Source of the DNA: Mesorhizobium sp. WSM4313
GTDB taxonomy: Bacteria; Pseudomonadota; Alphaproteobacteria; Rhizobiales; Rhizobiaceae
Assembly: GCF_002294725.1 (NCBI RefSeq)
Contig: NZ_NSFT01000004.1
Coordinates: 310,001-374,000 of the forward strand
DNA: 64,000 nucleotides
Direction: 5' to 3'
Part shown: positions 1-64,000 of the stretch, one piece after another
Layout: the number at the start of each line of letters is the position of its first letter
How positions within the stretch are numbered: the stretch's first letter is position 1
Translations under genes and position numbers: made by a program
The notes under the pieces: model-generated
What the model saw: only the letters and a program-made list of their open reading frames with translations
Told to the model about the DNA's origin: nothing
The model's database searches: none

Positions 1-42
1 CTCCGAGCCACCTGCCAGGCAAACCTTCCAAATCGGAGATGG

Positions 43-390
43 ATGAAAATGAGCACCAACAATCACCGCACCGGTAGCGTGTTCCGGGTCGACAAATTCG
101 TCGTGCCGGCGCAAGCGCGCGACGAAATCCTCAGCAAGGCCAGGATGACGCATGAACTGCTGCGTCAGCAGGAGGGTTTCGTGCAGGACTTCCTGCTTGA
201 GCAATTTTCCGGCCCCGGCGAGTTCAACCTTGTCACCATGGTCGAATGGGAAAACCAGGCCGCGGTCGACAGGGTGGTGCCGATCGTCAAGGCAGCGCAC
301 GAGCGCATCGCCTTCAGCGCGCAGGAAACGATCGCCCGCCTCGGCGTCAAGGCCGACATAGCCAACTATCGGCGCGTGCCCGAACTATAG
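43..390 (+). CDS. Antibiotic biosynthesis monooxygenase (ABM)-domain protein
   Basis: A 115-residue protein of the size and pattern of single-domain ABM/YgiN-like proteins, which form small ferredoxin-like dimers and include quinol monooxygenases. The central stretch reads like the family's strand-helix pattern: a helix with EILSKAR, then GFVQDFLLEQ and a strand with TMVEWEN. A purine-rich CGGAG lies at 34-38, so initiation at the ATG at 49 (MSTNN) is as likely as at 43. It converges with and overlaps the end of the SMP-30 gene by about 25 bases. Substrate is unknown; the fold assignment is from pattern only. Confidence 0.7.
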   Translation: MKMSTNNHRTGSVFRVDKFVVPAQARDEILSKARMTHELLRQQEGFVQDFLLEQFSGPGEFNLVTMVEWENQAAVDRVVPIVKAAHERIAFSAQETIARLGVKADIANYRRVPEL

Positions 391-1238
391 GAAGGCCACC
401 CGGCTCCGGGCACCGAAACAGCGGCGCTCAGCACCTGGCCGGTGCGGGCGTCGCTCACCATGTTTCCGAACCCGCGCCATTCGGCGGCGGCGATGAACAA
501 CGTCCTGCCGTCGGAGCCGCCCAGCATGCAGGCAAAGCAGCCGCGATCGACCTCGACCCTGTCGATTTTCTCGCCGCCCTCGCGAACCCTGACACAGTGG
601 CGGTTCGGCACGTCGGCATACCAGACACAGCCTTCGGCATCGATGCAGATCCCGTCGGGATAGTCGTTGCCGAGATCGGCCCAGACGCGCCGCTTGGAAA
701 GGCTCCCATCTTCGGCGATGTCGAAGGCGGTCAATCGGTTGGCGTGGGATTCAGCGACGATCAGCGTCTGATTGTCCGGCGTCACCGCCATGCCGTTGGC
801 AAAGGCGATATCCTCGGCGACCTGCCGCACGCTGCCGTCCGCTGCGACCAGCACGATCGTGCCCGGTCCGAAATGCTCGCCCGGCGCCGGTGCCGGCCCG
901 CCGCCATTGACATAGATGTTGCCGCGCCCATCGACGACGATTTCGTTCCAGGGGTTCTTCGACAGATGCCTCAGATCGGCATGGGTGACGAGCGTCCCGC
1001 CTGCCTCCTGCCTCAGCAGCAGGCCTTCCCGTCCCGAGACCACCAGAAGCCTCCCGTCCGGCAGCCAGTCGATCGAATAGGGCAGGACAGCCGGGACGGT
1101 AAGCATCAACTCGCTCCGGCCATTTTCGTCTAGCACGACGATCTCGCCGGTGCCCCAGTTGCAGAGCCAGAGGCGGCCGTCATGCCAGCGCGGAGACTCG
1201 CCGAAGGCGAGGCCTTCGGTGATGATATTGGCACTCAT
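366..1238 (-). CDS. SMP-30/gluconolactonase/LRE family hydrolase
   Basis: About 290 residues with the beta-propeller signature of the SMP-30/gluconolaconase/LRE family: an early [11 protein letters not shown] block, then repeated D-G-x-N/W blades including [22 protein letters not shown] and [14 protein letters not shown], which supply the metal-binding Glu, Asn and Asp residues of the active site. The family hydrolyses sugar or other lactones with a divalent metal. The reading frame is open further upstream, but [16 protein letters not shown] is where family similarity begins, so the ATG at 1238 was chosen. It is divergent from psd and overlaps the ABM gene tail to tail. Substrate cannot be told. 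Confidence 0.82.
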
Positions 1239-1439
1239 TGCAGACGGTTTCTGCGAAGGCATTTGGCGGGCTCCCTGGGTGTCCACTCGCCAAGGACGCG
1301 CGACGGAGCCGAGTTCCGACACCCGGAGCAAAATTTAGGCTTGCACGCCGGCGTTGCTGCCTCCCCCATTGTTGCGTTGCGGGGAGGGGGGCTTTCCGCT
1401 ATTGAGGCGCAACCTGAAACAGGGACCGCCCCAAGCCCT

Positions 1440-2138
1440 ATGACGCTTCTCGACTCGGTCAAGAATACGTTCGTTCCGATCCATCGCGAAGGCTACCCCT
1501 TCATCGCCGCCTTCGCCGCGGCCACGCTCTTCCTCGGCTATTTCTCCTCGGTCCTGTTCTGGATCGGACTGATCCTCACCGCATGGTGCGTCTATTTCTA
1601 CCGCGACCCCGAGCGCGTCACCCCGGTCGACGACCGGCTGGTGGTGAGCCCGGCCGATGGCGTGGTCTCGGCGGTCGGCCCCGCCGTGCCGCCGAGCGAG
1701 CTCGGGCTGGGCTCCGGCGAGATGACCCGGATCTCGGTGTTCATGAATGTGTTTTCCTGCCACATCAACCGCGCTCCGGTGCGCGGCCGGATCACGCGCA
1801 TCGAGCACAAGCCCGGCAAATTCCTCAATGCCGAGCTCGACAAGGCAAGCGCGGAGAACGAGCGCAACGGCCTGGTCATCGACAGCCCCAATGGCACCAT
1901 TGCCGCCGTCCAGATCGCCGGCCTTGTGGCGCGCCGCATCGTCTGCTGGGCCGAGGCCGGCGGTACTATCGCGATAGGCGAGCGTTTCGGCCTGATCCGC
2001 TTCGGCTCGCGCGTCGACGTCTTCCTGCCGTCGGGCGCCGTGCCGCGCGTCGCGGTCGGCCAGACGGCGGTCGGCGGCGAGACCGTGCTTGCCGAATTCG
2101 GCGGCACCGCGGTCACGCCCTTGGTCAGGGTTTCCTGA
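1440..2138 (+). CDS. psd: Phosphatidylserine decarboxylase proenzyme
   Basis: Converts phosphatidylserine to phosphatidylethanolamine at the inner membrane. The 232-residue protein is the short (Psd-A/archaeal-like) form usual in rhizobia. An N-terminal hydrophobic hairpin (residues ~20-50, [15 protein letters not shown]) anchors it, and the FRDPER and [14 protein letters not shown] blocks are present. Self-cleavage to give the pyruvoyl cofactor is expected at Gly189-Ser190 in RFGSRVDVF near the C-terminus. The ATG at 1440 gives [11 protein letters not shown], the family start. pssA follows after three bases, so the two successive steps of PE synthesis are co-transcribed. Confidence 0.95.
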
Positions 2139-2141
2139 GCG

Positions 2142-2957
2142 TTGGGCGCGCCGTTCAAGAAATTCGAAGCCCATGCCAGCGGCGGCCCGCGCATCCGCGA
2201 GATCCCGATGCGCATGGTGCTGCCCAACCTGGTCACCGTGCTTGCCATCTGCGCCGGCCTATCCGGCATCCGCTTCGCCTTCGAGAACCGCTTCGAGATC
2301 GCTGTGGTCATGGTGTTGCTTGCCGCCTTCCTCGACGGCATCGACGGGCGACTGGCGCGCATGCTGAAGGCGACTTCGAAATTCGGCGCCCAGATGGATT
2401 CGCTGGCTGATATCGTCAATTTCGGCGTGGCGCCGGCCCTGGTGCTCTATGCTTTCCTGCTCGACCGCGCCGGCTCGCCAGGCTGGATCGCCGCACTTCT
2501 CTTCACCATCGCTTGCGGCATGCGGCTGGCCCGCTTCAACGTTCTGGCCGATGACGCCGAGCAACCGGCCTGGCAGACCGAATATTTCGTCGGCGTGCCG
2601 GCCCCGGCGGGTGCTGTGCTGGTCATGCTGCCGCTCTATCTTTATTTCCTACGGCTCGGTCTGGAGCCCAGCCGGCCGGCCGCCTTCGTCGCCACCGGCT
2701 TTACCGTGCTGGTCGCTTTCCTTCTGGTCAGCCGCCTGCCGGTCTATTCGGGCAAGAGCGTCAAGGTGCCGGGCGACAGGGTGCTGCCGGTCATCCTCGG
2801 CGTCGTGCTCTACATCCTCTTGCTGATGACCTATCCCTGGTACACGCTGACGGCTTCCGTCGCTGGGTACCTGCTTTTCCTGCCGTTGTCGGTGCGCGCC
2901 TATTCCAAGCGGGCCATGCGCGAAGGCGAGAAGGTGCCGCCGTCGGATATCGGGTAG
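2142..2957 (+). CDS. pssA: CDP-diacylglycerol--serine O-phosphatidyltransferase
   Basis: Makes phosphatidylserine from CDP-diacylglycerol and serine, the step before Psd. The 271-residue multi-pass membrane protein carries the CDP-alcohol phosphatidyltransferase motif DGx2DGx2AR...GxxxDxxxD from about residue 65 (LDGIDGRLAR through GAQMDSLAD), followed by hydrophobic helices to the C-terminus; this is the membrane-bound type II enzyme. A TTG at 2142 is the likely start because the N-terminal extension (FKKFEAHASGGPRIREIP) resembles rhizobial PssA proteins; the first in-frame ATG is at 2208. It lies three bases after psd. Confidence 0.93.
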   Translation: MGAPFKKFEAHASGGPRIREIPMRMVLPNLVTVLAICAGLSGIRFAFENRFEIAVVMVLLAAFLDGIDGRLARMLKATSKFGAQMDSLADIVNFGVAPALVLYAFLLDRAGSPGWIAALLFTIACGMRLARFNVLADDAEQPAWQTEYFVGVPAPAGAVLVMLPLYLYFLRLGLEPSRPAAFVATGFTVLVAFLLVSRLPVYSGKSVKVPGDRVLPVILGVVLYILLLMTYPWYTLTASVAGYLLFLPLSVRAYSKRAMREGEKVPPSDIG

Positions 2958-2966
2958 CGCTGCGCC

Positions 2967-5189
2967 CTAGGCCGCCGCACTCAGCCCCAGCCGGTCGATC
3001 GCCAGCTTGCGCGCCGAAATGTAATCCGTCTTGCCCGAGCCCAGCACCGGGATCTCTTCCACCTTGATGATGTCGTTGGGCACCATCAGCTCGGCCGCGC
3101 CGGCCTTCTTGCCGAACTGGCGCAGCTCCTCGGCATTGGCTTCGTCGGCGGTGGTAACCAGCACGATGCGCTCGCCGCGCCTCTTGTCGGGCACTGCCAC
3201 CGCCGCGTGGCGTTCTTCCGGCCATAGGGACTGCACCAGCATCTCGACGGCGCCCAGCGACACCATCTCGCCGGCGATCTTGGCGAAGCGCTTGGCCCGC
3301 CCCCGTATGGTGATGAAGCCCTCGCGGTCGACCGAGACGATATCGCCGGTGTCGTGCCAGCCTTCCAGCCGCTGCAATTCGCCGGGACGGTCGGCGGTCA
3401 TGTAGCCCATCATCATGTTCGGCCCGTCGAGCCACAGCCGGCCGCCCTCGGCGATGCCTTCGACCGGCTCCAGCTTCATGCGGATCGCCGGCAGCGGCCG
3501 CCCGACTGTGCCGTCGCGGCTGTGGATGGCGGTGTTCACCGCCACCACGGGCGCGGCCTCGGTCAGCCCGAACCCTTCCACGATCGAGGCCTGGAAACGG
3601 TCGCGGTAGGTGCGCCGCGTTTCCGGCTTCACCGCTTCGGCGCCGGCCACGACAAAGCGCAGGCTGGAGAAGTCGCCGTCCTTGGCGGTGCGGGCGTAGT
3701 TGGCCAGAAAAGTGTCGGTGCCGAACATCACGGTCGGCTTCACCTTGCGGGCGATCTCTGGGATGATCTTGTAGTGCAGCGGCGAGGGGTAGAGGAACAG
3801 CTTAACGCCCAGCACCAGCGGCAGGATGGTGCCGCCGGTCAACCCGAAGGAATGGAACACCGGCAGCACGTTGAGCAGGATGTCGGCCGGCGAGACGGAG
3901 ACGCGCGCCTCGGCCTGCATGACATTGGCAAGCAGGTTGCGGTTCGACAGCACCACCGCCTTCGGCGTGCCTTCCGAGCCGGAGGTGAACAGGATGACAG
4001 CGGGCTTCGAGGCTTGCTGCCGCTGCAGTGGCAAACGCCACAGAAGCGCGGCGGCAACCTTGTCCAGGGTCGTCACATTGGCGCGCACATCTTCCAGCCA
4101 CAGCATCTTGGCGCCACCCGCCTCGACCGCTGCGACGATGTCGTCGATGCCCGCCTTTTCGATGAAGGCGCGGGAGGAAACCACCGTCCTGATGACAGCA
4201 GTGCGGACCGCCGCGGTCACGCTCGCCGGGCCGGCGGTGTAGTTGATCATCGCCGCCACGCGGGCAGCTGAGACCAGGCCGACGAAGGTAAGCACCACGC
4301 CATTGGCGTTGGGCAACAGCACGCCGACCGCTTCGCCGGGCGCGGTCACCGCCTCGAAATGGCGGCCGAGCACGCGAGCGCCGATGAACAGCTTACGGTA
4401 GCTGAGCGAACCGGAAATCACATCCTCGATGATGGGGCGCGAAGGTCCGATGCGGTCGGCGGCGTCGCGCATGGCGAGGAAGAGCCCGCGATCGAGATTG
4501 GTGCCGTAAAGCCGTGCCTCGGCGAACCGGTCGAACAGCGCGTTGGTGTTGGATGCCATGTCGGGGTTGCACGCCACCAGCTCGGCGATGGTCATCGGCT
4601 CCAGCACACTCATCGAAAGCCGCGGGAACCAGTGGCGCGGCGCTTTTTCCTTCGGCGTCAGCGACACCGGCAGGTCACGCGTGCCGGCAACGAAGATCGG
4701 CACGATGCGTGCATCGGCCTGCATGGCGATGCGGGTGATGGCGCGAAACAGCCGGAACGATTTGACGTCCGGCTCGACATTGTCCGGCAGGTAGACGGCG
4801 AGCCGCCCCTTGCCCTTCAGCACGCGCACCAGCCGGCGGCTGACGAAGATATGTTCGGCGTTGAAGGCGATGGTACGCGCAAGCTCGCGCCACGGCTCCA
4901 GCCAGGGCGAGCGCGCCGAAGCCTCGTCCAAGATATGCAGCGTGTCGTCGGGAAGCAGCGACAGCATCAGCGCCGGTTCGATGCGCGATTGGTGCCAGAC
5001 GACATAGATGACCGGCGTCTTGGCGCTGCGGGCGATGCGCATGCGATTGTCGGCGATGCGGTAGGCGAGCTTGAACGGCACATAGAGCAGCGCCTGGGTG
5101 AAGCGCAGGTCGAGCCGGAACCGCTCGATCACGGCAATCAGCAGCCAGGCAAAGACAAGGCCCGCCAGCAGCGCCAGGGTCAGGATCAT
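2967..5189 (-). CDS. Aas-like bifunctional acyltransferase / acyl-ACP synthetase
   Basis: A 740-residue protein colinear with E. coli Aas (2-acylglycerophosphoethanolamine acyltransferase/acyl-ACP synthetase): an N-terminal membrane helix (residues 3-20), a PlsC-like region (~60-200) and an AMP-forming ligase (~260-735). The ligase half is canonical, with FTSGSEGTPK at 401-410, FHSFGLT, an EGFGLTE block and the DTGDI and GRAKRFAKIAGEMVS segments. The acyltransferase half is odd: the expected HX4D is HQSRIE (His66, Glu71), and the FPEG-type block is replaced by PDNVEP at 135-140. It faces psd-pssA and probably handles lysophospholipid or free fatty acid re-acylation; the acyltransferase activity is uncertain. 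Confidence 0.87.
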   Translation of the reverse strand: MILTLALLAGLVFAWLLIAVIERFRLDLRFTQALLYVPFKLAYRIADNRMRIARSAKTPVIYVVWHQSRIEPALMLSLLPDDTLHILDEASARSPWLEPWRELARTIAFNAEHIFVSRRLVRVLKGKGRLAVYLPDNVEPDVKSFRLFRAITRIAMQADARIVPIFVAGTRDLPVSLTPKEKAPRHWFPRLSMSVLEPMTIAELVACNPDMASNTNALFDRFAEARLYGTNLDRGLFLAMRDAADRIGPSRPIIEDVISGSLSYRKLFIGARVLGRHFEAVTAPGEAVGVLLPNANGVVLTFVGLVSAARVAAMINYTAGPASVTAAVRTAVIRTVVSSRAFIEKAGIDDIVAAVEAGGAKMLWLEDVRANVTTLDKVAAALLWRLPLQRQQASKPAVILFTSGSEGTPKAVVLSNRNLLANVMQAEARVSVSPADILLNVLPVFHSFGLTGGTILPLVLGVKLFLYPSPLHYKIIPEIARKVKPTVMFGTDTFLANYARTAKDGDFSSLRFVVAGAEAVKPETRRTYRDRFQASIVEGFGLTEAAPVVAVNTAIHSRDGTVGRPLPAIRMKLEPVEGIAEGGRLWLDGPNMMMGYMTADRPGELQRLEGWHDTGDIVSVDREGFITIRGRAKRFAKIAGEMVSLGAVEMLVQSLWPEERHAAVAVPDKRRGERIVLVTTADEANAEELRQFGKKAGAAELMVPNDIIKVEEIPVLGSGKTDYISARKLAIDRLGLSAAA

Positions 5190-5297
5190 GCCGCTCTCTC
5201 CCAGTCTCCTCCAGGGCGCGGCTCTTGAGCGACCGCTTCGGTGGCAGAGGGTAGCGGAAGTGCGGGCAAGGTCAATGCGGGGTCGGAGAGCTTTCCT

Positions 5298-5480
5298 TTC
5301 TCCCCTTGTGGGAGAAGGTGGATCGGCGCGCAGCGCCGAGACGGATGAGGGGTGTTGGAAGAAATGAGGCGCTGGAAAATCCAGCTCTTGAGGCGCTTAG
5401 CTTGCGACGCCGCGCTCCGTCCAACACCCCTCATCCGACCGAGCTTCGCTTGGCCACCTTCTCCCACAAGGGGAGAAGGG
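5298..5480. repeat. RIME-like palindromic intergenic element
   Basis: Two inverted arms, 5298-5359 (TTCTCCCCTTGTGGGAGAAG ... GATGAGGGGTGTTGGA) and 5420-5480 (TCCAACACCCCTCATCC ... TTCTCCCACAAGGGGAGAAG), flank a 60-base centre. The structure and wording match the Rhizobium intergenic mosaic elements (RIME) known from rhizobia. It lies between the convergent-facing ends of the tautomerase gene and the Aas-like gene's start; a degraded half copy sits at 39631-39685. Confidence 0.85.
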
Positions 5481-5490
5481 GAAGACGGCG

Positions 5491-5898
5491 CTACGCCGCC
5501 TTCAACCTTCCGCTGATGAAGCGGAACTCCTGGCTTTTGCCGCCATAGCCATAAGCCGCCGCCGGCACTTCGTGCACGAAGGCGTAGCTTTCCTCATGCA
5601 CGCCGCCCAGCAGCCGGCCGAAGGCCTCGAAGATCGCCTTGAGATAGGCTTCGAGCTCGAGCTTGGTGTTGGTGCCGTCGACCACCTTGATATCCAGCCA
5701 GAACGTGTTGGTACCGTACTCGGCCAGCGACTTGCCGCCGGCGAACCAGTGCTGCGGATCGATGTAGTTGACGGCGACCGCGGTGATCGTCGGATCCTTG
5801 TGCAACAGCTTCGCGGTGATTTCGGTCGCCACCCTGGCGATTGCGGCGGACAGCTTGGCATCCGGCTTGCCGGTGACGCTCACATTGATGATCGGCAT
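5491..5898 (-). CDS. Tautomerase family protein (4-oxalocrotonate tautomerase-like)
   Basis: A 135-residue protein starting MPIINVSVTG, so Pro becomes the N-terminal catalytic base after Met removal, as in the tautomerase superfamily. The length is double that of classical 62-residue 4-OT, fitting the longer tautomerase-like enzymes with conserved HWFAGGKSLAEYG and FWLDIKV segments. The frame is open upstream to 6303, but the Pro-1 requirement and the divergent LysR gene fix the start at 5898. Its promoter region is shared with the LysR gene at 6011, its probable regulator. Substrate unknown. Confidence 0.85.
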   Translation of the reverse strand: MPIINVSVTGKPDAKLSAAIARVATEITAKLLHKDPTITAVAVNYIDPQHWFAGGKSLAEYGTNTFWLDIKVVDGTNTKLELEAYLKAIFEAFGRLLGGVHEESYAFVHEVPAAAYGYGGKSQEFRFISGRLKAA

Positions 5899-6010
5899 TT
5901 TTCTATCCTCCGAGTTGGGCGCCTCGCGCCGACGATGGGAGGACCATGCCATCGGCATGGCATCAATAAAATCGAATTGTTTTTGATAAATAGTTCGATA
6001 GCATTGAAGT
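5899..6010. promoter_or_regulatory. Divergent tautomerase / LysR control region
   Basis: A 112-base AT-rich divergent intergenic region. It holds an inverted repeat ATGCCAT-CGGC-ATGGCAT at 5947-5964 and a longer-spaced dyad ATCGAA (5972-5977) ... TTCGAT (5995-6000) around an A/T-rich core. LysR-type regulators commonly bind such dyads between themselves and a divergent target, so these are the candidate sites; binding is inferred only. Confidence 0.45.
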
Positions 6011-6865
6011 ATGGAAACGCTCGATCCGGATCTTCTGAAAACCTTCCTTGCCTTTGTCGACGGCGGCTCGCTCGCCAAGGCCGCATCCACCGTCGGCCGC
6101 ACACCGTCAGCGGTGACCGCGCAGATGCAGCGGCTGGAGGAGATCGTCGGCGAGCCGCTGCTCATCCCGCAGGGCAGGGGACGCGGGCTGACGCCGGCCG
6201 GCGAAGATCTTGTCGGCCATGCGCGACGCATCCTTACCGTCCACACCGAAGCCTGGCTGGCGCTGAAAGGCGCGCGCGCCGGCGGCCGCATCGCCATCGG
6301 CACGACGCAGGATTTCGCCGATCAGGGCCTGCCGGACCTGCTCCGGGCCTTCGCCGCCAGCCACCCGCGCGTCAGGGTCGAGCTGCGCGTTGGCCGTTCC
6401 ATGGAACTCGGGTCGGCCCTGCAGGCAGGCCAGCTCGACCTCGCGATCACCATGCGCCATGCCCCGTCGCCGGATGAAGCGGCCCTGATCAGCGAGCCGA
6501 TCCTGTGGCTCTGCTCGGAAAAAGGCTTGGCGGCGCGGCAGGAAGCGGTACCGTTGGCCCTGCTCGATCCCTATTGCGGCTTCAGGGAGGCGGCGCTCAA
6601 TGCGCTCGACGCAGCCGGCCGCCGCTATCGCATCGCCGCCGGCAGCGCCAGCCTTGCCGGCCTGCGCGCGGCGGTCGATGCCGGCATCGCGCTGACGCCG
6701 CGCACCCGGCGTTTCGCCCATTCCGGCATCGTCGAGGCATCTGCCGGTTTCGACCTCCCGCCGCTGCCGATGGCCGATTTCGCCATCCGGCTCGGCCGCG
6801 AAGCCACGCGTCCCGCGCGGGACCTGGCGGAGCTGCTTGCCGGCGGCCTGGCCCTTCCGTCCTGA
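6011..6865 (+). CDS. LysR family transcriptional regulator
   Basis: A 284-residue LysR-type regulator. The winged HTH lies at about residues 3-62 (DPDLLKTFLAFVDGGSLAKA, then AVTAQMQRLEEIVG), followed by the effector-binding region with GRIAIGTTQDFADQGLPDLL at the first periplasmic-binding-like strand. Effector unknown. It is divergent from the tautomerase gene, with dyads in between, and so probably controls that gene and itself. It begins eleven bases after a possible TTCGAT half-site, which fits autoregulation. Confidence 0.9.
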   Translation: METLDPDLLKTFLAFVDGGSLAKAASTVGRTPSAVTAQMQRLEEIVGEPLLIPQGRGRGLTPAGEDLVGHARRILTVHTEAWLALKGARAGGRIAIGTTQDFADQGLPDLLRAFAASHPRVRVELRVGRSMELGSALQAGQLDLAITMRHAPSPDEAALISEPILWLCSEKGLAARQEAVPLALLDPYCGFREAALNALDAAGRRYRIAAGSASLAGLRAAVDAGIALTPRTRRFAHSGIVEASAGFDLPPLPMADFAIRLGREATRPARDLAELLAGGLALPS

Positions 6866-6885
6866 GGCCGGTCGCCCAAAGAAAA

Positions 6886-6909
6886 AGCCGACCTTTTTGA
6901 GGGTCGGCT
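6886..6909 (-). terminator. Rho-independent terminator after the DMT permease genes
   Basis: Stem AGCCGACC (6886-6893) pairs with GGTCGGCT (6902-6909) over an 8-base loop. Read on the minus strand the stem is followed by TTTTTC, so it best terminates the minus-strand DMT operon ending at 7011; on the plus strand, after the LysR gene, the T-tract is poor. Confidence 0.7.
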
Positions 6910-6917
6910 TCTAGTCG

Positions 6918-6959
6918 GACGGGTCGAGGGGTTTGGGGGGACTTGGGGGGTGACCCGTC
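6918..6959 (+). other. G-quadruplex-capable sequence inside a hairpin
   Basis: Stem GACGGGTC (6918-6925) pairs exactly with GACCCGTC (6952-6959). Four plus-strand G runs at 6921-6923, 6928-6931, 6935-6940 and 6945-6950 satisfy the usual G3+N1-7 rule, three of them in the loop. It lies between the stops of LysR (6865) and the DMT permease (7011). Function not known. Confidence 0.55.
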
Positions 6960-7010
6960 GATCCAATAATGCTCCGCGCGGATGATGGTTCCGTGACCGG
7001 CGAAATATTT

Positions 7011-7922
7011 TTATGAACCCGCCGATTTCGCCTTCAGCCAGTCGCGTCCGGCATGCGCAAAGACCGCGCAAAGCACGATGGCGCCGCCGATGATGCTGGC
7101 CATCGGTGGGAGTTCGCCCAGAAACAGCAGGGCAAACAGGATGGCGAACGGCACCTCTGCGGAACCGAGCAGGCCGGCTTCCGCCGACGGGATCAGCCGC
7201 GAGCCTTCCGTCCACAGGATCGAGGCGAGCGCGAAAGAGCAGCCGAAGGTGGCAAGCAGCGCCACGTCGCGGGCGGACACGGCCAGCGGATCGGTGACGA
7301 ACCAGCCGAGCACGAAAAGCAGGAAGGCCGAGACAGCGCCCGCCCACACGACCGGCGAGTCGCGAAAAGCGCGCACCATGATCATGTAGAGCGCGCTGCC
7401 GGCGGTCATCAGCAGCGCCAGGGCGTCGCCGAACAGGTGCCCGCTGCCGAGGCCGGCGCCCACCATAATGGCGACGCCGCAAAGCGATACGGCCGCCGCG
7501 ATCATCGTCTGCAGCCGGATTTTTTCCCGCACCAGAAGGAAGGCGAGCAGTGCGGCGATGAAGGGCGAGGTCGCGTAGATCACCGCGACATTGGCGACAT
7601 AGGTGAATTTGAAGGCCGAGATGAAGGCGATGCTGGCGGCGGCGCCCTCGACCGCAAGCAGCCAGCCCCGCCAGCCGAGTTTCAGGCGCCCGTCCGAGCG
7701 GCGCCGGCGCCACAGCACGTAGAAGCTGATCAGGATCGAGCCGAAAAAACCGCGCCAGCAGGTGATCGTCAGCGGATCGGCATGGATCGACTTGGTCAGC
7801 ACGCCGGTGAGCGCGAAGGCGATCGCCGATGCCGACACCAGGATGATGCCGAGCGTGCGCTCGGCAGCCACGTCGGCGGCGGCAGGCGCAAGCTTTTCCG
7901 GCATGTCGAGCGTGTCCGTCAT
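7011..7922 (-). CDS. DMT family (EamA) transporter
   Basis: A 303-residue inner-membrane protein with about ten hydrophobic helices arranged as two EamA repeats, the drug/metabolite transporter layout. The second half ends in the usual SAEAGLLGSAEVPFAILFALLFLGE block. The N-terminus to about residue 22 is soluble. The next gene upstream on the same strand is a second DMT permease, 37 bases away, so the two are probably one transcription unit ending at the hairpin at 6886-6909. Substrate cannot be inferred from sequence. Confidence 0.87.
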   Translation of the reverse strand: MTDTLDMPEKLAPAAADVAAERTLGIILVSASAIAFALTGVLTKSIHADPLTITCWRGFFGSILISFYVLWRRRRSDGRLKLGWRGWLLAVEGAAASIAFISAFKFTYVANVAVIYATSPFIAALLAFLLVREKIRLQTMIAAAVSLCGVAIMVGAGLGSGHLFGDALALLMTAGSALYMIMVRAFRDSPVVWAGAVSAFLLFVLGWFVTDPLAVSARDVALLATFGCSFALASILWTEGSRLIPSAEAGLLGSAEVPFAILFALLFLGELPPMASIIGGAIVLCAVFAHAGRDWLKAKSAGS

Positions 7923-7959
7923 GGCGCCAGCCTACCCAGTTGCTCCTGACAGCCTTCCG

Positions 7960-8856
7960 TCATGAGGCCTGCTCCCGTCTGCGGAAATGCTCGTTGCCGA
8001 CGATGAGCAGGCCGGCGCCGATGATCAGCGCCGCGCCCATGAACACTTTCGTGCGCGGCACGTCGCCCCAGATGGCGTAGCCCAGCGCGAAGGCCCAGAC
8101 CAGTGAAGTGTATTCGAAGGGTGCGATAATCGACACCGGCGCGCGCTTCATGCCTTCGAACAGCACATATTGCGCCACCCCGCCGAGTGCCCCGACGCTG
8201 ACAAGCAAAAGAAGCTGCCGCCAATCGGGCATGCGCCACCAAAGCAGCGCCGGCACGGCCGAGAAGAGCAGGAAATAGAAATTGTTGAGCACGAGCTGGA
8301 TCGTCGTGCGCTCCTGCAGCGCCGTCTTGCGCAGCAGCACCACGGCGATCCCCCAAAGGACGGCCGCTGCCAGCACCAGGAGCACCGGCACGGAGAGGCC
8401 GAGTCGGGTCGGATCGCAGGCGATGAAGACGCCGACGAAGCCGATGAACACCGCCAGCCAGCGCAGCAGCGGCACCGTCTCGCCCAGGATCAGCACGGAC
8501 AGCACGGTGACGATGATCGGCGCGGCGTAATAGATGGTGGTGAGCTCGGCAAGCTGCAGCGAGCGCGCGGCGTTGTAGTAGCAAAGCCAGGCGGCGAGCG
8601 TGAAGGCGCTGCGCACCAGCATCGGCCTGACGATCGGCGAATCGATCGTGTCGGCGAACAGCCGCCTGCCGCCGACCGCGCCGCAGGCGACGAGCACGGT
8701 GATCGAGCGGACGAACATGATCTGCCAGACCGTCATGCCAGCGACCAGGAGCTTGATCGAGGCATCCTGCGCCGAAAACAGGAAATAGGCCGCGGCCGTG
8801 AACAGGATGCCGGCCAGCACCCTTTCGCGGCTTTCCAGGATGACGACATCGGCCAT
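7960..8856 (-). CDS. DMT family (EamA) transporter
   Basis: A 298-residue ten-helix EamA-repeat permease, paralogous in layout to its downstream neighbour. It has the typical first-helix AAYFLFSAQDASIKLL and the central SLQLAELTTIYYAAPIIVTVLS region found in DMT exporters of the RhaT/EamA type. The ATG at 8856 gives MADVVILESRERV. Two adjacent DMT proteins could be independent transporters or a pair; each is long enough to carry both repeats by itself, so a heteromeric requirement is not implied. Confidence 0.87.
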   Translation of the reverse strand: MADVVILESRERVLAGILFTAAAYFLFSAQDASIKLLVAGMTVWQIMFVRSITVLVACGAVGGRRLFADTIDSPIVRPMLVRSAFTLAAWLCYYNAARSLQLAELTTIYYAAPIIVTVLSVLILGETVPLLRWLAVFIGFVGVFIACDPTRLGLSVPVLLVLAAAVLWGIAVVLLRKTALQERTTIQLVLNNFYFLLFSAVPALLWWRMPDWRQLLLLVSVGALGGVAQYVLFEGMKRAPVSIIAPFEYTSLVWAFALGYAIWGDVPRTKVFMGAALIIGAGLLIVGNEHFRRREQAS

Positions 8857-8995
8857 AAGGGCTCAGCGTGTTTGCGTGAGGCGGTTCCGCCCCGGTCGGG
8901 ACCGTTGCTCCAGCTATAGGGGCGAAAGCTTGCACTGCGCTGCTCCAGCGCAGCGCTTGCGTTGGCGCAGGTTGTTCGCCGGAGGCCGGTCGGGG

Positions 8996-10492
8996 CTACT
9001 GCGTCGCCTGATAAAGCTCCGATGCCGCATCCTTCAGCGCGCGTCGGCCATCGGGCCGCAGATACATCATGTGGCCGCCCTCGATGACGTCGAGCCGGAT
9101 CGGCTTGGCGTCCCATAGCGAAGGAAGCTGGTTCACCAGATAGCGCGAGGCGAGATAGGGCGTGATGAGATCGGTATAGCCGTTGACGATGACGACACCC
9201 AGCGCCGGGTTGAGCGAACGCGCCCGCTGCAGGTCGTTCATCACACCGGCATAGCCCTGGCCCGATGTGCCGTAATCCCAGCTGCGGCTGACCTCGCCAT
9301 TGAGCAGCCGGTAGCTGACGTCGGTGCGGTAGTTCAGCTCGTCGCGGGCGTAAGCGACGAAGGCGGAGGTCAGCACCGGAACGCTGCGGTCGAGCACCGG
9401 GTCGGGGCCGGCCTCACGGGCGCTTTGCGGCGCGATGTCGGCAGTGCCGATGGTGGCGTCGTAGGGGCTCAGAACCTTGCCGGTGGCGCGCTGGAATTCC
9501 TTGGCGAAAAGCCCGATGGGGATGCGGGCGAAATTGCGCTGGACGAGCTCCAGCGGCAGGCCGATGATCTCCGAAACGCGCCCGCTGGCGAGTTTGCCGC
9601 CTTGCTCCAGCCCGCTGTTCAGCGCCGTCAGGTAATCGCCGAGCGCATAATGCTCGACCTCGGCCAGCCTGTCGCGCAACGCGTCGCCGCTCACGCCGTC
9701 GGCCTTGAGCCGCGTCGCCGCCAGCGAAGGCAGCTCCAGCGCCCAGTGCAGCTGGTCGAACTGGTCGGGCCGCACCAGCATGAACTCCAGCGCCGGCGAG
9801 ATCAGCACGATGCCGCTGGGGCTGAGGCCGACATCCTCCTGCAGCGTGCGGGCAAGCAGCGCGGCGCGAAAGCCGCCATAGCTCTCGCCGGCGAGGAACA
9901 GCGGCGATCCGGTGCGGCCGTTCTGCACCAGATAGAGGCGGATGAAGGCGCCGACCGAGCTGGCGTCGGCATCCACGCTCCAGAATTCCTTCGGTTCGTG
10001 ACCCGGCGCCTCGCGGCTATAGCCGGTGCCGACCGGATCGACGAAGACGAGATCGCTCATGTCGAGCCAGCTGTCGGGGTTGTCGATGAGCTTCTGCGGC
10101 GGCCGCAGGAACTCGCCGTCGGCGGCGGTCTCGACGATGCGCGGTCCGATCGCGCCGAGATGCAGGTAAGCAGACGCGGCACCGGGCCCGCCGTTGAAGA
10201 CGAAGGTGATCGGCCGCTCCTTCGCCGGGGCGGGCGATTGCTCCGAGTAGGCGACATAGAAGATCTCGGCCGTCACCTCGCCCTTGCCGGATAGGAGGGA
10301 CAGCGTGCCGGCCTTGGCCTGGTAATCCAGCTTGCGCCCGCCGAGCGTGATCGAATGCTCTGTCACCTGCGGAGGCGGCAACAGCGACAGCACGCCGCCG
10401 GTCGGGGCTGGACGCTCGGGTGCTTCGGCGAAGGTGGGCTGAGCGAAGGCGGCGAGCGCCAGCAGGACGAGGGAGACGAGCTTGGATCGCAT
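8996..10492 (-). CDS. Exported serine carboxypeptidase-like peptidase (S10 family)
   Basis: About 498 residues with a signal peptide at 1-22 (KLVSLVLLALAAFAQPTFAEA). The S10 architecture is clear: FNGGPGAASAYLHLGAIGP oxyanion region at ~98-117, DPVGTGYSR, nucleophile Ser204 in GESYGGFRA, an Asp in VNGYTDLITPY and a His in EGGHMMYLRPDGR close to the C-terminus. Bacterial members act in the periplasm on peptides or related substrates. The frame is open to 10765, but the signal peptide fixes the start at 10492. A palindromic repeat lies upstream; the gene appears monocistronic. Confidence 0.87.
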   Translation of the reverse strand: MRSKLVSLVLLALAAFAQPTFAEAPERPAPTGGVLSLLPPPQVTEHSITLGGRKLDYQAKAGTLSLLSGKGEVTAEIFYVAYSEQSPAPAKERPITFVFNGGPGAASAYLHLGAIGPRIVETAADGEFLRPPQKLIDNPDSWLDMSDLVFVDPVGTGYSREAPGHEPKEFWSVDADASSVGAFIRLYLVQNGRTGSPLFLAGESYGGFRAALLARTLQEDVGLSPSGIVLISPALEFMLVRPDQFDQLHWALELPSLAATRLKADGVSGDALRDRLAEVEHYALGDYLTALNSGLEQGGKLASGRVSEIIGLPLELVQRNFARIPIGLFAKEFQRATGKVLSPYDATIGTADIAPQSAREAGPDPVLDRSVPVLTSAFVAYARDELNYRTDVSYRLLNGEVSRSWDYGTSGQGYAGVMNDLQRARSLNPALGVVIVNGYTDLITPYLASRYLVNQLPSLWDAKPIRLDVIEGGHMMYLRPDGRRALKDAASELYQATQ

Positions 10493-10575
10493 GTGGGCTC
10501 CGGAAATGGTCTCGGAATAGGTATGGCCTGGGCGTGTGAAGTCAAAACAACAATCGCAAACGTTGCGATCCTTCG

Positions 10576-10750
10576 CGCCCCCCTCTGCCCTGCCGGGCAT
10601 CTCCCCCTCAAGGGGGGAGATCAGATGTCGCGTCGGCCTTCGCCATTCTCCCACGCTCGCTAATCTCCCACGCTGCGGAAAGGGCGCCGCCGGAGAAGCT
10701 GCCAATCTCCCCCCAAGAGGGGGAGATGTCCGGCAGGACAGAGGGGGGCG
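10576..10750. repeat. Palindromic intergenic repeat, CCCCCCTCTG family, copy 1
   Basis: Arms at 10576-10632 (CGCCCCCCTCTGCCCTGCCG then CATCTCCCCCTCAAGGGGGGAGAT) and 10700-10750 (AATCTCCCCCCAAGAGGGGGAGATGTCCGGCAGGACAGAGGGGGGCG) form a long imperfect dyad. A second copy with nearly identical arms is at 16248-16407. It fills most of the 318-base gap between the S10 peptidase and osmC; the remaining gap shows nothing I can name. Confidence 0.85.
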
Positions 10751-10810
10751 CTGTTCCGCTGGCATATCAGTGCTATCAAGGCATCAAAGGCTGATCGGAA
10801 GGACAACACA

Positions 10811-11317
10811 ATGGACGCAACCGCGCTCAAGGCCGTGCAGGCCCCGTTGAAGGAAGCCTATCGCGAGGACGCCGCCAAGGCGCTGATCACGCTGAGAGCC
10901 CGCGGCACGCTCGACGACCAGTCGATCGCCTGCAAGGTGGAGACCGGTAGGGCGCTTGCTGTCGCCGGGCTTCATCCGGCCACCGGCGGCTCGGGCCTCG
11001 AGCTGTGCTCGGGAGACATGCTGCTGGAAGCGCTGGTCGCCTGCGCCGGCGTGACGCTGAAAGCGGTGGCGACCGCCTTAGAGTTCAAGCTCGGCAACGC
11101 TACCGTCGAGGCCGAGGGCGATCTCGATTTTCGCGGCACGCTGGGCGTCGCCCGCGACGCGCCGGTCGGCTTCCGCGAGATAAGGCTGAAATTCGATCTC
11201 GACACCGACGAGCCGCAAGAGCGCATCGATTCACTCATCAAGCTCACCGAGCGCTACTGCGTGGTGTTCCAGACGATCAACAACAAGCCGGCGTTGAGCG
11301 TGAGCGCGCGGCGCTGA
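10811..11317 (+). CDS. OsmC family protein
   Basis: A 168-residue OsmC/Ohr-fold protein. The two redox cysteines expected of peroxide-reducing members are Cys78 (LEALVACAGVTLKA) and Cys150 (LTERYCVVFQTI), and PATGGSGLELCSGDMLL precedes the first. Such proteins reduce organic or other hydroperoxides in the cytoplasm. It stands alone on the plus strand downstream of a palindromic repeat and converges with the small gene at 11332. Whether it belongs to the OsmC or the YhfA-like subgroup is not settled. Confidence 0.87.
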   Translation: MDATALKAVQAPLKEAYREDAAKALITLRARGTLDDQSIACKVETGRALAVAGLHPATGGSGLELCSGDMLLEALVACAGVTLKAVATALEFKLGNATVEAEGDLDFRGTLGVARDAPVGFREIRLKFDLDTDEPQERIDSLIKLTERYCVVFQTINNKPALSVSARR

Positions 11318-11331
11318 AACGACGCCTCGCG

Positions 11332-11556
11332 CTACTGCGCCGAAGGCGTTTCCGCATCCCCTTCATCGGTGAACGGCGAAGCGCTCGGCACGCATTGCAC
11401 GGCCCATCCCTGCGGCGTCGGCTGCTTCTGATATTCGGTGATGGCGTTGGTGCATTGTTCGCGGGTGTCGAAGGTGCTGGGCAGCACCACCATGCCGCCT
11501 TGCGGGCCGGCGATCACCAGATACCAGACCAACGCTACGCTGGGAGTAGCAGCCAT
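11332..11556 (-). CDS. Small hypothetical protein, possibly exported
   Basis: A 74-residue protein I do not recognise. It has one hydrophobic segment near the N-terminus (TPSVALVWYLVIAG), then a polar part with two cysteines (EQCTNAI and AVQCVPSAS) and an acidic C-terminus. The wording FDTREQCTNA...VQCVP is reminiscent of small conserved rhizobial proteins with a C-x(n)-C periplasmic domain, so a membrane-anchored or secreted location is likely. Codon use fits a real gene. It converges with osmC with 14 bases between them. Confidence 0.6.
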   Translation of the reverse strand: MAATPSVALVWYLVIAGPQGGMVVLPSTFDTREQCTNAITEYQKQPTPQGWAVQCVPSASPFTDEGDAETPSAQ

Positions 11557-11702
11557 GGGAATTCCTCGCTTTGAAATGTCGGAGTCGGGCCGATCCTAGC
11601 AACTCCCATGGAGCAGCGAAAGCAGCGAGGCGGCACACGCTTTCGCCGCTCCGTTCACAGACCCGTGAATAGAGGGGTTGCGACGCCTCAGGCACCCAGG
11701 CT

Positions 11703-12446
11703 TTATTCCGGCTGCCGGTAGGCGACGAAGCGGTTGTGCTTGGCCTGGAAGATCAGGCCGGTCTCCTTCAGTTCCGGGCTTGCCAGGGGCACGATGCGCT
11801 TGGCGATCTCGGACGGATGCGGCAGCGTCTCCGGGTCTTCGCCGGGCATGGCCTGCGCGCGCATTGCGGTGCGGGTTGCGCCGGGATCGGCGGCGTTCAC
11901 CCGCAACGGCAGGCTCTCCGTTTCATGTGCCCAGGAACGCATCATCGTTTCGACCGCCGCTTTCGAGGCCGCGTAGGGCGCCCAGAAGGCGCGCGCCGAA
12001 TGCGCCGCATTGGAAGTGAGAATGACGGCGCGGCCGGCGTCGGAGAGCCTGAGCAGCGGATCGACCGAGCGGATCAGCCGCCAGGTCGCCGTCACGTTGA
12101 TGGTCATCACCTTCTCGAAGGTCTTGGCCTCGACATGGCCGATCGGCGAGATGACGCCGAGCACGCCGGCATTGGCGACTAGGATATCGAGCTTGCCCCA
12201 GCGCTCATGGATCGCGCCGCCCAGCCGGTCGATGCCGGCCATGTCGGCAAGATCGAGCGGCACCAGCGTCGCCTGGCCGCGGCCGTCGGCCTTGATCTGG
12301 TCGTCCAGCTCTTCCAGCCCGCCCACTGTGCGCGCCACCGCGATCACATGCGCGCCGGCCGCAGCCAGCTCCCTGGCGATGAAATAGCCGATGCCGCGCG
12401 AGGCGCCGGTGACGACCGCCACGCGGCCTGAAAGGTCGAGGGTCAT
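11703..12446 (-). CDS. SDR family NAD(P)-dependent oxidoreductase
   Basis: A 247-residue classical short-chain dehydrogenase. The cofactor motif TGASRGIGYFIA is at about residues 14-25, NAG is at ~94-96, and the catalytic Ser and YAASK (Tyr-x3-Lys) follow at ~145-165. Start at 12446 (MTLDLSGRVAVVTGAS) matches the family; upstream codons to 12488 are probably leader. It lies 60 bases downstream of purF on the same strand, an arrangement I recall from rhizobial genomes, but its substrate is not inferable. Confidence 0.88.
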   Translation of the reverse strand: MTLDLSGRVAVVTGASRGIGYFIARELAAAGAHVIAVARTVGGLEELDDQIKADGRGQATLVPLDLADMAGIDRLGGAIHERWGKLDILVANAGVLGVISPIGHVEAKTFEKVMTINVTATWRLIRSVDPLLRLSDAGRAVILTSNAAHSARAFWAPYAASKAAVETMMRSWAHETESLPLRVNAADPGATRTAMRAQAMPGEDPETLPHPSEIAKRIVPLASPELKETGLIFQAKHNRFVAYRQPE

Positions 12447-12505
12447 GTGAGAAATTCCATAAGGCGCGAAACAGCTCGGCGAAGGCAATTGATAGTCCGG
12501 GCGCC

Positions 12506-13987
12506 CTACGCCCCGCCGCTCGCCAGCAGCGACAGCGTGCGCACATTGTCGTGGCCTTCGAAGTCGAGCAGGCGGGTGGGGTACTGTCCCGTGAAGCAGG
12601 CGTCGCAGAATTGCGGCTGGTCGTTGTCGCGGCGTGCCTCGCCGACGGCGCGGTAGAGCCCGTCGATCGACAGGAAGCCGAGCGAATCGACGCGGATGAA
12701 CTCCGCCATCTCCTCGACCGACATGCGCGATGCCAAGAGCTTCGACTTCTCCGGCGTGTCGACGCCATAGAAGCAGGAGGCACTTGTCGGCGGCGAGGCG
12801 ATGCGCATATGCACTTCCCTGGCGCCGGCGTCGCGCACCATCTGCACGATCTTCTGGCTGGTGGTACCGCGCACGATCGAATCGTCGACCAGCACCACGC
12901 GCTTGCCCTCGATCATGCGGCGGTTGGCGTTGTGCTTGAGCTTCACGCCCATGTGGCGGATGGAATCGCCTGGCTGGATGAAGGTGCGGCCGACATAATG
13001 GTTGCGGATGATGCCGAGCTCGAAGGGAATGCCGGCAGCCTGCGAGAAGCCGATCGCGGCCGGCGTGCCGGAATCCGGCACCGGCACGACGATGTCGGCC
13101 TCGACCGGGCTTTCCTGCGCGAGTTCCGCGCCGATGCGCTTCCTCACATCATAGACGTTGCGGCCTTCGACCGAGGAATCCGGCCGCGCGAAATAGACAT
13201 ATTCGAAGATACAGAAGCGCGTCTTCTGCGGCTCGAACGGGAAGATGCTCTCGATGCCCTTCGCGGTGACCACCACCATCTCGCCGGGCTTGATGTCGCG
13301 CACGAAGCGGGCGCCGATGATGTCGAGCGCGCAGGTTTCGGACGCGAGGATCCAGGCGCCGTCGAGGTCGCCAAGCACCAGCGGGCGGATGCCCAGCGGA
13401 TCGCGGCAGCCGATCATCTTCTTGGCGGTCATTGCCACCAGCGAGAAGGCGCCTTCGACCTGGCGGATCGCATCGATGAAACGCGAATTCAAATCGCGCT
13501 CCTTGCTGGTCGCGACCAGATGCAGCAGCGTCTCTGTGTCGGAGGTCGAGGAGAAGATCGAGCCCTGCTTCTGCAGCGCGCGCTGCACGGTGAGCGCGTT
13601 GGTGAGATTGCCGTTGTGAGCCACGGCAAGACCGCCTTCCGCGAGCTCGGCGAAGAAGGGCTGGATGTTGCGCAGCCCGGCGCCGCCGGTGGTGGCGTAG
13701 CGCGTGTGGCCGATGGCGCGGTTGCCTTGCAGGCTGTCGATGACGCGCTGTTTGGTGAAGGTATCGCCGATCAGGCCGACATGGCGTTCGACATGGAACT
13801 GGGTGCCGTCATAGGAGACGATGCCGGCCGCTTCCTGGCCGCGATGCTGCAGGGCATGAAGGCCGAGTGTGACGATGGCCGCCGCGTCCTGCCGGCCGAA
13901 GATGCCGAACACGCCGCATTCGTCATGAAAATGATCGTCGGCCTCGGCGGAAAGGACCTTGCCTTCATCTGCCGTTGAGTCTGCCAT
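12506..13987 (-). CDS. purF: Amidophosphoribosyltransferase
   Basis: First step of de novo purine synthesis: glutamine-dependent conversion of PRPP to phosphoribosylamine in the cytoplasm. The 493-residue reading has a propeptide before nucleophile Cys24 (DECGVFGIFGR), the class II glutamine amidotransferase domain to about 250, and the PRPP-binding loop VVLVDDSIVRGTTSQK in the C-terminal half. The ATG at 13987 has a GGAG about 12 bases upstream; starts at 14017 and 14071 are also open. Downstream of cvpA, as in E. coli and rhizobia. Confidence 0.94.
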   Translation of the reverse strand: MADSTADEGKVLSAEADDHFHDECGVFGIFGRQDAAAIVTLGLHALQHRGQEAAGIVSYDGTQFHVERHVGLIGDTFTKQRVIDSLQGNRAIGHTRYATTGGAGLRNIQPFFAELAEGGLAVAHNGNLTNALTVQRALQKQGSIFSSTSDTETLLHLVATSKERDLNSRFIDAIRQVEGAFSLVAMTAKKMIGCRDPLGIRPLVLGDLDGAWILASETCALDIIGARFVRDIKPGEMVVVTAKGIESIFPFEPQKTRFCIFEYVYFARPDSSVEGRNVYDVRKRIGAELAQESPVEADIVVPVPDSGTPAAIGFSQAAGIPFELGIIRNHYVGRTFIQPGDSIRHMGVKLKHNANRRMIEGKRVVLVDDSIVRGTTSQKIVQMVRDAGAREVHMRIASPPTSASCFYGVDTPEKSKLLASRMSVEEMAEFIRVDSLGFLSIDGLYRAVGEARRDNDQPQFCDACFTGQYPTRLLDFEGHDNVRTLSLLASGGA

Positions 13988-14086
13988 CTGGTGCTCAAGC
14001 TCCGCTAAAGCCGCCATATAAGGTGATCTTTCGCCGAACGCAACGCACGCTTTTGCATTCACAACCGGCACCAGGCCGGTCTGCGA

Positions 14087-14764
14087 TCAGTTTGCCGGCG
14101 CTGGAGCCGGGGCGGGCGCTGGCGTGGCCGGCGCCGGCTCGTTGTCGGCAGGCGCCTCGCCCTCGCTGTCGTCTGGCGCCGGCGCGTTGTCGTCGCCTGA
14201 TGGCGGCTCGGCCGCGGGCTGGTCGGTCGTGGCCGGCGCGCCGGCCTGCGGCGTGCCCTTATGGGTGTATTTGTTGACCAGTTCCTCGGTGTTTTCCGGC
14301 AGCACGCTTTCGAGCTTGGCGCCGATCGTCTCCAGCAACGGCCGCGACTTGGCGTTGGCGATCCAGGCAGGCGCCTTGGCGCCAGCCAGCCAGTTGAAGA
14401 ACAGCAGCGCCACCGCGACCACCAGGATGCCGCGCGCCGCGCCATAGAGAAAGCCGAGCGTGCGGTCGAGCGCGCCGATGCGCGAATCGATGATCCAGTC
14501 GGCGAGCTTCATGGTGATGACGGAGACGACGATCAGCGCGATGAGGAAGACTATGCCCGCCGAAGCCGCCATCGCGATCTTGTCGTTGTCGACATAGGGC
14601 TGAACATAGGGCAGGACCGGCTTGTAGAAGAAGAAAGCCGCCGCCGCCGCCGCCGCCCAGGAAACCACCGAGAGCACTTCGCGGGAGAAGCCGCGCACCA
14701 TGGCGAGCATTGCTGAGACCAGGGTGAAGCCGACGAGGATTCCGTCAAGCAGCGTAATCGGCAT
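14087..14764 (-). CDS. cvpA: CvpA family membrane protein
   Basis: A 225-residue colicin-V-production type protein: four hydrophobic helices in the first 165 residues (starting MPITLLDGILVGFTLVSAMLAMVRGFSREV), with FLYGAARGILVV near the fourth helix, then a low-complexity Pro/Ala/Glu-rich cytoplasmic or periplasmic tail (~170-225). CvpA proteins sit in the inner membrane and affect envelope integrity. It lies between radA and purF on the same strand, the common order, and the tail is extended relative to E. coli CvpA. Confidence 0.9.
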   Translation of the reverse strand: MPITLLDGILVGFTLVSAMLAMVRGFSREVLSVVSWAAAAAAAFFFYKPVLPYVQPYVDNDKIAMAASAGIVFLIALIVVSVITMKLADWIIDSRIGALDRTLGFLYGAARGILVVAVALLFFNWLAGAKAPAWIANAKSRPLLETIGAKLESVLPENTEELVNKYTHKGTPQAGAPATTDQPAAEPPSGDDNAPAPDDSEGEAPADNEPAPATPAPAPAPAPAN

Positions 14765-14806
14765 GGTTCTCGCCCCACTTCCTGTCTTACGGCCCGACGA
14801 GCCGCA

Positions 14807-16210
14807 TCACTCCCCGTCGTCGGCACGACCGCGCCGTGAGCCGGCTATGCGCGCCACAAGGTCGGCAAGCTCGGTGGGCTGGAAAGCGCCGGCCCCGATT
14901 CCCCCGGCAAGTTCCTCGCTGCCGAGCGGCAGCACCGCGCTTCCAAAACCCAGCTTTTCGGCTTCCTTGAGGCGCTGCTGCGCATGCGCAACCGGCCTCA
15001 CAGCGCCCGATAGGCTGATTTCGCCGAAATAGACGCAATCGGCGGGAAGGGCAAGACCGGTGAGTGACGAAACCAGCGCCGCGGCGACCGCGAGATCGGC
15101 CGCCGGCTCCGAGATCCGATAGCCGCCGGCGACGTTGAGATAGACGTCGTGCTGGCCGAAGCGGACGCCGCAATGCGCCTCCAGCACGGCGAGCACCATC
15201 GACAGCCGCGCGCCGTCCCAGCCGACGACGGCGCGGCGCGGCGTGCCGAGCGAGGAGGGTGCGACAAGCGCCTGGATCTCGACCAGCACCGGCCTCGTGC
15301 CTTCCATGCCTGCGAAAACCGCGGCGCCCGGGGACTTTGCATGGCGCTCGCCGAGGAAAAGCTCGGATGGATTGGAAACCTCGCGCAGCCCCTTGTCCGA
15401 CATTTCGAACACGCCGATCTCGTCGGTCGGCCCAAAGCGGTTCTTCACCGTGCGCAGGATGCGGAAGTGGTGATTGCCTTCGCCCTCGAAGTAGAGCACG
15501 CCGTCAACCATGTGCTCGACGACGCGAGGGCCGGCGATCTGGCCTTCCTTGGTGACATGGCCGACGAGCACGATCGCCGCGCCTGTGGATTTCGCGTAGC
15601 GGATCATCGCCTGGGCGGCGGCGCGCACCTGGGTGACGGTGCCCGGCGCCGAATCGGCAAGGTCCGTCCACAGCGTCTGGATGGAATCGAGGATGACGAG
15701 GTCCGGCCGCTTGCCGTCGGCGATGGTTGCCAGGATGTCCTCGACATTGGTTTCGGCCGCAAGCTCGACCGGCGTCGAGGCGACGCCGAGGCGTTGTGCC
15801 CGCAGCCGGATCTGCGCCACCGCTTCCTCGCCCGAGACATAGACAATGCGGTGGCCTTTCGAGGCGAGCGCAGCGGCAGCTTGCGTCAAAAGCGTCGACT
15901 TGCCGATGCCGGGATCGCCGCCGACGAGAAGCGCCGAGCCGCGCACGAAGCCGCCGCCGGTGGCGCGGTCGAGCTCGCCGATGCCCGACACGATGCGCGG
16001 TGCGTCCTCGATGTCGCCCGACAGGCTGGTCAGCACCACCGCACGCCCTTTGCGGGCGTTGCGCGTGTTGGCCGGTCCCGAGCCGATGCCGCCGGACGTG
16101 CCTTCCTCGACCAGCGTGTTCCACTCGCCGCAGGCATCGCATTTGCCGGCCCAGCGCTGATGCACCGAGCCGCAATTCTGGCAGATGAACTGAACGCGCG
16201 ATTTGGCCAT
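14807..16210 (-). CDS. radA: DNA repair protein RadA
   Basis: A 467-residue RadA/Sms protein that promotes branch migration in recombinational repair. The N-terminal zinc finger has Cys10, Cys13, Cys24 and Cys27; the RecA-like ATPase has Walker A GGDPGIGKSTL near residue 90; the family motif KNRFG appears in TVKNRFGPTDEIGVF; the Lon-protease-like domain covers the C-terminal third. The start MAKSRVQFICQNCG at 16210 is canonical, although the frame stays open into the upstream repeat. It precedes cvpA by 42 bases. Confidence 0.95.
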   Translation of the reverse strand: MAKSRVQFICQNCGSVHQRWAGKCDACGEWNTLVEEGTSGGIGSGPANTRNARKGRAVVLTSLSGDIEDAPRIVSGIGELDRATGGGFVRGSALLVGGDPGIGKSTLLTQAAAALASKGHRIVYVSGEEAVAQIRLRAQRLGVASTPVELAAETNVEDILATIADGKRPDLVILDSIQTLWTDLADSAPGTVTQVRAAAQAMIRYAKSTGAAIVLVGHVTKEGQIAGPRVVEHMVDGVLYFEGEGNHHFRILRTVKNRFGPTDEIGVFEMSDKGLREVSNPSELFLGERHAKSPGAAVFAGMEGTRPVLVEIQALVAPSSLGTPRRAVVGWDGARLSMVLAVLEAHCGVRFGQHDVYLNVAGGYRISEPAADLAVAAALVSSLTGLALPADCVYFGEISLSGAVRPVAHAQQRLKEAEKLGFGSAVLPLGSEELAGGIGAGAFQPTELADLVARIAGSRRGRADDGE

Positions 16211-16247
16211 TAGGGACGGCCCAACATTGGATAGGCCGGCGGGACAG

Positions 16248-16407
16248 CGCCCCCCTCTGTCCTGCCGGACATCTCCCCCGCAAGGGGGGAGATCGGCAGT
16301 TTCGCCGACGGCGCCCATCTTGCAACGTCGGCGATTGGCGAAAGCCGATGCGACATCCAATCTCCCCCCTTGAGGGGGAGATGTCCGGCAGGACAGAGAG
16401 GGGGGTG
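16248..16407. repeat. Palindromic intergenic repeat, CCCCCCTCTG family, copy 2
   Basis: Arms GCGCCCCCCTCTGTCCTGCC...CATCTCCCCCGCAAGGGGGGAGAT (16248-16293) and CAATCTCCCCCCTTGAGGGGGAGATGTCCGGCAGGACAGAGAGGGGGG (16358-16407) face each other. It fills the gap between dnaB and radA and resembles the element at 10576-10750. Confidence 0.85.
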
Positions 16408-16429
16408 ACGGAGTGAGACCTGTCTCAAC

Positions 16430-17920
16430 TCACTCGAACCTCTCCGGCAGATGATGCTCTTCCGCCAGATCCGAGAACCGCGTGAATTCGCCGTGGAAGG
16501 CCAGGCTGACGGTGCCGGTCGGCCCGTGGCGCTGCTTGGCGATGATGCACTCGGCCTTGCCGCGCGCTTCATTCATCTCGTTTTCCCACTTGATGTATTC
16601 CTCGGTGCCGAGCTTCGGCTCGCGGTTCTTGAGGTAATATTCCTCGCGATAGACGAACAGCACCACGTCGGCGTCCTGCTCGATGGAGCCGGATTCGCGC
16701 AGGTCCGAGAGCTGCGGGCGCTTGTCGTCGCGGCTTTCGACCTGACGCGACAGCTGCGACAGCGCGATGATCGGCACGCCGAGCTCCTTGGCCAAAGCCT
16801 TCAGGCCCGTGGTGATCTCGGTGATTTCCTGCACGCGGTTCTGCGAGGCGCGCGCGGAGGAGCCCTGCATCAGCTGGATATAGTCGATGACGATGAGATC
16901 GAGGCCGCGCTGGCGCTTCAGACGCCGCGCGCGGGCGGAAAGCTGCGCGATCGAGATACCACCGGTCTGGTCGATGAACAGCGGGATCTTCTGCATCGTC
17001 TGCGAGCAGGCGACGAGTTTTTCGAAATCCATCTCGGTGATCTCGCCGCGGCGGATCTTCGAGGACGAGATCTCGGTCTGCTCGGAGATGATGCGGGTGG
17101 CGAGCTGCTCCGACGACATTTCGAGCGAGAAGAAGCCGACGACGCCGCCGTTGGCGGCCTTGAAGCTGCCATCGGCCTGCTGCGCCGGAACGTAAGCCTC
17201 GGCGATGTTGAAGGCGATGTTGGTGGCCAAGGAGGTCTTGCCCATGCCCGGGCGCCCCGCGAGCACGATCAAGTCGGAGGGTTGCAGGCCGCCCATGCGG
17301 CGATCGAGGTCGCGCAAGCCGGTGGCGATGCCCGACAGGTGGCCGTCACGCATATAGGCGGCGTTGGCCATGTCGACGGCGGTCTTGACCGCATCGTTGA
17401 AGCTCTCGAAGCCGCCGTCATAGCGGCCCGTTTCGGCAAGCTCGAACAGCCGCCGTTCGGCATCCTCGATCTGGTCGGAGGGCGACATGTCGACCGGCGC
17501 GTCATAGGCGATGTTGACCATGTCCTCGCCGACGGTGATCAGCGCGCGGCGCGTCGCAAGGTCGTAGATGGCGCGGCCATAGTCGGTGGCGTTGACGACG
17601 GTGACGGCCTCGACGGCGAGGCGCACGACATATTGCGCCACTGTCATGTCGCCGACCTTCTCGTCGGCCGGCAGGAAGGTCTTGAGCGTGATCGGCGTCG
17701 CAATCTTGCCCATGCGGATGAGCTCGGCCGCGATCTCGAAGATGCGGCGGTGCAGCGGCTCGTAGAAATGCGCCGGCTTTAAGAAATCGGAGACACGATA
17801 GAAGGCGTCGTTGTTGACGAGGATGGCGCCGAGCAGCGCCTGCTCGGCCTCGATGTTGTTCGGTGCTTCGCGATAGAGCGGCGTTTCCGCCGCGCCGAAT
17901 TTCAGTGCCGCCTCTGCCAT
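16430..17920 (-). CDS. dnaB: Replicative DNA helicase DnaB
   Basis: A 496-residue hexameric replication helicase. The N-terminal primase-interacting domain runs from NNIEAEQALLGAILVN to about residue 170, and the RecA-like motor carries Walker A LAGRPGMGKTSLA near residue 215, Walker B LIVIDYIQLM and an arginine-finger region RQVESRDDKRPQLSDLRESGS. The frame is open a further 369 bases upstream, but MAEAALKFGAAETPLYREAP at 17920 is the usual alphaproteobacterial start. Lies upstream of radA on the same strand, separated by a repeat. Confidence 0.95.
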   Translation of the reverse strand: MAEAALKFGAAETPLYREAPNNIEAEQALLGAILVNNDAFYRVSDFLKPAHFYEPLHRRIFEIAAELIRMGKIATPITLKTFLPADEKVGDMTVAQYVVRLAVEAVTVVNATDYGRAIYDLATRRALITVGEDMVNIAYDAPVDMSPSDQIEDAERRLFELAETGRYDGGFESFNDAVKTAVDMANAAYMRDGHLSGIATGLRDLDRRMGGLQPSDLIVLAGRPGMGKTSLATNIAFNIAEAYVPAQQADGSFKAANGGVVGFFSLEMSSEQLATRIISEQTEISSSKIRRGEITEMDFEKLVACSQTMQKIPLFIDQTGGISIAQLSARARRLKRQRGLDLIVIDYIQLMQGSSARASQNRVQEITEITTGLKALAKELGVPIIALSQLSRQVESRDDKRPQLSDLRESGSIEQDADVVLFVYREEYYLKNREPKLGTEEYIKWENEMNEARGKAECIIAKQRHGPTGTVSLAFHGEFTRFSDLAEEHHLPERFE

Positions 17921-18542
17921 GATATCCCCGGTTTTGATCCCGCTGTCCTCGATATCAGAACGGGAAGATTCGATGCTGACCTTTCTGCAACACCCTCGGT
18001 CCAACCAGCTTGACGCCCCAATGTTCACAGGATCGGCAAACCATCCACAGGACAGTATTCCGGGGGCCTGATTCCGGTTGACTCGGCAAGCGGCCATTCT
18101 TAGTTGCAAATTTGGAACGAAGCAAGAACATTCGGGCGACCGATTGTCGTCGAACGCTCGCTCACAACCGACCAGCCGCATCCGCTCGCGCAAAGAATCG
18201 CGGACGTCCTCGCTGATCGCCAAAGTAGCAAGTTGCTTCTTTTGGGCGTTCACCTTCGAGATTAGCCGAAACGTTGGTGAAATCGTCATTCACGGGCGCG
18301 AAGCGACGCGCGCAGACCCGAGGATCCATTCCGTGACCTGTGAGCGTCGCGGCGAGCCAGAACGAGCTCGTTCTGCGCCGCCTCATTCTTCGCGCAACGG
18401 CACGGAATGGATCCTCGGGTCTGCGCGCCGCTTCGCGTCGCTCCGCCCGTGGATGACGAAGTTCGCGCGCGTCGGCTGATCTCCAAAGTAGCGACGGGCA
18501 TCGACGATACGTCTTCTCCCGATTTCATCGGCCTACGCTGCC
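17921..18542. other. Gene-poor 622-base interval with a palindromic repeat
   Basis: Holds the dnaB upstream region (17921-18283), a palindromic repeat (18284-18459, listed separately) and the tail after the Rsm22 gene. I see no conserved reading frame, tRNA or other RNA signature. Open frames here lack start-site or family support. Confidence 0.6.
18284..18459. repeat. Palindromic intergenic repeat, CGTCATTC family, copy 1
   Basis: Inverted arms: CGTCATTCACGGGCGCGAAGCGACGCG...AGACCCGAGGATCCATTCCGTG (18284-18334) against CACGGAATGGATCCTCGGGTCTGCGCG...CGCCCGTGGATGACG (18402-18458). The centre itself includes the short dyad AGAACGAGCTCGTTCT at 18359-18374. A related copy is at 33619-33799. Confidence 0.85.
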
Positions 18543-19508
18543 TCAGTCCACCGCATCGCCCCAGTCAGCCCGTCGCGCCGCCTTGAACAACTCGCCGTCG
18601 CGCTTGCTGAACAGGCGCTCGCCGGCGCTGCCGTCCGGTTGGCAGAGTTTTAGCACCACCTTGCCGGAGCCCCCCTTTGGCGGCGCGATCACCCGCGCCG
18701 AATGCGCAGGCGCGGGCTGCCGGGAGGCGGCGAGGTAGATGTACTTCTCGTCCTCCCATGGCACCTCGGCCTCCTTGACCAGGCGATGCAGGCGCGACCG
18801 GGCGAGGCGGCGCGCGAAATGGCACCAGTCGGGCGGAGCAAGCGGGCATGGCGCCGCGTGCGGGCAGGGTGCGGAAACATGCGCGCCGGCCGCAATCAGT
18901 TGGCGGCGCGCGGCAAGGATGCGCTGCCAGCCGGCGGGCGTGCCAGGCTCGACGATGAGCAATGTGTCGACCGTGAGCTGCCAGAGGCGACCGACGAGCT
19001 TCGGCAGCGATAAAGGCACGATCTCGTCCAGCACATAGGCGGCGCTGACGAGGTCGGCGGGCTTGATGTCGTCGAGATCGATGGTGGCGTCGCCGGCGAT
19101 CCATTCGGCGCGGGCGGCGATCGTGCCGGCCGCAAGCGACTGCCCGACCTTGCGTACCGCGGCGCTTGCTTCGACCAGAACCGCCTGTTCCAACTCCGGC
19201 CAGGCGTCTGACGTGGCCCACAGCATGGTGCCAGGCCCGGCGCCGACATCGAGCAGGCTCGCCGGCCGGAAGTCGGGGCGAACCTCGATCAAGGCATCGA
19301 GGCTGGCGCGCACGGCGGCATAGGTGGCGGGCAGCCGCGTCGCCAGATAGGCCTTGACGGCCATGTCTTCGCCCATATGCAGGCGGCCGTCGCGCAGCTC
19401 GGCGCGGTAGCGCTCCGAGAGCGTCCGCGCCGCCTGCTTCAGCGCCGGCAATGGTACCTTCTCCAAGAGGCTGTCGACGCCTTGCCGGAGCGGGGCGGGC
19501 AGTTCCAT
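18543..19508 (-). CDS. Rsm22/METTL17-type ribosomal small subunit protein
   Basis: A 321-residue protein of the Rsm22 family, relatives of mitochondrial METTL17, associated with small-subunit assembly. It has a class I SAM-methyltransferase fold with SLLDVGAGPGTML at ~84-96 and a downstream DEIVPLSLP block. Four cysteines follow the spacing reported for the METTL17 [4Fe-4S] cluster: Cys215-x5-Cys221-x7-Cys229 then Cys289. Start MELPAPLRQGVDSLL at 19508 is one base after the ynfA stop, so the two are co-transcribed. Catalytic methylation activity is doubtful in this family. Confidence 0.85.
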   Translation of the reverse strand: MELPAPLRQGVDSLLEKVPLPALKQAARTLSERYRAELRDGRLHMGEDMAVKAYLATRLPATYAAVRASLDALIEVRPDFRPASLLDVGAGPGTMLWATSDAWPELEQAVLVEASAAVRKVGQSLAAGTIAARAEWIAGDATIDLDDIKPADLVSAAYVLDEIVPLSLPKLVGRLWQLTVDTLLIVEPGTPAGWQRILAARRQLIAAGAHVSAPCPHAAPCPLAPPDWCHFARRLARSRLHRLVKEAEVPWEDEKYIYLAASRQPAPAHSARVIAPPKGGSGKVVLKLCQPDGSAGERLFSKRDGELFKAARRADWGDAVD

Positions 19509-19509
19509 C

Positions 19510-19833
19510 TCAGGCTCCCCTTGGAGCGAGCAGGATGACCGAGGCGCCGACGATGCAGAGCGCAGCGCCGGCCAGATCCCAGCGGTCGGGACGCACGCCT
19601 TCGACCAGCCATAGCCAGCCGAGCGACGCGGCGATGTAGATGCCGCCATAAGCGGCGTAGGCGCGGCCCGCCGCATCCGTGCCGACCAGCGACAGCAGCG
19701 ACGCGAACAGCGCCAGCAAGATGAGGCCAGGGAGAAGCCAGAGCGCCGACTTCTCCAGCCGCCACCACGCCCAGAACGAAAAGCAGCCGGCGATCTCGGC
19801 AAGAGCGGCTGCGGTGTAGATGAGGTAGGTCAT
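19510..19833 (-). CDS. YnfA family small membrane protein
   Basis: A 107-residue four-helix protein of the YnfA (UPF0060) family, small inner-membrane proteins resembling SMR drug transporters in topology. Motif regions [15 protein letters not shown] near the N-terminus and [18 protein letters not shown] are the family hallmarks. The start codon at 19831-19833 follows directly after the T-tract of a hairpin, leaving an atypical ribosome binding site (see the terminator at 19835-19863). It is followed by the Rsm22-type gene with one base between. Confidence 0.9.
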
Positions 19834-19834
19834 G

Positions 19835-19863
19835 AAAAAAGGTCTCGCGAACGAGACCTTTTT
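19835..19863 (-). terminator. Terminator after cfa, merging with the ynfA leader
   Basis: GGTCTCG (19841-19847) pairs with CGAGACC (19852-19858) over a CGAA loop. T-tracts occur on both strands, TTTTTT on the minus (19840-19835) and TTTTT on the plus (19859-19863). On the minus strand it follows cfa by about 40 bases and ends two bases before the ynfA ATG, so part of the hairpin occupies the ynfA ribosome-binding region. Confidence 0.75.
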
Positions 19864-19901
19864 CGTGGCGTCAGGCCGCAATGGCAAGCGGCATTGCGCG
19901 G

Positions 19902-21188
19902 CTACCCCACCTTCTTGCGGCGGGTCGGCTTGGAGGGCGCCGGCGCCGCCGGCTCCTGGTGGCCGATATCGCGCAGCTCCAGCGCCTTCTCGCATTTGGC
20001 CATGTAGTCGCGCGTCATCGGCAGCGTGTCGTTCTTCTTGGCGATCTGGAACTGGAAGATCACCAGGTCCTGCCAGCGGAAGGCGGCCTCGGAAGCGGCG
20101 AGATAGAACTCCCACATGCGGCAGAAGCGCTCGTCATAGATCGCTTTCGCCTTGTCGCGGTTGGCGGCGAAGCGCTCGCCCCAATGCTTGAGCGTATCGG
20201 CGTAATGCAGCCGCAGGATTTCGATATCGGTGACGACGAGGCCCGACTTCTCGATCGCCGGCATCACCTCCGACATCGCCGGGATGTAGCCGCCCGGGAA
20301 AATGTATTTGCGGACGAAGGCGCTGGTCGCCCACGGCACGCCGGAACGGCCGATGGTATGGAGCAGCATCACGCCGTCGGGCTTGAGCAGCGTCGCGGCC
20401 TTGTCGAAGAAGGTGCGGTAGTGATTGACGCCGACATGCTCGAACATGCCGACCGAGACGATGCGGTCGAAACGTTCGTTGATGTGGCGATAATCCTTGA
20501 GTTCGAAATGCACGCGGTCCTGCAGGCCCTGCGCATGCGCGCGGTCGGTGGCGACGCCATGCTGTTCGGTGGAGAGGGTGACGCCCTGCACATCGACGTC
20601 GAAGACCTTGGCGAGATAGAGGCCCAGCCCGCCCCAGCCGGAGCCGATGTCGAGCACCGTCTGGCCGGCCTTGAGCCGCAGCTTGGCGGCGATGTGGCGC
20701 TTCTTGGCAAGCTGCGCCTCGTCGAGCGTCATGTCGGGCTGTTCGAAATAGGCGCAGGAATACTGCATGTCCTCGTCGAGGAAGAGCTTGTAGAGCTCGC
20801 CCGAGAGATCGTAGTGGCGTTCGACGTTGCGGCGCGAGCGCGCGGCGGTGTTGATCTGCTGCAGCCGGCGGAAGGCGTGGCGCAGCCCCTCGATCGCCTT
20901 CGACCAGGTTACGTCGATGCCGCTCGATCCCATGTTCTGGAACGCGATGCGCATCAGGCCGAGAACGCCGCCCTCGATCACGTCGAGCTCGCCGTCCATG
21001 TAGGCTTCGGGCACCGCCAGCATCGGATCGAAGGTGATGGCGCGCTCGGCATGCGTGGTCTTGATGTGGATATGCACCGGCTCGCCGCTGCCGTCGCCGA
21101 ACTTGTGCGTCGCGCCCTTCGGTCCGGTCACCTTGAGGTCGCCGGCGCGCACCAGGCGTTCGAGAACGTGTTTCAACAGGATATTCAT
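19902..21188 (-). CDS. cfa: Cyclopropane-fatty-acyl-phospholipid synthase
   Basis: A 428-residue SAM-dependent CFA synthase that methylenates unsaturated acyl chains of membrane phospholipids; it acts at the inner membrane. The SAM motif [17 protein letters not shown] lies near residue 195, [17 protein letters not shown] precedes it, and [15 protein letters not shown] contains the bicarbonate/active-site region. The N-terminal ~100 residues form the lipid-binding domain. Start at [13 protein letters not shown] (21188) chosen over longer frames reaching 21419. Monocistronic: terminator hairpins lie both upstream and downstream. Rhizobia often have more than one Cfa paralogue. Confidence 0.92.
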
Positions 21189-21333
21189 GACCAAATGTCC
21201 CCTCAGTCGGATCACCCGGTAATCGGACTGGAATGCCAGATCGAAAATGCCACGGCGCCTCGCCCGCGTCCAATCGACGCGCCACGCTGTAATGTGCACA
21301 AGATATGGGGTGTCGAAAAGTTCCTTTTGGCAC

Positions 21334-21360
21334 AAAAAAGCCCGGGTCAAAGACCCGGGC
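21334..21360 (-). terminator. Rho-independent terminator of the rpsF-rpsR-rplI operon
   Basis: A perfect GC-rich stem, GCCCGGGTC (21340-21348) with GACCCGGGC (21352-21360) and an AAA loop, is followed on the minus strand by six T residues (21339-21334). It lies 74 bases after the rplI stop. Confidence 0.9.
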
Positions 21361-21433
21361 GTTGGTCCAGAAATCCTGGACGTCTGCGAGCCGAAGCGAC
21401 GCTTCGGAGGATGTGCCAAATCAGGTCCGGAGA

Positions 21434-22018
21434 TCAGGCGTTCTCTTCGCCGCCTTCGAATTCGGCGTTCGGGTCGAAGAAATTCTCCGGCCGGGCGTTG
21501 TCGTTGATGTCCTCGCCATAGATGGCTTCGGCGGTGGTCAGCGTCTCGCCCTTGGCCTGGCGCTCCGCCTCGTCGGCCGAACGGGCGACGTTGAGCGTCA
21601 CGGTGACCTCGACTTCCGGATGCAGCGCGATCGCCACGTTGGAGAGGCCGATGGTCTTGATTGGCTGGTTGAGCTCGACCTGGTTGCGGTTGACGGTGAA
21701 GCCTTCGGCGATCAGCAGATCGGCGATGTCGCGGGTCGACACCGAGCCGTAGAGCTGACCGGTCTCGCCGGCCGAGCGCACCACGATGAAGCTCTTGCCG
21801 TCGAGCTTCTCGGCGACCTGCGCGGCCTCCGACTTACGCTCCAGGTTGCGGGCTTCGAGCTGGGCGCGCTGGCCCTCGAACTTCTTCTTGTTGGCTTCGT
21901 TGGCGCGCAGCGCCTTGCCCTGCGGCAGCAGGAAATTGCGGGCGAACCCGTCCTTGACCTTGACGGTCTCGCCCATCTGGCCGAGGCGGGAAATGCGCTC
22001 GAGGAGAATGACTTCCAT
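21434..22018 (-). CDS. rplI: 50S ribosomal protein L9
   Basis: A 194-residue L9 with the 23S rRNA-binding N-terminal domain ([20 protein letters not shown]) and the family signature [13 protein letters not shown], then the long connecting helix and C-terminal domain. The acidic C-terminal tail past residue ~150 makes it longer than the E. coli 149-residue protein, which is normal for Rhizobiales. It is the last gene of rpsF-rpsR-rplI. The 217-base gap to rpsR contains no convincing gene. Confidence 0.96.
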
Positions 22019-22235
22019 GGTTTCGTTCCTTCGGTTGGCGCCGGCCGGAAGGCTGGCGCAATGATCTGGAACAGGTCAGGAAGCTCTTTGCGGCGCTCGC
22101 CGCTCTTGTCGCTGTCCTGCCTGTCCTGGCAGTTAGAGGCCATCCGGCCCCAACTCGGGATTTGATTTGAACCGCGGCGCCCGTCGCCGTGGGTGGGGAT
22201 GCGGGCGCCAAGCGCCCGCATCGAAGTTTCAGGCC

Positions 22236-22484
22236 TCAGCGAACCACATAGGGCAGCAGGCCGAGGAAGCGGGCGCGCTTGATCGCCTTGGCGAGCTCGC
22301 GCTGCTTCTTCTGGCTGACGGCGGTGATGCGCGAGGGCACGATCTTGCCGCGTTCGGAAATGTAGCGCTGCAGGAGACGCACGTCCTTGTAGTCGATCTT
22401 GGGCGCGTTGGCGCCGGAGAACGGGCAGGTCTTGCGGCGGCGGTGGAAGGGGCGCCGGGTCGGGATCTGGTTGATGTCGACCAT
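22236..22484 (-). CDS. rpsR: 30S ribosomal protein S18
   Basis: An 82-residue S18. It contains the conserved [21 protein letters not shown] region near the N-terminus, followed by [31 protein letters not shown]. Binds 16S rRNA with S6. Its ATG shares one base with the rpsF stop codon (TAATG), indicating translational coupling with its assembly partner. Confidence 0.97.
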
Positions 22485-22969
22485 TATTCTGCACCTCCTT
22501 CAACGCCTTCGCGCGGACGGCGCGGGCCACGGTCGCCGCCGTCACGGTCGCCGAACGAACGCGGGCCGCGGTCACCGCGGTCGCGGTCGCCGAACGAACG
22601 CGGGCCACGGTCGCGGTCGCCGAAGCCGCCGCGCTCGGAGCGCTCTTCGCGCTTCTGCATCATCGCCGAGGCGCCTTCCTCATGCGCTTCCACCTTGATG
22701 GTGAGGAAGCGAAGGACGTCTTCCGACAGGCCCATCTGGCGCTCCATTTCGTTGAGCGCGGCCGGCGGGCAGGTGATGTCCATCAGCGTGTAGTAAGCCT
22801 TCCGGTTCTTCTTGACCCGGTAGGTGAGGGACTTCAGTCCCCAGTTCTCGATCCGGCCGACCGATCCGCCATTCGCCGTGATGACGCCCTTGTACTGTTC
22901 GACAAGCGCATCAACCTGCTGTTGCGACAGGTCCTGCCGGGCAAGAAACACATGTTCGTAAAGAGCCAT
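22484..22969 (-). CDS. rpsF: 30S ribosomal protein S6
   Basis: A 161-residue S6, starting [15 protein letters not shown], with the RNA-binding fold over the first ~110 residues ([35 protein letters not shown]). Beyond ~115 it has a low-complexity tail with repeated [12 protein letters not shown]-type units, highly charged and Arg/Asp/Gly-rich, absent from E. coli S6 but found in Rhizobiales. It opens the rpsF-rpsR-rplI operon. The 358-base upstream region may hold autoregulatory RNA. Confidence 0.96.
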
Positions 22970-23327
22970 TATGTTTAAGTGCCTTTCTTCGTTTCTCTCA
23001 CCGGCCCTCGCGGCTAAGCCTCTGCAACTTGTCTGACCCGATCGCGAAAGAGCGGGGAAGAAAGGAGCATCACGAGACGGTCGAGAGCGGAGACACGGGA
23101 GGCTGGAAGCCCTTCCGGCTTCGTGTCGCGACCTTCGAAAAGGCCGCGGCCCTCCGTTCAGCCCCCAGCAAGGACCGGCAGATTGCGCGGGTCTATATAG
23201 CAATTCGCCAGGAAGGCAAGGCCCGGCCGCGTCGCCGATGCCGCGGACCTGCGAAGCGGCCGTTTCGTTTACACGACAGATCGATGCTTTTGCTGGCACC
23301 GGAGCGCTGCCCGGCCGACACGGCAAG
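22970..23327 (-). promoter_or_regulatory. rpsF upstream region; candidate promoter and long leader
   Basis: No gene is supported in these 358 bases. On the minus strand a possible -10 (TATATA, about 23194-23199) sits 14 bases after a TTGCCT-like element near 23214-23219, a spacing shorter than usual, so the promoter call is weak. If used, it gives a leader of about 220 nt, long enough for the S6:S18-binding RNA known to control such operons in other bacteria. Confidence 0.35.
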
Positions 23328-24449
23328 TCAGATCCTGCGGAGCGCTTCAGCGGGGAGAAGGCGCGTGGCGCGCCAAGCCGGGTAGAGTGCGCCGAGCGGC
23401 CCGGCGATGAAGACGAAGATCAGCGCCTGGGCGATCGACCAGCCTGACAGATAGGGCACGATCAGCCCCGCCGCGACCCTTGTCTTCGCCGCCGCTTCCA
23501 TGGTCAGGGCGCCGAGAACGATGCCGATAACGCCGCCGGCTGCGCTCATGAAGACGCCTTCGATGAGGATGAGCCGAAGAATCCGCCGCGGCGCCCAGCC
23601 AAGCGCCGCCAGAACACCAATCTCGAACGTCCGTTCGTTCACGGCCATCAGCAGCGTGTTGGCGACCGCAACCGAGGCCATCGCCATGACGACCAGCGAA
23701 ATCGTGCGGGCGATCGCCCGAAGCAGATCGAAGATGCGGATGCTGTTGGCGAACTGCTCGGTGTCGACGACCACGAATCCCGGGGCGGCTGCAACGAGCC
23801 GGGTTCGGGCAGCGGCGATGCCGTCGGCGTCGAGCGGGCGCTTCAGTCTTACCTCGAACAAGGTAAAGGCGTCCTCCCGCGACAGGAGCTGCTGCAGCCC
23901 CTCGAGCGGAACGATGGCGCTGTTCTGGTTCAGCATGGACGAGAACGACGCGATGCCGACGATCCGATAGGGCTGGAACTGCAGCTCGACGGTATCGCCG
24001 ACCCGCTTGTCCAATGCGCCGGCGATCGATTGGCCAAGGATCACCGGCCACTGGTCCCCCGGCACAGGGAGCCGCCCCGCCACGAGCGGCACGTCTTTCC
24101 ACAGGAAGCTGCCGCTTGGCCAGCCGGCCATGACGATATTGGCGTCCTCGTCGGCGGTGGTGATGTTGAGGAGAACGCCCGACACCGCCTCGACATTCGG
24201 CACCGCCGAAAGCGCCGGGCCGAGCGCTCTGGGCACGGTGCTGCTCACCAAATTGAAGGTGCTGCGCTGGCTAACCACCAGATCCGCGCCGTTCTCGTCG
24301 ATTCCCGACGCAAATGAGCGCTGGACGCCGGCGGTCAGGCCGGTAAGCGCCACGAAGCCGGCGACCGCCAAGGCGATGCCGAGCACCGTGAGCAAAGTGC
24401 GCAGCGGACGTGCGATGAGACCGCGCAAGGGCAGGGTCAGCTCCGTCAT
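23328..24449 (-). CDS. ABC transporter permease, MacB/LolE (FtsX) type
   Basis: A 373-residue permease with the four-helix FtsX/MacB topology: helix 1 at ~15-40 ([19 protein letters not shown]), a large periplasmic domain (~45-240), then three helices including [21 protein letters not shown] and the C-terminal ~330-365. Such permeases move lipids, lipoproteins or other amphiphiles by mechanotransmission. It starts three bases after the ABC ATPase gene (24453). With the MlaC-like gene upstream, this suggests lipid traffic between membranes linked to the type III PKS gene. Confidence 0.85.
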
Positions 24450-24452
24450 GGG

Positions 24453-25166
24453 CTAGCCGATCCGCGATGCCGGTGCGGGCGCTGAGATTGCCGCCGCCCG
24501 GCTGTCCGAGCGGATGCGGCCATCCGAGATCTCGACCCGGCGTCCGCACAACGCGGCCACGTCCTCGTCATGGGTCACCACGATTACTGCGGTCCCGAAC
24601 TCGCGATGCGCATTGCCGATGATGTCCATGACGGATTGGCTTGTCTGCACGTCGAGGCTTCCTGTCGGCTCGTCGGCAAGAAGAAGCTTCGGACGGTTGG
24701 CCAGCGCCCGCGCAATTGCAAGGCGCTGGCGCTCGCCGCCGGAAAGCTCGGCCGGCCGCAGCGCAGCGCGATCGGCAAGACCGAAATGCGCCAGAAGTTC
24801 CAGCGCGCGAGCGCGACGCTGCTGCGCTCCGCCGAGGTTTCCTAGCAGAGCCACCTCGATGTTCTCGCGCGCCGACAAAGAGGGGAGCAGGCAGAAGTTC
24901 TGGAAGACGATGCCGATCCTGCTGGCCCGGACCGCTGCCCACGCAGCGCTTCCATTGACGGCCCGCCCTTCGAACCGAACTTCGCCGCGGGTCGGCCGGT
25001 CGAGCCCGCAGACCAGGTTCAGGGTCGTCGATTTGCCGCTGCCGCTGCGGCCGACAATCGCGACGGTCTCGTCATTCCCGATTGCGAGTGACACGTCGTC
25101 GACGGCGACGATGCGGCCGCCGTCAAAATCGCGGCCGACATTGCTCAATTCGACGAGGGAGGACAT
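24453..25166 (-). CDS. ABC transporter ATP-binding protein, MacB/LolD type
   Basis: A 237-residue ATPase of the LolD/MacB/FtsE group. Walker A is GRSGSGKSTTLN (~38-49), the signature is LSGGERQRLAIARAL, Walker B is LLLADEPTGSLD, and a switch His is in VVTHDEDVAALC. The start MSSLVELSNVG (25166) excludes an upstream extension with no ABC similarity. Partner of the permease three bases downstream; the MlaC-like gene lies 16 bases upstream, so the three are one unit. Confidence 0.9.
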   Translation of the reverse strand: MSSLVELSNVGRDFDGGRIVAVDDVSLAIGNDETVAIVGRSGSGKSTTLNLVCGLDRPTRGEVRFEGRAVNGSAAWAAVRASRIGIVFQNFCLLPSLSARENIEVALLGNLGGAQQRRARALELLAHFGLADRAALRPAELSGGERQRLAIARALANRPKLLLADEPTGSLDVQTSQSVMDIIGNAHREFGTAVIVVTHDEDVAALCGRRVEISDGRIRSDSRAAAISAPAPASRIG

Positions 25167-25182
25167 GAGCGCCAGCGAGGAA

Positions 25183-25797
25183 TCATACCCGGCCTTTCCT
25201 GAGATCGACGACAAGCGCGGGGATCGAGCCGCCATTGCCGGCGAGGATCTGGCCGATGCGGTCCCGCTGCCGCACGGTCACCGACCCGCCGTCGACAAAG
25301 ACATCGCCGATACACAGTTGCCCGCGGCAGCGGCGGACACGCCAGTCCACGGACGTCGGGCCGCGGAGCTGCCGGCGGAATTCGCTGCGCACCAGTATGT
25401 CGCCGTTGGCCAGGGTCTTTGTGCCGAGCACGGTGAAAGTCTTGTCCTGCGTCCGTTCCAGCTTGTCGGCCAGCCCGTGTGCGATGGCATAAAGAAGCGC
25501 ATCGACCACCGCGGCGCGGTCGCCCGCGCTCGCGCTGCGCCAGCGCGTCCCGAGCACGGCCTGGGCAATTCCCTTTCCGTCGAAGGCCGCTGAGATCGAG
25601 CGGAGCTGCGCCTCGGCGGGCCCGCCGTGCCCGAGCACGAGCGCCGCCTGGCGCACGGTCTCAACCAGCTTGATCGCATCGCCTTGCTCGTCGGCAACCG
25701 CCGAGATCGGCGGGGCGCAGATGCTGAGCAACAGAGGGACGAGCAACAGCCGGGCCAAACCTGCCCAGCTTGCGTATGACCATGGGCCCGCCGTCAT
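25183..25797 (-). CDS. MlaC/Ttg2D-family periplasmic lipid-binding protein
   Basis: A 204-residue exported protein. A long basic-then-hydrophobic N-terminus (LARLLLVPLLLSICAPPISAVADE, to about residue 37) is the signal peptide. The mature part matches the MlaC fold pattern: AVLGTRWRSASAGDRAAVVDAL, then VDWRVRRCRGQLCIGDVFVDGGSVTVRQRDRI and the ILAGNGGSIPAL end. MlaC proteins carry phospholipid through the periplasm. No MlaD/MlaE/MlaF is nearby; the partner here is a MacB-type ABC transporter. Two cysteines in RRCRGQLC may form a disulfide. Confidence 0.8.
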   Translation of the reverse strand: MTAGPWSYASWAGLARLLLVPLLLSICAPPISAVADEQGDAIKLVETVRQAALVLGHGGPAEAQLRSISAAFDGKGIAQAVLGTRWRSASAGDRAAVVDALLYAIAHGLADKLERTQDKTFTVLGTKTLANGDILVRSEFRRQLRGPTSVDWRVRRCRGQLCIGDVFVDGGSVTVRQRDRIGQILAGNGGSIPALVVDLRKGRV

Positions 25798-27023
25798 GAT
25801 GCCATGTCATCCAATGCGCGGTTGGCTGTCAATATTGACCGTCCGGGAGGCAGCGCAGGCACATGCCCGAAATTGGAAGCGAGCGGTTCGAGGCGGGCTA
25901 GGCGCGCTTTCTGCCCTTCCGTCAGGTCGGGATGGCGGTTGCGCGGCTGTTTGCCGAACGTCGCGGCGACTTGCAGCATGCGCTCCTCGCAGCCTTGGGA
26001 GAATGGCAGGCCCAGTTCGCGGTAGATCCGCTTCATCTCGCCCGTCGGATCGGCAATCAGATCCTGTAGCCGCACCTCGGCGAGGTCGGCGGCTGGAATC
26101 CGGGTTCTATCAGCCAGATAGTGCATTTCCGTCGCGAGATATTCGCTGGCGATGATCTCTTCCTGCTCGTGCTCGGGCAGCGGCGGCTGCAGGGCGAACG
26201 CACGCTGCAACTCGCGCGTCAGAACAAGGTTGGACCGGAACACCGCTTCCGGCGGACGCGAGATGTGGACAAACTTGGCGCCAGGGAACAGCTCCAAAAG
26301 GTGGCGGACGCGCGCCGTGTGGCTCGGCGACTTGAGCAGAAGTCGCCGCCCTCCGGCAACGAGCGTGAGCTTCTGCACGAAAGCGAGCTGATGTGAGCGC
26401 CAGCGGTTCAGCTCTTGCGCCGAAAGCGAGTCGAGATCCTGATACCGATTGAAGAAGGCTTGCCGGCGGGGAAGCACGGCGCGTCCCGCCAGGATCGACA
26501 TTCCACCCAGATTGTTCAATGCGAAGTCGTCCTCCGCCGGCAGCCTGGCGCCAACCGGCACGACCGCGTCGAGGCGCGTCAACGGCAGCAAGGGCACGAA
26601 AAGATAGCGCAGCAGGGCCCAGCCAAGAACGAATGTCTGAGGCGCCAGGACCTGCGGCCAGCCCGGCGATCTCAGGTCCGGGTCCGCCGACAGCAGGTTC
26701 TGCAAAAAAGTCGTCCCGGAGCGGAAGTAGCCAAGAACGAACACAGGCGCGTTATCCGGTTCCATCCGGGGAGGTCGCAGCCGCAGCCATGCCCCAAGGA
26801 TCACGCGCTCCGGCAGGGAGGCGATCGTGTTGATGCCCGAAATCAGGAACAGGAGCATCAGGCGCGGCCAATAAACGGGAGGCAGCCGGCCTTCCGCACG
26901 CCATAGGACCCGCAACACGGCGTCAAGAGGTGCCACACACATGAAGTGCGGATACGGCAGGTAGGGCACCAGCCAACGGGCTGCGAAAGCACGGACGCGG
27001 TGCCGGATGGCGTTCGACTTCAT
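25794..27023 (-). CDS. Sulfotransferase family protein
   Basis: A 409-residue sulfotransferase-fold protein. The 5'-phosphosulfate loop is FVLGYFRSGTTFLQNLLSAD, and the 3'-phosphate element is FVHISRPPEAVFRSN, with LLLKSPSHTARVRHLLELFP between. A hydrophobic N-terminal part (~45-75) suggests membrane association. The start at 27023 gives MKSNAIRHRVRAF and shares an A with the PKS stop (TGATG), so it is coupled to the type III PKS; it also overlaps the MlaC-like gene by four bases. It probably transfers sulfate from PAPS to the product of this cluster; substrate unproven. Confidence 0.87.
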   Translation of the reverse strand: MKSNAIRHRVRAFAARWLVPYLPYPHFMCVAPLDAVLRVLWRAEGRLPPVYWPRLMLLFLISGINTIASLPERVILGAWLRLRPPRMEPDNAPVFVLGYFRSGTTFLQNLLSADPDLRSPGWPQVLAPQTFVLGWALLRYLFVPLLPLTRLDAVVPVGARLPAEDDFALNNLGGMSILAGRAVLPRRQAFFNRYQDLDSLSAQELNRWRSHQLAFVQKLTLVAGGRRLLLKSPSHTARVRHLLELFPGAKFVHISRPPEAVFRSNLVLTRELQRAFALQPPLPEHEQEEIIASEYLATEMHYLADRTRIPAADLAEVRLQDLIADPTGEMKRIYRELGLPFSQGCEERMLQVAATFGKQPRNRHPDLTEGQKARLARLEPLASNFGHVPALPPGRSILTANRALDDMAS

Positions 27024-28126
27024 CAGGCAGTCCGGAACATCATGGTCTCGGTGGTCAATCCCGGCCCGAACGCCATGCCGCAGCCGAGCAAGCCCGACGG
27101 CTCCTTCAGCATTTCGGCCATCGCGAACATTACGGTGGCCGACGACATGTTGCCGTATTGCCGGAGCACTTCGCGCGATGCGGCGAGCGCGGCCGGCTTC
27201 AGTTCGAGTGCCCGCTCGACCGCGTCGAGCACCGAGCGGCCGCCGGGATGGACCGCCCACAAATCAATCTCCTTGGCGGGCCTGCCGCCGAGGATGGCCG
27301 GATGCTCGTTGCGCAGCGTCTCACGGACGGCACCGGGAACCTGCCCGGACAGCACCATGTCAAAGCCGTCGTCGCGGATATTCCAGCTCATCAGCTCCTT
27401 GCGCTCCGCCGCCACGATCGCGTGGAAGCTTTCGAGCAGGATGCCGTGCGGCTCGGCTGTCACCAGCGAGGCCGCGCAACCGTCGCCCCATAGACAGAAC
27501 GAGATCAGCTTCTCGAGCTCCGTGGCCTCCTTGAAATGCAGCGTGCACAATTCGATGTTGACGATCAGCACGCGGGCCTTCGGATCCGATCGCACGATGT
27601 GGCGCGACAGCTTCAAGGCGTTGATGGCGGCATAGCATCCCATGAAGCCGATGATGGTGCGCTCGACCGACGTCGACAGGCCGCATCGCTGCACCAGCTC
27701 GAGGTCGATGCCGGGCGCCGAAAAGCCGGTGCAGCTCGTCACGATCAAATGCGTGATCAGCGAGCGGTCGTCGTTGGCCAGAAGTCTGTCGACGGCCCTT
27801 TGCGCGAGCTCCGGTGCGGCGGCTTCGTACATCCGCATACGCATTGCGGTGCTGGCGAACGAGCCTCTGACCGAGGTGCCGTCGCGGTCGATTGCCCCGC
27901 CGCGCGGATCGTCGGCAGGCGCAAAGCAGGAATAGCGATGTTCGATCCCGGCCAGAGCGACCATTCGCTCGAAGAGCGCAAGGCGCTGCGCGTCGTTTTC
28001 AAGCAGCGAGGCTCCATAGCCGAGGAAGAACCGATGCACGTCATGTTCGGGGACACACGTGGCAATGCCGTTCAGATACGCTTGAGGGGACAAAATAGCT
28101 CCGAGCATGAGCGCAATCGGGCTCAT
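27023..28126 (-). CDS. Type III polyketide synthase (chalcone/stilbene synthase-like)
   Basis: About 367 residues with a complete type III PKS triad: Cys132 (VTSCTGFSAPGID), His293 (WAVHPGGRSVLD) and Asn326 (RQYGNMSSATV). GFMGCYAAINALKLSRHI and CLWGDGCAASLV are also typical. Bacterial members condense fatty acyl starters with malonyl-CoA to alkylresorcinols or alkylpyrones, so a long-chain phenolic or pyrone product is plausible. The N-terminus is uncertain: starts at 28108 and 28171 are alternatives and none has a strong ribosome binding site. The methyltransferase and FAD oxidoreductase genes are divergent. Confidence 0.92.
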   Translation of the reverse strand: MSPIALMLGAILSPQAYLNGIATCVPEHDVHRFFLGYGASLLENDAQRLALFERMVALAGIEHRYSCFAPADDPRGGAIDRDGTSVRGSFASTAMRMRMYEAAAPELAQRAVDRLLANDDRSLITHLIVTSCTGFSAPGIDLELVQRCGLSTSVERTIIGFMGCYAAINALKLSRHIVRSDPKARVLIVNIELCTLHFKEATELEKLISFCLWGDGCAASLVTAEPHGILLESFHAIVAAERKELMSWNIRDDGFDMVLSGQVPGAVRETLRNEHPAILGGRPAKEIDLWAVHPGGRSVLDAVERALELKPAALAASREVLRQYGNMSSATVMFAMAEMLKEPSGLLGCGMAFGPGLTTETMMFRTA

Positions 28127-28375
28127 AAGGTCTGCGAATTGGAGAAGCGTTCCTAAGGTAAACGCCTGCATAGAGCATTTTATTGCGCGGTGCCGATATT
28201 TCTCATTAGCAAACTGTGATATCAGCCTCCGATGTCGCATGAAGGGACCGACTTTCTTCGGTATCCGGGTGGGTTCAAATGCGGGTTCCGCGACCAGCAG
28301 CGCGCTGCCATGAAGGAACGACCCGAATTCTATTTGCCGGGTTGCCGGCTGAAGTCTAGATTTCCGATCCATCGC

Positions 28376-29080
28376 ATGACCGACATAGACATCCGGCATC
28401 TGGAGCCAGAACTCCTCGACGGCCTCCCGGCTGACGATCCCCGTGCGATTGCATCCCGTCGCGATCTCGTTCGCATCAATGCATTGATGTTCCAGGCCAG
28501 GATCATGGCATCGCTGATGCGGCAAAACGTGCAAAAGCCGCCGCTGCGCATCCTCGAAATAGGCGCCGGCGACGGAAAGTTCATGCTGGCGGTGGCGCGG
28601 CTGATGGCGCGCCATTGGCCCGACGTCGAGATCGTCATGGTCGACAGGATCGGCTTGATAGGCGAGGACTTGCGCAGCTCTTTCGCTGAATTGGGCTGGC
28701 GGGCGCAGCCCGTGACTGCGGATCTGTTCGATTGGACCCAGGACAGGCCCTTCGACCTTGTTTGCGCCAACCTTATCCTCCACCACTTCGACGACATGCG
28801 TCTGCAGGAGCTGTTTTCTCGGATGATGACGATGGCCCCGATGCTCGTCGCCACGGAGCCGTTGAGAGCCAAGGTGCCGCTTGTGGCGACACGGTTTCTG
28901 CGATTGATCGGCGCCTGTGCGGTAACGCTGAATGATGCAGCGCAAAGTGTGCGCGCCGGTTTTCGTGGCACGGAACTTTCACAATTGTGGCAACTGTCAG
29001 GTGGAACGCCCGTGATGGAGGGCCGCAGAGGCCTGTTTACGCAAGGTTTTGTTGGCGCGAGCACGCTCGATACGAAATGA
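28376..29080 (+). CDS. Class I SAM-dependent methyltransferase
   Basis: A 234-residue methyltransferase: LRILEIGAGDGKFMLAVARL is motif I, MVDRIGL follows as the acidic second strand, DLVCANLILHHFDDM is the motif near the active site, and the C-terminal half has the ATEPLRAKVPL region. In bacterial type III PKS clusters such enzymes O- or C-methylate the resorcinol or quinone product. Its stop overlaps the next gene's start (ATGA). A longer start at 28310 (MKERPEF) is possible. Divergent from the PKS gene, with about 250 bases between. Confidence 0.88.
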   Translation: MTDIDIRHLEPELLDGLPADDPRAIASRRDLVRINALMFQARIMASLMRQNVQKPPLRILEIGAGDGKFMLAVARLMARHWPDVEIVMVDRIGLIGEDLRSSFAELGWRAQPVTADLFDWTQDRPFDLVCANLILHHFDDMRLQELFSRMMTMAPMLVATEPLRAKVPLVATRFLRLIGACAVTLNDAAQSVRAGFRGTELSQLWQLSGGTPVMEGRRGLFTQGFVGASTLDTK

Positions 29081-30249
29081 TGCACGACGCAATTGTCATC
29101 GGTGCCGGTCCTGCCGGAAGTTCCACCGCCATTGCACTCGCCCAACATGGTTGGTCGGTGGCAATGGTGGAGAAGGTGGCATTTCCTCGCCGCAAGGTCT
29201 GCGGCGAATTCATGTCGGGCACCAGCCTTGCCTTGCTCGATCAGCTGGGCGTCGGCGAGAGCTGGCGCGCGGAAGCCGGCCCCGAGATAAGGCGCGTCGG
29301 GTTCTTTTCGGGCGATGTCTCGGCGCAGGCGCGAATGCCGAGCGCCAAGACGGGTCTCGGCCGCGCGCTCGGCCGCGATCGTCTGGACACCATCCTGCTG
29401 CAGGCTGCCGAACGTGCGGGTGTCGAGATCCTCCAGCCTTGCAAGGCAGTCGCCATCTGCCGGCGCGATGACTTGCAATTTCTGACTGTGGAATCCGACC
29501 AGCAACAGAAGCTGCTCAGCACACCCGTCATCATTGCCGCGCACGGATCCTGGGAAACCGGGAAACTTCCGAGCCAACTTGAAAGAACCAGCCAACCCTC
29601 CGACCTTTTCGGCTTCAAGGCGCATTTTACCGGCGCCGCGCTGGCGCCCGATCTGATGCCGCTGCTGGTATTCCCAGGCGGATATGGCGGGATGGTAACT
29701 GCGGACAATGGTCGGGTTTCAATCTCCTGCTGTATCCGCCGCGATGTTCTATCCGGGCTGCGCCGGCGCTTTGGGAATATTGCGGCGGCGGATGCGGTGT
29801 CGCGCCACGTCCTGGCCTCGTGCCGAGGCGTGCGAACTGCGCTGGCAGGTGCCGAATTGGATGGCCCATGGCTGGCTGCGGGACCGATTCATCCGGGCAT
29901 CCGGGCCGGTTACGATCAGGGCATCTTCCGTGTCGGCAACATCGCGGGCGAGTCGCATCCTGTCATCGCCGAAGGGATTTCGATGGCGCTGCAATCGGGC
30001 TGGCTGCTTGCGCGAGAACTGATCGTATCGGGCAAACGTCGCGAGGACCGCGACGCCGCCGGGCATCGCTACGAACGCGAATGGCGTCGGCAATTCTCGA
30101 CCCGTCTGCGTGCCGCGGCCTTGATTGCCAAAATAGCGCTTGGGCCAGGTGGCGCGTCGGCCATGCGCGCCGTGATCAAGAATTTTCCGGCCGCTTTGAC
30201 GCTTGGCGCTCGGCTGAGTGGAAAGGTCCAGCCCGTTCCAGGCTTTTGA
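29077..30249 (+). CDS. FAD-dependent oxidoreductase (geranylgeranyl reductase/monooxygenase-like)
   Basis: A 390-residue flavoprotein. It begins with the Rossmann motif DAIVIGAGPAGSSTAIALAQHG, has CGEFMSGTSLALLDQLGV near residue 45, and FRVGNIAGESHPVIAEGISMALQSG (~290-315), the FAD ribityl-binding GD-like motif of the group A monooxygenase/geranylgeranyl reductase superfamily, here with GN rather than GD. With the methyltransferase it recalls srsB-srsC beside srsA in Streptomyces, where the flavoenzyme hydroxylates a methylated alkylresorcinol to a quinone. Hydroxylation or reduction of the PKS product is therefore inferred. Coupled by ATGA overlap. Confidence 0.87.
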   Translation: MMHDAIVIGAGPAGSSTAIALAQHGWSVAMVEKVAFPRRKVCGEFMSGTSLALLDQLGVGESWRAEAGPEIRRVGFFSGDVSAQARMPSAKTGLGRALGRDRLDTILLQAAERAGVEILQPCKAVAICRRDDLQFLTVESDQQQKLLSTPVIIAAHGSWETGKLPSQLERTSQPSDLFGFKAHFTGAALAPDLMPLLVFPGGYGGMVTADNGRVSISCCIRRDVLSGLRRRFGNIAAADAVSRHVLASCRGVRTALAGAELDGPWLAAGPIHPGIRAGYDQGIFRVGNIAGESHPVIAEGISMALQSGWLLARELIVSGKRREDRDAAGHRYEREWRRQFSTRLRAAALIAKIALGPGGASAMRAVIKNFPAALTLGARLSGKVQPVPGF

Positions 30250-30252
30250 CGT

Positions 30253-30357
30253 CTAGCGCGTTCACCGTTTCACGGAAACGGCGAAACGCCCTATCTCCTT
30301 GTTTTTTACGCAATTTCGGACGGAAAACCGCTCACACTTTTCCTGGAATTGCTCTAA
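30253..30357. repeat. AAAAGTG-GCGGTTTT palindromic repeat, long form (inverted copy)
   Basis: A ~105-base element ending in GGAAAACCGCTCACACTTTTCC and GGAATTGCTC. It is the reverse complement of the copy at 62457-62556, with a few differences. It follows the FAD oxidoreductase stop directly. See 36391, 37819, 37877 and 42101 for members of the same superfamily. Confidence 0.85.
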
Positions 30358-30451
30358 ATCGCAGCGACGAAATCTTTCCAAGGCCCGGCATCGGAGCATC
30401 GTTTCCCGCCACGGACCGGGATAGCCGCGATCGGCTGTGACCGCGGTCAGC

Positions 30452-32377
30452 TCAGCTTGTATGCGCGACCAGCCTGTTCACCGTCTCGGGGAAGAAATCG
30501 GGCGCCGAGAGCCGCTTGCCGAACATCATGTCGTATTGGATGAGCCGGAAATCGTTGATCTTCGGATCGATCTGCTTCTGCCTCGCCCAATCCGGCGTTG
30601 CTTCGCCCACGGGCGACAGGAGCAGGTTGCGGTCGACCACTCGGTAGTGTTCGCGCAGCGCGCCGAGGAAGCCGGTGTAATAGGGGTGGCTGATGCCTGC
30701 CGTGGTCAGGATATGATAGGGCAGGAAGGCCGGGCTCACCGAGCCGATGTTCTCGACCGGACCGGAGCGGTTCGACCAGATAACCAAAGGCGTATCGTGG
30801 TGTTCGAGCGCGGCGACCGCCGGCTCCTTGCGCGGCGCGACATTGTCCTTGAGGAAGCCGGTCTCGACATAGACGGGTCCGAGCGGCGGCAGATGGTCGC
30901 CGAAGAAGGCGATGATGGTCGGCCGCTGGCGGGCCTTCGCCCAGTCGATCAGGCGCTGCAGGCCGCGGTCGGCGTCGGCCGACCCCTCGGCATAGGAAAG
31001 CAGCGATTCCCGCGCCCAGGAACTGATCGGCGCGTCGATCGAATGCGTCGGGTTGTAGTAGCGGTAGGGCTCGTAAGGACCGTGGTTCTGCAGGCTGACG
31101 GCGAACAGGAACACCGGATCGTCGCTGGTGTCGGCCTCGCGGATGATCTCGTCGGTCATCGCCGCGTCGGAAGCCAGCGGCCCGCGCTTTTCCATCGGCG
31201 GCAGCGTCTCTTCGGAGCGGAAGTCGTTGAAGCCGAAATCGGCATAGACGGCGCCGCGGTTCCAGAACCAGTTGGTGCCGGGATGGATGGCGCGCGCCCG
31301 GTAACCCTGGCTCTTCAGGAAGGTCGCCAGCGACGGGGTCGGGGTGCGCACATATTGCTGATAGGGGATCGAGCCGGCCGGCAGGAAGGCGTTGGAAAAG
31401 CCGGTCAGCGCCTCGAACTCAATATTGGCGGTCATGCCGCCGAACTCGGGCGAGAACATCGAGCCGGAGCGCAACGCCCTGACCGTCGGGATCGGGTCGG
31501 GCTTGATGGTGACGCCGGGCAGGTGCGTCGGATCCCAGAAGGATTCGCTCATCACCACCACGATATCCGGCTTCTCGTCCGGCATGGAAGCGGCGGCGTC
31601 GGGGCGCTGGATCGCGGCCATCGTCTTCTCGGAATAGCCGGGCGGCGCCGCGACATGCGCCATCGGCACGTTCATCGCGAAGGCCAGCGCAAAGCCGTTG
31701 GAGGCGTAGTTCTCCTTCTGGTCCCACATGATCGGGATGATCTGCAGCCGGTCGCGCGTCCACGAGAAGGTGGCGTAGTCCATGATCGAGACGAAGAAGG
31801 CGAGCAGCGGCACGGCAAGCGCCAGCCGCGCCAGGCGGCCCTTGCGGCTGAGGATGGGTACTCGCCGGCGCCAGGTCCGCCAGCCGTAGACGAGCAGCGT
31901 CAGACCGCCGACGATGCCGACCGCCAGCATGACGGCCGTCCACGGGCGCTCGCGCACCAGGAGCGGCATCAGCGCCATGATCTGGCGGGCGAACAGGAAA
32001 TCCGTGGGATAGAGCGGGTCGCCGAGGTAACGCGATTTCTGGTGGCCGACAAAGGCCAGCGCCAGCGTCAGCGGCGCCACGATCATCAGGCTCTGGTGGC
32101 TTCGGCCGAGTATGGCGTCCAGCCCGAGCAGCACCAGGGCGAAGACGATGATGGTGGTCCAGCCGGGCTTGAAGGGCTGCATGAAGAAATCGACTGTGCC
32201 GAAGAAATCGCCGCGTACGATCAGCTCGATCGCGAAGACGAGCAGGGCTGAGGCAAGAAGCGTCGACAGGCCGTAGCGTACGGTCGGCCAGGCTCGTCCC
32301 GGCAGATAGCCGGTGGACGGATCGTCTTCCAAAAATTGCGGCGCGGGTTTGGCCGCGCCTTTCCTGATCCTTGCCAC
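30452..32377 (-). CDS. LTA synthase family (sulfatase-fold) phosphoglycerol transferase-like
   Basis: A 641-residue membrane enzyme: about five helices in the first 200 residues and then a periplasmic alkaline-phosphatase/sulfatase-like domain. Metal and nucleophile positions fit the LtaS/OpgB group, with Glu278 in VVVMSESFWD, Thr316 in GGMTANIEFEAL and FFGDHLPPLG later. Gram-negative relatives transfer phosphoglycerol to periplasmic glucans, and cyclic beta-glucan modification would be one expected role in rhizobia. A GTG at 32377 starts the frame. It lies between a repeat and the fabD promoter region and may belong to the envelope-lipid island. Substrate not shown. Confidence 0.85.
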   Translation of the reverse strand: MARIRKGAAKPAPQFLEDDPSTGYLPGRAWPTVRYGLSTLLASALLVFAIELIVRGDFFGTVDFFMQPFKPGWTTIIVFALVLLGLDAILGRSHQSLMIVAPLTLALAFVGHQKSRYLGDPLYPTDFLFARQIMALMPLLVRERPWTAVMLAVGIVGGLTLLVYGWRTWRRRVPILSRKGRLARLALAVPLLAFFVSIMDYATFSWTRDRLQIIPIMWDQKENYASNGFALAFAMNVPMAHVAAPPGYSEKTMAAIQRPDAAASMPDEKPDIVVVMSESFWDPTHLPGVTIKPDPIPTVRALRSGSMFSPEFGGMTANIEFEALTGFSNAFLPAGSIPYQQYVRTPTPSLATFLKSQGYRARAIHPGTNWFWNRGAVYADFGFNDFRSEETLPPMEKRGPLASDAAMTDEIIREADTSDDPVFLFAVSLQNHGPYEPYRYYNPTHSIDAPISSWARESLLSYAEGSADADRGLQRLIDWAKARQRPTIIAFFGDHLPPLGPVYVETGFLKDNVAPRKEPAVAALEHHDTPLVIWSNRSGPVENIGSVSPAFLPYHILTTAGISHPYYTGFLGALREHYRVVDRNLLLSPVGEATPDWARQKQIDPKINDFRLIQYDMMFGKRLSAPDFFPETVNRLVAHTS

Positions 32378-32653
32378 TTTGCTTCCCCGGCCCTTGTCAC
32401 GCGTCTTCCACTCGCGTCACGCCACTGTCATCGAAATGTCACGCAAAGCTAGCGCCTGTGGCGGAAATAAGAAGAGCCAGCAAACTAAACGTGAGCGGTT
32501 TTCATCAGGTGTGATCAAGTAAAAGGCCTTTTGGAACAGGCAGTCAGCAGGATTTCCGACCGAAATGCAGGCCGAAGAGACGCCTGCGGGCTTGACTTGG
32601 CTGTCCGCCTTGCGCCAGAGGCAGACAAAACCAGCCTCTGGAGAGACCTCAAA

Positions 32654-33607
32654 ATGGCCGTCGCATTCACCTTTCCGGGACAGGGCAGCCAGGCCGTCGG
32701 CATGGGCAAGGACCTCGCCGATGCATTCCCCGAAGCGCGTCGCGTCTTCGAGGAAGTGGACGCAGCGCTCGGCGAAAAACTGTCGAAACTCATCTGGGAA
32801 GGGCCGGAAGAGACGCTGACGCTGACCGCCAATGCCCAGCCGGCGCTGATGGCGGTGTCGCTGGCGGCGATGCGCGCGCTCGAAGCGCGCGGCTTCTCGC
32901 TGAAGGACAAGGTGGCTTATGTCGCCGGCCATTCGCTTGGTGAATATTCCGCGCTTGCTGCGGCCGGCTTCGTTTCGGTCGGCGACGCGGCGCGGCTGCT
33001 TCGGACCCGCGGCAACGCCATGCAGGCGGCGGTGCCGGCCGGCGAGGGCGCCATGGCCGCGATCATCGGGCTGGAACAGGCCGACGTCGAGGCCGCTTGC
33101 GCCGAGGCAGCTCGCGAGGTCGGCAACGGCTCCGTCTGCCAGATCGCCAACGACAATGGCGGCGGCCAGCTGGTGATCTCCGGCGCCAGGCCGGCGGTCG
33201 AGCTGGCGGCGAAGCTGTGCACCGAAAAAGGCGCCAAGCGGGCGCTGATGCTGCAGGTTTCCGCCCCCTTTCATTCGGCGCTGATGACGCCTGCCGCCGA
33301 CATCATGCGCGAGGCGCTGGCCGGTGTCGCGAAATCCGCGCCGGTGGTTCCGATCGTCTCGAACGTCACCGTAACCCCGACCAGCGACCCCGATGAGATC
33401 GTCCGCCGCCTGGTCGAGCAGGTGGTCGCCCGCGTACGTTGGCGAGAGACGGTGGAATGGTTTGGCGCCAACGGCGTCGCGAGCCTCTATGAAGTCGGCG
33501 CAGGCAAGGTGCTGTCGGGCCTGGCGCGCCGCATCAACCGCGACATCGCCACCGGCGCCGTGGGCACGGCGGCGGAAGTCGAGGCCGCGCTGGCGGCTTT
33601 GGGGTGA
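32654..33607 (+). CDS. fabD: Malonyl-CoA--ACP transacylase
   Basis: Loads malonyl units onto ACP for fatty acid synthesis. The 317-residue protein starts AVAFTFPGQGSQAVGMG, with catalytic Ser in AGHSLGEYSALAA (GHSxG) near residue 96, and the His in VSAPFHSALM near 203. The start at 32654 fits the family. It opens fabD-fabG-acpP-fabF, but a repeat lies between fabD and fabG, so read-through or a second promoter at fabG is to be expected. Confidence 0.95.
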   Translation: MAVAFTFPGQGSQAVGMGKDLADAFPEARRVFEEVDAALGEKLSKLIWEGPEETLTLTANAQPALMAVSLAAMRALEARGFSLKDKVAYVAGHSLGEYSALAAAGFVSVGDAARLLRTRGNAMQAAVPAGEGAMAAIIGLEQADVEAACAEAAREVGNGSVCQIANDNGGGQLVISGARPAVELAAKLCTEKGAKRALMLQVSAPFHSALMTPAADIMREALAGVAKSAPVVPIVSNVTVTPTSDPDEIVRRLVEQVVARVRWRETVEWFGANGVASLYEVGAGKVLSGLARRINRDIATGAVGTAAEVEAALAALG

Positions 33608-33618
33608 GGCCCCGTTTT

Positions 33619-33799
33619 CGTCATTCTAGGGCGGAGCAAGGAGCGAAGCGACGCAGCGAAGACCCTAGAATCCATGCCGTGACTTGGAAGTGCCGCCGCG
33701 GTGCAGAATTCTGCTCCGTTGCATCCTTCGGCCAATGTCACGGCATGGATCCTCGGGTCTACGCGTCCGCTTCGCTCCCGCTCCGCCCGTGGATGACGA
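33619..33799. repeat. Palindromic intergenic repeat, CGTCATTC family, copy 2
   Basis: Arms CGTCATTCTAGGGCGGAGC...AGACCCTAGAATCCATGCCGTGAC (33619-33682) and TGTCACGGCATGGATCCTCGGGTCTACGCG...CGCCCGTGGATGACGA (33736-33800) pair imperfectly; related to 18284-18459. It fills most of the 302 bases between fabD and fabG, where no gene is seen. Confidence 0.83.
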
Positions 33800-33909
33800 C
33801 GGGAAGGAGGCCTTCGCCAATGTCCGACGCTTGTCTAGCGTGACTTGGACGATATGACGTATACGGAACGCGACTGCTTGCAGCCGTCTGGAAAAATGAG
33901 GTTGAAGAT

Positions 33910-34647
33910 ATGTTCGAACTGACCGGCCGGAAGGCGCTCGTCACCGGCGCATCGGGAGGCATCGGCGAGGCGATCGCCAGGGTGCTGCACAGCCAGGGCG
34001 CGATCGTCGGCCTGCACGGAACCCGTGTGGAGAAGCTGGAAGCCTTGGCGGGCGAATTGGGCGACCGCGTAAAACTGTTTCCGGCGGACCTGACGAACCG
34101 CGACGCGGTCAAGGCGCTCGGCCAGAAAGCGGAGGCCGATCTCGAGGGTGTCGACATCCTGGTCAACAATGCCGGCATCACTAAGGACGGCCTGTTCGTG
34201 CGCATGTCGGACGCCGACTGGGATTCGGTGATCGAGGTCAACCTCACTGCCGTGTTCCGGCTGACCCGCGAGCTGACGCATCCGATGATGCGCCGCCGCC
34301 ATGGCCGCATCATCAACATCACCTCGGTGGTCGGCGTCACCGGCAATCCCGGCCAGACCAATTACTGCGCCTCCAAGGCAGGCATGATCGGCTTTTCCAA
34401 GTCGCTGGCGCAGGAGATCGCCACCCGCAACATCACCGTCAACTGCGTCGCCCCGGGCTTCATCGAATCGGCCATGACCGACAAGCTCAACGACAAGCAG
34501 AAAGAGACGATCATGGCCGCGATCCCGACCCGGCGCATGGGCACCGGCGTTGAAGTGGCGTCCGCCGTCGCTTATCTCGCCTCCAACGAGGCGGCCTATG
34601 TCACCGGCCAGACCATTCACGTCAACGGCGGCATGGCAATGATCTGA
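33910..34647 (+). CDS. fabG: 3-oxoacyl-ACP reductase
   Basis: NADPH-dependent reduction of 3-oxoacyl-ACP in fatty acid elongation. A 245-residue SDR with TGASGGIGEAIARVL (~12-26), NNAGITKDGLFVRM near 86, catalytic Ser of ITSVVGVTGNPGQTNY and the YCASK motif, then the FabG-typical VAPGFIESAMTDKLND and a C-terminal GQTIHVNGGMAMI. It starts MFELTGRKALVTG at 33910 and lies upstream of acpP by about 200 bases. Confidence 0.95.
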   Translation: MFELTGRKALVTGASGGIGEAIARVLHSQGAIVGLHGTRVEKLEALAGELGDRVKLFPADLTNRDAVKALGQKAEADLEGVDILVNNAGITKDGLFVRMSDADWDSVIEVNLTAVFRLTRELTHPMMRRRHGRIINITSVVGVTGNPGQTNYCASKAGMIGFSKSLAQEIATRNITVNCVAPGFIESAMTDKLNDKQKETIMAAIPTRRMGTGVEVASAVAYLASNEAAYVTGQTIHVNGGMAMI

Positions 34648-34845
34648 GGCAGGGCGGGCGCCTGTGAAAACAGCCATTTCGGCTTGGACGCCCGTCATTT
34701 TTCGTGTAATGCGGCCCGCAACCCGGCGGTTCGGGCAAAAACCGGTCCTGTGGCGTTGCGTTGCCCGCAAGACCATCTTTCAGCTTGATTAGCGGCATTC
34801 CGCCCGCTAACGAAGATAGACAACCTAAGACGAGGATTGCCCCAA

Positions 34846-35082
34846 ATGAGTGACACCGCAGAGCGCGTCAAGAAGATCGTCATCGAGCATCTCGGCGTCG
34901 ATGCCGACAAGGTGACGGAGCAGGCGAGCTTCATCGACGATCTGGGCGCGGACAGCCTCGACACGGTTGAACTCGTCATGGCGTTCGAAGAAGAGTTCGG
35001 CGTCGAGATTCCGGACGATGCGGCCGAGACCATCCTCACCGTCGGCGACGCCGTCAAGTACATCGACAAGGCCTCGGCCTGA
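34846..35082 (+). CDS. acpP: Acyl carrier protein
   Basis: A 78-residue ACP with the phosphopantetheine attachment Ser in [20 protein letters not shown] and the acidic helices of the family. The ATG at 34846 ([17 protein letters not shown]) is the universal rhizobial start. It carries growing acyl chains for FabD, FabG and FabF encoded around it. A 198-base gap upstream suggests its own promoter, as is usual for this highly expressed gene. Confidence 0.97.
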
Positions 35083-35116
35083 GTTCTTTCGCAGGCATAA
35101 CCGGGGAGGACCTGCG

Positions 35117-36379
35117 ATGAGGCGTGTCGTCGTCACGGGCCTTGGCCTGCTTTCGCCGTTCGGCATGGGCGTCGAGCATAGCTGGCGGGAATTGCTCTCC
35201 GGCCGCAGCGCCTGTCGGCGTGTCACCGAATTCGAGGTGGACGATCTTGCCTGCAAGATCGCCCACATCATTCCGCGCGGCGACGGCTCGAACGGCACCT
35301 TCAATCCGGAGGCTGTGCTCGAGCCGAAGGAACTGCGCAAGATCGGCGAGTTCATCCTCTACGGCATCGCGGCCGCCGACGAGGCGCTGGCCGATTCCGG
35401 CTGGAAGCCTGAGACACATGAGGACCAGTGCGCCACCGGCGTTCTGATCGGCTCCGGCATCGGCGGCATCGACGGCATCGCCGAGAACGCGATGATCCTG
35501 AAGGAACGCGGCCCGCGCCGCATCAGCCCCTTCTTCATCCCCGGACAGATCATCAATCTGGTCTCGGGCCAGGTTTCCATCCGCCACGGCCTGAAGGGCC
35601 CGAACCATGCGGTGGTCACTGCCTGCTCGACCGGCGCGCACGCCATTGGCGACGCCGCCCGGCTGATCATGTGGGGCGATGCCGATGTGATGCTGGCCGG
35701 CGGCGCCGAGGCGCCGGTCACCCGGCTGTCGATTGCCGGCTTCGCCGCCTGCCGGGCGCTCTCCACCGAGCGCAATGACAGCCCCGAAACAGCTTCGCGT
35801 CCTTATGATCGCGACCGCGACGGCTTCGTCATGGGCGAGGGCGCGGGCGTCGTCGTCCTGGAAGAGCTGGAGCATGCCAAGGCCCGCGGTGCCAAGATTT
35901 ATGCCGAGGTCACCGGCTATGGCCTGACCGGCGATGCCCACCATATTACCGCGCCGGCCGAAGATGGCGATGGCGCCTTCCGCTGCATGATGGCGGCGCT
36001 GAACCGGGCGAAACTCTCGCCGGCCGACGTCGACTACATCAACGCGCACGGTACCTCGACCATGGCCGACACGATCGAGCTCGGCGCCGTCGAGCGGCTG
36101 GTCGGCAATGCCGCCTCGAAGATCTCGATGTCGTCGACCAAGTCGTCGATCGGCCATCTGCTGGGCGCCGCGGGTGCCGCGGAAGCGATTTTCTCGATCC
36201 TCGCCATCCGCGACAACGTCGCGCCGGCAACCATCAATCTCGACAATCCGGAACGCGAGACGGCGATCGATCTCGTGCCGAACAAGCCGCGCCAGCGTCA
36301 GATCGATGTCGCGCTGTCGAATTCCTTCGGCTTCGGCGGCACCAACGCCTCGCTCGTGTTCCAGCGCTACAATGGCTGA
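35117..36379 (+). CDS. fabF: 3-oxoacyl-ACP synthase II
   Basis: Elongating condensing enzyme (KAS II). 420 residues with catalytic Cys in VVTACSTGAHAIGDA, the two His of the thiolase-fold triad in YINAHGTSTMADT and KSSIGHLLGAAGA, and GFGGTNASLVF at the C-terminus. The start MRRVVVTGLGLLSPFG at 35117 follows a GGGGAGGA sequence by ~8 bases. Directly downstream of acpP (34 bases). Confidence 0.95.
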   Translation: MRRVVVTGLGLLSPFGMGVEHSWRELLSGRSACRRVTEFEVDDLACKIAHIIPRGDGSNGTFNPEAVLEPKELRKIGEFILYGIAAADEALADSGWKPETHEDQCATGVLIGSGIGGIDGIAENAMILKERGPRRISPFFIPGQIINLVSGQVSIRHGLKGPNHAVVTACSTGAHAIGDAARLIMWGDADVMLAGGAEAPVTRLSIAGFAACRALSTERNDSPETASRPYDRDRDGFVMGEGAGVVVLEELEHAKARGAKIYAEVTGYGLTGDAHHITAPAEDGDGAFRCMMAALNRAKLSPADVDYINAHGTSTMADTIELGAVERLVGNAASKISMSSTKSSIGHLLGAAGAAEAIFSILAIRDNVAPATINLDNPERETAIDLVPNKPRQRQIDVALSNSFGFGGTNASLVFQRYNG

Positions 36380-36390
36380 AAGGCCAACGG

Positions 36391-36439
36391 GAGCAATCCC
36401 GGAAAGAGTGCTCAGCGCTTTCCGCCCTGGGATTGCTCA
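36391..36439 (+). repeat. AAAAGTG-type palindrome after fabF; possible terminator
   Basis: GAGCAATCCC and GGGATTGCTC form the stem ends, with AAAG...CTTT inside around an AGTGCTCAGCG loop. It has the layout of the other members of the repeat family and is followed by AGAAAAAG; it could also act as transcription terminator or RNA stabiliser 3' of fabF. Confidence 0.75.
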
Positions 36440-36545
36440 GAAAAAGACAACCAGCCGGCAGTCCCGCCACCTGCCGTCATTTTTGCCAAATTCTCCCCTA
36501 GTTTGTAGCTAGGGGATTCGTTGCAAGATCAGACGGTAGGGCGCC

Positions 36546-37811
36546 ATGAGCACAAATCCTGGGAGCACAAATCCGGGCGGCGACGGGGATTTCGCACGGC
36601 AGGGCACAAAGGTGCCGATCATGCCGAAGACTGCGGCCGAGGCGTTGCGCCCGGAAGCCGGCACGCCGCCGCCGTCGAAGCGCTCGCGCGCTTCGCGCAG
36701 CCAGTTCGTCGTGTTCCTGAACTTCTTCCTCTCCATGGTTATCCTTGCGGTCATCGCCTCGGGTGCGGCGCTCTATTTCGGCATGCAGGCTTTCGTCGAG
36801 CCCGGCCCGTCCGCCAATGGCGACACCTTCATGATCAAGCCGAACACCGGCGTGCAGGAGATCGCGGACCAGCTGGAACGCCGCAGCCTGATCAGCGATG
36901 CCCGCATCTTCCGGCTCGGCGTGCGCGCCACGGGCAATGAATCGGCGCTCAAGGCCGGCGAATATGCCATCAAGCCGCGCGCCTCGATGCGCGACATCAT
37001 GGAGCTCTTCAAGAGCGGCAAGTCGGTGATGTACTCGCTTACCATTCCTGAAGGGCTGACGGTCGAGCAGGCGCTGCAGCGCGTCGCCGATCAGGAGGCG
37101 CTCACCGGCGACATGCCGCGTACCTTGCCGCCGGAAGGTACCATCGCCACCGACACGCTGCGCTTCACCCGCGGCGCCACCAGGCAGCAAATGGTCGACA
37201 AGCTGGTCGCCGACCAGAAGAAGCTGGTCGAGGATGTCTGGTCGCATCGCGCGGCCGACCTGCCGATCGCCAACATCGACGACTTCGTCACGCTCGCCTC
37301 GATCGTCGAGAAGGAAACGGGCAGAAGCGACGAGCGCTCCCGCGTCGCCGCGGTGTTCCTCAACCGCCTGGCCAAGGGCATGCGGCTGCAATCCGACCCG
37401 ACCATCATCTACGGCCTGTTCGGCGGCAAGGGAAAGCCGGCGGACCGGCCGATCTACCAGTCCGACCTCGACAAGCAGACGCCCTACAACACCTACATGA
37501 TCAAGGGCCTGCCGCCGACGCCGATCGCCAATCCGGGCCGAGCGGCGCTTGAAGCGGTCGCCAATCCGTCCAAGACCGACGACCTCTATTTCGTCGCCGA
37601 CGGCAATGGCGGCCATGTCTTCGCGGCAACGCTGGAAGAGCACAACCAGAACGTCGCCCGTTACCGGGCGCTGCAGAAGAAGCAGGCTGATGCCGCCGCC
37701 AAGGCCTCGGGCCAGACGACGGCGCCGGCAGCCCCCGATGGCAACGCCGACAGCAGCGACGCCGGGGCCAATGGCGAGAATGGCGACGCCGGCGGCGACG
37801 ACGCGCAATAG
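36546..37811 (+). CDS. mltG: Endolytic murein transglycosylase MltG
   Basis: A 421-residue peptidoglycan lytic transglycosylase that trims nascent glycan strands. There is a Pro/basic cytoplasmic N-terminus (~1-55), one membrane helix (FVVFLNFFLSMVILAVIASGAALYFGM), a LysM-like linker (PNTGVQEIADQLERRSLI) and the YceG domain with catalytic Glu in SIVEKETGRSDERSRVAAVFLNRL. A Gly/Ala/Asp/Asn-rich disordered C-terminal tail of ~40 residues follows and is not part of the core domain. Follows fabF as commonly in Rhizobiales. Confidence 0.93.
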   Translation: MSTNPGSTNPGGDGDFARQGTKVPIMPKTAAEALRPEAGTPPPSKRSRASRSQFVVFLNFFLSMVILAVIASGAALYFGMQAFVEPGPSANGDTFMIKPNTGVQEIADQLERRSLISDARIFRLGVRATGNESALKAGEYAIKPRASMRDIMELFKSGKSVMYSLTIPEGLTVEQALQRVADQEALTGDMPRTLPPEGTIATDTLRFTRGATRQQMVDKLVADQKKLVEDVWSHRAADLPIANIDDFVTLASIVEKETGRSDERSRVAAVFLNRLAKGMRLQSDPTIIYGLFGGKGKPADRPIYQSDLDKQTPYNTYMIKGLPPTPIANPGRAALEAVANPSKTDDLYFVADGNGGHVFAATLEEHNQNVARYRALQKKQADAAAKASGQTTAPAAPDGNADSSDAGANGENGDAGGDDAQ

Positions 37812-37818
37812 GCGCAAT

Positions 37819-37863
37819 GCATGTCGCCCAAAAGTGCGCAGCGGTTTTGGGAAGACGACATGC
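37819..37863 (+). repeat. AAAAGTG-GCGGTTTT palindrome, tandem unit 1
   Basis: GCATGTCG-CCCAAAAGTGCGCAGCGGTTTTGGG-AAGACGACATGC: an imperfect palindrome of 45 bases, repeated at 37877 after 13 bases. Located just after the mltG stop. Confidence 0.88.
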
Positions 37864-37876
37864 ATCGAAACTCACT

Positions 37877-37921
37877 GCATGTCGCCCAAAAGTGCGCCAG
37901 CGGTTTTGGGAAACGACATGC
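37877..37921 (+). repeat. AAAAGTG-GCGGTTTT palindrome, tandem unit 2
   Basis: Nearly identical to 37819-37863 with an extra base in the loop (GTGCGCCAGCGG) and one fewer in AAACGACATGC. Together the pair form two successive hairpins in the 247-base gap before yicC. Confidence 0.88.
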
Positions 37922-38058
37922 ACCACGCAGAAGAACGCGTCCTTTGACGCGAGGCCATATTCATGTTTTGAGGGGACGCCGGCCGATCATCCGGCGATTT
38001 TTGGGCGCGCAGCGCTGGGCAACGCATGCCTTGGCTGCGACAGGGGGACGACAGGGCA

Positions 38059-38949
38059 ATGAGCCTGCAAAGCATGACCGGTTTTGCGCGGTGCGCCGCT
38101 GAAAGCGAGGGCACCTCGATAGCCTGGGAGGTGAAATCGGTGAACGGCAAGAGCGCCGAGGTGAGGCTGAGATTGCCGCAGGGTTTCGACCGGCTGGAGA
38201 CGGCCGTCCGGCAGACCGTTCAGAAGCGTTTCGCGCGCGGCAATTTCCAGGCGACGTTGACCGTCGGCCGCGCCGCCGCAAGGCAAATCCAGCCGGTGGT
38301 CAACGAGGCGTTCCTCAAGGACCTGGCAGGGCTGGCCAGGCGTTTGCAAGAGCAGTTCGGCACCGAGCCCGCCACCGCCGACGGCCTGCTCTCCCTGCGC
38401 GGTGTGCTCGACATTCCCGAAGCCGTGGAGACGGAGGAGGAGCGGGCCACTCTCGACGCCGCGATTCTGTCTGCGCTCGAGATGGCGCTCGCCGGGCTGG
38501 AGCAGGCGCGCCGCAGCGAGGGCGCGGCGCTGGGCGCGCTTCTTGCCGGCCATGTCGATATCATCGAGGCGCTGACGCTGAAGGCCGAGGCCGATCCCTC
38601 GCGCGAGCCCGCGGCAATCCGCGAGCGTATCGCCGAGCAGGTGCGCCTCTTGACGGATGCTTCGGCCAATCTCGACGCCATCCGGCTGCACCAAGAAGCG
38701 GCCTTCCTCGCCAGCAAGGCCGACATCCGCGAGGAGATCGACAGGTTGAAGACGCATGTCGCTTCGGCGCGCGCCCTGCTTAAAAGCGGCGCCGCCGTTG
38801 GCCGCAAGCTCGATTTTCTGGCACAGGAATTCAATCGCGAATCGAATACCTTATGCTCCAAGTCGAACGCTGCCGCGGTCACCGCGATCGGGCTGGAGCT
38901 CAAGGCGGTGGTCGACCAGTTTCGCGAGCAGGTCCAGAATCTGGAGTGA
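38059..38949 (+). CDS. yicC: YicC/YloC family endoribonuclease
   Basis: A 296-residue YicC-type protein; family members are RNases that oligomerise around [18 protein letters not shown] is the family start (38059), an ancestral [15 protein letters not shown] follows, and the C-terminal DUF1732 region ends in [23 protein letters not shown] with its conserved Glu/Asn. It precedes gmk by four bases, the usual gene pair. Upstream frame extends 33 bases but lacks family similarity. Confidence 0.92.
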
Positions 38950-38953
38950 CGGG

Positions 38954-39628
38954 ATGGTTGCCAAGGAGCCGACGGCCGCCAGGGATCTGGGGTCCCGCAT
39001 CCGCCGCCGCGGATTGATGCTGGTGCTGTCGTCGCCGTCGGGCGCCGGCAAGTCGACCATCGCGCGCAATCTTCTCGAAAGCGATGGAAGTCTCGAGCTT
39101 TCGGTCTCCGTCACGACAAGGCCGCGCCGCGGTTCGGAGATCGAGGGCGTCCACTATCACTTCCGCACCATGCGCGAATTCGAGCGGCTGCGCGATTCCG
39201 ATGCGCTGCTGGAATGGGCCGAAGTGCACGGCAATTGCTATGCCACGCCGCGCGAGCCGGCCGAAATCGCGCTGGCCGAAGGCCGCGACATGCTGTTCGA
39301 TATCGACTGGCAGGGCGCCCAGCAGCTCAAGGAGAAGATGCGCGCCGACATCGTCTCGATCTTCATCCTGCCGCCGTCGATGAAGGAATTGAAGGCGCGC
39401 CTGAAGCGCCGCGCCGAGGACCAGGAATCGGTCATCGAGACCAGGCTGAAGAACGCCCGCCTTGAGATCGAGCATTGGAAGGAATACGATTTCGTCATCG
39501 TCAACGACGATCTCGACCGCGCCTTCGCCGAGGTCCGCGCCATCGTCACGGCGGAGCGGCTTCGCCGAGACAGGCGGCCTGGGCTGTTCGACTTCATTTC
39601 GGGATTGCTGGACGAGAAGACGGGGTGA
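38954..39628 (+). CDS. gmk: Guanylate kinase
   Basis: Phosphorylates GMP/dGMP. 224 residues with P-loop [20 protein letters not shown]-binding [19 protein letters not shown] and the [14 protein letters not shown] segment. ATG at 38954 follows the yicC stop by four bases, so translation is probably coupled. The first ~17 residues are an extension before the core. Confidence 0.94.
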
Positions 39629-39630
39629 TC

Positions 39631-39685
39631 TTTCCTTCTCGCCGCTTACGGGGGGAAGGTGGCCGAAGGGTCGGATGAGGGGCAG
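39631..39685. repeat. Degraded RIME-like half element
   Basis: TTCTCGCCGCTTACGGGGGGAAGGTGGCCGAAGGGTCGGATGAGGGGC matches one arm of the element at 5298-5480 in its ...GAAGGTGG...CGGATGAGGGG wording, without the matching second arm. Confidence 0.6.
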
Positions 39686-39813
39686 CGCCGGCCTGCGGCG
39701 GTACAAAAAGCAAAAGTGAACCAGACCTCTATTTGCGACCCGTTGCCGCCCGTTTCTCGGCAAAAAGCACCTCAGCTTGATCGTGCGCGGCCGTTTTCGG
39801 GCAATTCGCCGCG

Positions 39814-40107
39814 TCACGAACTGATCCCGTCGATCAGAATGAGGTTGCGGCTAAGCGCAGCGTCGCGAACCTCAAGTGCGGCCGCGTAATCGCCGGAGTG
39901 ATACCAGCGCCGCGCGGTCTCGATGTCGGGAAACTCGACGACGATGAGCGGCCCGGGTTTCCAACTCCCCTCCAGTGTCTCCACCTCGCCGCCACGAACG
40001 AGATAGCGTCCGCCATGCGCGGCGATGGAGGCCGCGGCGCGAGTTCGGTAGGTTTCGAACGCCTCCCTGTCGCGGATAGTGACATCGGAAATGACATAGG
40101 CAGGCAT
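39814..40107 (-). CDS. DUF1330 domain-containing protein
   Basis: A 97-residue DUF1330 protein: MPAYVISDVTIRDREAFETYR, then GGRYLVRGGEVETLEG, and FPDIETARRWYHSGDYAAALEVR, the family end motif. These small proteins have an ABM-like dimeric alpha/beta fold; no reaction is established. Monocistronic, on the minus strand between gmk and rsmA. Confidence 0.87.
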   Translation of the reverse strand: MPAYVISDVTIRDREAFETYRTRAAASIAAHGGRYLVRGGEVETLEGSWKPGPLIVVEFPDIETARRWYHSGDYAAALEVRDAALSRNLILIDGISS

Positions 40108-40175
40108 TGCAGGCTCCGGCTGGTTTCGCCTGACTATCTATGGCGCCGGGTTCTGGATTCCAGTGACGCTGGCGG

Positions 40176-41021
40176 TCAAACCGCGTTCGTCAACCTTACG
40201 AATTCCTCGACGCTGAGCGTCTCCGCCCGCCGCGTCGGGTCAATGCCGGCCCGCGTCAGCAACGCCTCGCCGCCAAGGCTCTTCACGCTTTGCCTGAGCA
40301 TCTTGCGGCGCTGGCCGAAGGCGGCCTCGGTGACGCGGCCCAGCTTTCTGGCGTCCACGGGCAGGGGAGATAAGCGCGGCACCAGATGCACCACCGATGA
40401 GGTGACCTTCGGCGGCGGCGTGAATGCCTGCGGCGGCACGTCGAAGGCGATCTTCGCCTCGGTGCGCCAGCCGGCCAGGACGCCGAGCCGGCCATAGCCG
40501 TCGCTGTCCGGGACCGCCGTGATGCGCTCCGCCACCTCGCGCTGGAACATCAGCGTCATCGATTGGTAGAAGGGCGGCCAATCGGCCACCGTCAGCCAGC
40601 GGATCAGAAGCTCGGTGCCGATATTGTAGGGCAGGTTGGCAACGATCTTCACCGGCCCGCCGTTCGCCGCGCCGGCAAACGCGGCAAAATCCGTCTTCAA
40701 CGCATCGCCGGGAATGACCTCCAGGCGACCGGGATAGTGGCTGGAGACCTCGGCCAGCGCTTCGAGGCAGCGCTCGTCGCGCTCGATGGCGATCACGCGC
40801 CGCGCGCCGTTGAAGAGAAGCGCCCGCGTCAGTCCGCCCGGGCCCGGGCCGACCTCGATCACCGTCGCCTCGCCGAGATCGCCGGCGGCGCGCGCGATCT
40901 TGCTTGTCAGGTTGAGGTCGAGCAGAAAATTCTGCCCGAGCGCCTTCTTGGCCTGCAGGCCATGCCGCTCGATCACCTCGCGCAACGGCGGCAACCCGTC
41001 GATTGTGGTGCGCCCGCTCAA
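40176..41021 (-). CDS. rsmA: 16S rRNA (adenine1518-N6/adenine1519-N6)-dimethyltransferase
   Basis: Dimethylates two adjacent adenines in helix 45 of 16S rRNA. 281 residues, with [22 protein letters not shown] motif [17 protein letters not shown] and the [14 protein letters not shown] motif IV that holds the catalytic NLPY. The start [15 protein letters not shown] is at 41021, seven bases after the pdxA stop. It is the last gene of the lptF-to-rsmA envelope/biogenesis run. Confidence 0.94.
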
Positions 41022-41028
41022 TGGATCC

Positions 41029-42063
41029 TCACGCGGCGGTGGCCTGCCGTCCGCTGTCGGCCAGCCGGCGCGCCAGCCTTAGCGCGGCGATCAGGCTGTC
41101 GGCGCGCGCAAGACCCTTGCCGGCAATGTCGAAAGCGGTGCCGTGATCGGGCGAGGTTCGGACAAAGGGCAGGCCCAGCGTCACGTTCACCGCCTCGTCG
41201 AAGGCTAAAGTCTTGGCCGGGATCAGCGCCTGGTCGTGATACATGCAGAGCGCCGCGTCATAGGAAGCGCGCGCGCGCGGATGAAACATCGTGTCGGCCG
41301 GCAGTGGTCCGATCGCGTCGATCCCTTCCGCTTTGAGCATCTCGACGGCCGGGGTCACGATCGCAGCATCCTCCAGGCCCATGGCGCCGCCTTCGCCGGC
41401 ATGCGGGTTGAGTCCGGCGATCGCAAGCTTCGGCCGCGCAATGCCGAAGCGGCTCTCGAGATCGGCGGCGGTGATGCGCGCGGTCGCGACGATCAGCTCC
41501 GTCGTGAGTACCTTCGGCACTTCGGCCAAAGCGATGTGGATGGTCACCGGAACGGTGCGCAGATCCGGTCCCGCCAGCAACATCACCGGCGTCACATCCC
41601 TGCCGGTGTGGCGCGAGGCCAGATGCGCCAGATATTCGGTGTGGCCGGGAAAGCCAAATCCGGCATCATAAAGCGGCTTTTTGGAGATCGGGCAGGTGAC
41701 TATCGCCGCGGCGTGGCCGGCGAGACAGTCGGCGACGGCGCGGTCGATGGCTTCGATGGTGCCGGCGGCGTTGGCCGGGTTCGGCTCTCCCGGGCTGTCG
41801 AAATGACGCGCATCGAGCGGAACGACAGGCAGAGCCCGGGCAAAGTGGTGCGCCGCCTGTCCGGGCAAGGTCTCGGCGATCGTCACATTCGCGCCGACCA
41901 GGCGGGCGCGGGCTTCGATCAAAGCGGGGTCGGCAAGCAGATAGAAGGGCGGCACACCGGCGCTGTCGCCAGCTTGCCAGGCGGCGACGGCGATCTCGGG
42001 CCCGATGCCCGAGGGATCGCCGACACTGAGCGCCAGCGGCGCGTGGGTCTTCTGCGTGCTCAT
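41029..42063 (-). CDS. pdxA: 4-hydroxythreonine-4-phosphate dehydrogenase
   Basis: Step of pyridoxal-phosphate synthesis by the DXP-dependent pathway. 344 residues: [13 protein letters not shown] at the N-terminus, [13 protein letters not shown], the metal-binding His of GHTEYLAHL and [17 protein letters not shown], and [12 protein letters not shown] near the end. Start [13 protein letters not shown] at 42063; an upstream ATG at 42084 is also possible. It lies downstream of surA-like gene across a palindromic repeat. Confidence 0.93.
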
Positions 42064-42100
42064 GCGGTCGGCTGGCTGCGGCATCGCACGCTTGTCGCTC

Positions 42101-42213
42101 AGAGCATGATGCCGAAAAGTGTGCAGCGGTTTTCGGACGACATCATGCTCTATCTCTTTGATTTAGAGCCGGATTCAGATTTCAGGTCGACTCGACCTGA
42201 AATCATCCGGCTC
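42101..42213. repeat. Double palindrome of the AAAAGTG family, contacting the surA stop
   Basis: Hairpin 1 (42101-42151): AGAGCATGAT...AAAAGTGTGCAGCGGTTTT...ATCATGCTCT. Hairpin 2 (42166-42213): GAGCCGGATT...TTTCAGGTCGACTCGACCTGAAAT...ATCCGGCTC. The far edge reaches the CTA at 42213-42215, the surA-like stop codon on the minus strand. Confidence 0.88.
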
Positions 42214-43133
42214 TAGCGTTCGACGATCTTGGCCTTCTGGCGCAGCTCGGCGACATATTTCTTGCTGAGCTCGTCGGCGTCCTTGTCGTTGCTGCCTTCA
42301 GCCTGGAACACCATCTGCGCGGCCTTGTCGTCGGAAACCTCGCGCGAGGAGCAGATGCCGATGAACTCGACGCCGCGCTCGGTCTCGCGCGTCGGCGTCG
42401 CGGCGCCGACCTTGGTCGCCTTGATCTGCTCGGCCCAGTCGGACGGCAATTGCGGCGCCAGCACGCGGCCGAGGTCGCGCACGGTGACGTCGATCAGGCC
42501 CTTGGCGAATTCCCGCGTAGTGTTGCAGCCGCTGAAGCGGGCGCGCATGGCGTCGGCCTCGCGCTTGCGCTTGGCGAGCGTGCCGGCGCGCTCCGATGCC
42601 GGAACCACGAAGATCACCTGCTGCAGCATGTATTCCGTCGCGGTCGGCTTGGCGCCGCCCTTGTCCAGCATGCGCCGCACGGCGTCCTGCTCGGTCACCG
42701 AGCCGCCTTCGCCGGAGCGGTAGCGCGAGCTGAGCGCCTGGTTCCAGGCCATCTGGGCACGGATGAATTCCTTGAAATGTTCCTTGGTGACGCCCGACTG
42801 CGCCATGATCGCGTCGAGTTTCGCCAGTGGCATCTTGTTGCCCGAGGCAAAGCGCTGGTAGGCGGCGTCGACCTGCTGGTCGGTGATGTGGATGCCGAGC
42901 CGCTTGGCCTCGGCCAGGCGCAGCGTCTGGTCGATCATCTCCTGCGCGGCATCGCCCTTCTTGTGCTGCAGCTTGAAGAAGGCGGCGCGGTGCGCGATGT
43001 CGCCGGTGGTGATCGGCATGTTGTTGACGACATACTTGATCTCAGCGGCGAAAGCAGGCCGTACGACAGCCGTGACCGAAATGGAGGCCGCCACCAGAAG
43101 CGCGAATCCCGCTGAAAACAGGTATTTCCTCAT
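42213..43133 (-). CDS. SurA-like periplasmic peptidylprolyl isomerase/chaperone
   Basis: A 306-residue exported protein: signal peptide 1-29 (KYLFSAGFALLVAASISVTA...AFA), then the SurA N-terminal chaperone domain (YVVNNMPITTGDIAHRAAFFKL; GIHITDQQVDAAYQRFAS) and a PPIase-like region toward the C-terminus. The end (SNDKDADELSKKYVAELRQKAKIVER) matches the SurA C-helix. It assists outer membrane protein folding and is next to lptD, a known client. Only one parvulin-like region is evident, as in rhizobial SurA proteins. Confidence 0.85.
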   Translation of the reverse strand: MRKYLFSAGFALLVAASISVTAVVRPAFAAEIKYVVNNMPITTGDIAHRAAFFKLQHKKGDAAQEMIDQTLRLAEAKRLGIHITDQQVDAAYQRFASGNKMPLAKLDAIMAQSGVTKEHFKEFIRAQMAWNQALSSRYRSGEGGSVTEQDAVRRMLDKGGAKPTATEYMLQQVIFVVPASERAGTLAKRKREADAMRARFSGCNTTREFAKGLIDVTVRDLGRVLAPQLPSDWAEQIKATKVGAATPTRETERGVEFIGICSSREVSDDKAAQMVFQAEGSNDKDADELSKKYVAELRQKAKIVER

Positions 43134-43369
43134 CTTACCTTCCTAATTTTTCCCCATCTCGAGTTTCCCGCCATCGCGGCGCCGCGCGTCCTCCGAACGC
43201 CTGCCGGATGCAGTCGACCCCATGCCCATCTTATGCGGCGAAACGATGTCGCCGGCGCATGGCCCTGGGAAACGCGCCCATTTTCGAAGGAACACGCTCC
43301 AAATCAAGACCAAAGCCCATCAGCGCCCCAGCCGGCGCACGGCTCGGAGACCGCGCGCCCGCCGCTTGA

Positions 43370-45796
43370 TCACTGGATGGTATCGACCGCGCTTGTTGAT
43401 GAACCGAAATCGCCGAGCGTGCGGAACGACAGGTTGAAACCGATGTTCTGCGACACTTCCTTGGTGACGGTGTCGCGCGTCTGCGAATACGTCATGATGT
43501 AAGTGAAGCAGCTATCGTTGTAGGCGAAGCCGACGCCGTCCTTGACCAGCACATTTGTCTCGATGTCGTAGGTGCCGGTGCCGAACAGCCGCCAGTTCTG
43601 CGCCAGATGGGTCGAAGCGCCGAGCGTGAGCTCGTGGCGGTCGGTGGTGAAGCCATAGAGCGGCTGCGCCTCGATGAAGGCATATTTGGCGCTGAGCGAT
43701 ATCGGCAGGCTGGAATAGGCGGCCTTCACTTCGGCGCGCCTGACCTCGAATGTCTGCTCGTCGAAACGCCCGCTCAGCGAGCCGGAGAAACCGCTCGGGC
43801 TGTTGAAGCCGACAAGGCCGACATAATCCGAGGTCTGCTTGTCCAGGCCGGACTCGGCCCCGACATTGACGAGGTCGGGCGCGGCAAAGGAGTTTTCGCC
43901 CGCGAGCTGGTATGACTGGCCGAAAATTGCGTTCGTGGCCCAGCCATTGTCATAGGCGCCTGAATACCGGAAGCCGACATTGGCGCGCGTGCCGCCTTCT
44001 ATGCGGTCATAGCCCGAGAATTTGTCACGTTCGAACAGCGTGGTGGCGTCGAAGACGAAGCTCTGCGCGTCTTCGTTCGGGACGGCCAGCCCGCCGACAT
44101 ATTGCTCGTTCGGGCGCACGAAGACCTGCGCCGTCGGCTCCAGGACATGGCTGGAGTTCGCCATCGAGAACAGGAGCGGCCAACGCGCCTCGAGGCCGAG
44201 AGTGGCCATGTAGCGGGCAAGCGAGGAACGCATGTCATCGCCGGGTGTGCCCACCACGGGATTGTTAGCCATCGACGTAATTGCGTCAAGCGAAGCCGAA
44301 TTCGCATTGACATAGCCGGCGTCGCCACGGAACGCCAGCAATGGCGTCACCTGCAGGCCGTCGTCGGTAGTGAAGGTACGCTTCCATTCGGCTTCCGCCG
44401 ACAGCCGGCTTGATTGGCCCTCTATACCCGGAACGCGTAGAACCGAGCCTCCGTCAAGTGTTTCGTCCAGCCGGTTGCGGCTGATCACGCGTGTATTGAC
44501 GTTGAATGACAACTGGCCGCCGGCCACCGACGTGTCGGGGATATAGGCGTAGTCGAGCGACGGGAGCACCCAGGGCTGCTTGGCGGCGCGCGCCGTCGGA
44601 TCGCTGGAGAGCGTGTCTTCCTGCACCTCGAAGCGCATGGCGCGGACATCGAAATAATTGCGGTCGCTCAAGCCTGTCAGATAGATCGACGACTGGTGGA
44701 CGAGGTCGTTGTAGCCTTCAATGTTATAGGTGCGCGAGAATTCCTTGTCGGTCTGCAGCAGCACGTCCCAGCCGAAATCCCAGCGCTCATTGATGGCGAA
44801 CTGGCCCTTGGTGCCCATCATGCCGCGGAACTTGTTCGGGTCGCCTTCCGGGCCGGAATTGACGTTATGGCCATGGTTGATGTCGAGCGTGCGCGTATCG
44901 ATGAACGCGTTCGGATCCTGCTGGTTGATGCCGGCAATCTTCAGCGTGTACTGGCCGTTGTTGAAGCGCTGGCGCCACTCGGCCTCGCCGAGGAAACCCT
45001 GCTTGGTATAGCCGCTGCCGGTGACGGTCAGGTCATAGGTCGGAGACAGGGCGAAATAATAAGGGACTTTGATGCCGACGCCGAGATGGTTGTTGTAGAC
45101 GATGCCGGGGATCAGGAAGCCGCTCTTGCGCTTCACCGTCGGGTCGGCGATCTCGAAGGCCGGCAGATAGGCGAGCGGGAAGCCGAAGAACTCGAAATTC
45201 GAGTTTTCGAAGCGGACCGTCTTCTTCTCGCCGTTCCAGATGATCTTTCGCGCCTTGATGCGCCAGGTCGGCGCTTTGTCCGGCTTGTCTTCGCAAGGCT
45301 CGCAGGCGGTGTAGACGCCGTTGTGGAAGGTGGTGAGCACGCCGCCCATGCGCTCCGCGCTCTCGGCGGCGAAATAGGCTTTGTCTATCGTCTCGACGCG
45401 CAGCGCGTTGACAAAGCCGTCGGCAAAGTCGTCGGTGATGTCGATATGGTCGGAATTGACCTTGGTGCCGTCGCTGTTGATCAACTCGACGGCGCCGCTG
45501 GCGACGAGGCGCTTGGTGTCGCGGTTATACACCACGCGCTGGGCGACCAGCTTGTTGCCGCCATAGTCGATCTGCACGCCGCCGACGGCCGTCACCGTGT
45601 GCTTGTCGTTGTCGTAGACAAGCGTGTCGGCGGCCAGCAGCATCTGCGTGCCGGAAGGGACGGACTTGGCAGTGATCTGCTGCGCCAGCGCGGATGCCGT
45701 CGGCACCGCGCAAGCGAACAGACACGCCAAGGCAGTCGCCCCATAGAGGCGTGCCAAACCGGCCTGCCTATGGCTGCGCAAAACCGCCTCCCTCAC
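43370..45796 (-). CDS. lptD: LPS-assembly outer membrane protein LptD
   Basis: An 808-residue outer membrane LPS translocon protein. A GTG at 45796 gives a signal peptide (ARLYGATALACLFACAVPTASALA) and sits in a TAGTG overlap with the lptG stop; a 66-base longer ATG start exists. The N-terminal jellyroll (LVYDNDKHTVTAVGGVQIDY; LVASGAVELINSDG) precedes a long beta-barrel domain, ending near the expected aromatic/hydrophobic strands. Downstream of lptF-lptG and upstream of surA in one run. Confidence 0.94.
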   Translation of the reverse strand: MREAVLRSHRQAGLARLYGATALACLFACAVPTASALAQQITAKSVPSGTQMLLAADTLVYDNDKHTVTAVGGVQIDYGGNKLVAQRVVYNRDTKRLVASGAVELINSDGTKVNSDHIDITDDFADGFVNALRVETIDKAYFAAESAERMGGVLTTFHNGVYTACEPCEDKPDKAPTWRIKARKIIWNGEKKTVRFENSNFEFFGFPLAYLPAFEIADPTVKRKSGFLIPGIVYNNHLGVGIKVPYYFALSPTYDLTVTGSGYTKQGFLGEAEWRQRFNNGQYTLKIAGINQQDPNAFIDTRTLDINHGHNVNSGPEGDPNKFRGMMGTKGQFAINERWDFGWDVLLQTDKEFSRTYNIEGYNDLVHQSSIYLTGLSDRNYFDVRAMRFEVQEDTLSSDPTARAAKQPWVLPSLDYAYIPDTSVAGGQLSFNVNTRVISRNRLDETLDGGSVLRVPGIEGQSSRLSAEAEWKRTFTTDDGLQVTPLLAFRGDAGYVNANSASLDAITSMANNPVVGTPGDDMRSSLARYMATLGLEARWPLLFSMANSSHVLEPTAQVFVRPNEQYVGGLAVPNEDAQSFVFDATTLFERDKFSGYDRIEGGTRANVGFRYSGAYDNGWATNAIFGQSYQLAGENSFAAPDLVNVGAESGLDKQTSDYVGLVGFNSPSGFSGSLSGRFDEQTFEVRRAEVKAAYSSLPISLSAKYAFIEAQPLYGFTTDRHELTLGASTHLAQNWRLFGTGTYDIETNVLVKDGVGFAYNDSCFTYIMTYSQTRDTVTKEVSQNIGFNLSFRTLGDFGSSTSAVDTIQ

Positions 45797-46878
45797 TAGC
45801 CGTCTTCCTTGTATAGCAGAAACGTCACCCCAAAGAACATAGCCACGACAACCGGAACCCATGCAGCCACCACAGTAGGCACGAATCCGGCTACACCGAA
45901 TGCCTTGACCAGTACCGAAACGACATAAAGCAGAAAGCCGGCCACGACGCCACCCAGAATCATCGTTGCCGACTGTCCCATTCGCGCAAATCGCATTGAA
46001 ACCGTTGCAGCAATCAGCGTCATGGCGACGAGAAGGAACGGCAAGGCCACCAGCGAATCAAACTGCATGGCGAAGGCATTCGCCTTGAGTCCGAAGGACC
46101 GGGCAACCTCGATCTTACGCGGCAGCTCGTAGAAGGGGATGGTTTCCGGGCGTGCCAGGCGCTCCTGCACGAATTCCGGCTTGAGATTGGTCGGCACCCT
46201 GTCGGACGCCAGCGCCTGGATATTGCCCCCCTTGAAGACCTTTACGTCCTGCAAGTCCCAATAGCCGTCGCGCAGGAAAGCTTTGGCTGCATCCTTGCGT
46301 TCGGCGATGTTGCCCTGCGGGTCGAGGATGAAAAACACCGCCTCCGCCATCTCCAGCCCCTGATTGAGGATGGCGCGGGCGCCGATGATGGTGTCGCCCG
46401 ATTCGGTCTTCTGCCTGAGCCAGGGCGTGACGTTGGTCGTGACGGCATTCGACTTGCCGGCCCTGAGGTCGTTCTCCATCTGCTCGGACCAGGAAAAGCC
46501 GTGCGCTGCGATCGGATTGATCACGGCGACCGACAGCACGCCGAACATCAGCGCGCCGACGCAGCACGGAAACAGGAACTGCCAGGCCGAGACGCCGGCC
46601 GAGCGGGCGATCACCAGCTCGTAACGGCGGTTGAGCGACACCAGCGTTGCCATTGCCGAGAACAGTCCGACGAACGGCACCGTCTGCAGCATGATCATCG
46701 GCATCCTGAGCGCCGAAATGGCGAAGGCTGTGCCGTAGGTGAAGCCGGGCAGCCCGGTCGTGCGGCCCGAAAGCTCGGTAAAGTCGATCAGGAACACCAG
46801 CGCCAGCAGGCCGAGGAAGAACCAGAAGGTGATCGAGACGTAACGGAAAAAGAAATAGCGGCCCAGCGTCCAGCCCAT
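45796..46878 (-). CDS. lptG: LPS export ABC transporter permease LptG
   Basis: 360-residue permease of the LptB2FG LPS extractor. N-terminal helices begin MGWTLGRYFFFRYVSITFWFFLGL; a periplasmic beta-jellyroll is central (~130-265); the last three helices end in VVVAMFFGVTFLLYKEDG. The start at 46878 follows the lptF stop by two bases. Upstream ORF extension to 47238 lies over lptF and is not used. Confidence 0.95.
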   Translation of the reverse strand: MGWTLGRYFFFRYVSITFWFFLGLLALVFLIDFTELSGRTTGLPGFTYGTAFAISALRMPMIMLQTVPFVGLFSAMATLVSLNRRYELVIARSAGVSAWQFLFPCCVGALMFGVLSVAVINPIAAHGFSWSEQMENDLRAGKSNAVTTNVTPWLRQKTESGDTIIGARAILNQGLEMAEAVFFILDPQGNIAERKDAAKAFLRDGYWDLQDVKVFKGGNIQALASDRVPTNLKPEFVQERLARPETIPFYELPRKIEVARSFGLKANAFAMQFDSLVALPFLLVAMTLIAATVSMRFARMGQSATMILGGVVAGFLLYVVSVLVKAFGVAGFVPTVVAAWVPVVVAMFFGVTFLLYKEDG

Positions 46879-46880
46879 GG

Positions 46881-48077
46881 TCAGGCTCCCTGGCCGGAAG
46901 TGCGCCGGACGAGCCAGAGCTTGAATGTTGTCCAGTTGTCGCCGGCACGCTTGGCGAGGCCCGTCAGCCAGTCTGCCCAGCTGACCGGCAATTCCATGGT
47001 GCGCGACGATACGATGAACCAGATCGAGACCGCGGAGGCGATGAGCGGTATGGCGTAGAGCAGGTAGACATAGTACCAGACCCTGTCGGCCTTGCCTGCG
47101 GCGAAGAAGCCCAGCCATCGCACGAAAAGCGCTATCGCGATTGCCGTGATCAGCGGATTGATGCGCGCTTCCCGGTGCGAGCGCGCGTCGCCCGCAACGG
47201 CAAGCGCGATCAGCGCGAACACCAGCGAATAGGACCATTCGGCGAGACGCTGGTTGAGCTCCGCCCGGTAGCTGCCCGGTTCGCGCTGGAACATCTTGTC
47301 GTTGGGATCCGGGCTGAGCAGATATTGCGTCGTGCGGTCCTTGGGCAAAAGCGTGATGTCGTTCGCCGCCGACATGAACGCCGACATGTCGAAGGCATAC
47401 GAGGTGAAGCGGATGACGGAGAGGTCGCCGGTCACCGATTTGCGGTTGATGACGCCGTCATTCATCATCAGCACCTTCTCGTCGCCCTTTTCGACGATGC
47501 TGCCGGTCTTGGCGTAGTAGGTCAGGCTGGCGCCTTCCTCGCGCGAATCGGCCACGAAGATGCCGCCGAGCCGGTTGCCGGGAAGCCGCTCGCCGACCTG
47601 CAGGAACAGGCCTTCGTCGATCTTGCGGAACGTGCCTTCCTGGATGATCAGCGACAGAAGGTCGGCGCGCGATGCCGCCACCAGCTGGCGATTCTTCTGC
47701 CTGGCATAGGGATCGATGGCGTTGTCGACGATGAAGGAAAACGCGCAGGCCGCTATCGCGAGCAGCAGGATCGGCCGCGCGATCGTCCAGCGCGAGGCCC
47801 CGGCGGCGCCTAGCACGGCGAGCTCCGAATCAGTGTTCATGGCGCTCAGCGTCTGCGCCACCGCCACCACCAGGGCGAACGGCACCACTATCGGGATGAT
47901 CGAGGGGATGATGAGTGCCGCGACTTCGAAGAAAGTCAGCGCCGACTGGCCATTGTCGGTGACGAGGTCGATCTTGGCCAGAACCTGCGTGGTCCACACG
48001 ATCGCCAGCGTCCAGACCAGCGCCGCGAGGAACATCGTCAGCGCGCGGCGCATGATGTAGCGTTCAACGACCTTCAT
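46881..48077 (-). CDS. lptF: LPS export ABC transporter permease LptF
   Basis: 398 residues. Starts MKVVERYIMRRALTMFLAALVW, the family opening, with six transmembrane helices and a periplasmic domain containing ARQKNRQLVAASRADLLSLIIQEGTF and the SIVEKGDEKVLMMNDGVI jellyroll. First gene of lptF-lptG-lptD-surA-pdxA-rsmA; the 377-base region upstream is shared with divergent pepA. A long cytoplasmic C-tail follows the last helix. Confidence 0.95.
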   Translation of the reverse strand: MKVVERYIMRRALTMFLAALVWTLAIVWTTQVLAKIDLVTDNGQSALTFFEVAALIIPSIIPIVVPFALVVAVAQTLSAMNTDSELAVLGAAGASRWTIARPILLLAIAACAFSFIVDNAIDPYARQKNRQLVAASRADLLSLIIQEGTFRKIDEGLFLQVGERLPGNRLGGIFVADSREEGASLTYYAKTGSIVEKGDEKVLMMNDGVINRKSVTGDLSVIRFTSYAFDMSAFMSAANDITLLPKDRTTQYLLSPDPNDKMFQREPGSYRAELNQRLAEWSYSLVFALIALAVAGDARSHREARINPLITAIAIALFVRWLGFFAAGKADRVWYYVYLLYAIPLIASAVSIWFIVSSRTMELPVSWADWLTGLAKRAGDNWTTFKLWLVRRTSGQGA

Positions 48078-48454
48078 GAAGGCTTTTCTCGATTTTGCCG
48101 AACGGCATCATGCCCGCCGACAAGGTAGTGATCCGGCGGCGCCCGCACAACTGCGTCATGGGCGGCTCGCTCCGGTTTGTCGCCCCACGCCACGTGCCCC
48201 GGCGTGGCGGAGTCTCCGCGCCAATGAATAAGAAATGCGAAACATCGATGGTTAACAGCAGGTTGCGGCAGCAAGCTAAGGCCGTGCCGAGGCGAATCCT
48301 TTGTCTATGGTGGCGCCGATATAGACCGCGATTTCGGCCAAAGTCTTGCCAAATGGCGGAAAACGACCAAATGTCGCGCACTCTTGCCAAACCTCTCGCC
48401 CGTTGAAAATTACCATTGCCGGCACCCTACGGCCATCCCCGAAAGCAGGACCTG
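48078..48454. promoter_or_regulatory. lptF / pepA divergent intergenic region
   Basis: 377 bases between divergent genes without a supported reading frame or RNA gene. It must hold the promoters of the lpt operon and of pepA, but I cannot assign convincing -35/-10 pairs. A run of alternating dyads around 48179-48205 (CGCCACGTGCCCCGGCGTGGCG) could form a hairpin in the lptF leader. Confidence 0.5.
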
Positions 48455-49957
48455 ATGACGTCGAGACCATCCATTTCCTTCGCCAAATTCGCCGCGCCCA
48501 AAAAGGGCAGCGTCTTCGTCTTCGCGGCCGATGATGGCGGGCTCGGCGAGGCGGCGAAGGCCTGCGATCCGGCTGGTGCATTGGCTCGCGCCTTTCCGGT
48601 CGCCGATTTCTCCGGCAAATTCGCAAGCTCGGCCGAGGTGCTGGCGCCGGAAGGAACGCCGGTCGACCGGCTGGTGGCGGTCGGCGCCGGCAAGGTCTCG
48701 AGCCTCGACGACTATGCCTGGCTGAAGCTCGGTGGCGCCGTTGCCGCTTCGCTACGCAAGGCGACCGAGGTGGCCGTCATCCTCGATCTGCCGGAGCTGC
48801 AGCCCGACGGTCGCCAGGCGGCGAGCCTCGCCGCCGGCATCCTGCTGCGCAGCTATTCCTTCGACAAATACAAGACCAGGAAAGACAAGGAAGACGCCCA
48901 ATCCGACACGAAGTCGGGCAAGCCCGCCAGGGTAACCATTCACTGCGCCGATCCCGCTGCCGCGAAAAAGGCTTTCGCCGGCGAGGAAGCGGTGGTCGAC
49001 GGCGTGCTGCTTGCGCGCGATCTGGTCAACGAGCCGGCCAATGCGCTTGGGCCCGTCGAATTCGCCGAGCGCGTCAAGGCGCTGGAGCAGCTCGGCGTCG
49101 AGGTCGAGATCCTCGCCGAAAAGGAGATGAAGAAGCTCGGCATGGGCTCGCTGCTCGGCGTCGCGCAAGGCTCGCCGCGCGGCGCGCGCCTGGCGGTGAT
49201 GCGCTGGAACGGCGGCAAGGCCAAGGACGCGCCGCTCGCTTTCATCGGCAAGGGTGTCACCTTCGACACCGGCGGCAATTCGATGAAGCCGGCCTCGGGC
49301 ATGGAGGACATGAAGGGCGACATGGGTGGTGCCGCCGCCGTCACCGGTCTTATGCGTGCGCTCGCCGCTCGCAAGGCGAAGGCCAATGTGGTCGGCGTCA
49401 TCGGCTTGGTCGAGAACGCCGTCGACGGCCATGCCCAGCGTCCCGGCGACATCGTCACCTCGATGTCGGGCCAGACGATCGAGGTGCTCAACACCGATGC
49501 GGAAGGCCGCCTCGTTCTGGCCGATGCGCTCTGGTACGCCAACGACCGTTTCAAGCCGAAGTTCATGATCAATCTGGCGACGCTTACCGGCGCCGTGATG
49601 GTGGCGCTCGGCCAGCACTATGCCGGCCTTTTCTCCAACAATGACGAGCTTGCCGGCCGGCTTTTCGGCGCCGGCCAGACATCGCAGGAGCGGCTATGGC
49701 GTATGCCGCTCGGACCCGAATACGACAAGCTGATCGATTCCAAGAACGCCGACATGAAGAACATCGGCGGCCGCTATGGAGGCGCCATCATCGCCGCGCA
49801 GTTCCTGCAGCGCTTCGTCAAGGACACGCCCTGGGCGCATCTCGACATCGCCGGCACCGCGATGGGCGCGCCGTCGAGCGAGATCAACCAGTCCTGGGGC
49901 TCGGGCTTTGGCGTGCGCTTGCTCGACCGCCTGGTCCGCGATCACTATGAGGGTTAG
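48455..49957 (+). CDS. pepA: Leucyl aminopeptidase
   Basis: A 500-residue M17 cytosolic aminopeptidase. Metal and catalytic residues are in [19 protein letters not shown] and [17 protein letters not shown], and the ending [15 protein letters not shown] is typical. Start [15 protein letters not shown] at 48455 fits the family; the ATG at 48416 lies in a poor context. Adjacent to holC ten bases downstream, the same order as in many proteobacteria. Confidence 0.93.
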
Positions 49958-49966
49958 GTTTCCGGG

Positions 49967-50416
49967 ATGACCGACATCCTGTTCTACCATTTGACCGAAT
50001 CGACGCTCGAGGAGGCGCTGCCGGGCCTGCTCGAGCGTAGCGTCGAGCGCGGCTGGCGCGCGGTGGTGCAGACCGGCACGGAAGATCGCCGCGACGCGCT
50101 CGACCAGCATCTGTGGATTTTTCGCGACGATTCCTTCCTGGCGCATGCCACCGACCGCGAAGCCTATCCGGCCGAGCAGCCGATCCTGCTCACCACCGGC
50201 GAGGGCAACCAGAACGCGGCGCAGATCCGTTTCCTGGTCGACGGCGCGACGCCTCCCGACTTGTCCGGCTACGAGCGCGCCGTATTCCTGTTCGACGGCC
50301 ATGATGCAGCACAGCTCGAAGCCGCCCGCGGCCATTGGAAGACGATGAAGGAAGCCGGTCACGCCGTGACCTACTGGCAGCAGACGCAGGACCGACGCTG
50401 GGAACGCAAGGCTTAG
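49967..50416 (+). CDS. holC: DNA polymerase III subunit chi
   Basis: 149-residue chi subunit; links the clamp loader to SSB. ILFYHLTESTLEEALPGLLERSVERGWRAVVQ is the typical start, WIFRDDSFLAHA is mid-protein, and FLFDGHDAAQLEAARGHWK is near the end. It begins after the pepA stop with a CGGGATG context and is probably co-transcribed. Confidence 0.93.
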   Translation: MTDILFYHLTESTLEEALPGLLERSVERGWRAVVQTGTEDRRDALDQHLWIFRDDSFLAHATDREAYPAEQPILLTTGEGNQNAAQIRFLVDGATPPDLSGYERAVFLFDGHDAAQLEAARGHWKTMKEAGHAVTYWQQTQDRRWERKA

Positions 50417-50483
50417 CGCTTCTTCGCAATCGAACTGCGGCCACACCTTCGGCGGCGGCCGCACCAAGACGTCCGGCTCCCGC

Positions 50484-51074
50484 TCAACCCTTTGCCAGCG
50501 CCGACAGTTGCTCCAGAGTTATCTTGTGGACCAGCGGATCGGCGTGCCGGTGCGCCAGCAGCCATTCGCCGTTTTCACGTCGGAAAACCAGCGTCACCCT
50601 GAGCGGCCATTCTTGGTCCAGGCCACCGACCTTGCCATGCCCCCATTCGATCACGGCGAGCACCGCCATGTCGCCCGATGCGTACGCTTGCACCAACTCC
50701 ATTTTCACCCCGCCGTCTTGAAAGTAGCTGGCCAGTTCGGCCAGGTGCCCGGGGCTTCTGTCGAAGCCCCTCGAGAACGGACCGCCGAAGGGCTGCATCA
50801 AGGTGAAGTCGGGGGCGATCTCGATCAGGTCGAGATAGGTTTTCATGTCGCCACGCATGAACGCCGTGCTGGCCGCCTCCGCCCGTGTCAAAAGCTCCTT
50901 CAGAGCTGCATCGTCGATGGCCGCTTGCGGTGCAGCTTCGCTCCACGCTGCCTGCACCGCCAGCGGCAAGGCAAGCGGTGCCGCCAGCGCCAGCCGCCTG
51001 GAAACGGTTTTCCTGCGGGCTTTCCTCTCAAGCGGCGCGCTGGCCTTGCCGGTTGTGTCGGTTAATTTGGACAT
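50484..51074 (-). CDS. Exported NTF2-like (SnoaL/DUF4440-type) protein
   Basis: A 196-residue protein with N-terminal signal sequence (SRRLALAAPLALPLAVQAAWSEA, ~25-47; a Tat route is possible because of the SRR start) and an NTF2-like fold (AEAASTAFMRGDMKTYLDLI; FTLMQPFGGPFSRGFDRSPGHLAELASYF; WPLRVTLVFRRENGEWLLAHRHAD). Such folds bind small ligands or stabilise reactive intermediates. It is divergent from a LysR gene, so LysR may regulate it in addition to the operon behind it. Function unknown. Confidence 0.82.
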   Translation of the reverse strand: MSKLTDTTGKASAPLERKARRKTVSRRLALAAPLALPLAVQAAWSEAAPQAAIDDAALKELLTRAEAASTAFMRGDMKTYLDLIEIAPDFTLMQPFGGPFSRGFDRSPGHLAELASYFQDGGVKMELVQAYASGDMAVLAVIEWGHGKVGGLDQEWPLRVTLVFRRENGEWLLAHRHADPLVHKITLEQLSALAKG

Positions 51075-51187
51075 GGGAAATCTCCTCAAATTTGAAAGTG
51101 GATACCGGCGGCGCTCTGGCCGTCCGACCGATGCGCTGAGGGATCTCACTTCAATCGAGATGAATCCAGTGATATGATTTCAAGAAT

Positions 51188-52201
51188 ATGCTGCATCAAA
51201 TCGATCTCTCTCGCGCCGATCTCAACCTGTTGGTCTTGTTCGAGACTGTCATGGAGGAACGCCATGTCGGCCGCTCGGCGTCGCGGCTCAACCTGTCGCC
51301 GTCGGCGGTCAGCCATGGCCTCGGCCGACTGCGCGGCCTGCTCGGCGATCCGCTGTTCCTGCGCACGCCGAGGGGCGTCGTGCCGACCTACCGCGCGCTG
51401 GAGCTTGCCGCGCCTGTCGCCGAAATCCTGGCGCGGGTGAGGAGCGTGGTCGCCAGCGCCGAGCCCTTCGATCCCAGCCGTTCCAGCCGCCGTTTCCTCA
51501 TCGGCGCGCCTGATGGCGCCTCGGTGGTATTCCTGCCGCCGCTGCTCGAAGTTCTGCATCAATTCGCACCGGGCATTGACATCGGCATCCGCCAGCTGCT
51601 GCCGAGGCAAGGTGAGACGTCGCCGTTGCCCGCCTGGAGCGACGTCATCGCCGAACTTGAGGCAAGAACTATGGATGTCGCGGTCCTCCCGATCGGCGAC
51701 GTGCCCGAACGCTTTCTCCGGCGCGCGCTCTATGAAGAGGATTTCGTCATCGCCATGCGGGCTGGACACCGGTTCTCACTGGCCCCGAGCATCGAGGCAT
51801 ACTGCGCCATGCAGCACCTCGTCGTGTCGCAGACAGGCGACGCGCACGGTTTCGTCGATATCGCGCTCGCCGCGCGGGGTCTGTCGCGGCGCATCGCGCT
51901 CACCGTTCCCAATTTCATGTTCGCGCTCGCCGTGTTGGCCGAGACGGATTTTGTCTCGGCGCTGCCGCGTCGTTTCGTGGCCAGGCATGCGCGCCGCTTC
52001 GCTGTGATCGCGGTCGATCCTCCCGTGACGCTGCCACCTTTCCAGATCACCGCCGTAGTGCCGAAGGTCGCGATGATGGACGCTGGCATTGCCTGGCTCG
52101 TCGGCCAGTTGGAGCAGGTCGGATCGGCGGTCGATCCATCTGGCCTCACGGCGGCTGATCGACTTCGGAGTCGCAAACGCGGCGCTTCATGCGTTAGATA
52201 A
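51188..52201 (+). CDS. LysR family transcriptional regulator (cluster-linked)
   Basis: 337-residue LysR regulator: HTH over residues ~5-65 (QIDLSRADLNLLVLFETVMEE, RSASRLNLSPSAVSHGLGRLRGLLG), then the substrate-binding-like domain (SRRFLIGAPDGASVVFLPPLLE). Longer than most LysR because of a C-terminal extension (~310-337). It lies 27 bases ahead of the six-gene biosynthetic operon on the same strand and 113 bases from a divergent NTF2-like gene; control of either or both is inferred. Confidence 0.88.
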   Translation: MLHQIDLSRADLNLLVLFETVMEERHVGRSASRLNLSPSAVSHGLGRLRGLLGDPLFLRTPRGVVPTYRALELAAPVAEILARVRSVVASAEPFDPSRSSRRFLIGAPDGASVVFLPPLLEVLHQFAPGIDIGIRQLLPRQGETSPLPAWSDVIAELEARTMDVAVLPIGDVPERFLRRALYEEDFVIAMRAGHRFSLAPSIEAYCAMQHLVVSQTGDAHGFVDIALAARGLSRRIALTVPNFMFALAVLAETDFVSALPRRFVARHARRFAVIAVDPPVTLPPFQITAVVPKVAMMDAGIAWLVGQLEQVGSAVDPSGLTAADRLRSRKRGASCVR

Positions 52202-52228
52202 GGGCCAAGCTCATGCGGCGGGGGGAGA

Positions 52229-53218
52229 ATGCGGATCAGGATCGTCGGAACCGACAGGGCGGTACCGGCTGAGCGCGTCACAACGCGGACGCTGGAGGAG
52301 CGGCTTGGCCTCGGCGAGGGCGCGCTCGAAACCGCGACCGGCGTCGTCGAGCGCTATGTCTGCGAGGGCGAATCGCAAATCGATCTAGCTTGCGCGGCGG
52401 CGACGCTGGCGCTTGAGGATGCCGGCCTCGATCCCGGCGCCGTCGACCTGATCATCGGCGGCTGCGGCGTGCCTTATCAGCCGCTGCCGGCGACCGCGCC
52501 CTTGGTCATGCAGCGCCTTGGGCTGGCCGACGGCTCGGCTGCCGCCTTCGACGTCAACAGCACATGCCTGGGCTTCCTCACCGCCTTCGAGACCGCGGGC
52601 CGCATGATCGAGGCCGGGCAATGCGAGACGGCGCTGGTGTTTTCCTCCGAGATCGCCTCGCGCGCCTTGCCGTGGCAGGATGCGCCCGAGATCGCCGCGC
52701 TCTTCGGCGACGGCGCCGCGGCCGCCGTGCTGCGCAAAGGCGGCCAAGGCGAGGGCAAGGTGGCGGCCAGCCTGATGCGCACTTATCCGTCGGGCTGGGA
52801 AGCCTGCGGCATCGGTTCGGGCGGCACGCGCTTCGATTTCCGCAAGGAGCAGGAAGCGTTCGCCGCGCACAGCCTGTTCCACATGGACGGCAAGGAATTG
52901 TTCAGGCTCACCGCGCGCCATTTCAACGGCTTCGTCGCCGCTCTGCTTGAGCGCGCCGGCTGGCGGCATGGCGATGTCGATCTCGTCGTGCCGCACCAGG
53001 CGAGCCCGTTCGCGCTTGCCCATGTGGCGCGCCAGACCGGCTTTGCGTCGGAAAAGCTCGTCGACATCTCCGCCCGCTTCGGCAACCAGATCGCGGCTTC
53101 CATTCCCTTCGCGCTGGACGTCGCGCGCCGCGAGGGCCGCGTGGCGCCGGGCATGAAGCTGCTCATCCTCGGCACGTCGGCCGGCGTCTCCTTCGGCGGC
53201 ATGGCGCTGGAGGTCTGA
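52229..53218 (+). CDS. KAS III-like (OleA/FabH-type) condensing enzyme
   Basis: A 329-residue thiolase-fold enzyme with the triad Cys113 (DVNSTCLGFLTAFETAG), His256 (VVPHQASPFALAHVA) and Asn286 (RFGNQIAASIPFAL), typical of FabH and OleA. FGDGAAAAVLRKGG and LILGTSAGVSFGG also fit. Housekeeping FabH would sit elsewhere; its gene is first in an operon with an OleD-like reductase, which points to a specialised acyl-acyl or aryl-acyl condensation. A GGGGGGAG ribosome-binding site precedes the ATG. Coupled to the next gene by a 3-base gap. Confidence 0.9.
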   Translation: MRIRIVGTDRAVPAERVTTRTLEERLGLGEGALETATGVVERYVCEGESQIDLACAAATLALEDAGLDPGAVDLIIGGCGVPYQPLPATAPLVMQRLGLADGSAAAFDVNSTCLGFLTAFETAGRMIEAGQCETALVFSSEIASRALPWQDAPEIAALFGDGAAAAVLRKGGQGEGKVAASLMRTYPSGWEACGIGSGGTRFDFRKEQEAFAAHSLFHMDGKELFRLTARHFNGFVAALLERAGWRHGDVDLVVPHQASPFALAHVARQTGFASEKLVDISARFGNQIAASIPFALDVARREGRVAPGMKLLILGTSAGVSFGGMALEV

Positions 53219-53221
53219 GGA

Positions 53222-54205
53222 ATGGCCGTGCTCGTCACCGGCGCCAGCGGTTTCTTGGGCTCGCATGTGCTCGAGCGGCTGGCTGCGTCCGGAACGCTGG
53301 CGCTCGGGCTCGGCCGCGATGAAGCGTGCTGCGCCGCGCTGGAGACCGCCGGCCATCGCATCGTCCGCCACGATCTCGCGCAGCCGCTCGACGCCGCGCT
53401 CGATCCGAGGCTTGGCAGGGTCGAACGGGTCATCCATTGCGCGGCGCTCTCTTCGCCTTTTGGACGCCTCGCTGATTTCGAGGCGGCCAACGTCACGGCA
53501 ACGCGCAACCTTGTCGATTTCGCGCAGCGGCAAGGCGTCAGCCGCTTCGTCCACATCTCCACCCCGTCCGTCTGCTTTGCCTTCCGCGACCAGCTTGGGC
53601 TCAGCGAGGACGTGGCTTTGCCGGAGCCCGTCAATCACTATGCCCGCACCAAGCGCGAGGCCGAAAAGATCGTGCTCGGCCAGCCCGCCATCCATCCGCT
53701 GGCGCTGCGGCCCCGCGGCATCTACGGCAAAGGCGACCACGCGCTGCTGCCGCGCCTGATCAAGGCAGCCAAAAGCCGGCCGCTGCCGCTGTTTCGCAAT
53801 GGCCGGGCGGCCATCGACATCACTTATGTCGACGATGTCGTCGACGCGGTGATGGCGGCGCTTGCCGCGCCCGGGGAAGCGGAGTGCCAAATCTTCAACA
53901 TCTCCGGCGGCGAGGTGCTGCCGGTCCGCCGCATTGCCGACGAGGCCTGCGCCCGCGCCGGTCTCGAGGCGCGCTGGCGGCCGACGCCGCTCATGCCGGC
54001 GATGCTGGCGGCGGGCCTGATGGAAGCAGTGGCGCTCCGGTTGCCTGGCCGCCCCGAGCCGCCGGTCACCCGCTATGGGCTCGGTCTCTTCGCCTATGCG
54101 CAAAGCCTCGATATTTCCAAGGCGAAGCGGATGCTTGGCTGGGCACCGAAGATCTCGTTCGAGCAAGGGCTTGACCGCACGTTTTCCGGTGGTGCGCAGG
54201 CATGA
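53222..54205 (+). CDS. OleD-like NAD(P)-dependent reductase (extended SDR)
   Basis: A 327-residue extended SDR of the 3beta-HSD/epimerase group: cofactor loop VTGASGFLGSHVLERL (5-20), Ser/Thr at 113-114 in HISTPSVCF, and Tyr140-x3-Lys144 in HYARTKREAEK. The STPSV and YARTKREAE wording is like OleD, the reductase of 2-alkyl-3-ketoalkanoates in the Ole pathway. Next to a KAS III-like gene, a beta-keto reduction is the natural inference. Its stop overlaps the MBL gene start by four bases (ATGA). Confidence 0.85.
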   Translation: MAVLVTGASGFLGSHVLERLAASGTLALGLGRDEACCAALETAGHRIVRHDLAQPLDAALDPRLGRVERVIHCAALSSPFGRLADFEAANVTATRNLVDFAQRQGVSRFVHISTPSVCFAFRDQLGLSEDVALPEPVNHYARTKREAEKIVLGQPAIHPLALRPRGIYGKGDHALLPRLIKAAKSRPLPLFRNGRAAIDITYVDDVVDAVMAALAAPGEAECQIFNISGGEVLPVRRIADEACARAGLEARWRPTPLMPAMLAAGLMEAVALRLPGRPEPPVTRYGLGLFAYAQSLDISKAKRMLGWAPKISFEQGLDRTFSGGAQA

Positions 54206-55026
54206 GGATCGTCTTCGCCAACAGCGCCTGGGTGAGCGCCGCCGAGCGATTGATCCTGCGCGGCGGCGGCTGGCAAAGTGTCAAGCTGCGTGTCCGCTAC
54301 GGGCTGTTCTTTCACCCAACTGCCGGGCCTGTGCTCATCGACACCGGCTACACATCTGAGGCGCTGAGCGGTGAGCGGCGTAGCCGCACGCTTCGGCTCT
54401 ACGGTGCGCTGCTGAAACCCGAGCTCAACGCAGACGAGCAGGTCCTGCCGGTGCTGCGGCGTTTCGATCTGTCGCCTGACGACATCCGCACAATCATCGT
54501 CACCCACTTTCATGCTGACCACATTTCGGGCCTGTCGCTGTTCCGCAACGCGCGCTTCATCGCCAGCGATGCGGCCTGGGCTCGGGTCAAGGCGCGAGGC
54601 CCGCGGCGGAATCTGCGCCACGGCGTCTTCACCGAACTCTTTCCGCCGGATTTCGAGGCGCGGCTGGAGGGCATCTCCGCGAAGCCCCGCGTAACGCCGC
54701 AGGGCGCTATCCCCGGCGGCGCCGATCTCTTCGGTGACGGCAGCGTGATCGCGGTCGATCTTCCAGGACATGCCGACGGCCAGTTCGGCCTGCTGTTTAC
54801 CGGACCGGTCCGGCCGCTGCTCTACGCCGTCGATGCGCAATGGCTGCTCAATGCCTTGACCCATAACCGCACGCCGGGTTTCCCGGCCACGTTGATCGCC
54901 GAGGATGCCGCGGCGATCGAGCCGACCAGCGCAATGCTGCGTCGCTTCCTCGCCTCAGGCGGCGAAGTGATGCTCTGCCATGATCCCGCCCCGACATCTT
55001 ACGACCTCGCACCGGAGGCCGCATGA
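54202..55026 (+). CDS. MBL-fold metallo-hydrolase (lactonase-like)
   Basis: 274 residues with an intact HxHxDH metal site (THFHADHISG, His102, His104, Asp106, His107) and a later His in VDLPGHADGQFGLL, with a downstream DAQWLL segment. The arrangement resembles AHL-lactonase-like hydrolases. In this operon it could hydrolyse a lactone or thioester made by the neighbours; there is no OleB-like alpha/beta hydrolase. The next gene starts at its stop codon (ATGA overlap). Confidence 0.87.
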   Translation: MRIVFANSAWVSAAERLILRGGGWQSVKLRVRYGLFFHPTAGPVLIDTGYTSEALSGERRSRTLRLYGALLKPELNADEQVLPVLRRFDLSPDDIRTIIVTHFHADHISGLSLFRNARFIASDAAWARVKARGPRRNLRHGVFTELFPPDFEARLEGISAKPRVTPQGAIPGGADLFGDGSVIAVDLPGHADGQFGLLFTGPVRPLLYAVDAQWLLNALTHNRTPGFPATLIAEDAAAIEPTSAMLRRFLASGGEVMLCHDPAPTSYDLAPEAA

Positions 55027-56279
55027 ACGGGCTGGCGGAAGCGGCAGGCTCCTTCGCCTTGACGCGCTGGGTCTCGCGGAAGAGCCGCGCGGATTTCGAG
55101 CACTGGCAGGCGGCGGCCTTGCGGCGCTTCCTGAACGGCGACCTGCCGCGCGCGCCCTTTTACGGCAAGGCGCCGGCGCGCCTCATCGATTTGCCGGTCA
55201 CCGACAAGGCGCTGCTGATGGCGCGTTTTGAGGATTTCAACATCCACCATCTCACCGCCGCACAAGCCTGGGCGGCCCTGGCGGGCGAGGGCCGCGCCGG
55301 ATCGCTCACTATCGGCGCCAGCACCGGAACATCGGGCAATCGCGGCCTGTTCGTGATTTCCGAGGCCGAAAAATACCGCTGGCTGGGCGCGATCCTGGCC
55401 AAAGCGGCGCCCGATCTTCTATGGCGCGGCATGCGCGTCGCCGTCATCCTGCCGCAGAACACCGGGCTTTACGACAGCGCCCGCAAATCGCGGCTGATAA
55501 GGCTCGCCTTCTTTGACCTGACCTTGGGGCCGGAAAGCTGGCGCGGCGCGCTCGAAGCCTTCGACCCGACGATCATTATCGCGCCGCCGAAGGTGCTGCG
55601 GCATTTCGCGAGCGAGGGTTTCCGTCTGCGTCCGAAGCGTGTCTTCTCGGCGGCTGAAACGCTGGATCCGGTTGACCGTCCGGTTATAGAGGATTTCTTC
55701 CGGCTGCCGCTCGATCAGATCTACATGGCGACCGAAGGCTTGTTCGCGGTCACCTGCCGGCAGGGCGGACTGCATCTTGCCGAAGACTCCGTATTCTTCG
55801 AATTCGAGCCGGCGGGCGAGGGGCTGGTGACGCCGTTGGTGACAACCTTTCGCCGCCGGACACAGATCATGGCGCGCTACAGGATGAACGACCTGCTGCG
55901 CTTGTCCAAAGCACCTTGCCGATGTGGTTCGCCGCTGCGCTGCCTCGACGAGATCGTCGGCCGCATGGATGATGTGTTCCGGCTCATGTCGCCGGACGGT
56001 CCGGTGCTCGTCACGCCGGATGTGCTTCGCAACGCCGTGCTCAAGGCCGATCGCCGCATCGACGATTTTCGTCTTGTCCAGACCGGGCCGGACAGGGTCG
56101 AGCTCAGCCTTCCGCCAACGTTCGCGGATGATGCGGCGGCGGCCGCGCATCAAGCGGCGCAAGCGTTGCTGGATGCGCGAAAGGCGCTCGCCACCGTCAC
56201 GCTTGTCCGCGCGCCGCTGCCGCTGGAGATAGGCCGCAAGCTGCGTCGCGTCGAAGCCCGCCTGGAGCGCGCGCGATGA
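55023..56279 (+). CDS. F390 synthetase-related adenylate-forming protein
   Basis: A 418-residue member of the PaaK/F390-synthetase-like group of adenylate-forming enzymes. The ATP-binding loop TIGASTGTSGNRGLF is at ~96-110, FSAAETLDP and YMATEGLFAV follow, and the MARYRMNDLLRL segment carries the typical Asp. It activates an acid, for instance an aromatic carboxylate, to an adenylate or thioester. It holds the position where OleC would be expected, but it is a different subfamily. ATGA overlap with both neighbours. Confidence 0.8.
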   Translation: MNGLAEAAGSFALTRWVSRKSRADFEHWQAAALRRFLNGDLPRAPFYGKAPARLIDLPVTDKALLMARFEDFNIHHLTAAQAWAALAGEGRAGSLTIGASTGTSGNRGLFVISEAEKYRWLGAILAKAAPDLLWRGMRVAVILPQNTGLYDSARKSRLIRLAFFDLTLGPESWRGALEAFDPTIIIAPPKVLRHFASEGFRLRPKRVFSAAETLDPVDRPVIEDFFRLPLDQIYMATEGLFAVTCRQGGLHLAEDSVFFEFEPAGEGLVTPLVTTFRRRTQIMARYRMNDLLRLSKAPCRCGSPLRCLDEIVGRMDDVFRLMSPDGPVLVTPDVLRNAVLKADRRIDDFRLVQTGPDRVELSLPPTFADDAAAAAHQAAQALLDARKALATVTLVRAPLPLEIGRKLRRVEARLERAR

Positions 56280-57421
56280 GCGGCGCGGCGATGGCGCAAA
56301 GGCTTGTGCAGCAGGCCGACCGGGTCGAGAACAAGCCGGCAAAGGTCGAGGCTTTTGTAAGGTTCTTCAACGAGATGCCGGTGCGCCATCTCATCGCCAA
56401 TCTGGACACGAAAGTCGAGACGCTCGAAATCGCCGGAGGCATTTTTCCGCTGACGTTGAACGACGGGAGTGAAGCGCACAACTGCTATATCTGCTGCCCG
56501 ACCAGCGCCTATATCGACTACGCGATGGATGAGACGCGCAACTTCGCCGCCCATCCTCTGTTGCGGCGCGCGCTGAGTACCTTGATTGGAGCCTGCGCGC
56601 CGCTGGTCAGGGCGAGCGGCCTCGACCGTCAGGCGCAGGTCAACAACTGGCTCTATTCGACCAATCCGATGCCGCTGCTCGACCGGCCGGCGATCGCGTC
56701 GCTGCGCGCGGCCCTGACCGCGCGTTTCCCCGATCGCGCCATCGTCATCCGCTCGTTGAACGATATTGCCGATCCGGCGACCATTGCCGCCTTGAAGGCC
56801 GAGGGGTTTCGCATGCTGGCGGCGCGCCAGATCTACATCTTCGCCGATCGCAGCGCCGCGCCCGCAATGACGCGCGACATGAAACGCGATCGCGCCTGCC
56901 TGCGCACAACGCCGTTCGAGCGAGTGGGCAATGAAGATTTCACCGAGGCCGATTATGCGCGCGCCGCTCAGCTCTACACCATGCTCTATCTCGACAAATA
57001 CACGCCGCTCAATCCGCACTACACCGCCCGCTACATCGCCGAAATGCATCGGCGCGGCATCATCAGCCTGGCGGGGTTGCGCCGGCCGCGCGGCGAGCTG
57101 GTCGCCGTCACCGGCCTGTTCGAGAACGGCGGCACGCTGACCCAACCCATCGTCGGCTATGACACCAGCCTGCCGGTCGCCGACGGGCTCTATCGCATGA
57201 TGATGGCGGTGGCACAGGACCACGCGACTTCGCGCGGCCTGTTCTTCAACATGAGCGCGGGCGCCGCCGATTTCAAACGCCGGCGCGGCGCGGTCGCGGC
57301 GATCGAATACAACGCCGTCTATGCCGGGCATCTTGCGCTTCGCCGACGCATGGCGATCCGCGTCATGGAGGCCGTGCTGGCATGGGTCGGCATCCCCCTG
57401 CTCAGGAGGTTCGAACTGTGA
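56276..57421 (+). CDS. Putative GNAT/FemAB-like acyltransferase
   Basis: 381 residues with no clear name. The C-terminal half reads like a GNAT/FemAB-like fold: YMIYLDKYTPLNPHYT-type region, then ITGLFENGG-type strand and LFFNMSAGAADFKRRRGAVAAIEYNAVY, as in the C-terminal Phe/Lys/Arg-Gly element of BioF2-like acetyltransferases. The N-terminal half has a Cys-rich NCYICCP segment near residue 70. Likely transfers an acyl or aminoacyl group in the cluster's pathway. Start overlaps the preceding stop (ATGA) and its stop overlaps the Rieske start (GTGA). Confidence 0.5.
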   Translation: MSGAAMAQRLVQQADRVENKPAKVEAFVRFFNEMPVRHLIANLDTKVETLEIAGGIFPLTLNDGSEAHNCYICCPTSAYIDYAMDETRNFAAHPLLRRALSTLIGACAPLVRASGLDRQAQVNNWLYSTNPMPLLDRPAIASLRAALTARFPDRAIVIRSLNDIADPATIAALKAEGFRMLAARQIYIFADRSAAPAMTRDMKRDRACLRTTPFERVGNEDFTEADYARAAQLYTMLYLDKYTPLNPHYTARYIAEMHRRGIISLAGLRRPRGELVAVTGLFENGGTLTQPIVGYDTSLPVADGLYRMMMAVAQDHATSRGLFFNMSAGAADFKRRRGAVAAIEYNAVYAGHLALRRRMAIRVMEAVLAWVGIPLLRRFEL

Positions 57422-58413
57422 GCGAGCGCGGCGGGGAAGCCCATTGGCAGGCGGTGGCGTTGTCGACCGACCTCGGCAGGCGGCCGAAGCGCGTCCTGTT
57501 CGACGGCGCGCCCGTGGTGCTGTTCCGCTCGGCGCAAGGCATTGCGGCACTTTTCGATCGTTGCCCGCACCGGCTGGTCGAGCTGTCGACCGGCAGGATC
57601 GTCGGCGGGGAGATCGAATGCCCCTATCATGGCTGGCGTTATGACGGCGAGGGACGCTGCACCGCGATCCCCGGCCATGTCGGCGCCATGCCGCATTACC
57701 GCGTCCGCCGCTTTGCCGCGATCGAGCGCGACGGCGTCGTCTTCATTTCTTCCGGCTCGCCGACGAGCGAGCCTTACCTGCACTGCATGCAGGGCAAGGA
57801 TGTCATCGTGCGGCGGGTGCGCTCGTCGACGCAATCGACAGTCATCGATGCGGTGGAAAACATCCTCGATGCCACCCATACCCATTTCACCCATAAAGGT
57901 CTGCTGCGCGGCCTGACCTCGAAGCGCCATCTGGTGCGGGTCGAGGTGACCGGCGGCGAGGGCTGGGTCGAGGCCTGCTACACCGGCGAGGACCGTCAGC
58001 AGGGCCTGATCAGCCGGCTCATGGAAGGCGAGCGTGCGAAGACCATCGGCCGCTTCCGCCATCCCGGCATCGCCGAGCTCGAATATTGGGGCAGGGACGG
58101 GCTGGTCTTAGCCACCACCTTCCATCTGCGCCAGGCCGACGAGCGCACCGTCGAGGGTATCGGCTGGCTGATCGGCCGGCGCCAAGGCCTGCTCGGCGAG
58201 CTGAAGGCGCTGGCCTTCAGGCCGCTTTTCAACATCGCGCTGCACCAAGATCGCCGGGTGCTGAAATCGGCCAGCGACAATGCCCGGCTACCGCCCCAAG
58301 CCCTGCCGGTGATCGGCCCGCTCGATTTCCTGCGCCGCGACATCGCGGCGATCATGGATGGGAAGATGCCAGCGGCTGCAAGTGAGGCAAGGGTGCATTA
58401 TATCGAACTGTGA
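57418..58413 (+). CDS. Rieske non-heme iron oxygenase (VanA/PAO-type alpha subunit)
   Basis: 331 residues from a GTG preceded by AGGAGG at 57403-57408. The Rieske [2Fe-2S] ligands are Cys49-x-His51 and Cys68-x2-His71 (CPHRLVE; ECPYHGWRYDGEG). The mononuclear iron motif is VENILDATHTHFTH, with His154 and His159. It probably hydroxylates or demethylates an aromatic or related ring made by the cluster. No dedicated ferredoxin or reductase gene is next to it. Its stop lies within the first toxin-antitoxin operator. Confidence 0.88.
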   Translation: MSERGGEAHWQAVALSTDLGRRPKRVLFDGAPVVLFRSAQGIAALFDRCPHRLVELSTGRIVGGEIECPYHGWRYDGEGRCTAIPGHVGAMPHYRVRRFAAIERDGVVFISSGSPTSEPYLHCMQGKDVIVRRVRSSTQSTVIDAVENILDATHTHFTHKGLLRGLTSKRHLVRVEVTGGEGWVEACYTGEDRQQGLISRLMEGERAKTIGRFRHPGIAELEYWGRDGLVLATTFHLRQADERTVEGIGWLIGRRQGLLGELKALAFRPLFNIALHQDRRVLKSASDNARLPPQALPVIGPLDFLRRDIAAIMDGKMPAAASEARVHYIEL

Positions 58414-58463
58414 ATTATAGTGCACATACCTTGATTTGAATGCATTCGTGAATTATAGTTCAC
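58410..58463 (+). promoter_or_regulatory. Toxin-antitoxin operator pair
   Basis: Two 16-base sites, GTGAATTATAGTGCAC (58410-58425) and GTGAATTATAGTTCAC (58448-58463), differ at one base and are spaced 38 bases start to start. GTGAA/TTCAC makes the second one a dyad. AATTATAG can double as a -10 region. The second ends two bases before the toxin ATG. They are the expected binding sites for the HigA-like antitoxin. Confidence 0.8.
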
Positions 58464-58465
58464 GC

Positions 58466-58753
58466 ATGATCGAGGTCCGGCAGACCGCCGATTTCACCAA
58501 CTGGCTGGACGCGCTTCGCGACACCGCGGCTCGACAGCGCGTCGTCGCCCGCATCCGTCGGGTCGAGATCGGTAACATCGGTGATGTCAAATACTTCGAT
58601 GGCATCGGCGAGCTTCGGATCGACCATGGCCCAGGCTACCGGCTCTACTTTGTGAAGATTGGAAACGCCGTGATCATACTGCTCTGTGGCGGCGACAAGT
58701 CCAGCCAAAGGCGCGACATCGCCAAGGCGAAACAGATGGCAAAGGAGATATGA
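58466..58753 (+). CDS. Type II toxin, RelE/ParE superfamily (HigB-like)
   Basis: A 95-residue RelE/ParE-fold toxin, MIEVRQTADFTNWLDALRDTAA, with NIGDVKYFDGIGELRIDHGPGYRLYF in the middle and the final KSSQRRDIAKAKQMAKEI. Such toxins cut mRNA on the ribosome. The upstream frame begins at 58436 but overlaps the operator, so 58466 is preferred. The antitoxin starts before the toxin stop (ATGA overlap), toxin-first order as in HigBA. Confidence 0.88.
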   Translation: MIEVRQTADFTNWLDALRDTAARQRVVARIRRVEIGNIGDVKYFDGIGELRIDHGPGYRLYFVKIGNAVIILLCGGDKSSQRRDIAKAKQMAKEI

Positions 58754-59061
58754 CTATGCCTCTCGAAACCACCCGCTTCGACATTCTCGACCACCTGAAA
58801 ACTCCGGAGGATCGCTTGGCCTACATCGAAGCTGCCTTCGAGGATGGTGATCCCGCGCTCATTACGCACGCGCTTGGCGACGTAGCGCGCTCCATAGGCA
58901 TGACGGCCGTGGCGAGAGAGGCTGGCGTTACGCGCGAGGCGCTTTACAAAGCACTGAGCGAGAAGGGCGACCCGCGCCTCAGCACTCTGCTGGGCGTCAC
59001 TAGGGCGCTGGGTTTGCAACTTGAGGTCAAGCCTGTCGGCCCGGGCTCACTCGGGGCTTGA
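58750..59061 (+). CDS. HigA-like addiction module antidote (HTH) protein
   Basis: A 103-residue antitoxin with the addiction-module antidote start FDILDHLKTPEDRLAYIEAAFEDGD and an HTH (IGMTAVAREAGVTREALYKALSEKG). It neutralises the preceding toxin and probably represses from the GTGAATTATAG sites. Start at 58750 (overlapping the toxin stop) or the ATG at 58756. Its last 15 bases overlap the end of the minus-strand ATP-grasp gene. Confidence 0.88.
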   Translation: MTMPLETTRFDILDHLKTPEDRLAYIEAAFEDGDPALITHALGDVARSIGMTAVAREAGVTREALYKALSEKGDPRLSTLLGVTRALGLQLEVKPVGPGSLGA

Positions 59062-60225
59062 AGCGCTTCCAGCAGGCCCATTCCATTCGATATCCCGCGT
59101 CGAAGCCGACTGCAGGCTGACCCGCTCGCGCAATGCCACCCGTGCAATCTCCGCCAGGGCCGGCCATTGCGCCTTAACCGGCGCTGAATCTTCCGGCCAA
59201 TCGAGCAACTCATCGCCCTCGCGCATCGCCTTTCGGAATCCGCCAAACCCTCCCGAACGCAGCGCCGCCGGCAATCCGTAAATCCACATCGCAAGCCGCA
59301 CCGTTTGCGGGGCGGTGACGTCGGGCGCGACTTCCTGACCGTCGCCGAGCACGGCATCCACGAAGCGCGCGGGGTCGCGAAAGAAATGCAGGCCGCTCAC
59401 CGCGCGCGGATTGCATTCGAGCGGCAGCACACGACCGCCCGGCTCCCGCATCAGGTCGAAGGAAATCTGCCCGGTCCACGTGGTGCCGGCCACGATCCGC
59501 TCGACCAGCTCGCGCGCGGCCTCGTCCCCGACCCGCTCGAAGAAGATGCCTGCTCCCTTTCCGGCACGATAGAGCGAGCGGTAGAGCGCGAGCGCCTTGA
59601 GCCTGCCCTGGCGCGCCACCGCATAGGCGCTGATCTCCTCGCCCTCGACAAAACGCTGCGCCACCCAGGGCATGGCGGCCGAGGGCGCGATCGCATCGAG
59701 CGCTTCGGGCGGCGGACGCAGCAGCACATGGCTGGCAAAGCGCGACCAGACCGGCTTGAACGCCAGCTCGCGAGAGCAGCCGCGCACGACCTCGATATCG
59801 CTACGCGAGCTGAGCAGCGTCGTTTCCGGCACCTCCAGCCCGAGCCGTTCGGCGAGCCGGATGAAGCTGTGCTTGTTGTGGACCTCCGCCAGCAGCTCGA
59901 TATGGGGTGCGAACAGAAGCGCCGGCATGCTCCTGCCGCGCCAGGCAAGCGCAAGGTGAAAGACCTCCTCGCAGGTCGGGACGACGAGGCCGATGCCCTC
60001 GGCCCGGATCAGCTCCTCAACCGCATCGGCATAGGCCCGCGGCTCGAAGCGCGGCGGCGGCAATCGATGATAACGCGCGCAGGCTTTGCTCGCCGCCGCG
60101 ATCGGCCGCGCCGGCGTGTCGGCCAGGATCACCCTATGGCCCGCGCCATGGAGAAGGCGCGCCAGATGCAGCGCAACCGGCGCCCGCGCCCCGGTAATCA
60201 GGATAGATCCGTCAGCCCCCGGCAT
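59047..60225 (-). CDS. ATP-grasp domain protein
   Basis: 392 residues: an N-terminal Rossmann-like part (ILITGARAPVALHLARLLHGAGHRVILAD), a Ser/His-rich lid region (VHNKHSFIRLAERLGLEVPETTLL), then the ATP-grasp core with FKPVWSRFASHV, QRFVEGEEISAYAVA and a C-terminal metal-binding LECNPRAVSGLHFF. These enzymes ligate a carboxylate to an amine or thiol. It is on the opposite strand to the toxin-antitoxin pair and in line with the GT2 and UPF0104 genes. Substrate unknown. Confidence 0.83.
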   Translation of the reverse strand: MPGADGSILITGARAPVALHLARLLHGAGHRVILADTPARPIAAASKACARYHRLPPPRFEPRAYADAVEELIRAEGIGLVVPTCEEVFHLALAWRGRSMPALLFAPHIELLAEVHNKHSFIRLAERLGLEVPETTLLSSRSDIEVVRGCSRELAFKPVWSRFASHVLLRPPPEALDAIAPSAAMPWVAQRFVEGEEISAYAVARQGRLKALALYRSLYRAGKGAGIFFERVGDEAARELVERIVAGTTWTGQISFDLMREPGGRVLPLECNPRAVSGLHFFRDPARFVDAVLGDGQEVAPDVTAPQTVRLAMWIYGLPAALRSGGFGGFRKAMREGDELLDWPEDSAPVKAQWPALAEIARVALRERVSLQSASTRDIEWNGPAGSASSPE

Positions 60226-60317
60226 CGCTCATTCGCGGTCGTTCCCGTCGCGAAAATCGTTGCGCGAAATCGGCCTGGTTGGCAACGCGGGCAGCGATCG
60301 ATGCCGGAGCGGCAAGA

Positions 60318-61403
60318 TCATTTCTTACGCGGCTTTGCCTTCTCGGTCGCCGGCTTGCTCGGCCAATGCCAGCCTTCGCCCTCGCCATGCGCGGCCTGCG
60401 GCCGCGCCACATAGGCGAGCGCGCCATTGGCCTCGAGATAGACGCGCGACAGCATCTCGGCGAGCACGCCTGAGGTCACCGCCTGCAGCCCGGCGATCAC
60501 CAGGAAGAAGCCGGTGATGAGCATCGGCCGCGTGCCGATGTCCTGTCCCCAGAAAACCTTGATCGCGAAGAGATAGGCAAGGATCAGCGAGCCGAGCACG
60601 CCGAACACGATGCCGATGCCGCCGAAGAAATGGCCGGGCCGCGTGCGGTAGCGCAGGAAGAAGAACATGAAGACGAGATCCAGCACCACGCGGAAGGTGC
60701 GCGAGATGCCGTATTTCGACTGGCCGTGGATGCGGGCGTGATGCGTCACCACCTCCTCGGCGATGCGGCGCGGCGTCGTCACCGTCGCGAGCCAGGCCGG
60801 GATGAAACGATGCATCTCACCATAGAGCCGCACGCTGCGGATGACGCTGCCGCGGAACACTTTCAGGCTGCAGCCATAGTCCTTGAGCCGCACGCCGGTG
60901 ACGCGGGCGATCAGCCTGTTGGCGATGCGCGAGGGCAGGCGGCGCATCCAGAAACCTTCCTTGCGGTCCTTGCGCCAGCCGGCGACGAGGTCGAGATCCT
61001 CGGTCAGCAGGCGGTAAACCATGCGCGGAATGTCGAACGGGTCGTTCTGCAGGTCGCCGTCGAGCGTCGCGATGACGTCGCCGCGCGCGGCGTCGAGGCC
61101 GGCTTGCATGGCGGCGGTCTGCTTGTAGTTGCGCACCAGTTCCACGCCATGCACATGCGGCCCGTATTGGGCCGCCAGCCGGCGGATCTCGGCGGGCGTG
61201 GCGTCGGTGCTGCCGTCGTCGACCAGCACCACTTCCCAGGGCTGGCTGTAATTTTCCATCGCCTGATGGATGCGGACCAGCAGCGGCTCGACATTGTCGG
61301 CTTCGTTGTACATTGGGACGACGATGGAGAGCTTGTGCTCGGGCATGATGGCGCCCTCGGGCAATCCGGAAGCCGGAATGGGAAGCACGTTCATGGCGGT
61401 CAT
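60318..61403 (-). CDS. Polyprenol-phosphate GT2 glycosyltransferase (DPM1/ArnC-like)
   Basis: 361 residues. The GT2 core has SIVVPMYNEADNVEPLLVRIH, DDGSTDATP, the DxD of TLDGDLQNDP and an acceptor-region RRLPSRIANRLIARVTG, followed by two C-terminal membrane helices (HFFGGIGIVFGVLGSLILAYLF and the GFFLVIAGLQAV region), as in ArnC/GtrB-type enzymes that load sugar onto undecaprenyl phosphate. The C-terminus is Lys-rich. Its start overlaps the upstream UPF0104 stop (ATGA); the frame is open further upstream but the overlap argues for 61403. Confidence 0.85.
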   Translation of the reverse strand: MTAMNVLPIPASGLPEGAIMPEHKLSIVVPMYNEADNVEPLLVRIHQAMENYSQPWEVVLVDDGSTDATPAEIRRLAAQYGPHVHGVELVRNYKQTAAMQAGLDAARGDVIATLDGDLQNDPFDIPRMVYRLLTEDLDLVAGWRKDRKEGFWMRRLPSRIANRLIARVTGVRLKDYGCSLKVFRGSVIRSVRLYGEMHRFIPAWLATVTTPRRIAEEVVTHHARIHGQSKYGISRTFRVVLDLVFMFFFLRYRTRPGHFFGGIGIVFGVLGSLILAYLFAIKVFWGQDIGTRPMLITGFFLVIAGLQAVTSGVLAEMLSRVYLEANGALAYVARPQAAHGEGEGWHWPSKPATEKAKPRKK

Positions 61404-62359
61404 TTCCTTGCCGGCCCCGCCGCCGGGGTTTCCGGCAGCGTCGATTTCGAGGGGAACAGCCAGGCGATCGCACCGGTTGCGACCGCCGAGCACAGGATGA
61501 AGAGATGCAGCGCGAGCGCGGCCTGCAGGCCGTCCTTCATGGCGATGCCGGAATAGAGCAGTGCGGCGGCCGCGCCCGCTTCATAGGTGCCGAAGCCGGC
61601 GACACCCTGCACCGGCAGGATGGCGGCCGCCTCCGCGCCGACCGCGCCGGGAAAGGCGGTCTGGAACGAGGTGTCAAGCAGCATGGCGAGCAGCCAGCCC
61701 TGCACGCCGAGCTTCAGCGCCCAGTTGGCCATCGTCCACCACCAGCCGTAGCGCGAGCGTCCCGTCGCTTCGGTGAAGATGTCGCGCAATTTGCCGAGCT
61801 TCGAGACGATCCTGCCGCCCGCCGTCCAGTTGTGCGGCGCGCGCGCCCAGCGCGGCAGGTACCATGCGGCGGCGATCAGTACTGTGATGCCGGCGGCCCT
61901 CAGCGCCGGATGCAGGCCCGGCCAAACCAGGCAGGCCAGCACGCCGACGACGAAGGCGTCCTGCAGTCTGAACCACAACAGCGAAGCGCTGGCGCGCACG
62001 ATCGGCACGCCGAACACCTGGCGCAACAGGATCGGGAAGGCCGTCTCGCCGCCGCGGAACGGCACGATGTTGATCATCGCATTGTGGATCAGGATGACCC
62101 GAAGCACGGCGCCGAAGCGGCCGTTCACGTCGCCGCGGAATTCGTCGCAGACACGCAGCGCCCTGAGCACGTAGGTGACGAACAGCGCCGCCGCGACTGC
62201 CACGAAGGCGCCTGGTGTAATGGAGGCGAAGGCATCGCCGACCATCTTCCAGCGCTGGTCGCTGGCAAGCCATGCCAGCAGCGCCAGAGTGACGATTATC
62301 GATATCGCTCGCTTCAAACAGGTCTCCAACGGGCCGCCCGGTCGGGGCGGAAGCGCCAT
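61400..62359 (-). CDS. UPF0104 / lysylphosphatidylglycerol synthase TM-region family membrane protein
   Basis: 319 residues with about seven or eight hydrophobic helices and the family features NIVPFRGGETAFPILLRQVFGV and GVAGFGTYEAGAAAALL of flippase-like UPF0104 proteins. With the GT2 gene it suggests transfer of a sugar-lipid to the outer leaflet or modification of it. Direct coupling to the GT2 gene (ATGA overlap) supports a shared function, and the ATP-grasp gene may be third in the group. Confidence 0.83.
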   Translation of the reverse strand: MALPPRPGGPLETCLKRAISIIVTLALLAWLASDQRWKMVGDAFASITPGAFVAVAAALFVTYVLRALRVCDEFRGDVNGRFGAVLRVILIHNAMINIVPFRGGETAFPILLRQVFGVPIVRASASLLWFRLQDAFVVGVLACLVWPGLHPALRAAGITVLIAAAWYLPRWARAPHNWTAGGRIVSKLGKLRDIFTEATGRSRYGWWWTMANWALKLGVQGWLLAMLLDTSFQTAFPGAVGAEAAAILPVQGVAGFGTYEAGAAAALLYSGIAMKDGLQAALALHLFILCSAVATGAIAWLFPSKSTLPETPAAGPARK

Positions 62360-62456
62360 TCGAGGGCCTGCAAAGGGGGCGCTCTCGAATGTCGGCCCGA
62401 CCGGCGCCGGTCCGATATCGGATCCGTGCCGGCTTTTTCAAGGCGCTGTTCCTATA

Positions 62457-62556
62457 GAGCAATTCCAGGAAAAGTGTGAGCGGTTTTCCGTCCGGAATTG
62501 CGTCAAAACAAAGAGATAGAGCGGTTCGCCGTTTCCGTGAAACGGTGAAACGCTCT
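62457..62556. repeat. AAAAGTG-GCGGTTTT palindromic repeat, long form
   Basis: AGAGCAATTCCAGGAAAAGTGTGAGCGGTTTTCC-GTCCGGAATTGCGTC followed by ...AGATAGAGCGGTTCGCCGTTTCCGTGAAACGGTGAAACGCTCT, in two palindromic parts. Reverse-oriented near-match of 30253-30357. It occupies most of the 297-base gap upstream of the UPF0104 gene; no gene is seen there. Confidence 0.85.
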
Positions 62557-62656
62557 GGAGCAGCGGCGCCGGCGAATCCATAAGCTTGGTTGGAGCCTCG
62601 ATCGAGGCGGCGAAAAGTGGGCGGACGTCGCGCCCGCCCGATATGCCGATTAAGCC

Positions 62657-63130
62657 TTACTCTCCGCCCATCTCTTTCTTGAACTGATCGAAATCGACCT
62701 GCATGCCGTTGAAGATGGTGCTCCAATGGCGCGTCAGCGCCGCCATGATCACGGCCTCCTGGATCTCCTCGTCGGTGGCGCCGGCGTGCTTGGCGTTTTG
62801 GGTGTCCGACCAGATGCAGTAGCTGCAGGGGATCTGCGCCGCGACCGCCAGCGAGATCAGCGACTTCTCCTTCGGCGTCAGCGCCGTCTTGTCGCTGAGC
62901 TCGATGGCCTTGACCTCGGCCCAGGCGCCGGGCAGACCGGCCTTGGGGAATTGTTTGATGAAGCTCGGCACACCGCCCATGGTCGACTGGATGTCCTTCA
63001 GCGCCGCGTCATAGTCATCGGCGCGGGCCGGCGCGGAGGCGAGCAATGCGGCAGACACGCCCGCCGCGGCGATCAGCGAGGCGAAGCGAAGGCAGGAATG
63101 CGCGGTTGAGATGATGCGAATGACTGACAT
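62657..63130 (-). CDS. Exported AhpD-like / carboxymuconolactone decarboxylase family protein
   Basis: 157 residues with a signal peptide (~1-37, ending SAPARAD) and the AhpD fold: Cys102-x2-Cys105 (PCSYCIWSDTQNAKHAGATDEE) with His115, the thiol pair and His of alkylhydroperoxidase-like proteins. Cytoplasmic in E. coli-type AhpD partners, but here apparently periplasmic. Divergent from a TetR gene with two operator dyads between them, so TetR-controlled. Confidence 0.86.
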   Translation of the reverse strand: MSVIRIISTAHSCLRFASLIAAAGVSAALLASAPARADDYDAALKDIQSTMGGVPSFIKQFPKAGLPGAWAEVKAIELSDKTALTPKEKSLISLAVAAQIPCSYCIWSDTQNAKHAGATDEEIQEAVIMAALTRHWSTIFNGMQVDFDQFKKEMGGE

Positions 63131-63155
63131 GATATTCTCCTCTGGTTTTTGTTAG

Positions 63156-63200
63156 CCTTACGATGTAAGGTGTGTGGAAGATGAACCTTACAGTGTAAGT
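63156..63200. promoter_or_regulatory. Paired TetR operator dyads
   Basis: CCTTACGATGTAAGG at 63156-63170 and CCTTACAGTGTAAGT at 63186-63200 share the CTTACnnTGTAAG dyad, spaced 30 bases centre to centre, about three helical turns. They lie between the AhpD-like gene and the TetR gene. One strand of the second site ends 12 bases before the TetR ATG (63212). Confidence 0.85.
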
Positions 63201-63211
63201 TGTCAAGCGCC

Positions 63212-63883
63212 ATGGATGCACCGAGCAGAAAAAAGCGACCCCGCGGAAAACTCTCCCGCGAGATGATCGAGGACGCCGCCTTCGAGGTGATCGAGCGGGA
63301 AGGGCTTTCCGGCTTTTCGATGCGCAAGCTCGCCGCCAGGCTCGGCTGCGAAGCGATGAGCATCTATCACCACTTCCCCTCGCAGGCGCATCTCTACGAG
63401 GCGCTGGTTGACCGCCAGATGAGCGGGCTTGTAATCCCCGACGATAGGCTGCCCTGGCGCGAGCGGGCCCGCATCGGCATGCAGGAATTCCGGCGCGTCG
63501 CCACCGAGCACCCGGCCTTTGCGCCGTTCATCGTCGTCTACCGAATGAACTCGCCGCCCTGCCTCGCCAAGCTCAACGCCATCATCGGCCTGTTCGAGGA
63601 TGGCGGCTTCGGCCCCGAGCTCAGCGCCCGCTTGTTCCGCGCCGCCGGCTACTATCTGATGGGCGCGATCCTCGACGAGACGGCCGGCTATGCCAAGGGC
63701 CCTTCGGCGGTCACCACCGTCAGCGACGAGGAGCTGGCGCGCGACTATCCGAGCGTCGTGAAGGCCGGCGCCTATTTCGGCGCCGCCGGCTTCGACAAGA
63801 CTTTCGAGCTTGGCCTGGAAATGTTTCTGGACGAGATGGAGCGGGTCCGCGAAGCTGCGCGAAACGAACCCGCCAAAAAATAG
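63212..63883 (+). CDS. TetR family transcriptional regulator
   Basis: 223 residues with the TetR HTH (EMIEDAAFEVIEREGLSGFSMRKLAARLGCEAMSIYHHFPSQAHLYEAL) at ~17-65 and a helical ligand-binding domain afterward. The ATG at 63212 is closest to family starts; a TTG at 63200 would include four more residues but overlap the operator. Divergent from the exported AhpD-like gene, which it most likely represses, together with itself. Confidence 0.9.
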   Translation: MDAPSRKKRPRGKLSREMIEDAAFEVIEREGLSGFSMRKLAARLGCEAMSIYHHFPSQAHLYEALVDRQMSGLVIPDDRLPWRERARIGMQEFRRVATEHPAFAPFIVVYRMNSPPCLAKLNAIIGLFEDGGFGPELSARLFRAAGYYLMGAILDETAGYAKGPSAVTTVSDEELARDYPSVVKAGAYFGAAGFDKTFELGLEMFLDEMERVREAARNEPAKK

Positions 63884-63914
63884 CAGCGATCTCGCTCAGA
63901 AACCAAGGCTCTGA

Positions 63915-64000
63915 ATGCGCTTCCTGTGTGTCCTTCTCCTCATCGCCGGTGCCGCCATCGGCATCTTTTATCCCTGGGCGATGAGCAATTTTTCCGGCCA
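63915..64000 (+). CDS. N-terminus of a small membrane protein (cut by window end)
   Basis: The first ~28 codons read MRFLCVLLLIAGAAIGIFYP, then AMSNFSG, i.e. one hydrophobic segment followed by a charged or polar part that lies outside the window. 31 bases after the TetR stop, so it is probably co-transcribed. The family cannot be told from this fragment. Confidence 0.6.
   Translation, partial: MRFLCVLLLIAGAAIGIFYPWAMSNFSG

Follow-up and report, generated by a model that had tools for sequence, protein, structure and literature searches.

A seven-gene block in Mesorhizobium that may make, sulfate and export a phenolic lipid

In the available descriptions, the three-gene sets known as hid in cyanobacteria and as polyketide quinone operons in Streptomyces and mycobacteria lead to O-methylated, oxidised products. 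The operon of a type III polyketide synthase (PKS), a methyltransferase and an oxidoreductase is the polyketide quinone set (PMC9927152, in the text available), and the products of this operon and of srsABC from Streptomyces griseus are given as methylated alkylquinones. The PKSs of planctomycete operons of this type gave alkylresorcinols (pentadecyl- and heptadecylresorcinol in those tested), and when the methyltransferase and the FAD enzyme were added to one of them, a methylated alkylresorcinol was formed (PMC10896814, in the available part). Sulfation of type III PKS alkylresorcinols is described from Streptomyces: In the adp cluster of Streptomyces davaonensis, the source of the sulfated adipostatins, a type III PKS adjoins a PAPS sulfotransferase, which sulfates the alkylresorcinols that the PKS makes. 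There are also bacterial type III PKSs, e.g., ArsC, that yield alkylpyrones (PMC6274091, in the portion available).

In a 64,000-nucleotide stretch of the Mesorhizobium sp. WSM4313 genome (the window), the three enzyme classes belong to a compact block of seven genes that stays together at different chromosomal sites (Table 1). Like srsABC and the polyketide quinone operon, the block combines a PKS, a methyltransferase and an oxidoreductase; unlike them, it also holds sulfotransferase and MlaC/ABC genes, none of which figure in the available descriptions on which this comparison is based. The planctomycete methyltransferase–FAD–type III PKS operon and cyanobacterial hidABC (hierridin B) likewise unite three homologous enzyme classes, but their order is methyltransferase–FAD–PKS, and the accounts, as far as available, describe no sulfotransferase or exporter. 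Identity to the corresponding set on a Paludisphaera plasmid is about 35% (PKS), 29% (methyltransferase) and 26% (FAD enzyme). The adp cluster resembles the block in setting a sulfotransferase beside the PKS; it differs, as described, in being a five-gene operon with its own PAPS genes, without methyltransferase, FAD enzyme or exporter, and in a different bacterial group.

Table 1. Features of the block, in positions of the window.
Feature	Position	Strand	Basis
Whole seven-gene block	23328..30249	.	Conserved set at differing sites
MacB/LolCE-type FtsX permease	23328..24449	-	PF12704, PF02687
LolD/MacB-type ABC ATPase	24453..25235	-	PF00005, 2e-36; LolD model 7e-61 but under cut-off
MlaC/HpnM-family periplasmic lipid-carrier-like protein	25183..25797	-	PF05494, 2.3e-18; apparent signal peptide (by eye)
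Sulfotransferase	25794..27023	-	PF13469, 4e-30; P-loop VLGYFRSGTTFLQNLL, 3' segment LLLKSPSHTARVRHLLELFPGAKFVHISR
Type III polyketide synthase, 356 aa	27023..28093	-	Pfam, Cys/His/Asn alignment, TTG start, AlphaFold model
Divergent promoter region	28094..28375	.	Alignment of 12 copies; strongly conserved core GATATTTCTCATTAGCAAACTGTGATATC (window, 28195-28223)
Class I SAM-dependent methyltransferase, 234 aa	28376..29080	+	Pfam, alignment of 12 copies
FAD-dependent monooxygenase/oxidoreductase, 390 aa	29077..30249	+	Pfam, model, Foldseek

A preliminary description of this DNA had recognized a PKS divergent from a coupled methyltransferase and FAD enzyme, and both this arrangement and the enzyme classes are borne out (Pfam: Chal_sti_synt_C 4.5e-23 and Chal_sti_synt_N 2.2e-22, above cut-off, for the PKS; Methyltransf_25 6.6e-09; FAD_binding_3 2e-15). 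The limits that it gave, 27023-30249, were too narrow, missing four of the seven genes: 3' of the PKS, the unit runs on through 23328-27023 with the sulfotransferase, the MlaC-like carrier, the LolD-like ATPase and the MacB/LolCE-like permease. The PKS stop and the sulfotransferase start have one base in common (TGATG), and the sulfotransferase and MlaC-like genes overlap by 4 bases, such that overlaps link all three. Purifying selection acts on all seven genes (median dN/dS 0.12-0.27 in 11 comparisons with the window copy).

Translation of the PKS most likely begins with the TTG at 28093, which has a GGAG five bases upstream and fits the N terminus of a collinear relative (L188, MPQAY...). 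ATG codons further upstream were considered and not preferred: An in-frame TGA is crossed by 10 of the 12 window-type matches (all except G000 and G094), and the codons around it are shifted by indels in the alignment of 12 copies. The catalytic cysteine lies in GFMGCYAA, and the triad is Cys153, His282 and Asn315 when numbered from the TTG, or Cys179, His308 and Asn341 of P0001. The preliminary description counted residues with an offset of 15 relative to P0001, and in that count its His293 and Asn326 are the right residues; its Cys132 is instead the cysteine of SCTGF (P0001 Cys147). Across the PKS alignment, Cys and His are present in 123/123 sequences and Asn in 122/123, the one exception (L095) being a row that ends early there. 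The AlphaFold model (mean pLDDT 87.1) finds type III PKS structures as its best PDB fold matches. As a 3,5-dihydroxyphenylacetyl-CoA synthase (DpgA) the protein scores 109.8 bits against an NCBIfam equivalog cut-off of 425.

With regard to specificity, Trp263 is invariant in a 12-sequence alignment of PKSs from trio-type operons, and we take its column, in an alignment that does not include ArsB, to be equivalent to ArsB Trp281 (the chalcone synthase Gly256 column). Because Trp occupies this ArsB/ArsC-separating position in 116 of 123 sequences, including classes not known to us as resorcinol synthases, it is a weak guide to resorcinol versus pyrone chemistry, and we rejected it as proof of the former. 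The PKS trees comprise related operons, with SrsA, ArsB and HidC left out; the first took in three of the 12 window-type PKSs and was repeated with all 12, and because each tree brings long branches together, neither was used to order the phyla at depth.

For the methyltransferase, the ATG at 28376 is the most likely start, given that it is kept in all 12 copies (the window and 11 relatives) and that indels occur in the DNA upstream. The intergenic region between the divergent genes contains a single sigma-70-like match, which is weak and lies on the minus strand (28206-28177). The FAD enzyme retains GxGxxG and has the fold of the aromatic-hydroxylase/flavin-halogenase superfamily, with Foldseek ranking halogenases first and then aromatic hydroxylases (model mean pLDDT 89.8). 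Flavin-dependent halogenases are marked by the motif WxWxIP. Despite the top structural matches, we rejected a halogenase reading, since WxW is absent by eye from P0003.

Assignment of the sulfotransferase to the PAPS-dependent class follows from its Pfam match together with FRSGTTFLQNLL, KSPSHTARVR and FVHISR, which occur in 12 of 12 copies; it was judged by what we take to be the two PAPS-binding segments of sulfotransferases. Relatives outside the clade are ~24-40% identical over longer matches, and no solved enzyme is a close match. APS kinase is encoded in all 33 genomes examined, so PAPS can be made; as genomes with and without the sulfotransferase have it alike, PAPS supply was discarded as a discriminating test.

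The remaining genes recall LolCDE/MacB and Mla-type transport, in that the block has a LolD-like ATPase, a LolCE/MacB-like permease and an MlaC-like carrier, but all differ from LolD, LolCE and HpnM in falling under the curated NCBIfam cut-offs (205.6 vs 360 bits for LolD, 68.9 vs 362.45 for LolCE, and 55.8 vs 160.1 for the hopanoid-associated MlaC-like protein HpnM); the Pfam cut-off for MlaC is passed. The ATPase may actually start about 70 bases inside the listed frame. Permease relatives at E <= 1e-20 occur in two of 384 other genomes of an evenly drawn class sample, which presumably did not include G400, a genome whose permease (63%) would have been listed.

The trio itself is ordinary, widespread and not special to the WSM4313 genome. 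The three genes lie on one strand in the order PKS–methyltransferase–FAD in 70 of 80 related genome loci and in the divergent order of the window in four, and the trio also occurs in Deinococcus and Planctomycetota. Such recurrence makes a chance grouping untenable, and the adjacency of three homologous genes places the trio with operons of the hid, planctomycete and polyketide quinone kind. Within Mesorhizobium, the window-type PKS and the sulfotransferase ortholog are found in the same 12 of 146 genomes, and in all 12 (the window's and 11 others) the seven genes are complete and in the same divergent layout, which appears to be a derived form of this clade. Because the 12 genomes are close relatives, their agreement does not amount to 12 independent events. 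No sulfotransferase ortholog was detected in the other 134 genomes, three of which have partial 28-31% matches on contigs other than that of the PKS. Among the loci examined outside the genus, the combination of transport genes and sulfotransferase occurs only in G400, where the four-gene cassette stands alone and no type III PKS was found.

The block occupies at least five chromosomal sites, and homology between copies mostly ends within 25 bp of the terminal stop codons (shared ends were compared by eye, and the search for repeats covered the two ends of the window copy, each by itself). Of 14 genomes examined for the window's site, five lack the block there and have its two neighbours separated by 0.3-0.9 kb; in the other nine, no rpsF occurred within the stretch examined. 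A transposon or integrase as the mover found no support among 15 flanking ORFs from seven contexts (Pfam, E <= 1e-5), four of which had no Pfam match at all. The MlaC, ABC and FtsX genes co-diverge among themselves (Spearman 0.72-0.77) and with the PKS (0.70-0.74); their correlations with the methyltransferase (0.49-0.52) and the FAD gene (0.28-0.35) are weaker, suggesting that the two halves may have exchanged, which speaks against a single unit.

Because the trio is joined to a sulfotransferase and an exporter in one block that recurs at several sites, we suggest, with a probability of about one half, that the seven genes together produce a phenolic lipid, namely a methylated, hydroxylated alkylresorcinol, attach sulfate to it and export it. 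The trio chemistry, i.e., a methylated, oxidised phenolic lipid, is likely by homology, and the preliminary description's proposal of this product class agrees with the planctomycete (PMC10896814), hid and polyketide quinone products, as available accounts give them. The PKS would extend a fatty-acyl starter with three malonyl units and close an alkylresorcinol ring, which the FAD enzyme would likely hydroxylate and the methyltransferase methylate, in either order. Sulfate from PAPS would then pass to a phenol oxygen, the ATPase and FtsX-type permease would pull the amphiphile out of the inner membrane, with the MlaC-like protein taking it through the periplasm, either as far as the outer membrane or out of the cell. 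In the common collinear operon the lipid is presumably left unsulfated, the 12-genome clade having gained the sulfate-and-export half.

It is conceivable that the trio makes a membrane-held polyketide quinone/hydroquinone electron carrier, as reported for Mycobacterium and Streptomyces, while the sulfotransferase and exporter act elsewhere and merely share the operon. The gene set is that of polyketide quinones (PMC9927152, available text), and 66 of the 78 Mesorhizobium genomes with the PKS family have no sulfotransferase ortholog, so the trio works without one; but the seven genes relocate as one unit with mostly sharp ends, and the base common to the sulfotransferase start and the PKS stop argues for one pathway, which leaves the electron-carrier explanation unlikely. 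If, conversely, the sulfotransferase–MlaC–ABC–FtsX cassette modified and exported another lipid (a hopanoid, ornithine lipid or glycolipid), having joined the trio since both serve the envelope, its occurrence without a PKS in G400 would be accounted for: There the cassette can serve another substrate. The likeness of the MlaC-like gene to HpnM of hopanoid clusters (under the HpnM cut-off) and a 31% sulfotransferase relative in a carotenoid-type lipid cluster on a Palleronia plasmid point the same way. We nevertheless doubt it, as the sulfotransferase ortholog always accompanies the window-type PKS (12 of 12 across the 146 Mesorhizobium genomes).

A third departure concerns the ring: The PKS could make an alkylpyrone, as ArsC and other bacterial enzymes do (PMC6274091, in part), and the Trp, so common in the alignment, hardly opposes this. 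Alkylresorcinols were what the planctomycete relatives tested, from operons of this kind or variants of them, produced (PMC10896814, available part), and Trp263 does not vary among the 12 aligned trio-type PKSs; a pyrone product seems very improbable.

Were the sulfated, exported phenolic lipid confirmed, a rhizobial type III PKS so far uncharacterised would have a product to test for, sulfated alkylresorcinols would be known from a second lineage of bacteria, and one particular lipid would have a candidate route of export based on MlaC. More tentatively, at somewhat less than even odds, we propose an undescribed kind of rhizobial lipid pathway: An alkylresorcinol or hydroquinone, methylated and oxidised, would receive sulfate and be moved to the surface by its own ABC–FtsX and MlaC line, and the seven genes would have spread from one Mesorhizobium chromosome to another as a discrete block, with no transposase or integrase in the scanned neighbours; the sulfate-and-export half would then be a plug-in by which a redox lipid of the cell interior becomes one that is secreted or displayed at the surface. 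Sister Mesorhizobium species that have the trio without the sulfate-and-export genes provide a built-in natural experiment. Elsewhere in the order, weakly related sulfotransferases were mostly examined as 4-kb loci, and among those seen with wider flanks, the one in G056 lies ~4 kb from a type III PKS of a different kind.

The type III polyketide synthase (PKS), methyltransferase and FAD enzyme that the preliminary description grouped as a cassette are all real genes by their Pfam domain matches, but the grouping itself is not special. Such a trio is of an ordinary, already known kind: among the best 80 of 92 PKS relatives recovered by a scan of genome contigs, 70 loci carry the three genes collinearly and without a sulfotransferase. 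The seven-gene block that contains the window's trio is a new form of it and is not ordinary. Here the PKS is divergent from the methyltransferase and FAD genes and is followed on its own strand by genes for a sulfotransferase, an MlaC-like protein, an ABC ATPase and an FtsX-type permease, whose ends overlap or nearly touch (one base is common to the PKS stop and the sulfotransferase start, and four to the sulfotransferase and MlaC genes). This layout, with the sulfotransferase, occurs at 4 of the 80 loci; three others have a methyltransferase and no FAD match (two of these end less than 1 kb from the PKS), two a FAD match and no methyltransferase match, and one, on a short contig, neither. 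The closest named relative of the window PKS within this set is that of Mesorhizobium sp. B2-7-2, at 99% identity. Its catalytic cysteine is not Cys132, as previously proposed: alignment gives Cys179, His308 and Asn341 as the catalytic set, numbered in P0001, the longer reading of the protein.

Positions in the window of the seven-gene block and of features in and around it
Feature	Position	Remark
rpsF (ribosomal protein S6)	about 22484-22969	left neighbour of the block
Seven-gene block	23328-30249	PKS to ftsX on the minus strand, methyltransferase and FAD genes on the plus strand
PKS start	28093	TTG; most likely start
Candidate operator	28195-28223	divergent promoter region; strongly conserved in the 12-copy alignment, with GATAT/ATATC half-sites
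Methyltransferase start	28376	most likely start
Dispersed repeat	30303-30357	about 55 bp, just beyond the block's right end
Alkaline-phosphatase-superfamily membrane protein	30452-32377	PF00884; weak lipoteichoic acid synthase match; beside fabD
The same gene with adjoining fabD and fabG	30452-34647	right neighbour of the block

The flanking genes are presumed to be rpsF, fabD and fabG from their sequences, and the alkaline-phosphatase-superfamily gene was present in all 17 genomes queried for it.

Across 146 Mesorhizobium genomes, an ortholog of the sulfotransferase (81–100% identity) was found in 12, and a window-type PKS (88–100%) in the same 12; of the rest, 66 have a PKS of the family but not that sulfotransferase, the only type III PKS of two is a distant one, and 66 gave no PKS match (Fisher p = 8e-18 for the co-occurrence, in a test that ignores kinship). 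Weak partial sulfotransferase matches (28–31%) in three genomes lie on contigs other than that of the PKS. All 12 genomes, i.e., the window's and 11 others, have the seven genes complete and in identical layout, and in a tree holding all 12 of their PKSs these group together as a single clade (100/100), whose sister is the main group of collinear PKSs of Mesorhizobium.

By comparison of its boundaries, this block is a unit. When the copies were grouped by shared flanks of more than 500 bp, with the right side linked transitively, they fell into 8 left and 5 right contexts, and the block therefore occupies at least five sites. Seven representatives were compared in 21 pairs. In 18 pairs the left-hand homology stops no more than 11 bp from the ftsX stop, and in the other three 91, 91 and 137 bp from it. 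In 19 pairs the right-hand homology stops no more than 24 bp from the FAD stop, and in the remaining two 63 and 125 bp from it; four of the 21 show a further separate homologous stretch on the right. We also inspected 14 genomes that lack the block at the window's site, where rpsF and the right neighbour are about 7.5 kb apart. In four, rpsF lies 311–346 bp from the neighbouring gene, and one of these carries the block elsewhere in its genome; in a fifth the distance is about 900 bp, and in nine rpsF was not found within the fetched stretch. A Pfam search of 15 neighbouring ORFs in 7 contexts gave no transposase or integrase domain, four having no Pfam match at all. Well over 100 further copies of the dispersed repeat, at about 87–100% identity, are among the matches listed in 17 Mesorhizobium genomes.

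All seven genes have low dN/dS in 11 comparisons against the window copy (medians: PKS 0.20, sulfotransferase 0.27, MlaC 0.22, ABC 0.12, FtsX 0.13, methyltransferase 0.16, FAD 0.13). Pairwise distances of the exporter genes correlate with one another (0.72–0.77) and with those of the PKS (0.70–0.74); because their correlation is lower with the methyltransferase (0.49–0.52) and FAD gene (0.28–0.35), there may have been some exchange between the halves of the block.

From the tight linkage of these genes, we infer the PKS product to be the substrate of the sulfotransferase and exporter. Published reports describe related chemistry. Planctomycete PKSs from trio operons or their variants, when expressed, gave penta- and heptadecylresorcinols, and adding the methyltransferase and FAD enzyme to one of them gave a product methylated probably on carbon, the role of the FAD enzyme being left open; two other planctomycete PKSs, from outside trio operons, gave no product (PMC10896814). 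The hid and polyketide quinone operons lead to O-methylated, oxidised relatives (PMC8086630, PMC9927152). In Streptomyces, AdpST sulfates type III PKS alkylresorcinols, and two further clusters, cpz and tot, pair a sulfotransferase with a type III PKS (PMC12135136). The AdpST work alone matched a search of open-licence literature for a sulfotransferase with a sulfated alkylresorcinol. Titles and abstract openings of the open-licence papers listed on rhizobial type III PKSs, alphaproteobacterial type III PKS operons, sulfotransferases or MlaC/ABC gave no account of the seven-gene unit, nor did those on Mesorhizobium sulfotransferases with polyketide synthases. The predicted model of the FAD enzyme has a fold like flavin halogenases and aromatic hydroxylases, and with the WxW halogenase motif absent from its sequence we read it as a probable hydroxylase. 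By fold, the PKS model resembles type III PKSs, Mycobacterium PKS18 and plant enzymes among them, a match that does not distinguish between ring types.

In a first tree, with three of the 12 window-type PKSs, one supported clade (100/100; 42 rows) unites alphaproteobacterial trio-type PKSs with two sequences from acidobacterial MAGs; outside it lies a second rhizobial PKS type, solitary or beside an isoprenylcysteine-type methyltransferase. Plasmid-borne trios are annotated in Mesorhizobium INR15, Methylobacterium, Falsirhodobacter, Roseomonas, Sphingobium, Caballeronia, Deinococcus, Psychrobacter and the planctomycete Paludisphaera; in Microvirga the third gene is replaced by one for a shorter NAD-binding protein, and in Novosphingobium there is no directly following methyltransferase. 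The Caballeronia, Sphingobium and Novosphingobium operons also encode an acyl-carrier (phosphopantetheine-binding) protein and a ketosynthase, a hint of an acyl-ACP starter in these operons. The INR15 trio lies amid IS elements and is followed by a cyclopropane-fatty-acid-synthase-family gene. A glycosyltransferase comes next after each of three Deinococcus trios, two of which have an FtsX-type permease (31–32% identity to the window's) about 2 kb away. One collinear-type PKS gene looks split (G080:C126:7360-8411), and fragmentary second copies stand beside a full one in G159 (C1:3330286-3330626), G091 (C216) and G064 (C83).

The sulfotransferase-exporter half can stand alone. A genome from another family of the order (G400) has the four genes in the same order (sulfotransferase 34%, MlaC 45%, ABC 57%, FtsX 63%); a search of it for a type III PKS found none. 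The exporter type is rare in our class sample: of the 384 other genomes in it, 2 have a related permease (E ≤ 1e-20). A carotenoid-type lipid cluster on a Palleronia plasmid includes a 31% relative of the sulfotransferase. At a locus from another family of the order (L179), a sulfotransferase appears by eye to be fused behind a membrane-protein-like N-terminal half (7512-9515), with a different type III PKS (13315-14403) about 4 kb away. On a Granulicella plasmid, genes for an FtsX-type permease, a LolD-like ATPase and an outer-membrane lipoprotein-sorting protein lie close together.
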